Below are positions 1 to 47,602 of a DNA stretch of 47,602 bases, in pieces. Position 1 is the stretch's first letter. Each line of letters opens with the position of its first letter. A model generated the notes under the pieces. It saw only the letters and a program-made list of their open reading frames with translations. It made no database searches and was not told where the DNA came from. The DNA comes from a virus. The position numbers were made by a program, and so were the translations under genes. Location: positions 1-47,602 of the IMG/VR virus record IMGVR_UViG_3300025098_000079; one strand, 5' to 3'.

Positions 1-453
1 TTTAATAAAATAAAGATGCGAATCTGTTTCTTTTAAAGCAGTTTCGTCTTCTACAATTGAAACAAGTTTTACGTTTTCACTTCTTTCAAAATCAACTTCT
101 GCTCTAGTGGCTTCTGCCATTACCATATCTCTATAAGAGAATTTAGGCTCAAGATAGAACTCTTCATCACCCTCTATGGCGCTTGCTGCAAAGGTTTCAA
201 AGGTCCGATTCTCTCTTATGTAGTTTTTGTACTTATCATTTAACTGAGTGAATCTAAAAAAATGTCCTAATTCTGGAGTTGGATTTCCCTCAAGACTAAA
301 ACTAGCTTTAATCGTTTGTAAAAAAGATACCCTCTCTTCTTCTAAGCCTTGACCTATAGAGTCAAAAAGCATCGCTCCATTAGAAGATTCGTTTCGTCTA
401 ACTTCCGACCAGAGAGGGAATCTATTCCGTAGATTTCTTCCTATGTAACTCAT
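1..453 (-). CDS. Baseplate-region protein, 3' end cut by window edge
   Basis: The frame from the ATG at 453 stays open for 151 codons to base 1, so this is the N-terminal part of a longer gene. It begins MSYIGRNLRNRFPLWSEVRR and is rich in charged and aromatic residues, with no signal peptide or membrane segment. Its ATG overlaps the stop of the J-like gene as ATGA (450-453), and a GAGGGTGAT stretch just upstream supplies a ribosome binding site, so the two genes look translationally coupled. In many contractile-tail phages the gene after the J-like protein encodes another wedge component or a tail-fibre connector. That role is inferred only from position; I do not recognise a family in the visible part. 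Confidence 0.8.
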   Translation of the reverse strand, partial: MSYIGRNLRNRFPLWSEVRRNESSNGAMLFDSIGQGLEEERVSFLQTIKASFSLEGNPTPELGHFFRFTQLNDKYKNYIRENRTFETFAASAIEGDEEFYLEPKFSYRDMVMAEATRAEVDFERSENVKLVSIVEDETALKETDSHLYFIK

Positions 454-1694
454 ATATCACCCTCTTCTAGATATACGTTTACTACTCCAAAAGCTATCTT
501 TTCATCTTCTTCTAAAGTGATTCTTTCTGAAATGACCTCCTCTTTATACTCTGGCAAAGAATTGAATCTATCACTTTTTCTTTGATAGACTTTTTCAAAA
601 ACGCTGCCTCCAGTGCTACTTCCAATACCTAAAATACTTTCAGAAGAAATACTACTTCTAATCATATTGCTGATTCGATAAAGATCTATTATGCCAGTAG
701 TTTCTGCTGACTCTATTAAGGAATAAACAAAACTTTTTACATTGTTTACAATCTCGTCTTTTTCTAAAAGGTTCAGTTTCGACTTTATATAAATCCTTAT
801 ATCAAAATCTACATAAACCGTTATACCGCCAATCACAGAAATACTGGTTCCTGGACTAGCAACTTCTAAAACTCTATTCTCTACAAGGTTGATTAACGAT
901 TGACTACTTTCCCTTCCACTTCCAAAGACTACAAAGCCTAAAGATCCAATGCCAAAATAATTTTGTAGCAATCTTACTTCTGTAACTCCAGGCACCGTAA
1001 CTGCTTGTAGCGTTATCAGATCTTCATTAAAGTTTAAGCTTGCTGTTAAAAAATTGTTTAACCTCGATTTAAAAAGCTGATCAAGCTCTTTATCGCTTCC
1101 GTTTAGTATTGCAAACCTATTAGAAACTTTTAATAAATTTTCTTCAAATCTCGAGTAATTTTTAAAGTTGTGGAACCGTAAACTGTCTTTATCTACGTTT
1201 TGGTCATACCCTGTGTCTAAACTTCTTACACTGCAATAATACTCACTGCTTTCTGAATCAAGAACGTAGTCATATAAAACTTCATAGCTTAAATTTTCAC
1301 CGAAACCGTTTTCTTTTACACTTATTAAAGTCCCAGCCGGAAGAACAATATTTTCTCCACCGTTAATATCCCCAAAGGTTCCTTTTGTGACGTAAAAGTA
1401 AACGTTGCCTTCTTCGCTTAAAGCGCTGGCATAGCTTGCTGGCCTTCTTAAAAGATTATATTTGTCTGCCGCAATGCTATCTAACATTTCACCTGACGCG
1501 TTTGACATTTGTGTTGACGAGAATTTGTTATTAATCTCTCTTCTCAAGAGATTTAATTCGTCTCCGACACTTTCTGAAAAGTTACTGAAAGTAGAATCGC
1601 TATTGGTTGAAATATTACCAAATCTAGTTTGCATGTTATTGAATAAATTATTCTTTATTCTTCTCTCGTCTATAGTAAAAACTGGTCTTGCCAT
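450..1694 (-). CDS. Baseplate J-like (gp6-type) wedge protein
   Basis: This 414-residue protein looks like a baseplate J-like / T4 gp6-type wedge protein, which builds the iris ring around the tail hub and connects it to fibres. The N-terminal 90 residues are helical and include a GEMLDSIAADKYNLLRRPAS stretch. A beta-rich part with LPAGTLI follows, typical of J-like proteins, and the middle carries VTVPGVTEVRLLQNYFG. The C-terminal third has the IYVDFDIRIYIK-like strand and a long helix ending in TTGIIDLYRISNMI, again J-like. I chose ATG 1694, one base after the upstream stop, over a GTG at 1703 that would overlap the upstream gene. The upstream ribosome binding site is weak, so coupling to the gp25-like gene is likely. 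Family call by pattern, not by search. Confidence 0.75.
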   Translation of the reverse strand: MARPVFTIDERRIKNNLFNNMQTRFGNISTNSDSTFSNFSESVGDELNLLRREINNKFSSTQMSNASGEMLDSIAADKYNLLRRPASYASALSEEGNVYFYVTKGTFGDINGGENIVLPAGTLISVKENGFGENLSYEVLYDYVLDSESSEYYCSVRSLDTGYDQNVDKDSLRFHNFKNYSRFEENLLKVSNRFAILNGSDKELDQLFKSRLNNFLTASLNFNEDLITLQAVTVPGVTEVRLLQNYFGIGSLGFVVFGSGRESSQSLINLVENRVLEVASPGTSISVIGGITVYVDFDIRIYIKSKLNLLEKDEIVNNVKSFVYSLIESAETTGIIDLYRISNMIRSSISSESILGIGSSTGGSVFEKVYQRKSDRFNSLPEYKEEVISERITLEEDEKIAFGVVNVYLEEGDI

Positions 1695-1695
1695 T

Positions 1696-2142
1696 TTAGC
1701 CACTCATTTCTTTGATGTACCTCGGTGTGCATCTGTTGTCTCTGGTGTTATATGAAAAGCCTAGGTTATACACATTGTAAAAATCGTTATCATTAACAAA
1801 GACTGATACATTGAACATCAAAATATTGCTATTAAAAGGGTCGCTTTGTATTTTTAGCTTATCTGGATCTATATATCCATCTGAAGTTAATGCACTATAA
1901 ATAAAGTTCCTTGCTTCTTCTACAACTGCTTCGTTTGCAGGCGACCCTAAAAGGTAATTTAAATTAGCCCCTACAGCGCCATCCAAGTTCCAGTCTTCTT
2001 CAGAGGACTGAACTCTTTTCAAGATCGTTTGTGTTAAAGTTTCGTACTCGCTTTCATAAGCTTTCTGAAAGTCTTTTTGATCTCTATCAAATATGATTTC
2101 TCCATCTTCTGTAAACAGCAAGTCAAATTTACTATTGTACAT
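1696..2142 (-). CDS. Baseplate wedge protein, gp25-like
   Basis: This 148-residue protein has the layout of the gp25/GPW family of small baseplate wedge proteins. There is a short N-terminal strand (LLFTEDGEIIFD), then a helix with the YESEYETLTQTILKRV stretch, an EEDWNLDGAVGANLNYLLG loop, a second helix (VVEEARNFIYSAL), and a closing pair of strands (NILMFNVSVFVND). Gp25-like proteins bind the J-like protein and nucleate sheath assembly, and the J-like gene is immediately downstream. The frame is open to 2184, but the true start is the ATG at 2142: an AGGAGG lies 9 bases upstream and the ATG overlaps the preceding TAA by one base (TAATG). Starts farther upstream would need a GTG inside the neighbouring gene. 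Confidence 0.72.
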   Translation of the reverse strand: MYNSKFDLLFTEDGEIIFDRDQKDFQKAYESEYETLTQTILKRVQSSEEDWNLDGAVGANLNYLLGSPANEAVVEEARNFIYSALTSDGYIDPDKLKIQSDPFNSNILMFNVSVFVNDNDFYNVYNLGFSYNTRDNRCTPRYIKEMSG

Positions 2143-2489
2143 TATTTCATCCCTCCTAAAACAACTCCAAAAGCTGCAACACAAACACCTACTTCAAATG
2201 CCGCTCCAATGGGTAGGGTAAACTTTTTTCTAGGGGTTTGATTTAAAAAAGGCACATTTGGTAACCAGTCAAAAGGTGGTGCGCTTTGCTCGTACAGTGG
2301 TCCTTGAATATTGTAAGTGTTCAAGTATAAACTACCGCCAGGTCCAGGCTGAATATTTATCCCATCCCTGCCTACCTCCAAACATACTAGTTTGTTTCGA
2401 TTAGCGAATATTGCTGCGCTTTCTAAAGAGAGGTGTAGCCCTGCAACACAGGCATCATTAAACTGGCTTTTAATAATCTTTGTGCTCAT
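2142..2489 (-). CDS. Small baseplate-region protein, unknown
   Basis: This 115-residue protein starts at an ATG that overlaps the stop of the previous gene as ATGA (2486-2489), and it ends in a TAATG overlap with the gp25-like gene. I do not recognise a family. The N-terminal 40 residues are mixed helical with two cysteines. The middle is rich in Gly, Pro and Asn (NIQPGPGGSLYLNTYNIQGP), and the last 25 residues form a hydrophobic Gly/Val/Ala stretch (AAFEVGVCVAAFGVVLGGMK). In contractile tails the gene between the hub and gp25 often encodes the central spike or its tip, so a spike-tip or hub-plug role is possible. The sequence shows no PAAR His/Cys pattern, so this is only positional inference. 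Confidence 0.65.
   Translation of the reverse strand: MSTKIIKSQFNDACVAGLHLSLESAAIFANRNKLVCLEVGRDGINIQPGPGGSLYLNTYNIQGPLYEQSAPPFDWLPNVPFLNQTPRKKFTLPIGAAFEVGVCVAAFGVVLGGMK
2152..2157 (-). promoter_or_regulatory. Ribosome binding site fixing the gp25-like start
   Basis: A full AGGAGG on the minus strand sits 9 bases before the ATG at 2142, inside the last codons of the preceding gene. It is among the strongest Shine-Dalgarno matches in the window. It decides the start in favour of 2142 rather than the GTG-initiated extension to 2184. Confidence 0.75.
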
Positions 2490-2998
2490 ATTCTATTCCA
2501 CCGTCTTCCTTTGCCCACTCCAGGCTCTAAAAAAGATTTCATTTGAGACTCCCAGTCATTTACTGTCATTCCTGAAATTCCAGATAAAGATATGTAGGAA
2601 GATTCATTTTGAATCAAAATGTCGTCTTCTCTTTCCCAGCGCACAGTTGCATTTTCGATTGCTTCGGCTGTATTTTGAAAAGCATGCAAGGTAATCCTTC
2701 TACCTTTTATATTGTCGTCTTCGCCATAAATCTTTAACTCTTCTATTGTGTTTTTCCAGACTACACTTCTAAACTCTTTGTTGATGTGATCGAATACTAT
2801 TAAGTGTATACCATTAGGGTAAAAGCCTTGAGTAGGCTCACCTTTCTCTACTACTAGTTTTATAAATTTAGTAGTAGGATTATGCGCCCCGCATACATCA
2901 ACAATGGTTCCTGTTATAACAACTCCAACATTAACGTTTTGTATTGCCGTATAGTCGTTGCTTTGCCTTTCGGCAGAAATTACACTTCGTCTAGACAT
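2486..2998 (-). CDS. Baseplate protein with OB-like beta core, probable spike/hub component
   Basis: This 170-residue protein overlaps the stop of the giant hub gene by one base (TGATG) and the next gene by four. After about 20 polar residues comes a beta-rich core: NVGVVITGTIVDVCG, FIKLVVEKGE, IHLIVFDHINKEFRSVVW. This strand order resembles the OB-fold of T4 gp5-type or phage P2 gpV-type spike proteins. The C-terminal 60 residues are polar and end with a basic GKGRRWNRI tail. Position directly after the hub supports a spike-base or hub-adapter role. No lysozyme or beta-helix repeat is visible; the lytic domains are instead in the giant hub protein. The fold is inferred by eye. Confidence 0.62.
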   Translation of the reverse strand: MSRRSVISAERQSNDYTAIQNVNVGVVITGTIVDVCGAHNPTTKFIKLVVEKGEPTQGFYPNGIHLIVFDHINKEFRSVVWKNTIEELKIYGEDDNIKGRRITLHAFQNTAEAIENATVRWEREDDILIQNESSYISLSGISGMTVNDWESQMKSFLEPGVGKGRRWNRI

Positions 2999-5900
2999 CA
3001 GTCTTCGTCCATATACATATAGCCTAGCATTGAAAGGCTTTTTTCTAAGCCAACCACACTACTAGCTATTTTTGAGAGGTTTACTGTTATTGCAGATTTT
3101 AAAGAAGACAGTTCATTTTTATCATAACTTTGCATAACTCTTTTTCCATAAGCTTTCATTTCTTGCTGTCTTTTTACATAGCCCTTTATTGTACTTGTTG
3201 CATTATTATAAATGTAACCTAACATATTATTCCACTTTTCTGTTTCATCTACTTCTTCGAAACCGCCAGTAACTAATGGTACCCCGTCTTTTACTAAAGG
3301 GTAAAGCTGTATTATGTTACCAGCATCCATTCGTGAAAGAATATGCTGTCTGAACATGTTCTTTCCTAAATCCCCACTGCTATAAGAAGAACTAAATGCT
3401 GCATTTATTGCATCTCCAGATTGCGCTAAAAATAAAGAGCTAGCAAAAAATAAACCCATTTTTAATGGTCCATTCCCAAGTATTTTTAAACCGTTGCTAG
3501 AAGCTAAACGCCTTCTTAAGAGTTCGCCTCCAAAGAAAGCTCCAGAGATACTTGCAGACAAACCACCCGCTGTATTGATAACGTCAGTCAATTCTTTTGG
3601 AATTGTAGCTCCTTCTGGAACTAGATCATTTAGGAAGTTTGCGTTACTTGAGTTTTGATAATTTTTAATTACATAGTCACTAATTTTATTTACTATCTCT
3701 TGCTTTTTTTCTTCCGTAATATCATTAGGATTTATTGCGATACCAGCTCCCGCTTGGTATCTAAGAAAGCCACCTTCTTTTGCAATTGTCTCATCTATTA
3801 AATTTTCGACCTCGTCTTCTACGATTTCTCTAACAGCTTTTGTTTTTTCTTCCATACTATTTCCCATAGCATTAAAACTGTTGTATTCGTCAAAGACTCT
3901 AGCCCTTGTTTCATAAACTAAATTTTGCATAATCATTGGGTGAGAAAGCTCTTCGTTCGCTGTCACTAAAGCGTTTACTTCTACATCGGTTATGAAACCA
4001 GTTTCAAAAGAAAGCATATGAGTAACAGAGCAAACCTCTACAGGGCCATACATGTTTGTTATGTCATCATGTAGCACCACTACATCCCAAGGGTTTATTT
4101 TTGTGTCTCCAAGGATCGTCAAGGACCCTTCGTACATTTTTCTAGTGCCATGCAATAGCTCTCCGAGCCCATATCTTACTGCATTGCTTGGCCCTATTAT
4201 ATTCCTAGAAGAAACTGTTTTCTCTTTAAGATTGTTCATACTAATATTTCTGTTGGCTCTAAATCTTAAAGTTTCAATTTGATCCCCGAACTTAGATAGA
4301 TGCGGAGACCAATCGTTAGGGCTTAGACCCTCTTGACTCCCATCCAGGTCTTTTCTATTGTTTATGAAGTTTACACTTACTGCATTTATCATGTTATGTG
4401 AGGAAACAATAACATTATTAGACACAAGGTTTCTCTTTGAAGAAACCAAATGGAACTGCCTAAAAGGCACAAATCTATCTTTTGTCTTTTTTATAAAATA
4501 ATCGTACGCTTTTTCAGTAAAGAATTTTTTTAATTTATCACCATTACTGCTATCTGTGTCATTAGACAAGGCCAATTCTCTTGGAAAGAGCTCGCCTATA
4601 TTTTTCATACTTAAAGCGCCACCGTTTGCTTCTTTCAAAGCCACATAGATAGCGTTGAGCTTTCTTATTTGGTTATTTGATATTTTTTTAGACCAGTAAC
4701 GTTGACTTGGAACTCCAAAGAAAACTCTGTATTCAAGGCTATTCCCATATGGTCGAACCCCATAAATGTACCCAGGATGTCGCAAAGTGCATTCATGCAA
4801 TATGTCCCATATTGTTTGTCCATTTACTATAAACGTGTTTTCGTACTGAGCGACATCTAGCCGCTTATCTACCAAACTAAAAGGACTCAATTTTAAATCT
4901 TTCAGCTTGGAATCATTTGTTATGTTAATCATTCCCCATGTACTGTTGTTTATGAGTTTTTTACTTTCTTTGCTCATTGCTTCGACCCACTCTGAACCAG
5001 CAGAAGCCAATGAATCCCAGTATGAGTACGTGGTGCTTGGTACATTTATCATATATTGTTTAGGGTGCGGAGAGAAAATATTGTCATCTTGTGGAGATAG
5101 AAGTTTCTTTTTCTTCAATTTATTCTTGTCTTCGCTAAAGCTTCCTAGCATGCTGTAATACATAAATTTAGCAGAATCTATTATTACGTCTGCCCCTGCC
5201 AACATTACTGAAGTGACAAGCCCTCCTGTAAATCCAACCGCAAGCGGCAAGGTAATACTACTGTAACCTCTTGCAAGAATATCAACGCCAATCTTTGACC
5301 CTAACCAAGTCTTTGACATTAAAGATGGTCCCAACCCACTCATTCCTAAAGCGCCAAAACCTCGCTGCTTTACGATTACTTGCTTTAAAAACTCTTCTCC
5401 AAGCTTATTCCCAGCCTGATATTTACCCGCTGTAAGTATCTGCGCAATCTTTTGGAATAATGTAACTACAGAGCCATTTAAGTAGCCATGCGCAATAACA
5501 TTAGATCTTAAAGCTGCAAACCTCCCTCCAGTATTTACTACTAAGCTATTAAGCCCTCCAATGGAATTCAATTTAAGTGCTTCCATACCAAGCGGACCAA
5601 AAGTTCCAGGAGCTAAGTTGTACCTATTTGCGCGTATTAGATATTCTAACGCGTCATCAAAAGTATTTATAACTGGAGCGTATCCCGCTAGTTGTGCTGC
5701 TAAGGGATTTTTTGTTGAAGATCGCGCTACAAGATTAGATAAGTTTTGCGCTCGTTTAATAATTAAATCTTTAGCTCTTTGGCTTATTCCAAATGGGTTA
5801 ATAAAGCTAATAGGCTTTACAAAAACAGCATTAACGTAACGCCCAACACCCCTAGCAAAAGCTGCACCTTTTCCTGCACCAGCATACCAGCTTGTTATCT

Positions 5901-8900
5901 TTGTAACAAACGTTGTCTTGGCTCCCATTTTTAATAATGGCATGCCAAAAGTAAGCAATCCAACACCAATACCAATACCAAAAGTATTATCTGATACCCA
6001 ATCAAAGAAGTTTCTACTTAAACTAAAATTAAAACTACTTTCTTTTTTATATATATCTAAATCTAAAGAAAAGTCTTTGTATTCGCCAAATTGAAATACT
6101 GCACCCACCTTAGATCTTCCGAAATGCTTCAACTCATCGCTTAACATCATGCTACCTAATAATTGATGTGTACTATAAAAAGCATGTGCACTATTTTTAT
6201 TTTTATTTCCGTTGCCTTTCCTCAAGGCCGTGAGCTCAACACCAAAACTTTGTACAGTGATATTACATATACTATTATTCTGCGCGTAATTTATGTCTGC
6301 AATCTTGCCTGAGATAAGCACGTCCAGCTCGTTAGTGTTGCTTTCATAACCAGCTCTAAGTTGAACAGTTACTCCTGGTCGAAGCACTATACTATCAATA
6401 AAGTTGCCTTCTTTTTTGAAGTTTTCTTCTTTTACATTTGGGTCTAGATCAACGTCTCTTAAAGCTCTTTTTTTAGTCCCATCTAGCACTCCGGAAATGT
6501 TTTGTAATTGTATAGTGGCTGTAGAGGCTGCTAGCTCTCTTGAGTTGTGAACATTAAAGCTAATTACAGAGTTGTAGTAAAAAAAATCATCGAAAGCAGT
6601 TAATCGATCTGTATAGATTTCGTCCTCTTCAATTAGATACAGTCTGAATGTTGGAAAAGCATTTTTCATGGTTTTTAATTTGTAAATATTTTTACTGCTA
6701 TCTTCAGACAGCCCCATAATGCTTTCTTTTCCGTAATCCTGCTCTATCTGCTCGCCTAATGTACGGTTGAGTTCTTTGTCTCCAGATTTTTTAATCTCTT
6801 TTAAGAAATCGTCTTTAATTTTAAAACCAAGACTACTGCCAAAAGCGCTACTGAGCCTGCTAAGCTCCTTATTATACCTAGAATCAATCGCTTTGTTTGT
6901 TTCGGCTACTGTCTTCGTTACGGTTTTTATTATTGCAGGTACAGCATTACTACTTGATGAGACCATGCTTTCACTCACAGTTACATTTATTTGAGCTTCT
7001 TCACTTACTTTTTCCGTGTTGTCAAACACACCAATTTTAATTGGCGCTCCATAAGCCATCTTTTTCTCGTCTGATTCTCCAGTAATCATAAACTCAGAGA
7101 TAGATCTCAAAACCTCTGTGCTATCCACAAGCTCGTTCACTATTTTTGTAGCAGATTCATTTCCTTCAAGCTTACTTTCAGGGCCAGTAAATATTCCATT
7201 TCTCAATCCTTTTTGAAACTGAATTGAGCTATTTAATATTTTGTCTGCAGCTGCAAATTCTTTTTCTTTTGCAGACTTAACCATTGTGTCTAATATGTCA
7301 TTACCGTCATGGTAGTAGAAACATGGAGACAAATTGGAATTGCTATAAAGATTATTAGGATCTTGAGGCAAGTCAATATCTGGGTAAGCATTTTCTTCTA
7401 GAAGTTCAAAAACGGTACTTCCATCAAGTACTTTTAATAAAGTTGCATCTCTTGAATTTTCTACTATTTTTGGGTTTAAAGACATGTGCTCTTCTAAAAT
7501 TGCGCTCAGAAGTTTCCTTAAGTAAGCAATTTTAAATCTATTCTCATTCTTTAAAGCTTCTTTCCCTTTGATTGTATTGAAATATTCTTTTAAGCCGTTT
7601 TTATTTTTTATTTGATAAGTGACTAGATATGGAAATCTATTCTCATTCTTTAAAGCTTCTGGATCCGATTTAATTTGAGCAGGATTCCTTGTATTAGGCC
7701 AGTAATATGGATCACTCTCTGATTGTTTTAAATAAGAGATAGTCTTATTTGTTTTATCTATTTTTAAAATGTGATGATGATCTTCTTCATCAGGACCGGT
7801 CGTATTTACAGCTGGAAAAGTGAATAAAAATCTTAAGTAATTTTTCATTTCTTTTAAAGTTAGTTCTTCTGCAAGCGCAAAGTTGGCCAACTTTGCATTT
7901 ATATTTCCATTTTTATCATAAATGCCTTCGCTGTCTTTAAGGCTTCGTCTTATTAAATTTAGAGCTCTGCTTGATGCATCTAATTCAGACGCTACTTTGT
8001 TGAATTTTTCAAATATACTGAGTTCAGAAAATATTGGTTTGACGTGATTGTTGATTCCGCTGCGGACCGTATCCGCACGACCTATCTCAGTTAAAAAATC
8101 TCCAATCTTTCGCCCGCCCTTAACACTTATATTTACTCCTTCTCCAATAAGAAAATTCTTATTTTCTTCAAAGTATTTAATATAGAGTTTAAAGCTCTCT
8201 TTATCCTTTAAGAATTTTCCATGGGAGGCCATGCCTGCAGTCACTCGTTCTAATTGCGATTTACCTTGACTATCTAAATTGCCTCCTAAAGCATCCCAAA
8301 CACCATACATTTCAAGTGCTAAAAATACGCCACTAATAACCCACCCTGCAGGGTTAATCTTGGTACCAGCAAAAAACAACGCTTGACTAATTCTATGGAG
8401 TGTTATTCCGGTGCCTATAGCACTTGCAGTTAGTGCAACTCCTTTTGTTGATTTTGAGATGTTGTTCGCTTCGCTCAGTATGGCTCCTGTGCTTAAACTT
8501 GTAACTCCCGTGAAAAGCCGCTCTGTGGAAGTATAAAAAGCAGGCAATACAGGAAAATTGTATAGTTCTTTTTGAATGAACTTCATTTCATCTTCAAATT
8601 CTTTGGCAGAATCTGTGTAGAGGTAAGGCTCCGTCAACATTAACGACGCCAACTCAGTAAAGCTTTTTAAAAGCTTATTGTTATTTAATTTAGCTCTAGT
8701 TAATGCATCTCTCTGAGCGCTCTTTGCATTTACTTCTCCTACATTAAAGAATAATGATTTTGATTTTAAATCACTTTTATCTGTTATTACCCTGCTAGCA
8801 AACTGAGTTTTGGCCACTCCACTGAATCTATCCATTCCTAGAGAGCCTGGAACTACGCTTTGAACTGTTTTAGTGCCATACTCAGTTGATGTTTGTATGT

Positions 8901-11900
8901 TTACTTTTAGCTCTTTCCCGTAATAACGGGTTACAGCTTTTATTACAGCCTTTTGTTCTTCACTTAGTTTCTTTTTGCCTTTGGGTGGAAAGAATTTTAT
9001 CTCATACTTATTACCTGCTTGGGATATTTCAAAGTTGTATCTTCTCACTTTCCTCTCAGGTATCACTGCTTGAAAAGTAATCGATGCAGGCGTTACTGTT
9101 TCTTGATAAAGACTCTTTATTGCATTAGTATCTACTAGATTATTATCTGACAGGAAAGTAATAAAATCTTCAGGCTTTGTAGAGGTTAGCTTGTATGCTT
9201 CTATATCTGCACTCTCTCTTGTGTCCTCCTTTAAAGCGGTTTTATCTTCTTTAGCTAAATCCCCTTCCTCTATTTCTTCAGCTTCATCATTGTCTAAATC
9301 ACTTGATTCTTCAACTGCATCATCATTTGTTGGTAAATCGCCACTATCGAATACTTCATATATTCTTGGGAGCAAATATTGCACATCGTATTTAGTTCCA
9401 TGACTGTGACTGTGACTTACTATAGTATAACTGCCATCAATTACTGTCGCTAAAGGTACATCTCTAGAGTTAAGATTAGGTTCATCAGTCAAATCGTTGC
9501 TAAACATTTTTGGGACACTAGGAATCCCTGGAACAATCCTATGAAGCTCATTAATAAAGTGGCATGCAGCTTCAATTAGCTTATCTGGGAACTTTAATAT
9601 CTGCCTTGGCCCGTCTGGGCCTGGATTATCAATTACCTCAAACCCATATCTTTTTGCATTAGACGTTACAGGAGACAAAGCAAAATCAAAACCTATTGAG
9701 TTTGCATTAAAATTCCCCGCATGATTTGCTTGGTAGGCTGCGTCTACCATTTGGCTAGCAATTATAGTTCCATCTTTTTTATAACTTATACCAAAGTGAC
9801 TACTTGTCGTGGTACCGGCCCATGTTCTTTTTAGAAACTCTGCGTTATGTCCACCATGGTGCAACATAATAAACTTGATATCATCGAGATCCCTCGGAGC
9901 TCGGCCAATCTGACCATCTGCATGATCTGTCTGTATGTTTATCTTTTCGTTTTGAGTGAAGTTTTCAAACTCAAATAAACCTCTAGTGTCTATTTCATAG
10001 CCTTTACCATTTATTATGACGCCTTTTTGGTCTTGTTGCTTGTAATACTCTTTTAAAGCGTCGTCAAAGCCACTTTTTCTTATATAAGCTTTAATAATAG
10101 CTATGTCTTCGTTCCAAAACTTCTTTTGATCAATAAACCGATACGGATCTTCTTTACCTCCCCATCGTCTTCTACTATCTCTCACATTCCAAGAAGAACC
10201 AATTTTATTTGCATGGTTAACAACAAAGTTTACGTCTAAATGTATAAAACTACCTGCAGTGTTGGGCATAAGGTTATCATTAAAAATAGCTGCAGTGGGA
10301 CCGGCGTTAGCGCCGGTCCCACTAATCCTGCCGCTTTGTCCCCCAATAGCACTACCGTAAATACCTATTCCAAAAATCCTTCTTCTGTTTCTTTTACCTT
10401 TTCTTTTGCCTATGCTGTCGAAGAAGAATCTTCTTTCTTCCAAGAGTTCAATTATTGCAGCTGCTTCACAAACATTCATATTATTTATGTATATGTCTGC
10501 AGCCCCACCTGTGAAGTGATTAGAAGCTGTATCTCTGCTTCGTCCATCTAACTGTCTATCTAATGTAGAAAACGCATTGATAGCAAAATTCTTAGGGTTT
10601 GTTCCACTTATAGCTCTATGCTTTAAATAAATATTTAAAAACTTCTGTAACGGGTCTAGGTAATCCTTACAAAATTCAAAAGCATTCTTATCTATATCCC
10701 CTACGAGTATTTTTTCAAGTCCTTGATTTTTAATCTGCGTCCTTAAATGCTTTTTTGAATGTGCATAGAAAGACTTCGCACCGAAATATATAGTATTCCA
10801 GTAATGATTTACATATTTGGCCGTAGAGTACGACCTGGCATTACTGCTAACTGCACTTCCTCCTTGAGGACCAATATTAATGCCGCTTTGCTGAATTACT
10901 GAAGCGTACCTGCTTAAATAATTCTCATCTACTTCGGAGCTTTTTGCCGCCCTTACTTCCTCTTCATCATAACACTTACTTTCACTAAAGCGTAAATTCA
11001 ATCCAACCGCTCCCGGTGAACCTTCAATAGTAAATGTATCTACAGAAGAAATTAAAAATCTGGGTTTTATATCTCTGATTACAGCTTCTTGCTTGTTGTT
11101 AAACTCGACGACTTTTTCATCATTGTCAGCATATTTAAAAGATCCTACAAGTTTTGTTATTAATGACTCAACGACAATATTTGCAGCGTCAGGTATTTGA
11201 GGAAAATTCTTAGCCATGTAAGCGGTATGCGCTCTGACGTTTTCTAATTCTTTGATTTTCGGAGGAAGCCCGTCACCAATTCCAGTGTACCCGATAAAAT
11301 TAAACTGATAGCTAGGTTCTATGCTACCTAGAAACTGATGCGTAGGGTATTCATAACCAAGTACAGGAATAGAGCTGATAATGTTTCTCAAGCTACAAGA
11401 AACGTTTGTTATATCTTGCTCAAACTTTGGAAAAGAATCGCTGTTTACTCCGAAAGTATCCTTACCTGTGATCGCTTTAACATCTTCTTCAAACAAGTTA
11501 GAGTCGAATGAAAGTATCAGTGCTTTTTGAAAAACATTCTCTAGGCCACTTCGATACTGGTACTGAGAAAACCCTTCTTCTTCAATTACTCTTTTAATGG
11601 AGTTAATGTAAGGTAGATCCTTTTCAGTTAAATATGTTTCGTTATCATTGCCTAATGAAACTTTAGAAACAGACCTTTTAACGACTTTACTGCTTTTTAC
11701 ATATTTTTCTTCTAAAGCTTTCCCAGTTAGTGTTAAGCAAAGATCATTTATTAATTGTCCACTTGCATTTATTGTAAACTCATTGTTCGTGTCAAAGTAT
11801 CCAACTATTGTTCCCGCAGGAAAAACCTTTCCTTCTTGAGCCTTAATCCAATAACGCAAGTTCTCTTGCTCTTGTACTCCGCTGTATACTATCTTTTCTT

Positions 11901-13392
11901 CTTTTACACCACTTCCATTTGTAATAATTATTTCCCCATTATTACTGTATGTGATCTTACCAGCTCTGATAGTCATTACTGCAAAAGCTAAATTGCTTGA
12001 ATTGTTTTCATCCCATTCCTGAGTATTTTGAACTTTATAGCCAGCGTTTGAAGTGCCTGTTATAAAAACATTACTACCAGGAGAATAATACCCAAAAGCT
12101 TGTAAAGATCTTTGTATTGGTAAAGAATATTCTTGAGAAATCGGGTCTATAGCTAGCCTTAAGTCTCTATCTTGTGGCGCACTTAAAGTTAAACCAGAGG
12201 TTACTGGTTTTGCTTCATTAATTACAGCTTCTTTTTTAGCTTCGTAGTCTTTGAAAAGTTTAAAGATTTTCTGTTTATTTTTTTTTATAACTTCATTTTG
12301 ACTTTTTTCATTCATCCCTTTCACAATGCCTTTACGCAGACTTTTTCTGTGCCTGAATAGGAAGTTCCCCCCTAAGTTTAAAGACTTGTATTCCTTTGTC
12401 ACAATTCTCGTATTAAGTCCACTCAACAGTATCGAATGCGTCAGGTCTTTTCTGAACTTTAAAAGTTTATCATTTTTAATTCCATTAACTTTTAATTCGT
12501 GAATCCCTACTACGCTTGGTCTTTTAATGTTGCCTTCATACGCAGTACCCTGAAATAAATTGTAAACCTCTTCGTCTACAAATACCTCGTTTGGAACAAA
12601 CTCTTCAATATTTTCCGTCCCTTTAACTACGTTTATTCCAAAACTTTCGTTTAAATATTTCAATTGCAAGAAGTTCGAATACCGTTTGTAAGCATTCGAT
12701 TTTCTTGGGTCCGTAACAACACTTCTGCTTCTCGAAATAGCTTGTCTTGATAAGCTAAGAGGATTGTTACCATTAGGAGGGCTTAAGTCTCTTATTGTAT
12801 TATTGCTACGTTTTAAATTTTTGCTGTATTTTAAAAGCGGCTTTCTTTGATCGGGCGTGCCTTTATATGTTGGGAAAATGGAATGCACATATTCTTTCAC
12901 GCTTCCCTTATCTTCGACTTTCACTGTGTAGTCTTTTCTAAAGGTCAAAGATCTTCCAAAAGGTTTGTAGTTGAAATACCTTAGATCTAATTCTACTAAA
13001 AAAGCACCTGGCGAGCTAGGGTGGTTTGCAATGTTCAAACCAAACACAGTAAAATAGTTAATTTGTGTAGCTACTGCATGGGTGTCTGATATGCTTTGCT
13101 GTATGAAACTATTTTGAATAGACACAAAAGGGTTGTTTCTTACTTGAGAAATCAATCGGTGCAAAAGTAGCAATGAGTCTGGTGCAAAAGTAATGCTAAC
13201 CTGCGCGTGATAGTTACCATTTCCTGAAGCTATTTTTGTGGAAACTCTAGATCTTAAAGTTTTCCACGCATATTCCAACCCCTCTTTATGCACTGATATT
13301 GCTGTAGGTGGAATATGAAGCTCAATATCGTTAATTACAAAATTAGCTTCTTGAGAATTAAACAGATCAGGAATGTTATTCAATTCACGCAT
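2998..13392 (-). CDS. Giant baseplate hub protein with M15 peptidase and Amidase_2 domains
   Basis: This 3464-residue protein appears to combine the tail hub with two cell-wall hydrolases. An N-terminal beta-rich module (1-170) seems to recur near 720-860, each copy with a PSSPGA or SPGAVGL loop. An M15-type D,D/L,D-peptidase follows, with SNHFTGGAADI (957-967) and FIHLDV (His 1051). An Amidase_2/PGRP-like N-acetylmuramoyl-L-alanine amidase comes next: HHGGHN (1178-1183), IGFDFA near 1233, and HSHSHGTKYD, whose His 1327-1331, Lys 1334 and Asp 1336 match the zinc and catalytic C-terminal motif of the family. Hub-like (gpD/gp27) pieces lie at about 2245-2440 and 2850-3150. Hydrophobic segments occur near 1650-1700, 2470-2760 and 3318. 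The protein probably digests peptidoglycan locally and anchors the spike. The ATG at 13392 follows the preceding stop by three bases. Confidence 0.85.
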   Translation of the reverse strand: MRELNNIPDLFNSQEANFVINDIELHIPPTAISVHKEGLEYAWKTLRSRVSTKIASGNGNYHAQVSITFAPDSLLLLHRLISQVRNNPFVSIQNSFIQQSISDTHAVATQINYFTVFGLNIANHPSSPGAFLVELDLRYFNYKPFGRSLTFRKDYTVKVEDKGSVKEYVHSIFPTYKGTPDQRKPLLKYSKNLKRSNNTIRDLSPPNGNNPLSLSRQAISRSRSVVTDPRKSNAYKRYSNFLQLKYLNESFGINVVKGTENIEEFVPNEVFVDEEVYNLFQGTAYEGNIKRPSVVGIHELKVNGIKNDKLLKFRKDLTHSILLSGLNTRIVTKEYKSLNLGGNFLFRHRKSLRKGIVKGMNEKSQNEVIKKNKQKIFKLFKDYEAKKEAVINEAKPVTSGLTLSAPQDRDLRLAIDPISQEYSLPIQRSLQAFGYYSPGSNVFITGTSNAGYKVQNTQEWDENNSSNLAFAVMTIRAGKITYSNNGEIIITNGSGVKEEKIVYSGVQEQENLRYWIKAQEGKVFPAGTIVGYFDTNNEFTINASGQLINDLCLTLTGKALEEKYVKSSKVVKRSVSKVSLGNDNETYLTEKDLPYINSIKRVIEEEGFSQYQYRSGLENVFQKALILSFDSNLFEEDVKAITGKDTFGVNSDSFPKFEQDITNVSCSLRNIISSIPVLGYEYPTHQFLGSIEPSYQFNFIGYTGIGDGLPPKIKELENVRAHTAYMAKNFPQIPDAANIVVESLITKLVGSFKYADNDEKVVEFNNKQEAVIRDIKPRFLISSVDTFTIEGSPGAVGLNLRFSESKCYDEEEVRAAKSSEVDENYLSRYASVIQQSGINIGPQGGSAVSSNARSYSTAKYVNHYWNTIYFGAKSFYAHSKKHLRTQIKNQGLEKILVGDIDKNAFEFCKDYLDPLQKFLNIYLKHRAISGTNPKNFAINAFSTLDRQLDGRSRDTASNHFTGGAADIYINNMNVCEAAAIIELLEERRFFFDSIGKRKGKRNRRRIFGIGIYGSAIGGQSGRISGTGANAGPTAAIFNDNLMPNTAGSFIHLDVNFVVNHANKIGSSWNVRDSRRRWGGKEDPYRFIDQKKFWNEDIAIIKAYIRKSGFDDALKEYYKQQDQKGVIINGKGYEIDTRGLFEFENFTQNEKINIQTDHADGQIGRAPRDLDDIKFIMLHHGGHNAEFLKRTWAGTTTSSHFGISYKKDGTIIASQMVDAAYQANHAGNFNANSIGFDFALSPVTSNAKRYGFEVIDNPGPDGPRQILKFPDKLIEAACHFINELHRIVPGIPSVPKMFSNDLTDEPNLNSRDVPLATVIDGSYTIVSHSHSHGTKYDVQYLLPRIYEVFDSGDLPTNDDAVEESSDLDNDEAEEIEEGDLAKEDKTALKEDTRESADIEAYKLTSTKPEDFITFLSDNNLVDTNAIKSLYQETVTPASITFQAVIPERKVRRYNFEISQAGNKYEIKFFPPKGKKKLSEEQKAVIKAVTRYYGKELKVNIQTSTEYGTKTVQSVVPGSLGMDRFSGVAKTQFASRVITDKSDLKSKSLFFNVGEVNAKSAQRDALTRAKLNNNKLLKSFTELASLMLTEPYLYTDSAKEFEDEMKFIQKELYNFPVLPAFYTSTERLFTGVTSLSTGAILSEANNISKSTKGVALTASAIGTGITLHRISQALFFAGTKINPAGWVISGVFLALEMYGVWDALGGNLDSQGKSQLERVTAGMASHGKFLKDKESFKLYIKYFEENKNFLIGEGVNISVKGGRKIGDFLTEIGRADTVRSGINNHVKPIFSELSIFEKFNKVASELDASSRALNLIRRSLKDSEGIYDKNGNINAKLANFALAEELTLKEMKNYLRFLFTFPAVNTTGPDEEDHHHILKIDKTNKTISYLKQSESDPYYWPNTRNPAQIKSDPEALKNENRFPYLVTYQIKNKNGLKEYFNTIKGKEALKNENRFKIAYLRKLLSAILEEHMSLNPKIVENSRDATLLKVLDGSTVFELLEENAYPDIDLPQDPNNLYSNSNLSPCFYYHDGNDILDTMVKSAKEKEFAAADKILNSSIQFQKGLRNGIFTGPESKLEGNESATKIVNELVDSTEVLRSISEFMITGESDEKKMAYGAPIKIGVFDNTEKVSEEAQINVTVSESMVSSSSNAVPAIIKTVTKTVAETNKAIDSRYNKELSRLSSAFGSSLGFKIKDDFLKEIKKSGDKELNRTLGEQIEQDYGKESIMGLSEDSSKNIYKLKTMKNAFPTFRLYLIEEDEIYTDRLTAFDDFFYYNSVISFNVHNSRELAASTATIQLQNISGVLDGTKKRALRDVDLDPNVKEENFKKEGNFIDSIVLRPGVTVQLRAGYESNTNELDVLISGKIADINYAQNNSICNITVQSFGVELTALRKGNGNKNKNSAHAFYSTHQLLGSMMLSDELKHFGRSKVGAVFQFGEYKDFSLDLDIYKKESSFNFSLSRNFFDWVSDNTFGIGIGVGLLTFGMPLLKMGAKTTFVTKITSWYAGAGKGAAFARGVGRYVNAVFVKPISFINPFGISQRAKDLIIKRAQNLSNLVARSSTKNPLAAQLAGYAPVINTFDDALEYLIRANRYNLAPGTFGPLGMEALKLNSIGGLNSLVVNTGGRFAALRSNVIAHGYLNGSVVTLFQKIAQILTAGKYQAGNKLGEEFLKQVIVKQRGFGALGMSGLGPSLMSKTWLGSKIGVDILARGYSSITLPLAVGFTGGLVTSVMLAGADVIIDSAKFMYYSMLGSFSEDKNKLKKKKLLSPQDDNIFSPHPKQYMINVPSTTYSYWDSLASAGSEWVEAMSKESKKLINNSTWGMINITNDSKLKDLKLSPFSLVDKRLDVAQYENTFIVNGQTIWDILHECTLRHPGYIYGVRPYGNSLEYRVFFGVPSQRYWSKKISNNQIRKLNAIYVALKEANGGALSMKNIGELFPRELALSNDTDSSNGDKLKKFFTEKAYDYFIKKTKDRFVPFRQFHLVSSKRNLVSNNVIVSSHNMINAVSVNFINNRKDLDGSQEGLSPNDWSPHLSKFGDQIETLRFRANRNISMNNLKEKTVSSRNIIGPSNAVRYGLGELLHGTRKMYEGSLTILGDTKINPWDVVVLHDDITNMYGPVEVCSVTHMLSFETGFITDVEVNALVTANEELSHPMIMQNLVYETRARVFDEYNSFNAMGNSMEEKTKAVREIVEDEVENLIDETIAKEGGFLRYQAGAGIAINPNDITEEKKQEIVNKISDYVIKNYQNSSNANFLNDLVPEGATIPKELTDVINTAGGLSASISGAFFGGELLRRRLASSNGLKILGNGPLKMGLFFASSLFLAQSGDAINAAFSSSYSSGDLGKNMFRQHILSRMDAGNIIQLYPLVKDGVPLVTGGFEEVDETEKWNNMLGYIYNNATSTIKGYVKRQQEMKAYGKRVMQSYDKNELSSLKSAITVNLSKIASSVVGLEKSLSMLGYMYMDED
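7534..7660 (-). repeat. 28-bp exact direct repeat, 99-bp period, inside the hub gene
   Basis: The 28 bases at 7534-7561 recur exactly at 7633-7660. The period is 99 bases (33 codons), so both copies read in frame as EALKNENRF. The sequence between them does not repeat. The flanks differ (SDP before one copy, KGK before the other). This looks like a short in-frame duplication or recombination scar in the linker between the amidase and hub parts. Confidence 0.9.
7877..7896. repeat. 20-bp perfect palindrome in the hub gene
   Basis: GCAAAGTTGGCCAACTTTGC is its own reverse complement. It lies within coding sequence, and no homologous protein constraint obviously explains it. Its function is unknown. 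Confidence 0.85.
10294..10323. repeat. GC-rich perfect inverted repeat (13-bp arms, 4-base loop) in the hub gene
   Basis: Arms AGTGGGACCGGCG (10294-10306) and its exact complement (10311-10323) flank a TTAG loop. The element is about 70-75% GC in an AT-rich gene, so the mRNA should form a very stable hairpin. It encodes SGTGANAGPT between the two M15 metal-binding motifs, probably a surface loop. On the coding strand a TTTTT run begins a few bases after the stem. The element could pause or attenuate transcription, bind a protein, or be an inserted palindromic repeat. Confidence 0.9.
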
Positions 13393-13395
13393 ATT

Positions 13396-16300
13396 TTAAT
13401 CTCTCATCATTTTATTAATATAGGCATTACCTATCGGCCTTCTATTGTCGTTGACAGTCAGTGACGCCTGCCCTCCAGCCGATACAAAGTGCTTGCCCAT
13501 AGTTTGAGCTGCAGAAAGGCTTGGAGCCTCTCCGTACATCTTAATTGAACGATTCAATGATACAGTACTCACTCCGCTATTGATAGGTCTTTCATAAAAA
13601 TTATCAATCCCATTTATCTTACCTGGGCTTACGTTTCCGTGCTCTCTACTAAAACTTTGTTGCAAAGCTCTATTGCTTAAACCTTGCCCCGCTTTTAAAG
13701 CTTCTTTAGAGATAGAATCGGAAAATTTACCTCCAGGTTCAAGCGAGCTGCTTGGCGAATTTGCTCCCACAGCATACGAAGCCAAAAGCGAACCTGCAAT
13801 TACTCCAGCCAAACCCTTGCTCCTGCTAACGGTTTCGCTAAAAGCACTTCTAGCAGAATCTACTTTAGAAAAAATCGATTCTATTTCATCAAGCTCGCCA
13901 GTAATCACTCCACCTTCCATTGAAAAACCCTTGTTCATTAGTTGGAACAATTGCTGGCTGTTAAACCTAGAAGAACCTTCTAATTTTCTTCCAAGTGCCT
14001 TGTTAGATGTAAAATCGTTAAATCCATATTTTTTTACATTTCTAGCCATAACATCAAAAGAGTCAAATATTTCTTGGACATTTAAATTTACGTCTCCTAG
14101 AGCTTCTCTAAACTTTTTCGTTGCATTACCTTCTCCTAAGTTATGGAACTCAATTGACTTTGCATCTATTTTTAAGTTGCCTTCAGCATTTTCCAACAAA
14201 GTTCCTTTGAATATCTTGTCCTGGAAAAAGCTTTTTAGAGCATCGCCCTTACCCGTATTAAAAGATGTTTTTAAAGCACTTAGGTATTCCCTAGAAATGT
14301 TAGCAGCAATCGGAAGCTTCTTGCCTTTAATTCCTAAAACTTCTTGAGCCACTGATATTAAAGCTGCTCCACTTTGAATTTTTTTAAATTGAGCTGCAAA
14401 ATCTCCACTAGTATCATCTGCAGCAGACTGTGCAAGTCCCAGCATTCCTGCTTTAACTTGCACATCTAGACCACCAATTCCCTTTACTATTTGTTCTTTC
14501 TGGTACTCGTCTACAATGGACTGAGCAACTGTCATTTGTGAGGCTCCCATGCGCTTCCCTAGCTTCTCTACACCTTCCCCAAGCAGGCTCATGTTAGTTA
14601 GAAACTCTGCACCATAAGTGTACATTTTTTTTGCGTCGATCCCTTGGTTTTTCATTTTATTTTTTAAAGTCTTGTCTACATCAAAAAATACCTGATAAGG
14701 ATCCGCGTCAAAGTCTCCAATGCCAAACCTTGCAAAATCCATGCGCCCAGAAAAGGCAGTCCTTTTACCTGTATTTACATCTTCTATTTGCATGCTCATG
14801 TCTATTTGAGGAAACCTTACAGTCCCTCCTCCATGCTCGCCTTTCTCTAAGTGCTTGTTAAGCATATCTTTATATATACCACCATAAGCACTAACTTGCT
14901 CTTCGTTTAGTTTTCCGCTTTCTTTCAACAATCTTAGTTCAGCCAAATCGGCACCTGTTTTAACTTCTCTTCCCAAAACATCGTCTAGGATTTTTAAAGG
15001 CCTGCTTATACCAGGCGCTCTTGGCTGAGTTTTGTTTCCTTGAAAATCTGTATCTAAACCGCTTACTTCAGGAGCGTTGTTCATTATTTTTTCATCTATA
15101 TCTTTTATAGTTATATCACCTTCATTTTCTATTGATTCTTTTTGAGCATTTTCTATTAATTGTTTTTGAGCTTTGATTTCGTCTTCTTCTTGATTTAATC
15201 TTTCTATTTCTTCGAAAAGCGCTTTTCTGCGTTTTTGTTTACCCCTAAAAGGGTTTTTTTCCATTTCGTTAAGATCGCGCGTTGCTCTTTGTGAAATTTC
15301 TCTTTGTGAATAGAAATTTGACGCTCTATCTTTCACCTCTGACATTTTTACTTCTTCTCCTCTAGCTTCTCTTCTGATTACATCGTAGGCGTCTATCTTT
15401 GTAGCTTGAGGCGCAAGAGTGTAATTGCTGTTTTCATTAAGGACTTTTCTTACCCTTCCTCTGTTTCGAGAACTTATCCTCTCTAAGAACGGTTCGAGAC
15501 TTTCTTCTGTAACCATGCCTTTTTTTCGTGCCGCTATAATTTCTTCAGAAACTGCTGGCCCCACTCCTTTTAGCTGCATCAATTCCTCTTTTGTTGCTAA
15601 GTTTAAATTCACAACACTCGCTCCACCACTTCTTACTTCTTTTATCCTCTGCGATATTTGCTCCCTATTCATATTGATTTTGCTCCGACCCTTGTTGTCA
15701 GGTTGAGCTAGTTCTTCTAAAGGGTTCAATTTACTCCCCGTTTGATTTCCATACTCATCAAGTAAGGGTACGTTTTTTCCAGAAAACTTTCTTGCTAAAA
15801 ACTCGTTTTCAAAGCCTTCCAAGCTTCTCAAGTGAGTTTTATTGTCAGCATTAAAACCAAAAAAAGGTCCCATTTCGTTTATGAATCCAATAGCCTCTTT
15901 TTTATTTTCGAAATGCCTAAAAGAAGATGTCAACCTACCTTCATCTACACTCCTTCCATATGCTCCAACGTCTTCTATAGTTTCTGTGAACTCTCTTTCT
16001 AAACTACGTCTTATGTTTCCTTCAGAGACATCACCGCCTCCAAGAACAGCCCTTCCGTAAACGTCTTTATTTTTATCAGCAGCGGTAATTTGTTCGTTAA
16101 TTTTATGTATTTTATTATCAATAATTTTTGCTTCTTCATTAAGACCTTTAAGTTCCTCTGCCTTTTTGCTATATTCTGTAGTTTTTGTTGAACCAGCTTT
16201 ATTAAACTTCTTAATTTGTTCAATTATCGGCTCGGCCTTTTTTTTTATTTTTGAAAACTGATCTTGCAAAAGAGCTACTTTACTATGACGTTTAGCTTGT

Positions 16301-19300
16301 GCTGCACCTACGTCTTCAGCAAGAAGGTTCAAATTACTTTCTTGAGGTAGGTTTCCTGAAAATACACCATGCCGCCTCTCTATAAACCCTCCAGGTTCTT
16401 CTAAAATCTTTGAAGCATCTCGCCTTTTGTTTAAAAGGGACTCCCTTTCAGCAACAAACTTTTCGTAACCTTCTTCACCTTTTATACTGGCTCTTTCTTG
16501 TTTGATTTCTTGCCTTTTGGCATAAACTTCTTGCCCCCTAGTATAAACAGCATCTCTTTCATCAAGTTTTTCTAAACCAGTAACCCCTTTTAATATTTCC
16601 GAAACTTTATCTTGGTTTAATGATTTTCTAATCTTTTTAAGATGCTCTACATAATCCGGTGTAAACTCTTCTCCTTTTTCTACATTTCTTAAAAACTGTA
16701 GTGGTTTTAGCTCTTTTTCAAAATCGTATTGATAAATACCCATGCTTGCAAAAATGTGTGAAAAACCTATGAGAGGATTTCTTTGTATCGTTCCAGAAAT
16801 TCCTTCTTTTTTGCTTCGATGCATGCCAGTAAAAAAGGCTTCCAAAGTCTCTTCCATTATTTTGTTTGTTTCTTTTTTGGTAGAGACTTTACCTTGAGAA
16901 GCTAAATGTTTATTTATTGCTGATTCGTAGGTACCCATTCCATCTAGGAAAGCCTGTTGATCCATAAATGCAACATAGCCCATTTCTTTGTTTACCACTT
17001 CAGACAAAGAGTCTACAATTTGCTTTTGAACATTCAGATCATCGCTAAAGATTGTAGCTCCAACGCCTTTTTTTCCTAAAGTGAACCCACCTCCCATATA
17101 AGAGCCTGATCCTAAGATTTTACCACTTAGTGTACTCCTGATCGCTGTACCCGTTATTTTGCTTAATCTTTTTCTAACTTCAGTAAAGCCTGAAATTGAT
17201 TTTTCGATTTCATCTTCATCAGTTCCAGCATCCTTCAACGAAGATAAAGATGATAGCAAGTCTGTAATATTTCTTCCGTATTCAGCTTCTACTTTTATGA
17301 CTTCATCACTCGACCTGATCTCATGGCCTAAAAACCCTTGAAAGGTATCTTCTCCTGGGAGAAATATTTCTTTTTTGCCTCCAGTAAATTCGTACAGCCT
17401 ATCCAGCCCCTCTTTAGAGAGGCCCATTTTTTCTAAATCAAGTATGTTCCCTCCTTTCCTGGCAGACAGTTTTTCAACGACTTCTTTCTCTTTGCCTTGC
17501 CCAAGGTCTAAAAGTTCAGTTACCTCTTCTTCGGTTAGTTTACCAACATCGCTTAAACCTGATATCTGCTCTTTTATATTTGTTGCATCAAGCTTTCCAA
17601 GAGATTCTTGTGTCAGCTTCATTCCCATCAAGCCTCCAGCGCGACTTTCGAATCCTTCCATTCTGGTTATCATTGAAGAAACGTATCCCGTCGCTTCTTT
17701 TGAATCCATCCCCCAAAAGGATCTTAAAGAAGAATAAAGATAGTTCGCAAACCTTGGTTCAGCCTTAGCTACGCTTCTGCCCAGGTCTGTATGTGGAGTA
17801 CCAACAGTTCCAAACGCAGCACCGATTACCACACCTCTTTTTGCTGTCTCTTCGATTTTACTTAAATAGGGATCAACATCAACTACACCCGCGTCTTTTA
17901 AACCCGCAGCTATTTTTCTTTCAAAATATTCTAAGTTTAAACCAAACTTTTTATTGCTTGCTTGGTTTCTAGCATAAGACATTACCATTCCAAAATGATC
18001 AGCACTTATTCCTTCATCACCAGCCCTTTTTGCAATTGTTTGAAAGAACTTCCCTAAAGTTGAAGCGCTTTTTTGCTTTGCAGACACTTGGTCTACATTT
18101 GTTAGCGTGCTTTTAAAATCACCCAATTGGTTGTCATTTATTTCGGTAAGCAATTCATCTGCATTGTCTAAAGACCCCATACTAGTATTTAATGCTTTGT
18201 CCATTGCTGCTTCATCCAACCCGAGCATCTTCATACCTCCGTGTATCTGCGTACGCAGATACCCAGCAGACTTTCCCAATTGAGCTGTTGTGGTAAGCAA
18301 GGTGTTCTCTATCCTTCCCCCAAAACCGTCTTTATTGAAAAACACCTCTCCAATGTCACGAACACCCAACTCTTCCAGTTTCTTCAACATAGAAGATTCA
18401 TTAATTGTAAGCGTTGTGTCTTTGGCTAAAGAAGAGAATAGTTTGCTATAATCAACGTCTTGCAACACTTGGCCTTTAAGATGGTAGCGGTCCCTTCCTG
18501 TTTCCATGCTTTTTTCAGAAAGCCCAAGCGTAAATCTTTTCATACCTTTGTGACGTTTGATGTGCACAATTCTGTCGTCTTGTTTTCCTAAAACAGCACG
18601 CCCTTCAGAATCTCCAAATTGTTTGAAAAAATCATCAATATCGTAATCGTCACCATCAACGAGTGAACCTATAGTTAAAAACTTTCTGTTATTGTCTTTT
18701 GAAGCATTTAAAACTTCCGTCAATAACTTGCTCTGGTTAATACCTTCTTTGTTTATGGTTTTTGTATAACCTTTTTTAACCTGAATGGTGCCCCCCATAT
18801 AACTCATCCCTTCACCAAGGCCTAATTGAGCAGCAGGGTTTTTTATTTTTTTTGCTCCGTGTTGTGCTTCTTCAAGTTTTTCAAAAATCATAATAGCGCC
18901 AAAGTTTACGCCTCTGATATTTTTAGATACTTCCTTATCACTGGTGATTCCAATCAATTCATTGCTTGCCCCAGATATTTTAATGTCTCCCTTTTTTCCA
19001 AAAGTAGCGTCTCTTTCAACACCTGCAAACCCTGCTGCTAATTCGGGTCTTCCGTAAACTTGACCAGCACGCGCTGTTTGAGGCACTAAACTGCGGTCCA
19101 GTCGCCCATACCTTTTCATCGCATTGAAGGCCGTTTTTGTTTTTGTTCCAGAATCATTCTCCAGTCGCTCAATATGACCTACTATCATTTCTCTTTTTAA
19201 ATCAAATGGATCCTTAAATCTAGAAGTCAAAGTTTGCGAACCTGAAGTACCTCCATAAATTTCTGACTCATATTGAAGTATTTTTTTCGTTACTTGCTCC

Positions 19301-20583
19301 CTGTCTTTTTGTGCAAATTTTTCCAGTCCAGCAATTCTATGTATTGATGATTGAAAAGCTCGAGAATCTATAAGTGTAGACATCAAGTCTTTGTCGATTA
19401 AATTTATTTCTTTTCCACCATTAATTGTTCTGCTTGAATTCAATCCTTCAATCATTGTTCTTGGGGTCTCTATTGACATCGACCTAATATAGTCATTGTA
19501 CTCATTTATATTTGTCACGCTAAAATTTTGAAAAGACTGTTTGTTTTCTTTTATCAATCCAAATAAATGATCTTCTAAGCTCATTGTAGCGTCTTTTAGC
19601 GCAGCTGCTGCCCCAGTCCCCTTTGGGGTTGCTAACTGATTCAAATCTAAACTAGGGAAAATTTTTGCAGCGTCTATTACACCCCCACTAGTAGTGTACC
19701 GTGTAGACATATTCTCCGTCCCTCTTATTATTGTCATTCCAGATCTTGGGTCTTTAGCCAGGTCTAAAGCTACGTTTTGAAACCTCCCACTGCTATGCTC
19801 TACTCTCGCATAAGTAGACTTACCTTCACCTGGTCCATACTCTTCTAAAGATACTAATTGTATATTCTTTCCTGAAGCCATGGATTTAAGTTCCCCATAT
19901 TTCTTCGTCGCTTTTCTACTCAGATCACTTGTCGATGCTGACTTCCACTCTACAGTGGAGGTTCCTTCTGTTGTGAAATCTTTGAAGGTGGTATTGAATT
20001 GGCCTTTTGTTTTCATCATTGAAGAGTGTCTTTTTTTGAATTCTTGCAACTTTGGACCGCTAGTACTTACACTACTTTTATAAAAATCAATAGCAGTCCG
20101 CATATCAACCTGTTCGATGTTTCCTGTTTCAACACCTTGGTACAGTTTTTCTAACGATGCTTTTAGTGATCCCGAATCATCAATCATGCTTTCGCTAGCA
20201 GTATCAAAAAGTGCTGACAAAAAAGCCCTTGCTTCATTTGCGGAAGATGTTTCATTAAACATTCTTTCTAGGTTCTCACTACTTAAAATCTCCTCTTTAA
20301 AAGTTTTAAGTGCTACTTTCCTGCTTTCGTTTACAACACTCTTTAACCTTTCAGCATCTTTTCTAATTATGCTTCCTGCCCGACCTAACTCATTTTGCGA
20401 AGCAGAAGAGTTCTTTAAAGCCCCTAAGCTCTTCTTTACACCTGATGTTAAATTTACATTCTCGTTTAACAGGTAGGCTGTCCCAGCCACAGCAGCGGCT
20501 CCTATTACTGTGCGTCCAGTGTTTTTTATATTCGACACTTCTTTATCTTTTTGCTGCTCATTTAATAGATTTATTAAAGACAT
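13396..20583 (-). CDS. Giant virion protein with HhH and candidate two-barrel RNA polymerase active site
   Basis: This 2395-residue protein sits between the tape-measure candidate and the hub. Hydrophobic segments occur at both ends (about 25-43 and 2245-2265). Long charged coiled coils lie near 1355-1400, 1440-1505 and 1760-1825. A ComEA-like helix-hairpin-helix is at 1655-1700 (NLATKEELMQLKGVGPAVSE; GVGP at 1673-1676). At 1923 RFP precedes DFDAD (1957-1961) by 34 residues, and GIGG (Ile 2036) and IKGKK (Lys 2086-2089) follow. This order resembles the catalytic barrel of beta-prime and of crAss-like virion polymerases (RxP, then DFDxD). GLGEGMSYM (588-596) and HLKGQ (Lys 703) may belong to the partner barrel, which is weaker evidence. 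The alternative is a second tape-measure or internal tail protein. ATG 20583 follows the upstream stop by one base, with GAGG in range. Confidence 0.7.
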   Translation of the reverse strand: MSLINLLNEQQKDKEVSNIKNTGRTVIGAAAVAGTAYLLNENVNLTSGVKKSLGALKNSSASQNELGRAGSIIRKDAERLKSVVNESRKVALKTFKEEILSSENLERMFNETSSANEARAFLSALFDTASESMIDDSGSLKASLEKLYQGVETGNIEQVDMRTAIDFYKSSVSTSGPKLQEFKKRHSSMMKTKGQFNTTFKDFTTEGTSTVEWKSASTSDLSRKATKKYGELKSMASGKNIQLVSLEEYGPGEGKSTYARVEHSSGRFQNVALDLAKDPRSGMTIIRGTENMSTRYTTSGGVIDAAKIFPSLDLNQLATPKGTGAAAALKDATMSLEDHLFGLIKENKQSFQNFSVTNINEYNDYIRSMSIETPRTMIEGLNSSRTINGGKEINLIDKDLMSTLIDSRAFQSSIHRIAGLEKFAQKDREQVTKKILQYESEIYGGTSGSQTLTSRFKDPFDLKREMIVGHIERLENDSGTKTKTAFNAMKRYGRLDRSLVPQTARAGQVYGRPELAAGFAGVERDATFGKKGDIKISGASNELIGITSDKEVSKNIRGVNFGAIMIFEKLEEAQHGAKKIKNPAAQLGLGEGMSYMGGTIQVKKGYTKTINKEGINQSKLLTEVLNASKDNNRKFLTIGSLVDGDDYDIDDFFKQFGDSEGRAVLGKQDDRIVHIKRHKGMKRFTLGLSEKSMETGRDRYHLKGQVLQDVDYSKLFSSLAKDTTLTINESSMLKKLEELGVRDIGEVFFNKDGFGGRIENTLLTTTAQLGKSAGYLRTQIHGGMKMLGLDEAAMDKALNTSMGSLDNADELLTEINDNQLGDFKSTLTNVDQVSAKQKSASTLGKFFQTIAKRAGDEGISADHFGMVMSYARNQASNKKFGLNLEYFERKIAAGLKDAGVVDVDPYLSKIEETAKRGVVIGAAFGTVGTPHTDLGRSVAKAEPRFANYLYSSLRSFWGMDSKEATGYVSSMITRMEGFESRAGGLMGMKLTQESLGKLDATNIKEQISGLSDVGKLTEEEVTELLDLGQGKEKEVVEKLSARKGGNILDLEKMGLSKEGLDRLYEFTGGKKEIFLPGEDTFQGFLGHEIRSSDEVIKVEAEYGRNITDLLSSLSSLKDAGTDEDEIEKSISGFTEVRKRLSKITGTAIRSTLSGKILGSGSYMGGGFTLGKKGVGATIFSDDLNVQKQIVDSLSEVVNKEMGYVAFMDQQAFLDGMGTYESAINKHLASQGKVSTKKETNKIMEETLEAFFTGMHRSKKEGISGTIQRNPLIGFSHIFASMGIYQYDFEKELKPLQFLRNVEKGEEFTPDYVEHLKKIRKSLNQDKVSEILKGVTGLEKLDERDAVYTRGQEVYAKRQEIKQERASIKGEEGYEKFVAERESLLNKRRDASKILEEPGGFIERRHGVFSGNLPQESNLNLLAEDVGAAQAKRHSKVALLQDQFSKIKKKAEPIIEQIKKFNKAGSTKTTEYSKKAEELKGLNEEAKIIDNKIHKINEQITAADKNKDVYGRAVLGGGDVSEGNIRRSLEREFTETIEDVGAYGRSVDEGRLTSSFRHFENKKEAIGFINEMGPFFGFNADNKTHLRSLEGFENEFLARKFSGKNVPLLDEYGNQTGSKLNPLEELAQPDNKGRSKINMNREQISQRIKEVRSGGASVVNLNLATKEELMQLKGVGPAVSEEIIAARKKGMVTEESLEPFLERISSRNRGRVRKVLNENSNYTLAPQATKIDAYDVIRREARGEEVKMSEVKDRASNFYSQREISQRATRDLNEMEKNPFRGKQKRRKALFEEIERLNQEEDEIKAQKQLIENAQKESIENEGDITIKDIDEKIMNNAPEVSGLDTDFQGNKTQPRAPGISRPLKILDDVLGREVKTGADLAELRLLKESGKLNEEQVSAYGGIYKDMLNKHLEKGEHGGGTVRFPQIDMSMQIEDVNTGKRTAFSGRMDFARFGIGDFDADPYQVFFDVDKTLKNKMKNQGIDAKKMYTYGAEFLTNMSLLGEGVEKLGKRMGASQMTVAQSIVDEYQKEQIVKGIGGLDVQVKAGMLGLAQSAADDTSGDFAAQFKKIQSGAALISVAQEVLGIKGKKLPIAANISREYLSALKTSFNTGKGDALKSFFQDKIFKGTLLENAEGNLKIDAKSIEFHNLGEGNATKKFREALGDVNLNVQEIFDSFDVMARNVKKYGFNDFTSNKALGRKLEGSSRFNSQQLFQLMNKGFSMEGGVITGELDEIESIFSKVDSARSAFSETVSRSKGLAGVIAGSLLASYAVGANSPSSSLEPGGKFSDSISKEALKAGQGLSNRALQQSFSREHGNVSPGKINGIDNFYERPINSGVSTVSLNRSIKMYGEAPSLSAAQTMGKHFVSAGGQASLTVNDNRRPIGNAYINKMMRD
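18243..18262. repeat. 20-bp perfect palindrome inside the giant virion gene
   Basis: GTATCTGCGTACGCAGATAC is its own reverse complement. It lies in coding sequence for LRTQIH. It is one of two perfect 20-bp palindromes that I found in the window. Its function is unknown. Confidence 0.85.
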
Positions 20584-20584
20584 T

Positions 20585-23500
20585 TTAACCTCTTATCGCT
20601 AAACTTAACATTGACAGGATCTCAGTGCTCCTATCGTCGTTGTAATGTATTTCCGCTCTACTATTTTCATAAGGAGCGTGAGAAGTGTTTATTAAGGATT
20701 TACTAAAATCTATTCCCGTAGAATTCTTCATTCCTCTTATAAGCCTGTTTCTTGCAGAGCTTCTTGATGGGCCTGGGCTCTCGTACATGAACATGTCAGA
20801 ACCTTCCAAGTATGGCCTTCTCGAGGCTCTTCTAACTTGGCTATTCCAGACGTCATAATCGTGTGTCTCTTGACTGCTATTGTCTATGTATTTTACTTTA
20901 ACATCTTCGATATCGACATCTTTGTGCCATCCGATCCAATCAGGCCCAGGTAGAGGTTTATTTATAAAGTACTTTTCAACCTCTTGCAATTGCTGACTCA
21001 TATAGCCAGGATCTATGTTTGCTTTAGCACCTGCACCCATTAATGTCAATTTTTCACCGCTATCAACTCTGCCCCATACAGCTTTATAAAGATGCACTTG
21101 GTCTTCAGGTACAAGCTCTAGTATTTTTTCTCGATCAGCTTCTCTTGCATTTGCAAAAGCGTCAAAAAATCTTTTTTCTGCATTCGGAAGGGATAAGTAC
21201 ATGCTTAAAGCATCTCCATTAGGATTCACTCCCGTCCTAGTTTGAGCTGCCATCTTCATGTATCTTTGACGGTCCTTGCCATTCTCTGCACCTTGTGCAA
21301 GCTGCATAAACTTTAAAAATTGTAATTTATCAAAATGGCTGTCTAATTCTTCTCTTTTAGTTACATGTAATGGTTTTCCGCCCCACCCCATTAGGTTAGC
21401 TGCACTATACAAAGCTGGTCTGAACCAGTCCCTTACGTGCTTGTCCCAAAAAGCGTTTGTCGTACCGTAAACTCTTTCCTGCTCGTAAGCTTCTATTGCG
21501 GACCTTGTTTTACCCAAAAGTTTTTGCGTTGGTCTAAACCCGCCTGGAATTAAATATTCCGCAGGCGCACTCACTTTTCTAATTATGCTTTCTGCACCTT
21601 GATATAAACTTTTGGTGATATCTGATACTACAGGAATTTTAATAGCATTTTTCGCATACTCAAAGTCCCTAGTAGGTGCGAGCTTTTTTCTATGTGCTTC
21701 AGAAGCGTTTTCTAAAATTCTATTTTCTAAATCAGTTGTAAGCCCAGCGACTCTTCTTTCCATTAGTTGATTTCTTAACCGAATAGTCTCTCTCGATTTA
21801 GGCGACAAATCAGAGAGTATCTTGTACTTATGTATGTCCGGATAGTCTTCTGGATCTAGACCTTCTACCTCTGGGTTTAAAGCTTCATAAGCTTTTCCAG
21901 GCATTCTAGAAAACCCATTTGGAATCGATCTGTATGGGTCTCCCCTCCTGTATCTTGCAGGCATCCATGAAGGCATTGTGTTGGCAATTGGGTTGTACTT
22001 TTCAATTGTAGATCTTGGTCGAGGAAGAATTCTTCTTATTGGCTCTGAAGTAAAACCTAGCCCACCCAAATCCATATCCCAATAATCTAGCACTCCAGAA
22101 TCCATGTCTGAAGAAGAGGCCATTTGAAAATCTCTTGTACCTATTGTTTCCCTACCGGTTACCAGTTTTTGCAAATAGTTTTTTGTATAACCAGTAAGAC
22201 CCTCTATTTCTCTGAACTGATACTGCACTTCTCCTAAAAGCGAAGACGTAGAGTAGGGGCTTTTTGGAACTCCTGGCCCCATTTGGCCTAAAGCTTTACT
22301 AGATCCAAACTCTTGCAAGTAGGTGTGCTCGACTTGCCCTTTGTCGTTGATTTGCATCAACTCTTCTTCATGCATTAGCCTTGGGGGTTTTATTAACCGA
22401 CCAATTGTATTTGAAAGTATGCTCCCAATAACGGGCACATCTTCAAAAGCAGAGCCACTTATTGGGTAAGGCCTATCATAGTAATTTTTCTCTTCCAAAT
22501 GGTAAGTAAAATTCTTCAACATAAAACGGCTTAAAGGAGAGTATTCTTCTGTTTCATCTCCCCAAACAGCTTTCTCTTTTGCTTGCGTCATTAAAGATAC
22601 ATAAGCATGCGGCCTAAAATAACTAGTTTCATTCCCTCCCAAAGGCGTCCCGCCACCTTCCCACCATCTTCCTTTTTTAATTTCTACAAGCTTTTTACCA
22701 GAATAAATTTCTTTTAGTTCATCTGGGTTTTCCATTGTACCAAAAAGGCTTCCCGTTAAAAGCTGATGTGTTGCTGCAACCCCTAAAAATAAAGCTCCAA
22801 ATCTTCTTAAAATAGGTGAAGCATTTAAACTTTTAGCAAACTCATCGTAAGTCTTAGTTACTTCTTCACCGTTAACCATTCTTGTTACGTCCCCTTTCAT
22901 CGGGGCGCCCAAGAATGAATGAAATATTTCTGCTCCAAGTATCTCAGTACGCCTTAGCGTGTTGTCTAAAATGCTTCCGGATTTATATTTACTGTTTATT
23001 ATTTCAATTCTATCTAATAAAGATCTATTTAAATCATTGGATTTGTAATTATTATCATAAACGTCTGATCTAATTTTTGCATTTATATTATATTCAAAAT
23101 CTAAGATTTCTTTCTCTCTTTTCGACACATCTGTAATGTTTCCGACAATTTGAAATAGATCTTTATTTTTATTAAAAAAAGTACCTAACTTTTTTATTTC
23201 TGAATTCTCTAAATCTCCTGCCCCTTTATTTTTAATTATTTCGTCAATACGCCTCGTATACTCTTTTATTTCCGGCGAGCCCGCATGTAGATTTGAAATC
23301 TCCTCACCAAGAGGGTTGTATTTCATAAAATTTTCGCTGTAATTGCCACTTCCAGATTTTATTGGTACTAATGCATCATATAACGCTGATGCTTTTACTT
23401 GCTTACTTGTTAGAGGTATATCTACTTTTCCAGTTTTGGCGGAAGCAACTAAACCCACCCTGTCTTTTATAAAATCTGGCACAACTTTTTTTGCAATCTT

Positions 23501-24982
23501 ATCTATTGCACTCAAATTATTGTCTGCGCTCTTTCTTAAATATTCACTTCCGTATCCTGAATATGACAAAGCAGCAGCGCCTAAACCTAAAAACAAACCA
23601 GTAGTTGCATCTGTGAAGCCAGGCATTATCCCTTCTATGCCTCTCTTTACATAAGACATTCCTGTGATTTGCCCTAGGTAAGATCGACCTATGTCCAGGT
23701 TTACAGCTGTAGTTGCTACCCCCTCTATGATACCTTTATCAAAACCTGGAGCCAGTAGTTGCGCTAAAAAAGCTGCCCCGCCGACTTTTGTTGGCGTGAA
23801 TTTTCCTCCACCTTTGGACATCTTATCATACAAATAAGCAAATCCAACGCTTGTGCCTGCTGAAGCAATTAAGTTACCTGCACTGCCATGATTCCTTCTG
23901 TAGTGGTCAATTGTAGCTAGCCCAATACTAGCTGCGCCAATCTTGCTGGCCTTGTAACCTATTTCAAAAAATTGCTTATAAAACGGCCCAGGCTTGGTAG
24001 TAAGGCCTAAGCCTGTAGCGTCTGCAAAAGCACTAAGATGTTTTCCTAAAATAGGTATCTGCTCTTTTGTAGCTGATATAACTCTATTGAATCTATTTAA
24101 ACCTGCTGACAAGTAAGCCGTTGGGTAGGCAGTTCTTCTTCTTAAATCTTCTAATGAAGAAAAACTACCTTTCGCTGAAGCTATTAAACCTAACCTCTCT
24201 ACGCTACCGTCAGAACCTTTAAAAATATCTTCAAAGACTACTCCTGGCACGTCCATGTTCTGTACAGAGCCTTGATAAGCAGGATTGATTTTTCCTGAAA
24301 GGTTTAGTTCCTCTATCAAATCATAAGGGTCTGCTGAGTAACGTAAATTTTGCACGGCCACATCGCTAGACAAAAGTTTTGATGCGCCTTTTTTCGTCTT
24401 TAGTTTAGTTTCAATTCCAGTTTGCTTGCCAGTTGAATCAACAACTGGCTCTTGAAACTCTTCAAGCTCTTCAAAGATTAATCTCCCCCGACCCCTTTGT
24501 TTAGATTCTTGCTCGTAAACAAGCCTGAACCTATCGTCATCAGTAGAGAAATGAGTGGCTATGTCTGAATAAGAGTCCTCGCCAATAATACCCTTAACTA
24601 GGTTCCTTGTACTTTCTTTGCTTAAGGAGTCTGAAGAAAAAACATATTTGTGCATTTCCTTAGAGTCTAAAGATGAGACTCCCTTCTCCATGCCCAACGC
24701 TTCTGGAGAAAGATATGGGCTCATGAATTCAGGTAACCTAAAAGTATTTGCAAACCCAAAAGGAGTTTTGTTTGCTAAGTTTCTTATCTGCCGCTGCAAG
24801 ATATCATATTTAGTATAAGTGTTTTTACTACCACCATACTGGCTATTCATTAAGAAATGTGCCCCAGCAAGTCCTGCTGCATATGGTGTCAAGGATAGCG
24901 CCCCTTCTATTAGAGGGTGCATATCAGGTTCAGCCGCTACAGCTGAATAAAAAACACTACCAGGACCTTGTTGAGTAAACAT
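20585..24982 (-). CDS. Candidate tape-measure / internal tail protein
   Basis: This 1465-residue protein is the first gene after the two chaperone candidates, where tape-measure genes normally lie. It has Ala/Gly-rich hydrophobic segments near 344-375 (KIGAASIGLATID), around 450 (GLFLGLGAAALSYSGYG) and around 735 (FGALFLGVAATHQLL), a common tape-measure feature. The rest is soluble, with many Tyr, Pro and Arg residues in the 900-1150 region (for example RRILPRPRSTIEKYNP). By the usual rule of about 1.5 angstroms per residue, it would set a tail of about 220 nm. I see no lytic transglycosylase or peptidase motif. Its last residues (AEIHYNDDR) loosely resemble the end of the next giant protein (SLTVNDNRR), which might be a shared docking or maturation tail. 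ATG 24982 has AAAGGT upstream and lies 6 bases after the previous stop. Confidence 0.65.
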   Translation of the reverse strand: MFTQQGPGSVFYSAVAAEPDMHPLIEGALSLTPYAAGLAGAHFLMNSQYGGSKNTYTKYDILQRQIRNLANKTPFGFANTFRLPEFMSPYLSPEALGMEKGVSSLDSKEMHKYVFSSDSLSKESTRNLVKGIIGEDSYSDIATHFSTDDDRFRLVYEQESKQRGRGRLIFEELEEFQEPVVDSTGKQTGIETKLKTKKGASKLLSSDVAVQNLRYSADPYDLIEELNLSGKINPAYQGSVQNMDVPGVVFEDIFKGSDGSVERLGLIASAKGSFSSLEDLRRRTAYPTAYLSAGLNRFNRVISATKEQIPILGKHLSAFADATGLGLTTKPGPFYKQFFEIGYKASKIGAASIGLATIDHYRRNHGSAGNLIASAGTSVGFAYLYDKMSKGGGKFTPTKVGGAAFLAQLLAPGFDKGIIEGVATTAVNLDIGRSYLGQITGMSYVKRGIEGIMPGFTDATTGLFLGLGAAALSYSGYGSEYLRKSADNNLSAIDKIAKKVVPDFIKDRVGLVASAKTGKVDIPLTSKQVKASALYDALVPIKSGSGNYSENFMKYNPLGEEISNLHAGSPEIKEYTRRIDEIIKNKGAGDLENSEIKKLGTFFNKNKDLFQIVGNITDVSKREKEILDFEYNINAKIRSDVYDNNYKSNDLNRSLLDRIEIINSKYKSGSILDNTLRRTEILGAEIFHSFLGAPMKGDVTRMVNGEEVTKTYDEFAKSLNASPILRRFGALFLGVAATHQLLTGSLFGTMENPDELKEIYSGKKLVEIKKGRWWEGGGTPLGGNETSYFRPHAYVSLMTQAKEKAVWGDETEEYSPLSRFMLKNFTYHLEEKNYYDRPYPISGSAFEDVPVIGSILSNTIGRLIKPPRLMHEEELMQINDKGQVEHTYLQEFGSSKALGQMGPGVPKSPYSTSSLLGEVQYQFREIEGLTGYTKNYLQKLVTGRETIGTRDFQMASSSDMDSGVLDYWDMDLGGLGFTSEPIRRILPRPRSTIEKYNPIANTMPSWMPARYRRGDPYRSIPNGFSRMPGKAYEALNPEVEGLDPEDYPDIHKYKILSDLSPKSRETIRLRNQLMERRVAGLTTDLENRILENASEAHRKKLAPTRDFEYAKNAIKIPVVSDITKSLYQGAESIIRKVSAPAEYLIPGGFRPTQKLLGKTRSAIEAYEQERVYGTTNAFWDKHVRDWFRPALYSAANLMGWGGKPLHVTKREELDSHFDKLQFLKFMQLAQGAENGKDRQRYMKMAAQTRTGVNPNGDALSMYLSLPNAEKRFFDAFANAREADREKILELVPEDQVHLYKAVWGRVDSGEKLTLMGAGAKANIDPGYMSQQLQEVEKYFINKPLPGPDWIGWHKDVDIEDVKVKYIDNSSQETHDYDVWNSQVRRASRRPYLEGSDMFMYESPGPSRSSARNRLIRGMKNSTGIDFSKSLINTSHAPYENSRAEIHYNDDRSTEILSMLSLAIRG

Positions 24983-24988
24983 TGTGAG

Positions 24989-25699
24989 CTACCTTTTATC
25001 TAGAGATCTAAGCTGCGAAGCGCTCAATTTCTCCTTATTCAGTCTGTTCATTTCTTCTTTTAAAAATTCCTGTTCGACTTCTTGCAATTCCCAGTAACCC
25101 AACTCTTTTTCTAGAAGCTGAGAATCGTTTACATAGTGCGTTTCACTTTCAGGTTCTTTTGCACCCGCGTCAGGATCTTCATCTTGAATATTATACATTT
25201 CCTTATATATATTTTCTAGATTGATTCTTTCAAATCCTGATTTAGTTTTAGACAATAAATTTTCAGCTGCAACAAAATTTTTCAAAAATTGTTTTTCTGT
25301 CATATTCTCAATATCAATTGGAGCGATACTGTTAAACGCAGAAAAAATAGTACAACGCATATGCTCGTATATGCTGTCTATAGGGTTCAGTTTTCTTTCA
25401 TTGGCAATTGCCAATAAAAATTCTTCTCCACTATTGTCCCCCGACAACTTGTATATAAGCTCGCCAGTGCTAATTCCATAACCAGCAGGTAAAGAATTAG
25501 GTAAATAAGCAGTATTCACCAAACAGCACAAGTTGAATATTTCATCGTAAAGCAAATAAGGTGGTACGTTGCTATTTAACAATTTATTGAATAGATTAAA
25601 CTCTTTTATTTTAAGTAATCTAAATTCAAAAGTGCAGAACTCATCAAATGCAATGCAATATAAATCACAGTCTGATTCTAAGACTTTTTTTAAATCCAT
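24989..25699 (-). CDS. Probable tail assembly chaperone (second of pair)
   Basis: This 236-residue protein is mostly helical. Its first half is hydrophobic and cysteine-containing (LYCIAFDEFCTFEFRLLK, IFNLCCLVNTAYLP); its second half is acidic, ending in a charged coiled coil (QEVEQEFLKEEMNRLNKEK). It sits directly before the tape-measure candidate, the usual place for the longer or second chaperone that coats the ruler during tail assembly. It would be a cytoplasmic assembly factor absent from the finished tail. The 14-base gap from the previous ORF and the separate ATG argue against the classic frameshifted chaperone pair. The RBS is weak (AGGGCG). Identity rests on synteny and composition, not on a recognised motif. 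Confidence 0.6.
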   Translation of the reverse strand: MDLKKVLESDCDLYCIAFDEFCTFEFRLLKIKEFNLFNKLLNSNVPPYLLYDEIFNLCCLVNTAYLPNSLPAGYGISTGELIYKLSGDNSGEEFLLAIANERKLNPIDSIYEHMRCTIFSAFNSIAPIDIENMTEKQFLKNFVAAENLLSKTKSGFERINLENIYKEMYNIQDEDPDAGAKEPESETHYVNDSQLLEKELGYWELQEVEQEFLKEEMNRLNKEKLSASQLRSLDKR

Positions 25700-25713
25700 T
25701 GCAGCGCCCTATT

Positions 25714-26625
25714 CTAAAGCTGAGTAGTCAGTAACATTGACTGTTGCGGTGTTAAAAATCCAGAATTCAACAAAATCATCTGATAAAGAGAATCTAGTAT
25801 ACCCGCTTTGCAATACTCTAACCACCGCTCCTCTAAAGATGGCCACAGCACGCAGTAAAGAACTACTTTTTCTTTTAACTTTTCTTCAACTTCGTCAGGG
25901 TTTTGGCTCTCTTTTAATTTGTTCATTAACTCTTTTATTTTTCTCCACTCACCCCGAGTGAGGTGGTGATAGATATAAACCTCACCTTCTCCAAACGCCA
26001 TTACATGGATTCCATTTTTCCCGTAAGCTTCTTTCCATGAGGATATCAAGTCTAAACTAGGTGGGTTTTTTTCACTACTCAACAACTCAAGAATCTGGTC
26101 TTTAAGGTCCACCTGCCCGCTGACTTCAGCTTGTGGCATTTCCTCCATAATTTCTTTCTCTTCTGATGCGATTGAATCTTCTAATGCTTTGAGTTCTTCT
26201 TCTAAGTTCATAGTTATAATCTCCGGTTCTGGTGTTGATTCTATTAATGCTTTAATGATGGTTGGTTCTTCTTCAGTTACTTCAACTTCTTTAGCAGGGG
26301 CAATTTTCACTTTTGCTTTTTTTTCAAGTTGACGCTCTTTACTTTTTTCTAAAGCGGCCGCCTTTTTCTTTTCAAGCCTTTTTCTTTTCAATTCTTTTGC
26401 ATTAGAAAGCTTTTCTTTTTCAGCTTCCACTTTTAACATTTCCGCTGTCGCGACTTTTTCAGCTTCTGTAAGCTTTGGCGCTGGTATGAAAGCGCTAGGC
26501 GGTAAGCTTTGAATGATTTGGTCGGCTGTAGGAGAGCCCCTTTCAAGGGCGTTTTTAGCCTTATCATTTAAAGGCTCTCCAAACATTACTAGATTTTGAT
26601 TAAGCTTTTTACCTTTTATAGCCAT
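25714..26625 (-). CDS. Probable tail assembly chaperone (first of pair)
   Basis: This is a 303-residue protein. Residues 50-120 form a Lys/Glu/Ala-rich coiled coil (EKVATAEMLKVEAEKEKL), followed by an acidic linker. The compact C-terminal domain (about 180-303) has SWKEAYGKNGIHVMAFGE, VYIYHHLTRGEWRKI and VVLYCVLWPSLEERW, with an AGILDSLYQMILLNSGF end. That C-terminal pattern, short strand-helix pieces with an E/T-R-x-E-W motif and a conserved WP, is what I associate with tail assembly chaperones of large myophages encoded between tube and tape measure. Its product would hold the tape measure soluble until the tube polymerises. The ATG at 26625 has AAAGG upstream. Moderately sure. Confidence 0.62.
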   Translation of the reverse strand: MAIKGKKLNQNLVMFGEPLNDKAKNALERGSPTADQIIQSLPPSAFIPAPKLTEAEKVATAEMLKVEAEKEKLSNAKELKRKRLEKKKAAALEKSKERQLEKKAKVKIAPAKEVEVTEEEPTIIKALIESTPEPEIITMNLEEELKALEDSIASEEKEIMEEMPQAEVSGQVDLKDQILELLSSEKNPPSLDLISSWKEAYGKNGIHVMAFGEGEVYIYHHLTRGEWRKIKELMNKLKESQNPDEVEEKLKEKVVLYCVLWPSLEERWLEYCKAGILDSLYQMILLNSGFLTPQQSMLLTTQL

Positions 26626-26643
26626 TACTTACCTTTTCAAAGT

Positions 26644-27108
26644 TTATTTAAGATTCTTAAATTCTATTGATCTACTTAAGAAACTATATTCTTCTAAAAG
26701 CACTTGTTCAGATATTTGAACTGTTTGCCCTCTAGAAATAATATAACAAGTTTTTAACACAATGTAACTTTGATCTCCAAATCTTATTTTAATATCAAAC
26801 GCCTCTGTTAAAAAACCATTAAATGACATCATCTCCGCCCGGCTTGAGACGGTAGAAAGAATGTCATTTATTATATAATCTGGTTTTACATAATTTACAA
26901 CAAAATTACCTTGCACGATTTCTCTTCCTGGGAGCATTGCATCGAATTTTGTAGATGCGTATCCGTAAACAGGTTGTTGAGAGTTCTGTATGCTATAACT
27001 TATCCCTGCACACTCCAGCACCTCTTTGTAGCCAAGTTCTTTATCTGCATTTTCGAATGCAATAGATACATTTGCTCCAGAAAAATATTCGTAATTATAA
27101 AAACTCAT
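26644..27108 (-). CDS. Tail-tube-fold protein (fourth of four paralogues)
   Basis: This 154-residue protein has a single tube-like domain. Its core GISYSIQNSQQPVYGYAS, followed by LPGREIVQGNFVVNYV, lines up with the tube core of the two upstream genes (ALSYAIQREKAPIYVMGS, then RGKRGIAGT). The C-terminal part (ILSTVSSRAEMMSFNGFL, then strands ending SRSIEFKNLK) is T4 gp19-like in layout. Being the shortest and closest to the chaperone and tape-measure genes, it may be a tube initiator or a hub-to-tube adapter like T4 gp48/gp54, not the bulk tube. The four-base gap to the upstream gene and poor Shine-Dalgarno suggest low, coupled translation. The paralogy is visible in the sequence; the exact role is inferred. 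Confidence 0.65.
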   Translation of the reverse strand: MSFYNYEYFSGANVSIAFENADKELGYKEVLECAGISYSIQNSQQPVYGYASTKFDAMLPGREIVQGNFVVNYVKPDYIINDILSTVSSRAEMMSFNGFLTEAFDIKIRFGDQSYIVLKTCYIISRGQTVQISEQVLLEEYSFLSRSIEFKNLK

Positions 27109-27111
27109 AAT

Positions 27112-28029
27112 TTATCTTTCATATCCATCGATCTCTACGCTTGTAGTTCCGAATTGATTTGGTTGAGCAGCTGGTTGCTGACTTTTATGACTGTTAATCA
27201 ATTGCCTATAATACGGTTCATATAAGTCTTTGCCTTTGTGAGCATTATATGCATTGATAATTTCTTGAGAGGTTTGTTTGTTTAAATCAGTAAATGGTCT
27301 TACGTCTTGCGCTACGAACTGACAAACGACTTCAGTCACCATGTCATTTACAGAAGTAACAATACCTTCATTTACAAACTCTACACCTTCTAGCATCATA
27401 GATGCACCAGCGTCAGCAACCCCATTCCTAGCTACTTCAGTTTGATATCTAAGCATAATATTCACTGGTGATATTAATGTAGATATTTTATTATCAAATC
27501 TAATTTCACCGTACCCTGATCCAACCCCTTTCGTTTCTAAGTCTCTGGACCAGCCAATTAGATTGTTGTAAATGTTAGCAGGATCTTTTGCGGCCAACAT
27601 TCTTAATGGATGGTCTTCTATTACTAAAAACACTATAGTTCCAGCAATAGTTCTAATACCACGAGTGTATCCAGAGACACCTCTTTCGCCAATCCTCCTT
27701 ACGGGGGACTTGGCTTCATGTATCGAAATGGATATCGTAGCCATTTGTGTTAAATGCACTGGAGTGAAAAAATTAGGGTTTGCCACTTCCTTGCTTGTGT
27801 CGTAAGTAGGGTCCAATTTTGGAACTCTACCAAAAGGGTTTTGGCCTCCTAAATAATGTCGCGTGGTATTTTGGAATAGCGTCCAACCAGCAACCTTAGT
27901 TTGATTAGCTGCTGCATTCTCCACTGCAATAGCTTCTATCCCTTCCCGCAACCCATCACTTCCAGGAAAAAAAGCAAACGCATCACAGTCTGATCCAGAA
28001 TAGCTATATGTGTAATTAGCGCTACTCAT
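27112..28029 (-). CDS. Tail-tube-like structural protein (third paralogue)
   Basis: This is a 305-residue protein. After an Asn/Gly-rich N-terminal 80 residues it carries TISISIHEAKSPVRRIGERG and RGIRTIAGTIVFLVIED, which align with the IQREKAP and RGKRGIAGT elements of the tube protein. Later, LEGVEFVNEGIVTSVNDM and FVAQDVRPF match the LYGCEI and ILPWRSF strands that close the tube domain. The last 50 residues are polar and Gln-rich, probably flexible. Its ATG directly follows the stop of the TSP3-bearing paralogue, with TAGGAG in front. It probably forms a specialised ring at one end of the tube or a minor tube variant. The divergence from the first two paralogues is large. Confidence 0.65.
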   Translation of the reverse strand: MSSANYTYSYSGSDCDAFAFFPGSDGLREGIEAIAVENAAANQTKVAGWTLFQNTTRHYLGGQNPFGRVPKLDPTYDTSKEVANPNFFTPVHLTQMATISISIHEAKSPVRRIGERGVSGYTRGIRTIAGTIVFLVIEDHPLRMLAAKDPANIYNNLIGWSRDLETKGVGSGYGEIRFDNKISTLISPVNIMLRYQTEVARNGVADAGASMMLEGVEFVNEGIVTSVNDMVTEVVCQFVAQDVRPFTDLNKQTSQEIINAYNAHKGKDLYEPYYRQLINSHKSQQPAAQPNQFGTTSVEIDGYER

Positions 28030-29718
28030 TTATACTCCTATTACGGTCGGGTCATTGTCATCAGGATCTGAGTTTGCACCCGAACCATCTTGATCATTAT
28101 CAACGCTTTCATTTGCGTCTAAGGGGAAAGCGTCCCCAGGGTCAGTTACCCCGTCATTGTCATCGTCGTCGTCGTCAAAATTTGGAACTCCATCCCCATC
28201 AGTATCTACTGCTTCATGGAACCCTGAGCTATCATCCCCAAAGTTAGGCGCTGGATCATCTCCATCTGGTATGCCGTCATTATCGTTGTCAGGGTCAGCT
28301 ATATTGGGCACACCGTCATTATCTGTATCTTGGAATGTTCGCTCAACTTCGTCTTCTGTAAGTTCATCTACTTGAACGTCCTCTGCTTCTTCTATCCTCT
28401 CCTGTTCAAAAACAGCAGGGTCATCCATAATATCGGGGTTTGGATCATTTTCATTTAAGATACCGTCATTATCTCTATCTTCATCAAAATCTAATGGCTC
28501 ATCTAACAAATCATCTGCTATATCTATTTCTTCGTCATCTATTAAGCTACCCTGATCTTTAACTTTAATACCACCACCGAATTCGCTTTCTTGGCTTGCA
28601 CGTTTATCAAACCTTGCGGCGGTCTGTTTTGCTTCATTACTTTGCGGCGTAGTTTTACCCCGTTCGTCGCCCAAATCAAAACTACGCCAAGGCAAAATTG
28701 CTCTAGCAGTAAAGTTCAAAGAGTAAGGTACTGTCATAGAATCTATGCTAAGCTCAGAGTTAGCAGACATAATTTCGCAACCATACAGTCTCATTTGAGC
28801 TGATTGACCGTATTCATTTACAGCTATTATTGTTATATCAAAAGGCAGTATTTGATCCAAATACTCAGCTTTACTTACTGTGTAATTCGAACCTAAATTA
28901 TCTAAATTGTATTCATGGTTTAAAGCATAATTCGAGTTTTGCCCAACTCTTTTCTCAACGATTGTTTCTTCAATTTTTACTGTAGGCTTGGCCCTTCTTC
29001 TTCTTATTACATTATTATTAATAATAAGTTGACGCCTTTCTACTGCTTCATCATATGCAACATAATATGTAAAAGTGGGGGCCATTAATGCTAGGTCCAT
29101 CGCGAGCTGACTAGCCCCGCCCCTGTAAACAACGCCTTCAAAACCAGCACCAGCACACGATACTGCTGCCTGGATCAAAGCTCTAGCAATACCAGCAGCA
29201 CCCAACCAAAAAGACTTAGCGAGGGTTTTAAGAGCACTTTCAAAAGCCGACTCTAAGCAATTATAAGCAGTGTCCTTTAGGGAAACACCAGGAAAAAAAT
29301 TAGGTTTTATATATTCTTCATAAATCCATGTATAACGTCCAGACAACGGCTCAGGGTCTTTTACTAAAGGCGCGGCAATATGTGTTTTCCGAGTCTGTTT
29401 TATTTTTTCTATTTTTTCTGAATAGAAAAGCTCATCTCTGTCTAACAGCGCTTTTTCATTTTCAAAAGACTTCGAATACAAAAGATCCAAATCTAAAAGC
29501 AAGCCTCTAATAACCCCGTTGATACCTCTCTTCCCCCTACCAAAAGAGATTGGATCAACAGAGCCCATAACATAATTAGGCGTCTTTTCACGCTGTATCA
29601 TGTAACTTAACTGTTGAATACTTCCACATTCGTGACCATTGATTATCACCCTGATATCAACTCCAGAAAAAGAGCTATATGATTGTGATAAAGATGTAGA
29701 GGCATCTACTCTTGACAT
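28030..29718 (-). CDS. Tail-tube paralogue with C-terminal TSP3-like calcium-binding repeats
   Basis: This is a 562-residue protein. The N-terminal 75 residues (SGVDIRVIINGHECGSIQQL, RGKRGINGVI) match the main tube protein closely, and LDQILPFDITIIAVNEYGQS and AILPWRSF match its second half. Between them lies an insertion of about 150 residues with an Ala/Gly hydrophobic stretch (FWLGAAGIARALIQAAVS). From about 413 to the end are Asp-rich DxDxDG repeats (DNDGIPDGDDPAPNFGDD, DTDGDGVPNFDDDDDDND), the pattern of thrombospondin type-3 calcium-binding repeats. It may form special tube rings or a tail tip whose C-terminal arms fold only with calcium. The start is ATG 29718; its GGGG ribosome binding site lies within the 3' arm of a hairpin. 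A TSP3 array on a tube protein is unusual to me. Confidence 0.8.
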   Translation of the reverse strand: MSRVDASTSLSQSYSSFSGVDIRVIINGHECGSIQQLSYMIQREKTPNYVMGSVDPISFGRGKRGINGVIRGLLLDLDLLYSKSFENEKALLDRDELFYSEKIEKIKQTRKTHIAAPLVKDPEPLSGRYTWIYEEYIKPNFFPGVSLKDTAYNCLESAFESALKTLAKSFWLGAAGIARALIQAAVSCAGAGFEGVVYRGGASQLAMDLALMAPTFTYYVAYDEAVERRQLIINNNVIRRRRAKPTVKIEETIVEKRVGQNSNYALNHEYNLDNLGSNYTVSKAEYLDQILPFDITIIAVNEYGQSAQMRLYGCEIMSANSELSIDSMTVPYSLNFTARAILPWRSFDLGDERGKTTPQSNEAKQTAARFDKRASQESEFGGGIKVKDQGSLIDDEEIDIADDLLDEPLDFDEDRDNDGILNENDPNPDIMDDPAVFEQERIEEAEDVQVDELTEDEVERTFQDTDNDGVPNIADPDNDNDGIPDGDDPAPNFGDDSSGFHEAVDTDGDGVPNFDDDDDDNDGVTDPGDAFPLDANESVDNDQDGSGANSDPDDNDPTVIGV

Positions 29719-29721
29719 AAT

Positions 29722-29776
29722 ATTACCCCAGGCTAAAAAGTTATTACTATTTATAACATTTATAGCTTGGGGTAAT
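29722..29776 (-). promoter_or_regulatory. Hairpin after the main tube gene, occluding the next ribosome binding site
   Basis: Arms of 14 bases (29722-29735 and 29763-29776) pair with one non-Watson-Crick position, and a smaller GTTAT/ATAAC hairpin followed by TTTTT lies in the loop. In the minus-strand RNA the 3' arm contains the GGGG that should serve ATG 29718. The element could reduce translation of the TSP3 paralogue, act as a leaky terminator, or protect the abundant tube message. A TATAAATA octamer (29748-29755) also lies in the loop. Confidence 0.6.
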
Positions 29777-29793
29777 CTACAATTAAGTTTAAC

Positions 29794-30666
29794 TTACTTG
29801 CTGTAAGTAAACCGTGAATCTGCATTAGCCTCCTTACCCGGTTGACCTTCCCTTACTGCATCTTTATCGTGGTGGTCATATAGTTCATCTCTTGCAGATT
29901 TTCCTGAGCTACCATTCAAAGCGAAACTTCTCCAAGGTAGAATCGTTCGACAAACATAAGTCATTTGATTCTCTATTACAATGTCGTCTATAGAAAAACC
30001 TGAACCCTCATTAAGAATTTCACATCCATAAAGACGCATCTGCGCAGATTGACCATACTCATTCGCAGCAACAATAGTTACATCAAACGGTAAGATCTGG
30101 TCTACATAAAATACTTTTGCAACAGAATAATTGTTACCTAAGTTATCTAACTCATATGAACGTTGAGGATCAAAGCGTTGAGTTGGTCCGCCACTAAATT
30201 CTACGCTCGCGGGATCATTACCAGGAAGTGTCCGAAGTAATCTTCCTGCAAGATTACCATCAACATCTTTAAGGCTAACGGTAGAAGTTTCATTATTTGC
30301 ATTATTCAAAGCGCTTGTGTTGTAATTAGTGATGCTTTGATTATTCGTGCTAGACCCCCCCGCTTCACCACTGTAGCTAGGGAAAATTTCGTCTTTGTCA
30401 AGGAGAGCACGCTCACCAGTAAACGATGGCGTGTAAAGCATATGCACGTCCATCATAAGTGAGATCATCGTACCAGCAATACCACGCTTACCACGAGAGT
30501 AAGAAACGGGGTCTACTGATCCCATAACATAGATGGGTGCTTTCTCGCGCTGGATAGCGTAAGACAAAGCTTGCATACTGCCTGCTTGTGCACCGTTAAT
30601 AATAACTCTAATATCAACACCTGAATAAGATGTATAGGTTCTACTTAAGTCTAATGAAGTTGCCAT
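29794..30666 (-). CDS. Main tail tube protein
   Basis: This 290-residue protein directly follows the sheath gene, the standard place of the tube gene in contractile tails. It has the tube core SGVDIRVIINGAQAGSMQAL, IQREKAPIYVMGSVDP and RGKRGIAGTMISLMMDVHML. A Ser/Asn-rich loop (about 100-170) separates this from VDQILPFDVTIVAANEYGQS and RTILPWRSF. The gene is relatively GC-rich, with strong AAGGAG at the start, both fitting an abundant structural protein. It would polymerise as hexameric rings inside the sheath. Three further tube-like genes follow. It is the most likely bulk tube because it has the simplest domain plan, the best ribosome binding site and a hairpin immediately downstream. Confidence 0.82.
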   Translation of the reverse strand: MATSLDLSRTYTSYSGVDIRVIINGAQAGSMQALSYAIQREKAPIYVMGSVDPVSYSRGKRGIAGTMISLMMDVHMLYTPSFTGERALLDKDEIFPSYSGEAGGSSTNNQSITNYNTSALNNANNETSTVSLKDVDGNLAGRLLRTLPGNDPASVEFSGGPTQRFDPQRSYELDNLGNNYSVAKVFYVDQILPFDVTIVAANEYGQSAQMRLYGCEILNEGSGFSIDDIVIENQMTYVCRTILPWRSFALNGSSGKSARDELYDHHDKDAVREGQPGKEANADSRFTYSK

Positions 30667-30690
30667 TATTCAATCTCCTTTGTTTTTAAA

Positions 30691-33615
30691 TTAAATGCCG
30701 CTTGCAGGTGGTTCAAGAGTAAGATCAATACTAATAGCTTCGATAGATAATGGCGGAATAAATGTTACAGAAAGTCTAACAATGCCATTAATTCTATCAA
30801 GCTGAGATCCACGCAATTGCGCGCTGAGCCTCTGAGCATACCCCAGTTGCACCAAGCTTCTACAAACACCATCTAGCCGTTGAGCCAAACTTGAAATCTG
30901 CTGATCAGTATAAGCAGAACCAATAATCTGCATGCACTCATTTCGCATTCTTGTAAGGATGGCATTTCCCGCTAGAATAGACGAAACCTTACTGTAATCA
31001 GATGTTCTCAAAGCTGCAGTGTAAATCGAAGAAATCACTCCAGTTTGATCAATCATGCAAATTCTAAGTGCAGCAAGGTTATCTAAAACAGCTCTCGGCG
31101 TTCTTTGCTGCGCATCAAAACCAGCAATTCTACCTCGAATCGGCCCAATAGGCTCCGTTCCAGGCTCTAGAACTGAAAGTAAGCCAGCAATCATTGGCCC
31201 AGCATTCCCAATATAAGGATTTGTTCTGCCAATATTGATCTTCCTGCCGTTTGTTGAAATGCTTGATTGCGGGTCTTGAATCAAGCCATAAGCACCTACA
31301 ACGATAACATGTTTTCCTAAATCAATAGGGTTGCCAAGCGAATCAATTGCCTCATCGGTATCATCAATCCCATATGGAATCCCATTAGGTAGCAAATCTC
31401 CATTGGTAAGGATTACACCGCCAAAAGCAGCTCCCCCTCTGTAATCGACTGCTCCAGCCAAAAGCTTTGTACCTAGAACACCACTACCATTCTGGATTAC
31501 CTTAACATCACCATTACTTTCTACTCGATAAGTTGCGGGATTTCCTGCCCAAGCAGAAACTCCGTTTCTGCTTCTAGAAGGGGGTGAGCATGGCACTACC
31601 GCAATAGTCTGAGAGTAATTCGTAGACGCTTTGTAGGCTGCAGTAGCAGACTGATGTAAGAAAGATACTTCCCTGACTTCAACGTTTGAAGCTACCAAAG
31701 CAATACTTCCTTTAAGCGCTCCATCGATTAAGTTGCCATTGTAAACTGGATCCGTGAACGTTAGAATCCTTGACATAACTGCTTCTGGAATAACGTTTCC
31801 AGTAAGCTCAAAGTGACTCATGAAAAACGGGTCTACCTCAATTCTCTCTGGAGACTGAAGCGCGTACAAGCTTAAAGCCCTGCTACCATCAACCATTGAA
31901 GGTCGAAGTCGAACAACATTTACAAGGTCGCCCTCATCGAATCTTTGACCATCAATTTCCAAGGTTGCAAATGGTGTTTGAACCTCAATAGTTCCTTGGT
32001 AATCTGCAGCTTTGTAAATATCATACTCTGCTTCACTTTGACCCTCAACATTTACTTCCGTCCATGCAGCACCAATATAACCAGCATGGTCTTGCTCATT
32101 TAATGAAGTACGGTCATCAAAACCGTTACCTGCACCGTCGTTTTCGTTATTGTCACTAAATACACCAGCACCATCAGCTTTTAAAGCATCGTATTGAGCT
32201 TCACTAAATCCAATAGCGTCTACACCGTTTCCTGCAAAAGCGCCTAGTGCTTCAAATTCAACTTCATTCCTACCAAAAGTGTCATCAATGTCAGCTCTAT
32301 CACAATCGAAAGAAACATGGCACTGGATTAAACCTTTTTCATCAAAGAAAGATTCAACTTCAGTACTAGAGCCTGAAGCTTTTGGATGCATATGAAATTC
32401 TACAAGATTTAAAACGTCACCCACGCTTGCTTGCTTACTGCTGATTTTGTATTTCACACCATCATAAATGTATTCAGGGGCAACATTTGAATCACTGAAA
32501 GGATTTTTCCTGGCACTCATAAAGACGTGTGGGCGGCCATTGAACTCATATTTCCACATGTAGCCAAGGCTATTTTTCTGCCATGAAGCTTGAGCTCTCA
32601 AATCCATGCTGTTCGAAAGCTCAACTGCGCCAACATCTGCATAACATTTATCACAGTGTAAGAATGCAAGGTTTTCAAACTCAAGCTCATCGTAAGCTAC
32701 CTCATTAGCAGCATATCTTTCACAATGATTAATAAAATCGCCATTAGTACCTCCAAGGCCTCTAACCTTAAGCTCTCCACCAACATTTTCAGCGTTAAAG
32801 TCTGAAAGACTTTTGCTCTTTAACGCAAATTCATCAACAATTTTAATCTTGCTTAAATAACCGTCAAGAACTTCAACACCATTTAATGAAGAGGTTCCGT
32901 TTAAGTTAATTGAAGAGTTGCTTTGCATGCCAGCTTTAATGTCTGCCAATCTGTAAATTTCTTCAAGACTTGGATCAGTAGCATTCAAAATATTATCTTC
33001 GAATGTATCTGGAGTGTAAAGGAAATAACCTGCAGGAACGTTTAGCTCAACATCAAAAAGAGCCTCTGCAACGCTAGGTATCAAGATTCCTTCACTGTCA
33101 AAAACAGGCCTAGCGCTATCAGTGTTAAAAATGATTGCTCTTTGACGTATCAGAGATCCCTCCCTGAAAGGCATTAGAATCAAACCCAATTGATCTTGAG
33201 TTGATTTTAAACCCTCTTCTGTTTTCGTTTCTCGAGTGGCAAAAGGTGTAATTCTGATCCACGCTTCTTTTTCTTGCATGCCTGCAGTGCTTTTTTCAAA
33301 GAACATGTGGTAAGGTTTAGCGCCAATCCTCATCACGCTAAGCGGGGTCCGGTCGCCAGCAATGCTTTGTGCAGCTGCAACAACCTTTGTTACATCACTT
33401 TTTACGTTAAATTCTCTTGCAGCGTCTTGAACTGCCACGACAGAAGATGCAGCTCTGTAAGCTTGTACGTCAAGGCCTGATTGGGCAGTAGCCGTCATCA
33501 TCAGTCCAGGGCCAGTTGCAGGAGAATTTGCTGCTTGCCTCCGCATATTGTTGTCATTATAGGTGGCTGTCATTTCACCTGCAATGTTTGTATAAGTTAA
33601 ATTTTCGTATGCCAT
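30691..33615 (-). CDS. Tail sheath protein
   Basis: This 974-residue protein is a contractile tail sheath subunit. The C-terminal 200 residues hold the conserved sheath domain: ILTRMRNECMQIIGSAYTDQ, a Cys-x-Ser-Leu-Val helix, LDRINGIVRLSVTFIPPLSI, and a closing strand AISIDLTLEPPAS that would exchange between subunits. HVIVVGAYGLIQDP and RIAGFDAQQRTPRAVLDNLA fit the sheath core. At 974 residues it is much longer than T4 gp18 (about 660), so the middle carries inserted outer domains. These contain His/Cys pairs at His297-Cys298 and HCDKC (320-324), plus FHMHP, possibly a metal site. AGGAG lies 7 bases before ATG 33615. The GC content is somewhat above the neighbours. Role confident, insert function unknown. 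Confidence 0.85.
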   Translation of the reverse strand: MAYENLTYTNIAGEMTATYNDNNMRRQAANSPATGPGLMMTATAQSGLDVQAYRAASSVVAVQDAAREFNVKSDVTKVVAAAQSIAGDRTPLSVMRIGAKPYHMFFEKSTAGMQEKEAWIRITPFATRETKTEEGLKSTQDQLGLILMPFREGSLIRQRAIIFNTDSARPVFDSEGILIPSVAEALFDVELNVPAGYFLYTPDTFEDNILNATDPSLEEIYRLADIKAGMQSNSSINLNGTSSLNGVEVLDGYLSKIKIVDEFALKSKSLSDFNAENVGGELKVRGLGGTNGDFINHCERYAANEVAYDELEFENLAFLHCDKCYADVGAVELSNSMDLRAQASWQKNSLGYMWKYEFNGRPHVFMSARKNPFSDSNVAPEYIYDGVKYKISSKQASVGDVLNLVEFHMHPKASGSSTEVESFFDEKGLIQCHVSFDCDRADIDDTFGRNEVEFEALGAFAGNGVDAIGFSEAQYDALKADGAGVFSDNNENDGAGNGFDDRTSLNEQDHAGYIGAAWTEVNVEGQSEAEYDIYKAADYQGTIEVQTPFATLEIDGQRFDEGDLVNVVRLRPSMVDGSRALSLYALQSPERIEVDPFFMSHFELTGNVIPEAVMSRILTFTDPVYNGNLIDGALKGSIALVASNVEVREVSFLHQSATAAYKASTNYSQTIAVVPCSPPSRSRNGVSAWAGNPATYRVESNGDVKVIQNGSGVLGTKLLAGAVDYRGGAAFGGVILTNGDLLPNGIPYGIDDTDEAIDSLGNPIDLGKHVIVVGAYGLIQDPQSSISTNGRKINIGRTNPYIGNAGPMIAGLLSVLEPGTEPIGPIRGRIAGFDAQQRTPRAVLDNLAALRICMIDQTGVISSIYTAALRTSDYSKVSSILAGNAILTRMRNECMQIIGSAYTDQQISSLAQRLDGVCRSLVQLGYAQRLSAQLRGSQLDRINGIVRLSVTFIPPLSIEAISIDLTLEPPASGI

Positions 33616-33654
33616 TTGATAACTCCTGTGTCATAAGTTACGCGTAAAATAAAT

Positions 33655-34377
33655 TTATGAGGATAAGATTTTTAAATTAATAAGCGCTTTTTTTATTACT
33701 GAATAAGCTTTTGCATCGAATTCCCTGAATCTCAAAAAGAATCTTATGGGTCTTGAAAAAACTCTTTGACCATTTATACTCATATAATTGTCAGTTAGTC
33801 TTTCTTTCCAGAAAAATCTTTCTGCTCCTTTTAGCTCAAAAGCAAAAGCAGAGTTTACGAATAGCTTTTCCAACCATATTGCGCGTTTATTAGCCAGTTT
33901 GTTTGAGGTCGCCCAACAATTGAATTCTATTACATGATCCACGGGTCTCGACTCCACTGTAATTATTTTGTTCGGCATGTTCGGTCGCATCTCTTGGTGC
34001 GAATATGTCGCTTTTCGATGCGGCCTATCTGTACCTTTAGTATTCATCATTCCTGGCTTTCTTTCGACCACCTTAAAAGTGATCACTTCACTACCATAGT
34101 CGTCCATGTTTTCAGGCGGATACTCTTCTACTAGCCGAACTTTAGCTTTTTCCCTAACCCCGTCTTTGTTTTGAGAGTCTTCTATTATTTTTTGTGCTAC
34201 ATCAAAAAAACTATCAAGAGTTAAAGGCGCAGTATTTACCATAAAGACTCTATCCAAGTTTATGTTATATGGATTTCTTAAAATAAAATCTTCAGGAGCT
34301 AAAACCTCTGAAGATATATTTCCCAATCCGTCTACAACATGTATGAGTATTTGGTCGTTATTACGATAATCATGCAT
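33655..34377 (-). CDS. Tail terminator / tail completion protein candidate
   Basis: This 240-residue protein lies directly before the sheath gene and starts with the ATG that immediately follows the previous stop. The N-terminal 60 residues are mixed, with LRNPYNINLDRVFMVNTAP. The middle contains GTDRPHRKATYSHQEM and KIITVESRPVDHVIEFNCWA, then ATSNKLANKRAIWLEKLFV, and it ends with FLRFREFDAKAY. The central block (a tail-joining domain with alternating strands, a W-A-T-S-N loop and a long helix) is the type seen in tail terminator or neck proteins of large myophages. It would cap the tube and sheath and join them to the neck. I am fairly sure it is a neck or terminator protein, less sure which. 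Confidence 0.62.
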   Translation of the reverse strand: MHDYRNNDQILIHVVDGLGNISSEVLAPEDFILRNPYNINLDRVFMVNTAPLTLDSFFDVAQKIIEDSQNKDGVREKAKVRLVEEYPPENMDDYGSEVITFKVVERKPGMMNTKGTDRPHRKATYSHQEMRPNMPNKIITVESRPVDHVIEFNCWATSNKLANKRAIWLEKLFVNSAFAFELKGAERFFWKERLTDNYMSINGQRVFSRPIRFFLRFREFDAKAYSVIKKALINLKILSS

Positions 34378-34929
34378 TTAAATATTCTCTCTTATAGAAC
34401 TGTCTTCTCTGCAATAAACGGCAATGTATTCAACCCGACCATTATCTGCTCGGTATTTCTGAATCGTTTCAGGTCTGTAAACTGTCTCTCTTTTGTATGG
34501 TACTAATAGCTTTCCTTCAATATCAAGAGACAACTGAATTATTTTATCTCTGTAAGATAATTTTTCGTCATATCTTAAATAAAATATTTTATAATCAGTT
34601 CTTATTTCACCTGCAGCTATTCTTTTCATCCTGTTACCTTTCCCACCGTCTGCTCCTACTAGACTAGAATAACAGCGAGAAAATCTTTCATCCCAGATGT
34701 ATCCCTCCCCCAAGCAGTGCTTACACTCAGTCTCCCCATCCGCTTCATCTGTCAACTGAGATACGCAAGCACATTTTATTAATTCATTTTCACTGTTTTT
34801 CCGAGCCGCTCTTATTAAAATTAAATGGTTGTGTGGTTTGCAGCCTCCAATACCAAAAACTATGTTATCGAATTCTTTGCGCAAATCTATTTCGCACCCA
34901 TGAGATTCATCAAAGCTTCTAATGCTCAT
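34378..34929 (-). CDS. Neck / head-completion protein with a zinc-binding Cys4 motif
   Basis: This 183-residue protein starts at an ATG overlapping the upstream stop as ATGA. The first 50 residues contain GIGGCKPHNHLILIRAARKN. Four cysteines at 53, 55, 69 and 72 (CAC, then ECKHCLGEGYIWDE) form a probable zinc ribbon; CxxCxGxGY is like half of a DnaJ-type zinc knuckle. A beta-rich part follows (DYKIFYLRYDEKL, LDIEGKLLVPYKRETVYRP, VEYIAVYCRED). Its location between connector and terminator genes suggests a structural ring in the neck. The zinc site would stabilise the fold; I infer no enzymatic role. Family not recognised by name. Confidence 0.62.
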   Translation of the reverse strand: MSIRSFDESHGCEIDLRKEFDNIVFGIGGCKPHNHLILIRAARKNSENELIKCACVSQLTDEADGETECKHCLGEGYIWDERFSRCYSSLVGADGGKGNRMKRIAAGEIRTDYKIFYLRYDEKLSYRDKIIQLSLDIEGKLLVPYKRETVYRPETIQKYRADNGRVEYIAVYCREDSSIRENI

Positions 34930-35990
34930 TTCCTGTTGCCTCGTTTTATTTGAGTGTACTCAAGATCAGTAAAAGGAGTGAAACCATGCTTATATTTGTT
35001 TTCTCCAAAAGCCCTGTATTTTGAATTTTGGCTAGGCTGAACATATCCTTCCACCCAAGGGTCGTGCCATTCTCTCGAAGTTTGGTACCCCCTTGATTTT
35101 CTGCTTTTTTCCGCAAATGCAGGCCCCAGACCCTGTCCATTTACAATACACCCTCCTGCATTTACGACCCTCCACCATTCATCTCTTTCAGCTTTTAGCT
35201 CTTTGATTAAATCTTTAAGTTCAAAGTCTAAGCTATCTTTGTTTTGAATCATCAAATCTCCAAGTTGTTTCTGCTTGCCATCGGAACCTGCAGTTCCTAT
35301 TGGCATACTAAACAACCTCAAAGCCGCATCGTACATCACAAACCTGCTTCTTGCAAAATAGTACCTCTCAGAATTTGGCTTTCTTCCTGTTATGTTGTCT
35401 GCCTCTAGGGAAGACCAGTGAATCGATAACGCTATTGTATCGTCAGGCACACTGTTAGCCCAGCCACCCATTTCCATTCTTAACATCTCTACTGATGCAT
35501 AAAACGGATTGTACTCTGTAGTGAAGAATAGGTTGTAATCTTTCAGTAAAGCGTTTCCGTCTACATCTTTTATGTCTTTCAAATTGATCAACACTAGGCT
35601 GTTAAAATCTAAACCGCATTTAGGTTGGATTACATTGCCTCCTCCAATTACTTGTAGCTCGCTTTCAAAAACAATGTTTTCTCCCAAAAGGCCTACAGTC
35701 CAAAAATCTTTCCAAGTTCCCTTTTGGTTAAAAGAAAAAGCTACATAATAGAATCCAACATCTATTTTCGTCACTTGCAATCCGGGATCAACAACGTTTC
35801 CATCTGGATCTTCAAAAATAACTGTGGCCCCGTTTATATCGCTGGGCTTCCCGCAACTGTCAGTAAAAAGCATTTTTAATTTTACTTCCTCACCAACAGT
35901 GAAGCATTGACGTTCACATTTAATCTTTTTAGTTTTTTTTGGAACTTGAATAGGGGTTCCGCAATTTTCATTTTTGTTAGAGCAGCTCAT
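34926..35990 (-). CDS. Neck/connector protein with N-terminal Ig-like domain
   Basis: This is a 354-residue protein. The Cys-rich N-terminus (MSCSNKNENCGTP) precedes an Ig-like beta sandwich at about 25-120 (GEEVKLKMLFTDSCGKPSD, TVIFEDPDGN, GFYYVAFSFNQKGTWKD). The remainder is largely helical: YNPFYASVEMLRMEMGGWAN, SERYYFARSRFVMYDAALRL, and a charged coil DLIKELKAERDEWWRVV. The pattern of a helical body with an added Ig-like domain fits a head-tail adaptor decorated on the outside. The tail end is basic and Tyr-rich. AAGGTG stands just before ATG 35990. Structural assignment by composition and gene order. Confidence 0.58.
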   Translation of the reverse strand: MSCSNKNENCGTPIQVPKKTKKIKCERQCFTVGEEVKLKMLFTDSCGKPSDINGATVIFEDPDGNVVDPGLQVTKIDVGFYYVAFSFNQKGTWKDFWTVGLLGENIVFESELQVIGGGNVIQPKCGLDFNSLVLINLKDIKDVDGNALLKDYNLFFTTEYNPFYASVEMLRMEMGGWANSVPDDTIALSIHWSSLEADNITGRKPNSERYYFARSRFVMYDAALRLFSMPIGTAGSDGKQKQLGDLMIQNKDSLDFELKDLIKELKAERDEWWRVVNAGGCIVNGQGLGPAFAEKSRKSRGYQTSREWHDPWVEGYVQPSQNSKYRAFGENKYKHGFTPFTDLEYTQIKRGNRK

Positions 35991-36003
35991 GATACACCTT
36001 AGC

Positions 36004-37200
36004 TTATATTTCCAAAGTTATAGTGTCTCCAGACACCGAAATGATTTTAAAAACTTTCTGCGGCCGATTAGATCTAGTCCCACCAGATCCGTCAAAAACA
36101 CCACTGACAGAATGTGACTCAAGGGTTACGCTTTCTTGGGTCACACTTGCTGGGTCTATTTCTTTGTTAAATTTAATAAAGATTTTATTTAAATCTAACC
36201 TGACATTTACTTCTCCATCCGCAGGATTCATAGATAAGACCTCAACCCTTTCTTCAGCTGGAGCGCCAATCGAGTCAGGTAGAAGTAATCCGCCAGGAGC
36301 AATAGGGCTTGTAGAGCTGTGCTCCGGATATTCAAAGATTGAATCAGTGCCTGTGTTAAACTGTATGGTAAAAGATTGTTCTAATAATTCTTTACCGTGA
36401 CAATCCACTTTAAATCTCTCACCTACTTCGTACTCAGCAAGCTCAAATTTTATTAGAACCCCTTTTGAAGTCACTCTCCACCTTTGAACGCACCTACTCA
36501 GCCTAGAGTTCCATAAACTGTGAGCTGGGTTGTTAGGTTCTTCTTCTCCATCAAACCACCAAACGTACTTGGCTGAAGACCCGTTTCCAGGAGTTACAAT
36601 CTTTATGTTTAGCTTAGCTTCATTCTCACCACTCAAGGGTTCAAAAGACCCTTTTGATCTTAACCTTTTTGATTCAGATTTTTGTAAACCATCAAAATAG
36701 TAAGCATCAAATACTGTTCTTTCTGATATGCAATTGCTTTGACTGTATGCTGCTAATTCAGCAGGTACATTTTCTAAGTTGTCTAAGTTTTCTCCACAAA
36801 TAAATAAATTATAACTTGTATTAATTTTAAGCGGATTTTTCGGTGTAACCACTAAGACTGTAAATGAATCGACCTCAACTTTTGATATTAATTTTTGAGA
36901 ATCTATTACTTTTAATTCTTCCAGGTTGTTTACTAAAAAGCTTTCAAACTCACACTCAACAAATCCTTTGAAACCTGGAGAATTCAAGAAGAACGGATTG
37001 GTACCATCAGAACGATTCAACCACAGCCCATTATCAGGACCAGAAGTTTTATCACTATCAGGACCGTAAAGTATCACGCTTTCTTTAGCGGCCTTAAGGT
37101 CTAAAGGTTTATTAAATACTAATACTATTTCTTGACCAATAGGAAACTGATTCTCGTTATTTGTTGGGTAACTTTGGTCTGGATGGAATGTTATTCCCAT
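36004..37200 (-). CDS. Ig-like (Big_5-type) head-associated protein
   Basis: This is a 398-residue beta-rich protein with two SbsA/Big_5-like Ig modules, one at each end. The first begins ITFHPDQSYPTNNENQFP and has EIVLVFNKPLDLKAAKES; the second has NPADGEVNVRLDLNKIFIKF and NKEIDPASVTQESVTLES. In both, a proline-turn motif is followed by a strand with F-N-K and a D-x-x-x-x-x-S-V element. The middle (about 150-290) holds YVWWFDGEEEPNN and RCVQRWRVTSKGVLIKFELA. Such domains in phage virions usually decorate heads or tails and contact cell surface sugars. Its position after the capsid gene suggests a head decoration or fibre. AAGGAG lies 6 bases before ATG 37200, inside the upstream small ORF. 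Confidence 0.68.
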   Translation of the reverse strand: MGITFHPDQSYPTNNENQFPIGQEIVLVFNKPLDLKAAKESVILYGPDSDKTSGPDNGLWLNRSDGTNPFFLNSPGFKGFVECEFESFLVNNLEELKVIDSQKLISKVEVDSFTVLVVTPKNPLKINTSYNLFICGENLDNLENVPAELAAYSQSNCISERTVFDAYYFDGLQKSESKRLRSKGSFEPLSGENEAKLNIKIVTPGNGSSAKYVWWFDGEEEPNNPAHSLWNSRLSRCVQRWRVTSKGVLIKFELAEYEVGERFKVDCHGKELLEQSFTIQFNTGTDSIFEYPEHSSTSPIAPGGLLLPDSIGAPAEERVEVLSMNPADGEVNVRLDLNKIFIKFNKEIDPASVTQESVTLESHSVSGVFDGSGGTRSNRPQKVFKIISVSGDTITLEI

Positions 37201-37363
37201 TGTCTTCTCCTTCAGTGGTTACTTCTGTTACTACAGGTATTTCAATTTTAACAAATTTTCCTTCTGTCTCTATTTCAAAATTATACTCCTCCTTATCTTC
37301 AAAATTAAAGCTCTCTTTAATAAGGATTTCCAATTCAGTTAGCCCGTTTTTAAATAAACCCAT
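37157..37363 (-). CDS. Small acidic protein, unknown
   Basis: The ORF codes for 68 residues: MGLFKNGLTELEILIKESFN, then an acidic strand-rich segment (VKIEIPVVTEVTTEGED) and a Pro/Asn/Lys tail. The frame extends upstream to a TTG at 37459, but that extension runs through the terminator hairpin, while ATG 37363 has GGAG 9 bases upstream. I therefore use 37363. It overlaps the next gene by 44 bases, the longest overlap here, which lowers confidence, although the next gene's ribosome binding site falls in the overlap and suggests coupling. I do not recognise a family. A small cement or assembly factor would fit the position. Confidence 0.5.
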   Translation of the reverse strand: MGLFKNGLTELEILIKESFNFEDKEEYNFEIETEGKFVKIEIPVVTEVTTEGEDNGNNIPSRPKLPNK

Positions 37364-37385
37364 TATTACAAACTCCATAAACAAT

Positions 37386-37423
37386 AAAAGGGAATGAAAG
37401 CCTTTGAGCTCCCATCCCCTTTT
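37386..37423 (-). terminator. Intrinsic terminator hairpin after the major capsid gene
   Basis: A 16-bp stem (arms 37386-37401 and 37408-37423, three G-U pairs in the minus-strand RNA, no mismatches) encloses a 6-base loop. The 3' arm ends in TTTT followed by ATTGTTT. It sits 48 bases after the capsid stop. It would end or attenuate transcripts after the capsid gene, so downstream genes receive less message. The plus-strand version also ends in TTTT, so it could work in both directions. Confidence 0.75.
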
Positions 37424-37470
37424 ATACAAAAGTAACCTTACCAAATCAATGGTAGTCAAAAAGCCTTTGA

Positions 37471-38817
37471 CTAGAGGTTAGACTTTACATCACTTTCTTC
37501 GATGTCAAGAAGATCTCCAACCTGAGCGTTAACCGACCCATCATACTCATTGAGAGCACGCTTGACGTTCTTGAAGACGCCAACGCCTTGACCCTCATGC
37601 GCTACTGCAAAACCGTAACGCTCACGAATCTTTACCTTTACGGTCTCGGTGCCCTCATCGCGCCACTCAACAGTAGTAGCGTCTTCATCAACAAGGTGGA
37701 AACCAACATTTCCACTAGAGAGAAGGAAGATGTCGCCAGTCTCAGTCTCAGGATCATAAGGACAGAGAGGAGACACAATGATCTGGAAGCCAAACGGGAA
37801 ATATGACGGAAGCTTAGGGGCAGAAGTCATCTGCTGGCTGCGCTCAAGTACAGAGGTAACTGCACCGCCATTAGAGCCTTGACCGCTACTGCCAATGCCG
37901 CGAGGATTGACAACGCGAGTACCGTTGCTAGGTCCTCGTGCACCAAGAGCACCGTTACTATAGGGGTCGCGAGGACCTGGATCACCAGTGTAAGGGTTGA
38001 AGATAGAACCACCACCATGTGCAAGCATCATAGTCTTCATTACGGGATCTTGAATAAAGGTGTAGTAAAAGAGTGGATGCATAAGTAGGGTATCAGGGGT
38101 GAAACCTTCCTCGCTCATGTGAGCCATAGCACGCATGAGGTTCTCCATAGTCATTGAACCATTAGCGACAAGCTTCGGAGTGCCAGCGACCTCTTTAACG
38201 CCGCGACCAGTGCATACACCATAAAGTGAGCTAGCAGGCTGGAGGTTGTCAAAAAGTGAAGTACCAAGCTGCTTAAGGAAAGCTACGGCCTTCTGCTCCT
38301 TGTGGCGAACCATCGCATTACCCATGAGCTCAAGATTCTTCGCCATAATATCAAACGTACTATAACGAAGAGCTTCGTCAGTAAAAGAAGCAGCAATACC
38401 ACTCTTGCCGATGAATGCAGTCGAAACAGCGCCACCCATTTGGAAGTTTACTTCTGGGTAGGTGCCTGACTCTTGTACATCCGCAGCATAAACTGCACCC
38501 ATAGCACCAGCAAGAATCTGAGTATTCAGCCCCTTAGCTTGGATTCGAGTGAACAGTGGCGTAATGTTCATCCGAGGCTCTACAGGCTCTCGTATGAGAA
38601 TCTCCATAGACTGCTGGAGCAAAGGAGAGATCTCTGAAGAAGAGATTGCATCACGATTCTTAGGAGAAATTACGTTTACAAACTCATTCCAAGTAACCAT
38701 CTCTTCACTATCAGGAAGATGACCACGGTTATGAATCATATCAGCTACGTAACGAGCAGCAGCTTTCTTATTGTTTGGAAGCTCTAGGGTGTTTCCATCT
38801 GTTAGTTTAAATGCCAT
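37471..38817 (-). CDS. Major capsid protein, HK97-type fold
   Basis: This 448-residue protein is the best major capsid candidate. The N-terminal 60 residues are charged and helical and may be removed by the protease. The HK97-like body has PLLQQSMEILIREPVEPRMN, then FMGGAV-like strands (FQMGGAVSTAFIGKSGIAAS), a spine helix region (YSTFDIMAKNLELMGNAMVR, HKEQKAVAFLKQL), MRAMAHMSEEGFTPDTLLMH and a P-domain strand FPFGFQIIVSPLCPYDPE. A Gly/Asn/Pro-rich loop (about 260-320) may be an inserted surface domain. GC content and codon choice are clearly higher than in most neighbours, as expected for a very highly expressed gene. AAAGGAT lies upstream of ATG 38817, and a terminator follows. Confidence 0.82.
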   Translation of the reverse strand: MAFKLTDGNTLELPNNKKAAARYVADMIHNRGHLPDSEEMVTWNEFVNVISPKNRDAISSSEISPLLQQSMEILIREPVEPRMNITPLFTRIQAKGLNTQILAGAMGAVYAADVQESGTYPEVNFQMGGAVSTAFIGKSGIAASFTDEALRYSTFDIMAKNLELMGNAMVRHKEQKAVAFLKQLGTSLFDNLQPASSLYGVCTGRGVKEVAGTPKLVANGSMTMENLMRAMAHMSEEGFTPDTLLMHPLFYYTFIQDPVMKTMMLAHGGGSIFNPYTGDPGPRDPYSNGALGARGPSNGTRVVNPRGIGSSGQGSNGGAVTSVLERSQQMTSAPKLPSYFPFGFQIIVSPLCPYDPETETGDIFLLSSGNVGFHLVDEDATTVEWRDEGTETVKVKIRERYGFAVAHEGQGVGVFKNVKRALNEYDGSVNAQVGDLLDIEESDVKSNL

Positions 38818-38842
38818 GATAAATATCCTTTATATTAATTTA

Positions 38843-40168
38843 TTACTGAATCTTGACGTTAACAATTGCGATTTCGTCAGCAATAACTTCATCTGAAAGA
38901 GTAATCAAATCAGAGAAGCCCTTCGTAGCAGAACCAGGCATCTTAGCATCAGCGCCAAACTCCTCGCCCTTCCAACCAGTGCGAACGCGCTCAAGAAGAC
39001 CACGAGGCTCCTTCTGGAGCTCAAGGAGTCGACCAACAGTAAGCTCTTGCTCGCGTTGAAGCTTGCCAAGACCAGCCTCAATATCTCCCTCTGTGCCACC
39101 CGCTACAAGAGACAACCAGTTCAAACTTCGAGCAACAAAGTTAGAGTTCTCGTCAAATGTAACAAAATCACCAGGCTTGCAATCACCAACAAAGTGCATC
39201 ATCTGCTCTTGAGCAGAAGCAGCACCTGCATAATCAAATGCAGTAAGGGCAGTAAGGGCATCACCGTTAGCATCAATAGGAGCCTGTGCAGCGCCAGCAG
39301 CTTGGAAGAAAATTACTCGACCTGCGTCGCCATCAAGATACCAGTCGCCAGCCTTCACTAAAAGGCCAATGTCGCTACGTTCACGGCCAGACCAGGCACC
39401 CTGAGCGGTCTCAGCAACAACTGGAGTTCTAGAAGTATGTGAAGCAAGCTTGCTGGTCCACTCGTAAGCCATACTTGCTGACATATCCAGATGCGAATAG
39501 CGATGAAGTGCACCAAGTTGCGCGCCTGACTTCAAAGTATTAGCTCCAAACACATCTTCAGCCGTTGCATCACAAACATGACCAACGCGCATTTGGATAT
39601 CAGTAAAGAACTGAATGAGGTGTTGCTTCTGGTAGTTAGTGAAATGAAGGTTCGCTGGGTCATCACCAGCCCAAGCATAAACGTCATAAGCAGCCACACC
39701 AACAGGTGCGCTAATGAAAAGTGCGCCAACAGCTTGGCAAGACGCATCGTCGTCAGTGGGGACCTCGTCAGTTATAACCCAACCGTGACTAATAACAGCA
39801 ACCATTGCGTCTTCGTTTTTGACAACTTTCGCAGCAGTAACGAAATCACCGGTTTCAATGTCAATCACTCTAGCCTTCACATCTTCAGCCGTGTACTCAA
39901 TGAAAGTATCGCCTTTAGCGCCCTCAAGTCTGCGGAGCAGGCCTGCTGGAACGACTCGACCAGTTGAATCAAACGAAACAACCTTCCCAGAAGAAATAGT
40001 AAAGTAATCTTTAGAGGCTTCATTTTGCCAGATTACAGGTAACCAAGAAGCAGGTTTCCATTCACCTGCAGGGACTGAAGCATTCATTTGAACGGTATTG
40101 TTAGGAGTGATGTTATCCATCATATCCGTTCTAACTTTAAATGCACTTTGGAATCGACTAATAGCCAT
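38843..40168 (-). CDS. Abundant capsid-associated protein (decoration or vertex candidate)
   Basis: This is a 441-residue protein between the protease-scaffold and the major capsid gene. It is rich in Ala, Val and Asp with few charged runs. Features are NTVQMNASVPAGEWKPASWL, DYFTISSGKVVSFDSTGRVV with a following PAGL, and FTNYQKQHLIQFFTDIQMRV. The beta-rich SGKVVSFDSTGRVVPAG element occurs in head-decoration or head-stabilising proteins of large phages. Its GC content and codons match the capsid gene, suggesting similar high expression. It might instead be a second HK97-related shell or vertex protein. AGGAG precedes ATG 40168 with 7-base spacing. Confident that it is a structural head protein; exact role uncertain. 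Confidence 0.6.
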   Translation of the reverse strand: MAISRFQSAFKVRTDMMDNITPNNTVQMNASVPAGEWKPASWLPVIWQNEASKDYFTISSGKVVSFDSTGRVVPAGLLRRLEGAKGDTFIEYTAEDVKARVIDIETGDFVTAAKVVKNEDAMVAVISHGWVITDEVPTDDDASCQAVGALFISAPVGVAAYDVYAWAGDDPANLHFTNYQKQHLIQFFTDIQMRVGHVCDATAEDVFGANTLKSGAQLGALHRYSHLDMSASMAYEWTSKLASHTSRTPVVAETAQGAWSGRERSDIGLLVKAGDWYLDGDAGRVIFFQAAGAAQAPIDANGDALTALTAFDYAGAASAQEQMMHFVGDCKPGDFVTFDENSNFVARSLNWLSLVAGGTEGDIEAGLGKLQREQELTVGRLLELQKEPRGLLERVRTGWKGEEFGADAKMPGSATKGFSDLITLSDEVIADEIAIVNVKIQ

Positions 40169-40199
40169 AATTCATCTCCTAAGTTTTGTGTTCTTTTAA

Positions 40200-41057
40200 T
40201 TAAAAGTTATTTGGGTTGAAACCACGAGGTAAGTAATTAGATTTAGAATAAAGATAGTTGTCTGCAGCATCTTTCCCATTGTCAGATAGAATAGTCTTGT
40301 AGTCCATTACGATCTTCTGCTCAAACGCACCTAATGCATCGTAGCTAGATCTGCTTGAATATTCCTCTTCGCTTGCATGGGCTGAAGGACTTGTTACTTT
40401 ATCCATATTAGAGAGTACCTTTTCAGACATTGAAAAAACTTTTTCCGTTTCTTTTTCTAGTATTAATACTTTTTCATCTTCATTTTCAACTAAATCTTCA
40501 TTTTTTTCAATAGTAACACTTAAATCACTGTCACTTCCAACTGAATTTAATTTATTATTTTCAATAAAAGCGACTACAGTTTTAAATTTATTTTCTAGAT
40601 CGTAATACTGTTCTTTTAAATTGTCAATTTTTTTAAGTAGTTTCAATGTTTCTTCTGAAGCGTCGCAGTCCATTATCGATGCTTTCTCATCTACACTAAG
40701 AAGCACTCTCGCTTTGACATTTTCTGGAAATTTAGATCTCTCAATTAAATCTCTTGCTGCAATAACGTGAGCACAGTCATGAATTGGAAATGATCTTTCT
40801 GGTCCACAAAAAGCAGAATCAGGCAAACTATTCCTTGCTTCAGCAGTCAGCTGCAAACCCTCTTTCATTGTCAACGCGCTTAAGGCAAGATCAAGAATTT
40901 GCCAATCAATTTCAACTTTATCGTCTTGATCTAAAGTATCTTCTTCAAAGTAAGATTCGTCATGCTCTTCTTGTTCCTCTTCATTCGGTTCTGAAACTTC
41001 TTCTTCAAGGTCAAGTTCCAAGCCCACTTCTTCTTCACTTAATATCTTTTCACTCAT
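40200..41057 (-). CDS. Possible nested scaffold protein from an internal in-frame start
   Basis: An ATG at 41057, in frame within the protease-scaffold gene, has AAGGA exactly 7 bases upstream. Translation from it would yield a 285-residue acidic, coiled-coil protein starting MSEKILSEEEVG and sharing the C-terminus of the large protein. This matches the lambda arrangement in which scaffold protein is made from an internal start within the protease gene. The main evidence is the good ribosome binding site. Whether it is used is unknown. Confidence 0.45.
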   Translation of the reverse strand: MSEKILSEEEVGLELDLEEEVSEPNEEEQEEHDESYFEEDTLDQDDKVEIDWQILDLALSALTMKEGLQLTAEARNSLPDSAFCGPERSFPIHDCAHVIAARDLIERSKFPENVKARVLLSVDEKASIMDCDASEETLKLLKKIDNLKEQYYDLENKFKTVVAFIENNKLNSVGSDSDLSVTIEKNEDLVENEDEKVLILEKETEKVFSMSEKVLSNMDKVTSPSAHASEEEYSSRSSYDALGAFEQKIVMDYKTILSDNGKDAADNYLYSKSNYLPRGFNPNNF

Positions 41058-42968
41058 GTTAAAGTCCTTTTTGGGTTTATCCATTTTTTCAGATGATTTT
41101 TTTGAATGTCCAGCAGGCAGCAAATCGTTGTCTTGCCTGTACTTTGGGTTTGAAGGGCTGCCACTCCTTACCAACTTTAAGAAAGCGTTAACTCTAGCAA
41201 CACCCCACCCAGATCGCGACATGTTCGGTCTGTGAGTCGATGAGAAAGCACCAGCCCCTCTTCGATAAACTGCTTTTAGCATGCCTAGTGTAACTTTCTT
41301 ACCTTTTTCTTTTCCATATTTTTCGTTATGGGCTTTTAGCTTTTCTTTTAAAGAATTTAAAACTGAGCCTACTTCAATCTTGGAACTCGCTTTAGACGCA
41401 GACCCTTCTTTGTTTTTCTTGGACCCTTTAATTCTTTCACTAGGTTTTGCTGGAGTTTTGGCACCCTTACCCTTTGGCGAAGACTTATAAGCATCAAGAT
41501 CGTAATCTCCAATCATAGTTACTTCACTTTCATTATCGTTGGCTGCGCTTACCTTTATTGCCCAATCGATTCCTGAGGTCCCTCCCCAGCCCAACCACGC
41601 AACATAGCCTCTGTCTTTCCATGGTTCAGACTTGAATTTTGGATCAACTGCTGCATTTTTTCTATGCCTGTTAAAAGCAGACATTCTTTTTACTGTAGAC
41701 AAACCAATTTCGCTTTTGGTAGCAAGTTGTCTTGCTCTTGCCCAACCAACAGGCGTCATACCTTTTACTTCTGAGCCTTTCTCCTCTTTCCATTTTAGAA
41801 CCTTTTGCGCATTCCCTCTTGCGCCAGAAGGTACTTTGAATGTTTTTTCATCCAGAAGCTCCTCCACGAGTTCTTCCAGTTGCACATACTCCTCTACAAA
41901 AGCTTCCTCATCTACGCTTCGCATGCTTCCAGAATACGTAACCTTGATGATCATTGTGTCTTTATCACCCTTTTGAGTGATGAAAGTTTCTCCACTTTTA
42001 TGCAAATCATTCATTTGCTTTTCTGAAATGGCCATTTTGTGATCGTACTGCTTTTCTACTTTTTGACTTTTACTTTCTTCTTCTTCTTTTTCGGCTTCAC
42101 CTTCGTAGGCATCGATTTGTTCGGTTGCTTGTAGCTCATTATGGTTCCTTAATGTATAAATAGAATCGCTCATTAAAATATCTTCTTTAAATGAATAGTT
42201 GTCTGCTAAGTTTTTATCATCTATATTGTCGGATAGTTCCATATTGACGATTTGAGATAGGTCGTCTGCAGGAGTATTTACTACTGAGCCTTCTAGGACT
42301 ATGAAGTCGCCTGTTATAAATACGCAAGTCTCTCCGTCATATTTTTTGCCATGTCGATGCTCGCACATTCCATCCGTAACCCAATCTTGACTACAGATAC
42401 TACAAACGTGCCTGTCTGTAGTGGACCCTGCGCTAAACGTCATGTAACGACCGTCTAAGAACTTTTTAATAGATTCTTCATCTAGTATATTAGCTTGAAC
42501 TCTCATTCTTCCAAGACCGGGCCATTGCTTGTTGTCTATTAAGTTCAATTTTTTTAACGTGGTGTATATTTTGTCTGGCTCGTCGTCTACAAAAGCGTTA
42601 TGTATATTCAACATTGCTTCGTTTGAATTTAAAAACGTAGAAGCATCTTCTGTTAAGCTCTGCCACTCCCCACCAACAAACCGACCTATTGGTTCACCTG
42701 ATTGGTCGTGATTTTTTAATATTGGTTTGGGATACGGATGGACTAACGAATCAATTCCTTTTTGCTGCCCTTTAGTAGAGTAAATCCTGTTGTTTATTCT
42801 ACGTCCAGAGTGAGAAAGATCGTAAGTTATTATAAGTCCTTTTTTATACTTGTCAGCGCTTTCTAGTAAATTATCAATAGCAATAATCTTCTCAGCTTTA
42901 TTCAAAGACAGTATGTTTCTATCAGGATTTATTTGTATAAAGTCGTTGTACTTGATAAATTTGTTCAT
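40200..42968 (-). CDS. Prohead protease fused to accessory domains and a scaffold-like tail
   Basis: This is a 922-residue multidomain protein. Residues 1-240 are a serine prohead protease of the T4 gp21/HK97 gp4 type: GRRINNRIYS, KNHDQSGEPIGRF (His 87), MTFSAGS (Ser 179) and LEGSVVNTPADD. A zinc-ribbon insert follows the Ser: Cys 189/192 and Cys 202, His 204, Cys 215. At about 378-467 is a small phage domain (RKNAAVDPKFKSEPWKDRGY, then WLGWGGTSGIDWA). At 533-612 another (TLGMLKAVYRRGAGAF, ARVNAFLKLVRSG, DNDLLPAGH), which I think is DUF5824-like. An LPDSAFCGPERSFPIHDCAH domain (about 713-737) follows, then an acidic coiled coil. It would mature the head and supply scaffold. I chose ATG 42968 (GAGAGG, 6-base spacing) over 42992, which has no ribosome binding site. 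Confidence 0.82.
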   Translation of the reverse strand: MNKFIKYNDFIQINPDRNILSLNKAEKIIAIDNLLESADKYKKGLIITYDLSHSGRRINNRIYSTKGQQKGIDSLVHPYPKPILKNHDQSGEPIGRFVGGEWQSLTEDASTFLNSNEAMLNIHNAFVDDEPDKIYTTLKKLNLIDNKQWPGLGRMRVQANILDEESIKKFLDGRYMTFSAGSTTDRHVCSICSQDWVTDGMCEHRHGKKYDGETCVFITGDFIVLEGSVVNTPADDLSQIVNMELSDNIDDKNLADNYSFKEDILMSDSIYTLRNHNELQATEQIDAYEGEAEKEEEESKSQKVEKQYDHKMAISEKQMNDLHKSGETFITQKGDKDTMIIKVTYSGSMRSVDEEAFVEEYVQLEELVEELLDEKTFKVPSGARGNAQKVLKWKEEKGSEVKGMTPVGWARARQLATKSEIGLSTVKRMSAFNRHRKNAAVDPKFKSEPWKDRGYVAWLGWGGTSGIDWAIKVSAANDNESEVTMIGDYDLDAYKSSPKGKGAKTPAKPSERIKGSKKNKEGSASKASSKIEVGSVLNSLKEKLKAHNEKYGKEKGKKVTLGMLKAVYRRGAGAFSSTHRPNMSRSGWGVARVNAFLKLVRSGSPSNPKYRQDNDLLPAGHSKKSSEKMDKPKKDFNMSEKILSEEEVGLELDLEEEVSEPNEEEQEEHDESYFEEDTLDQDDKVEIDWQILDLALSALTMKEGLQLTAEARNSLPDSAFCGPERSFPIHDCAHVIAARDLIERSKFPENVKARVLLSVDEKASIMDCDASEETLKLLKKIDNLKEQYYDLENKFKTVVAFIENNKLNSVGSDSDLSVTIEKNEDLVENEDEKVLILEKETEKVFSMSEKVLSNMDKVTSPSAHASEEEYSSRSSYDALGAFEQKIVMDYKTILSDNGKDAADNYLYSKSNYLPRGFNPNNF
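41065..41069 (-). promoter_or_regulatory. Internal ribosome binding site before ATG 41057
   Basis: AAGGA on the minus strand with 7-base spacing to an in-frame ATG. It falls at a domain border just before the acidic C-terminal part, which makes an accidental match less likely. Confidence 0.45.
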
Positions 42969-42974
42969 TTTTAA

Positions 42975-42980
42975 CCTCTC
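42975..42980 (-). promoter_or_regulatory. Ribosome binding site fixing the protease start
   Basis: GAGAGG lies 6 bases before ATG 42968. The earlier in-frame ATG at 42992 has only AT-rich sequence upstream, so the start is placed at 42968. Confidence 0.7.
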
Positions 42981-43001
42981 GGGATTAAACATATCTTAAT
43001 A

Positions 43002-43009
43002 TATTTATA
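43002..43009 (-). promoter_or_regulatory. Possible T4-late-like promoter octamer
   Basis: TATAAATA on the minus strand lies just upstream of the protease-capsid genes and would start transcription a few bases before its ribosome binding site. The octamer matches the T4 late promoter core. In DNA this AT-rich a few matches are expected by chance, and one occurs inside a gene at 20959-20966. It overlaps a 16-base AT dyad (42997-43012) that includes the portal stop codon. Confidence 0.25.
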
Positions 43010-44497
43010 TTAGTAGTTTTCAAGTATTTTCAATATATCAGATATATTATCTGTATTCTTTATCTTTTCGTATAAATTCTTATCACTTTCAGTAATCTTT
43101 GGACTAGTTTTCTGACCGTGTTGATTTTCTGGTTTAGAAATGTTGTTGCTGACATTTAATTGAGCATTACTTTTCTTTTTCGGATAAAGAATTTCATATA
43201 ACTCTTCTTTATCTTTTTCTTGAATTGGCCTTTCACCTAGCTTGACTCTTGCTTCCGTTTCCGAAAGTAAATTGTTCAACCAAAGCTGAATTACTTGATT
43301 TTCTAACTTAATTTTTTCTTCTTTATCTACAGCGCCAAATTTTATATAAACCATTCTGTCAGGATTGACTATGGCATCTTGATATCCGCCCTCACATAGC
43401 AATTCGTTAATTATATACGTTTCAACAAAAGTCTTAACATTCCTTTGCAACGCTTCTACATCTTGAATTGCTATTTTTGAAAGTGCATTTGCAGTACTTC
43501 TATTGGCTGAATCTCCTTCACCCATATCCATTGGAGTTACTCCTAGTCCTGCGTAAACTCTTTTTTTAAAATAATCTAAGTATTCTTTTATTCTTAGAGC
43601 TTTTCCTTCAGAACCAATAGCTGATATCTTATGCCTATGGTCAGAAACAAAAATACCACCCGAAGGCATGTACTCTATTGTATTTCGGACAAGGTCTGAT
43701 TCTTTTGTTCCGTCAGGACCGTACCTTTCTGGCATCGTATCACTTCCCACAGTATAGTGGTACAATGGATGAAGGTTCGAATCTATCATTTCTTCAATGT
43801 TTTCTTCTAGTCTTCTTAAAAGAGCAACATCTTCTAGAACTGGTAGTATTTCTGGCGTTCCCATAGTGAACCCAGGTTTTTTATTCGTATAAAAGTGTAT
43901 GATATCGCTTGGCGAAAATTCTTTGCTTTCAGAATTACCTGGCTGCTTTTGTAAGATTTTTTTTAATTCTCCGTTTTTCTTTAATTTAAACCATAATGTT
44001 TCAAAAGGTAAAATGAAATAACCGGCCACAGGTTCTATTTCTTTTTCTCCTCGCTTAAGTACATTTCCAGAAGATGCATCTTTATTTCTAGTCTTTACCC
44101 AAGCACAATTACTATATCTGACTAAGTCATGCGCCAAGTCCGCCATTAACAAATTGAAAGGTACGCCTGAGACCGTTTCTATCTCTTTAATTCTATAATT
44201 AATATATTTAACAGTTTCTTTATCGTTACCTACAAACTCCCACCCAGCTAAAATAAACCTTTGCACTTTTTTCTGTATCGCTTTAAATAAAAAAGCGTCA
44301 GTGTCTTGCGCTATCTGTATTTCTGTAAGATCGTATTCAGGTTTAAACCAACGTCCCCTATGCCTATCTGCATATGACATTGCTCTGCCGTTAATTTTTT
44401 TAACTTTAACGCCGGAAAGTTTTGCACCTTGAATCGGTACATTTCGATCTTTGTTAGATATAGCGTTCAACATGTTTTCAAAATCGACTGCTTTCAT
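43010..44497 (-). CDS. Portal protein
   Basis: This 495-residue protein has the portal layout. The N-terminal wing region includes YDLTEIQIAQDTDAFLFKAI and IQKKVQRFILAGWEFVG. The stem region has IEPVAGYFILPFETLWFKLK, SPSDIIHFYTNKKPGFTMGT with PEILPVLEDVALLRRLEENI, and the typical portal helix-turn YAGLGVTPMDMGEGDSANRS. The crown/clip end has VETYIINELLCEGGYQDAIV and IKLENQVIQLWLNNLLSETE. It would form the dodecameric ring through which DNA enters and leaves the capsid, and on which the prohead assembles with the downstream protease-scaffold. AAGGAA precedes ATG 44497. The C-terminal 60 residues are polar and Asn/Lys-rich. Confidence 0.85.
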   Translation of the reverse strand: MKAVDFENMLNAISNKDRNVPIQGAKLSGVKVKKINGRAMSYADRHRGRWFKPEYDLTEIQIAQDTDAFLFKAIQKKVQRFILAGWEFVGNDKETVKYINYRIKEIETVSGVPFNLLMADLAHDLVRYSNCAWVKTRNKDASSGNVLKRGEKEIEPVAGYFILPFETLWFKLKKNGELKKILQKQPGNSESKEFSPSDIIHFYTNKKPGFTMGTPEILPVLEDVALLRRLEENIEEMIDSNLHPLYHYTVGSDTMPERYGPDGTKESDLVRNTIEYMPSGGIFVSDHRHKISAIGSEGKALRIKEYLDYFKKRVYAGLGVTPMDMGEGDSANRSTANALSKIAIQDVEALQRNVKTFVETYIINELLCEGGYQDAIVNPDRMVYIKFGAVDKEEKIKLENQVIQLWLNNLLSETEARVKLGERPIQEKDKEELYEILYPKKKSNAQLNVSNNISKPENQHGQKTSPKITESDKNLYEKIKNTDNISDILKILENY

Positions 44498-44512
44498 TTT
44501 GTTTCCTTATAA

Positions 44513-46765
44513 TCAAGTAGATGCAATTGATTGAGCTATCAACAGATTACCTTTTGCTAATTCAGGGGAATCTAACTCATCGACTACTATGTTGGGTATT
44601 TTCTTTAAAACTTCTTCTAGATCTGTGTCAGGCCCAGATTCGCTAAGACTCGTTAATCCTTCTGATTCATACTTTATTCTTGCATACATAATATGCTCTT
44701 CCTCTATAGATATAAAGTCTTCTTCAGGATTATTAAAATCCCAAAAAGGCAATCTGGGAATAAAATCTGCATCTTCACTGGTAGAAAACAATACCACATA
44801 ATAGATAATGGCTTTGTCATTTCTTTCCTTAAAAGAGCACATCTCTTTAGTTTTCTCTATAAAAGAACTCCCAAAAGAGTCCATTGCTATAAAAATGATC
44901 TGGTTCACATTCTTTGTTTTAATGATACCTTCATATCTCTTTTTTATGTTTCCGCCATTAAATCTTGCAGGCAGCCCAGCCCCAAAAAATATATTGTCTT
45001 CTACCATTACGTCATAATTAGGCAAATAATCTTTAGGGTCTCTTTGACCGCTATGTTCTATTGGCAATTCTAGAGTCGAAAAGAAACTGCTACCTAAAGC
45101 AGCATAGTCTTGTTTTGAATTCATGTTCGCTATAAAGCCAGCAATTGTACTTTCAATCTCAGATATACACGCTGTCATTAATGCTATTCTTGCATTGTCG
45201 TAGTTGATTTTTTGATTGCCAATTTCCATTGGAAGTGCTAAAGGCAAATTTAACATATTTGCTAGTATCGTCATACTGCTATCTAGTACATTGGTATCAG
45301 TGCTGGTAATTTTATTATATACTGGCTTTACAACAACATCTACGAAATTTGCAGTAGGGTTAATTTGTTTGTATTTTTTCCAAAACCATATCCAGAATGC
45401 TAAAGCTCCTCCATAAGAAAAACTTAAATTATTAAAAGAATCTACTACTCTAAAAAACCCGCTTTTTATTTTCTGTTCATATACACTTTTTCGCGCCGCT
45501 GCTTTTTCAGCTTCCGTATCCACAAGCGCCGCTGCTTTTTCAGCTTCTGTAACGAACTCATTTAATTCATAAATATGATCAGAAATAGAAAAAACAGTCA
45601 TACCTTCAACCATGAGTTTAAAACACCAGTTAGCTTTTCCAATTTGCTGATACTCAGCCGAATTAGTTATAACTCCGACTTGACTTAAATGATAGCACTC
45701 ATGCCTAATGGTATTTTTGTACCTTTCATACTTTTCATTACCTTCATAAGTTGGGCTTTTATAATCAAACAAATCAAAAAACATTATTTTTTCACTAGGG
45801 CTAACATGAGCAATAATGCCACTTTTTCTGTCTTTTATATACTTAAATTTTACTTCTATTTTATTAGGAATACCTTTTAAGTGGTCGAAACCACTGTAAC
45901 TCGTTGCACTTCTAGTAGCAATTTTAAACCCATCTGCAATTGTTTTTTGAAACAACTTATTGCTCATGATGAAAGTTAATTCACTCAGCCTTTGCTCAAT
46001 AGAAACTATTGCACTGTATTTTTCTTCAAGGTAGTCGTCATTGAAATTATATTCTAGTAAAATAGTATTATCTGCACCCAGCCCCACTTGAACTAATTGC
46101 TTAAAAGAACAAATCCCTAATTTAAACTTTTCTGCTTTGCTAGTGTACCCTAATTCTTTAAAAACTTTGATATTAAGAAGAGTACTATCTAGTTTTTGAT
46201 CCTCGTAACCAGTTAAGAAATTATTTATTCTTCTTAATTTTGCAAACTTCAAAGATGCGTTAGCTATTTTTCTTAAATCTCTTACATAGCCTTCTTTTCT
46301 TGAGATATCTGTATTTAACATATCGTCGTAAAAATGTATTAACGGTTTAGCTATAGTACTTGTAGACTTTGGTGCTGTCTCTCTTACTCTCTCTTGCTGA
46401 ACTGGCTCTTTAGGTTGCTCTGTCCTAGGAGGAATCATTGTTGAACCAATTGCAGAACCTACAATCTCAGGTGCTGGTTCCAGAATCGGTTGAGCAGCGC
46501 CAACAGGCTTTGCCTCCTCCGTTGGCTCCAGTCCCTTGCTTGAAGCATCAGTACTATAAGGTACCTCAACGTCGCTATATCTTGGTTTTGGTAAAAAACC
46601 AAGAGAAGTTAACTCTTCTATTGTTTTTCCTGCAGGGACTTCTTTGGTAATAACTCTTACACTCTTTATACTTTCTTTACCTTTGTAAAGTTTTTTCAAG
46701 TAAAGGTCATAAGCTTTGGAAACGAACTCATTTGAGCGTTTTTGCGGATCAAGCGTGTAGCCCAT
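44513..46765 (-). CDS. Gluzincin-like metallopeptidase candidate with VWA-like C-terminal segment
   Basis: This is a 750-residue protein. Residues 60-135 are a Pro/Glu-rich linker. The central domain holds RHECYHLSQ (HExxH at 355-359), followed by LMVEGMTVF with Glu 387, 32 residues after the first His; this E-G-x-[AT] element is typical of the third zinc ligand helix in gluzincins. Directly after is an Ala/Glu repeat (TEAEKAAA twice). Near 622-660, IIFIAMDSFGSSF and AIIYYVVLFSTSED look like a degenerate VWA domain in which the DxSxS site reads D-S-F-G-S (Asp 629). Metallopeptidase plus VWA-like pairings exist (DUF2201-type proteins). It could process head proteins or act inside the host after injection. 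ATG 46765 overlaps the upstream gene by 17 bases and has GAGGGG upstream. Confidence 0.7.
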   Translation of the reverse strand: MGYTLDPQKRSNEFVSKAYDLYLKKLYKGKESIKSVRVITKEVPAGKTIEELTSLGFLPKPRYSDVEVPYSTDASSKGLEPTEEAKPVGAAQPILEPAPEIVGSAIGSTMIPPRTEQPKEPVQQERVRETAPKSTSTIAKPLIHFYDDMLNTDISRKEGYVRDLRKIANASLKFAKLRRINNFLTGYEDQKLDSTLLNIKVFKELGYTSKAEKFKLGICSFKQLVQVGLGADNTILLEYNFNDDYLEEKYSAIVSIEQRLSELTFIMSNKLFQKTIADGFKIATRSATSYSGFDHLKGIPNKIEVKFKYIKDRKSGIIAHVSPSEKIMFFDLFDYKSPTYEGNEKYERYKNTIRHECYHLSQVGVITNSAEYQQIGKANWCFKLMVEGMTVFSISDHIYELNEFVTEAEKAAALVDTEAEKAAARKSVYEQKIKSGFFRVVDSFNNLSFSYGGALAFWIWFWKKYKQINPTANFVDVVVKPVYNKITSTDTNVLDSSMTILANMLNLPLALPMEIGNQKINYDNARIALMTACISEIESTIAGFIANMNSKQDYAALGSSFFSTLELPIEHSGQRDPKDYLPNYDVMVEDNIFFGAGLPARFNGGNIKKRYEGIIKTKNVNQIIFIAMDSFGSSFIEKTKEMCSFKERNDKAIIYYVVLFSTSEDADFIPRLPFWDFNNPEEDFISIEEEHIMYARIKYESEGLTSLSESGPDTDLEEVLKKIPNIVVDELDSPELAKGNLLIAQSIAST
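45493..45551 (-). repeat. 33-bp in-frame tandem repeat, two copies
   Basis: A 22-base block GCGCCGCTGCTTTTTCAGCTTC recurs exactly after 33 bases (45493 and 45526), and the similarity extends a few bases beyond. It encodes TEAEKAAA twice at an 11-residue period, an extended helix just after the third zinc ligand of the metallopeptidase candidate. This looks like slippage or a short duplication. Confidence 0.85.
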
Positions 46766-47602
46766 TTAGAATCCCCTCGTATATAGCATCTAGATTGTCT
46801 TTTTTAACTTTTAACACTGAGCTCAATTCTGAACATTCATTCAAATTAATTATAGTCGTCGTATCTGTTACTTTATGCTTTATTTCAATGTATTCTTCAG
46901 GACTTAGACTTACTCCTCTGTAAGTCATTGGCAACGACTCTGTTTTTATTAAAATATTTTCATTGTTCGCTGCTATGATCTTTTCTATCGTTTCTTTATT
47001 TTGCTTTATATTTTTGCAACTCAACCCCTCTTCAAAGATCTTCATTATAAGTTTAATAAAACGCACTAAGTGGGCAATCATTTGAACTTCTCCAAGAAGC
47101 TTAAATTCAGACGCCACTGTATCTCCAATAAAAACTTGTAAAGCTTTTAATGTTTGAATAATTTTCCCCACCTGTTCATTCATCCAGAGTTTTGCTTTCA
47201 TAAGATATGCAATTATTGTTTTTTCAACCCATTGAAAGGGATCGCTAGATTCGATTTTTGCTACCCAGCCTTTAGGCCTGTAGTTAATTAAATCTTTTGG
47301 CTGCCTGTACTGGTTGCTTACATCAACTCCATACTTGGCGAAAGCGTAATCTATCGCGTTCCAGTCGCTTTTCTTTATGCTTGAGTCTCTAGCTTCGATA
47401 GGGCCTATCAATGGTATCTTGCTGTTACTGTTTGGGTTAAAATCAAAATTTAATTTTTTATTTGGTTTTTTTGATTTACTAAAAAATGGTGTGGTTATTT
47501 CTTTTGTGTCTGCTACAAAATCAAAATTAAAAAAGTCTTTTTCGCTTTCTAGCTTTTCTTTTTTTTCTGCCGCTTCTATTTTTTTTTCATATGAACGTTT
47601 AA
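46749..47602 (-). CDS. Head-region protein, 5' end outside the window
   Basis: The frame is open to the right edge, with 283 residues visible. A TTG at 47411 could be mistaken for a start, but it lies well inside the open frame and no good ribosome binding site marks it. The visible N-terminal part is Lys/Glu-rich, then KKPNKKLNFDFNPNSNSKI. The rest is helical: SDWNAIDYAFAKYG, VEKTIIAYLMKAKLWMNEQV, VQMIAHLVRFIKLIMKIFEE, and a charged coil near the end. It lies upstream of the metallopeptidase and portal genes, so it is probably a minor head protein or assembly factor. I do not recognise a family. Confidence 0.75.
   Translation of the reverse strand, partial: KRSYEKKIEAAEKKEKLESEKDFFNFDFVADTKEITTPFFSKSKKPNKKLNFDFNPNSNSKIPLIGPIEARDSSIKKSDWNAIDYAFAKYGVDVSNQYRQPKDLINYRPKGWVAKIESSDPFQWVEKTIIAYLMKAKLWMNEQVGKIIQTLKALQVFIGDTVASEFKLLGEVQMIAHLVRFIKLIMKIFEEGLSCKNIKQNKETIEKIIAANNENILIKTESLPMTYRGVSLSPEEYIEIKHKVTDTTTIINLNECSELSSVLKVKKDNLDAIYEGILNGLHA

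Follow-up and report, generated by a model that had tools for sequence, protein, structure and literature searches.

The giant gene and its surroundings

The window, a stretch of 47,602 nucleotides from the IMG/VR virus record IMGVR_UViG_3300025098_000079, contained genes for the portal, the major head protein, several head-decoration-like proteins and the sheath. The portal was 32–33% identical to those of Acinetobacter phage ME3, Bacillus phage KLEB27-3 and Moorella phage MTATph1, and the annotations of ME3 point to Bacillus phage 0305phi8-36. The portal, the sheath and the order and sizes of the genes also agreed with those of ME3, KLEB27-3 and phage-plasmids. Judged by these sequence comparisons, the window phage is a 0305phi8-36-like, contractile-tailed myovirus. 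Just downstream of the sheath gene, four successive ORFs (26644–30666) matched the phrog_9206 head protein family, which is an unusual series of paralogs.

The gene in this study is also located downstream of the sheath gene, between the orf145-like and T4 gp27-like hub giant genes, which is the position of orf146. In 0305phi8-36, orf147 is a T4 gp27-like hub with cell-wall-degrading domains, and orf146 was assigned as the tape measure chiefly because its length suits the long tail (PMC2147016). The features of the locus are as follows.

2998–13392, (−) strand: neighbouring protein of 3464 aa with an amidase domain, at the orf147 (T4 gp27-like hub) position
13396–20583, (−) strand: giant tail protein of 2395 aa, a candidate virion RNA polymerase (RNAP), at the orf146 (assigned tape measure) position of 0305phi8-36-like phages
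14317–14349, (−) strand: AQEVLGIKGKK, residues 2079–2089, with invariant E2081, I2085, K2086 and K2088
14437–14499, (−) strand: KEQIVKGIGGLDVQVKAGMLG, residues 2029–2049, a bridge-helix/trigger-region candidate from its invariant residues and profile alignment
14701–14715, (−) strand: DFDAD, residues 1957–1961, a putative catalytic metal-binding triad with aspartates invariant in 11 homologs
14809–14817, (−) strand: RFP, residues 1923–1925, with the proline invariant and the arginine in 4 of 11 homologs
15004–16683, (−) strand: residues 1301–1860, a highly variable insert, the length from R-x-P to DxDGD differing among homologs
15517–15618, (−) strand: helix-hairpin-helix (HHH_3) motif by Pfam match, residues 1656–1689, inside the insert
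16756–16782, (−) strand: RNPLIGFSH, residues 1268–1276, the favoured R-x-P motif, with R, P and H invariant in 11 homologs
18484–18831, (−) strand: residues 585–700, a candidate for the partner barrel (the second double-psi beta-barrel, DPBB-B), with K608 retained by 10 of 11 homologs
20585–24982, (−) strand: neighbouring protein of 1465 aa at the orf145 position, a virion structural protein in relatives, without R-x-P/DxDxD

The original prediction was that a multisubunit-type RNAP signature lies at positions 14310–14820, and the RFP, DFDAD, KGIGG (residues 2034–2038) and IKGKK (residues 2085–2089) motifs of the 2395-aa protein were all located there. An R-x-P followed by DxDxD after 28–45 residues occurred in 0.6% of shuffles of this protein. 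In a near-identical contig of 137 kb, the target ORF alone among 120 ORFs of at least 100 aa possessed the R-x-P and DxDxD pattern. The location of the RNAP candidate in a tail-protein cassette was likewise supported, and virion RNAPs of this kind have precedents. From this gene position, the protein would be present in the particle and delivered with the DNA. The gp034 of KLEB27-3 is annotated as a structural protein.

Conserved residues and the choice of R-x-P

Close relatives of the protein were found on only three viral contigs, of which one was 100% identical and two were 56–57% identical over the alignment. The motif block was common to these relatives, and residues 2001–2061 were the most conserved stretch of the whole protein. 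A scan with a portal profile identified 80 contigs; twenty of them were searched with a full-length profile, and an orf146 homolog was found in ten. Eight diverged homologs were read and included in an alignment of 11 sequences. They were selected by portal synteny and the full-length profile and not by the motif. The polypeptide lengths of these eight, and of the orf146-position family of 11 sequences, ranged from 1645 to 3046 aa, one sequence being cut by its contig end.

The three aspartates D1957, D1959 and D1961 did not vary in any of the 11 aligned homologs, where the triad was DFDGD in five, DMDGD in one and D[FY]DAD in five, consistent with a triad of the DxDGD type. Another acidic motif, DYDID (residues 646–650), was rejected as the catalytic triad, as it was not conserved in the diverged homologs. 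Moreover, E2030, K2034, G2037, D2040, V2041, E2081, I2085, K2086 and K2088 were invariant where present, as was G2049 in the segment of residues 2029–2049. Thus, two invariant lysine motifs are found downstream of the triad, on the side expected for a bridge helix and trigger loop, and they aligned with motifs of the Firmicute orf146 proteins (E 0.12). Upstream, K608 was kept in 10 of the 11 homologs, and residue 1155 was basic in the same number. The conservation of K608 gives some support to the predicted partner barrel near residue 590, which on sequence grounds is still a candidate. Within residues 585–700, TKTV.DP also resembles, locally and by eye only, KGTVIVDP of Thermus phage P23-45 gp96.

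RFP1923, whose spacing from the triad is near-canonical, had been taken as the R-x-P motif of this signature. P1925 was kept in all homologs, whereas R1923 was kept in only four, and conservation was far above chance for the aspartates of the triad but not for R1923. RFP1923 is therefore unlikely to be functional as the R-x-P and is probably not the catalytic one. The functional motif is more probably R1268-N-P1270, where R1268, P1270 and H1276 (R-x-P-x5-H) were invariant in the 11 homologs. If RFP1923 were the R-x-P instead, which is what its pairing with the Firmicute RYP suggests, the barrel would be continuous and its arginine would be lost in most homologs; this arrangement is less favoured, and R1268 is moderately preferred over RFP1923.

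Short homologs have 123–208 residues between R1268 and the triad, compared with 689 in the window protein and 1380 in the longest homolog. Thus, if R1268-x-P is the R-x-P of an RNAP, the catalytic barrel would hold an insert whose size varies by an order of magnitude, and the barrel would be split by 60–1300 residues. In the window protein, the conservation of the insert was low, with mostly 2–32% invariant residues per 50 residues. Given that it tolerates great changes in length, the insert of residues 1301–1860 may be structural or, with its HHH motif, may hold DNA. That this family is a virion RNAP in which about 60 to more than 1300 inserted residues (including the HHH motif in the window) divide the catalytic barrel between R-x-P and DxDGD, and in which polymerase and tape are one protein in contractile-tailed phages, is a tentative reading to which we give slightly less than an even chance. 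To our knowledge, no split-barrel RNAP architecture of this sort has been described.

The HHH DNA-binding motif in the insert, together with the nuclease domain of a protein encoded at another place in the relatives' structural cassette, would also suit a related two-barrel nucleic-acid enzyme that shares the DxDxD geometry but has a different activity, such as making primers or a function linked to the movement of DNA through the tail. However, the single-chain phage enzymes known to have this order of motifs are RNAPs (PMC10770324), and such an enzyme is highly improbable. Alternatively, the family could originate from a tape-fused two-barrel RNAP that decayed in the window branch, where the domain with its DFDAD, large insert and drift of R1923 would serve in tail structure only. 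Although DFDAD in place of DFDGD, the apparent interruption of the barrel and the lack of the signature in MTATph1 are all consistent with decay, the three aspartates, R1268, P1270, K2034, K2086 and K2088 were invariant and the most conserved stretch of the protein lies downstream of the triad at residues 2001–2061. The virion RNAP of phi14:2 likewise departs from DxDGD (DFDID). Decay of the polymerase is unlikely.

Positional homologs and alignments with RNAPs

The signature was also found in proteins encoded at the orf146 position of other phages and phage-plasmids. For instance, gp034 of KLEB27-3 contains RYP followed after 37 residues by DYDGD, and ME3_36 contains REP followed after 40 residues by DHDQD. 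The corresponding motifs were RYP/DFDGD in Cytobacillus, RNP/DYDGD in B. velezensis (whose gene was joined across the record start), RYP/DADGD in P. rhizovicinus and RYP/DSDGD in B. licheniformis, B. paralicheniformis, B. halotolerans and P. urinalis. The giant proteins flanking these positional homologs lacked the signature, except for RLP/DPDSD in two related orf145 proteins. The positional homologs had no detectable sequence similarity to the window family. The triad was located at 0.76–0.82 of the length in all complete orf146-position proteins, and its distance to the C-terminus was 437 residues in B. licheniformis and 438 in the window protein. Moreover, the spacing between R-x-P and the triad in the positional homologs equals that of proven RNAPs, which is 35 in P23-45 gp96, 35 in gp64 and 36 in phi14:2.

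In MTATph1, which is of the same lineage, the giant genes were without the R-x-P and DxDxD signature. Its orf146-position gene (L047:30512–37868), which also lacks the RNAP signature, is short (1309 aa), and a transposase gene comes after it. The Firmicute orf146-position proteins, such as that of L054:9658–16524 (−) at residues about 100–335 and its relatives, possess an N-terminal 3'-5' exonuclease/RNase H-like segment, with weak Pfam matches to RNase_H_2 and DNA_pol_B_exo2, which precedes the RNAP signature.

The Firmicute orf146 set was aligned with the triad region of P23-45 gp96 at an E-value of 7e-5, compared with 4.7e-3 for the best of 250 unrelated windows and 1.4e-3 for the best of 200 motif-implanted decoys. 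As the TSP4 relative of gp96 alone gave just 0.018 against the Firmicute set, this support is good but not uniform. In unrestricted comparisons, the top match of the 11-sequence profile with gp96 placed KKEGISGTIQRNPLIGFSH on LKEGDIAFTFRNPVMGHGG, with R1268 on R741 (RNP), at an E-value of 0.044; its second match with gp64 placed R1268 on R288 (RRP), and its third match with phi14:2 placed DFDAD on DFDID, with D1957 on D1361. The top unrestricted match with the Firmicute orf146 family covered 193 columns (E 0.12), in a register that paired RFP with RYP, the triads with each other, K..IGG with K..IG, and EV..IKGKK with EQ..I.AKK. The short members alone gave the same register over 145 columns (E 0.036). 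In the Firmicute proteins, the counterparts of residues 2029–2049 and 2079–2089 were K.GK..IG and [ES]Q..I[DS].K, respectively. The profile-profile E-values of the window family, which ranged from 0.03 to 0.7, were not individually significant, and the match of the triad region between the window and Firmicute families fell within the range of the decoys. Thus, the argument is the agreement in register at the catalytic residues, which suggests a relationship to RNAPs where no single E-value is significant.

Searches of Pfam, PHROGs, PDB sequences and PF00623 with the target protein revealed no RNAP match, and HHH_3 was the only convincing one. No homolog of the target protein was found by tblastn against 50,697 phages or in two contig scans, and whole-protein hhalign with three sequences aligned the HHH region only. 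AlphaFold models of 1200 and 266 residues, which were run without the 11-sequence alignment, had pLDDT values of 37.8 and 38.9, a very low confidence that is probably due to the shallow alignment.

The assigned tape-measure position and the lack of an RNAP family match would agree with a protein that is simply a tape measure or pilot, its DFDAD forming a loop for calcium or another metal that has no relation to RNAP. A calcium-binding loop had been regarded as the main alternative to the original prediction, and matches to tape-measure families only as evidence against that prediction; the profile searches gave no matches to tape-measure families. The EF-hand/dockerin pattern of DxDxDG with an acidic position 12 was also broken, as position 6 was P, T, I, L or N and never G, and position 12 was P in 5 of the 11 homologs. 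Moreover, the signature recurred with RNAP-like R-x-P spacing in the positional homologs and was aligned in register with RNAPs. A metal loop in an ordinary tape measure is thus very unlikely.

Quite probably, the target is a large virion protein that includes a highly derived RNAP of the single-chain two-barrel kind, its gene standing at the tape-measure position of a 0305phi8-36-like myovirus. The catalytic signature, the conservation and the synteny lend good support to the central idea of the original prediction: the triad, which is DFDGD in distant homologs, and the motif order of single-chain two-barrel RNAPs stood, and the R-x-P was corrected. In the proposed mechanism, D1957, D1959 and D1961 would bind the catalytic Mg2+ in DPBB-A, of which residues 1301–1860 would be an insert; K608 would lie in DPBB-B, with the basic residue 1155 kept as an alternative; and residues 2029–2049 and 2079–2089 would form the bridge/trigger region. 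Exiting the tail together with the DNA, the protein would carry out transcription of the first genes; by analogy with P23-45, one of these may encode another RNAP, of the non-virion type, like the DNDGD protein of a relative.

Candidate second RNAPs and comparison with known systems

Second candidate RNAPs were found in two marine contigs: a 2175-aa protein of G003 (L008:12974–19501 (−)) and a 2174-aa relative of G005 (L051:11037–17561 (+)), the latter being a 40-kb contig with a 100% identical portal. Both proteins contain VR[CA]P and CGDNDGDRN. In BLAST, the 2175-aa protein matched the target family mainly through its HHH region (E 6e-7). Neither protein had a Pfam RNAP match or a counterpart in the phage collection, and they are candidates for a new family of non-virion RNAPs. 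A second RNAP of this type was not found in ten further contigs, which is uninformative. An RdRP-family (PF05183-type) protein was identified in four of nine phage and plasmid records, all four being phage-plasmids and three of them above the cut-off. In 0305phi8-36, gp99 is also a PF05183-type RNAP (PMC2147016), while MTATph1 had neither the tape-position signature nor a second RNAP. Given the second RNAPs in relatives, phage-plasmids and 0305phi8-36, a pair of virion and non-virion RNAPs similar to that of P23-45 (PMC10770324) is plausible by analogy. A search for promoter motifs upstream of genes in two contigs did not reveal any that was clearly over-represented.

Other genes were also observed on these contigs. 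Proteins of 1340–1361 aa adjoin structural genes at L051:2054–6139 (−) and L009:5351–9373 (+); a staphylococcal-nuclease domain is present in the L009 copy, and an exonuclease-like MDIETTG segment was seen by eye in that of L051. The DNA polymerase III alpha fragment at L013:8306–9925 (−) has a weak match to intein splicing at its end, and the gene may carry an intein. A 1022-aa protein with long collagen-like repeats is encoded at L013:4381–7449 (−), away from the main structural cassette.

If the proposed reading is true, tape-fused virion RNAPs would not be peculiar to Thermus siphoviruses but would also occur in a large and old contractile-tailed lineage, the assigned tape measure of 0305phi8-36 would be an enzyme, the start of early transcription in these phages would be explained, and the strategy of two RNAPs, virion and non-virion, would exist in one further lineage. 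It would also mean that the catalytic barrel of life's most conserved enzyme core can accommodate an insert whose size differs widely. A literature search of partial coverage found no paper that describes an RNAP signature for the protein at the tape-measure position of 0305phi8-36-like phages, and some of these genes may be listed among the two-barrel RNAPs surveyed in the supplement of PMC10770324. As a kind, the tape-fused virion RNAP has its precedent in P23-45; what seems to be new here is the lineage, where in the protein the signature lies and the probable splitting of the barrel.

Within the lineage, 0305phi8-36 gp146, described as a tape measure (PMC2147016), is comparable by gene position, as are KLEB27-3 gp034, ME3_36 and the orf146-like genes of Bacillus, Paenibacillus and Cytobacillus phage-plasmids, where R-x-P and DxDxD were found in all that were read except MTATph1. 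As is proposed for the candidate, 0305phi8-36 gp99 is a two-barrel RNAP, of the RDR/YonO-like type (PMC2147016; PMC7824862). Different from it, gp99 is encoded by a separate gene of the right arm, outside the tail cassette, and would be the non-virion partner. The virion RNAP of the crAss-like phage phi14:2 (gp66 in the literature and gp077 in the record), which the original prediction had cited as the precedent, is also relevant: it is a single-chain two-barrel RNAP encoded beside giant structural protein genes, with a non-GD triad (DFDID) and a weak in-register alignment at D1361, but it has an R-x-P spacing of 36 and no significant sequence similarity to the window family. The closest precedent is instead P23-45 gp96, a virion RNAP fused to the tape measure of a Thermus siphovirus (PMC10770324). 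In both cases, the RNAP signature (R-x-P and DxDGD) is in a giant tail or tape protein, and the P23-45 genome also encodes a separate non-virion RNAP. In gp96, however, the RNAP is N-terminal in a 5002-aa siphovirus tape measure protein with 35 residues between R-x-P and DFDGD, whereas the window protein belongs to a myovirus and has its triad at 0.82 of the length, and its R-x-P is probably located 689 residues before the triad owing to the insert.
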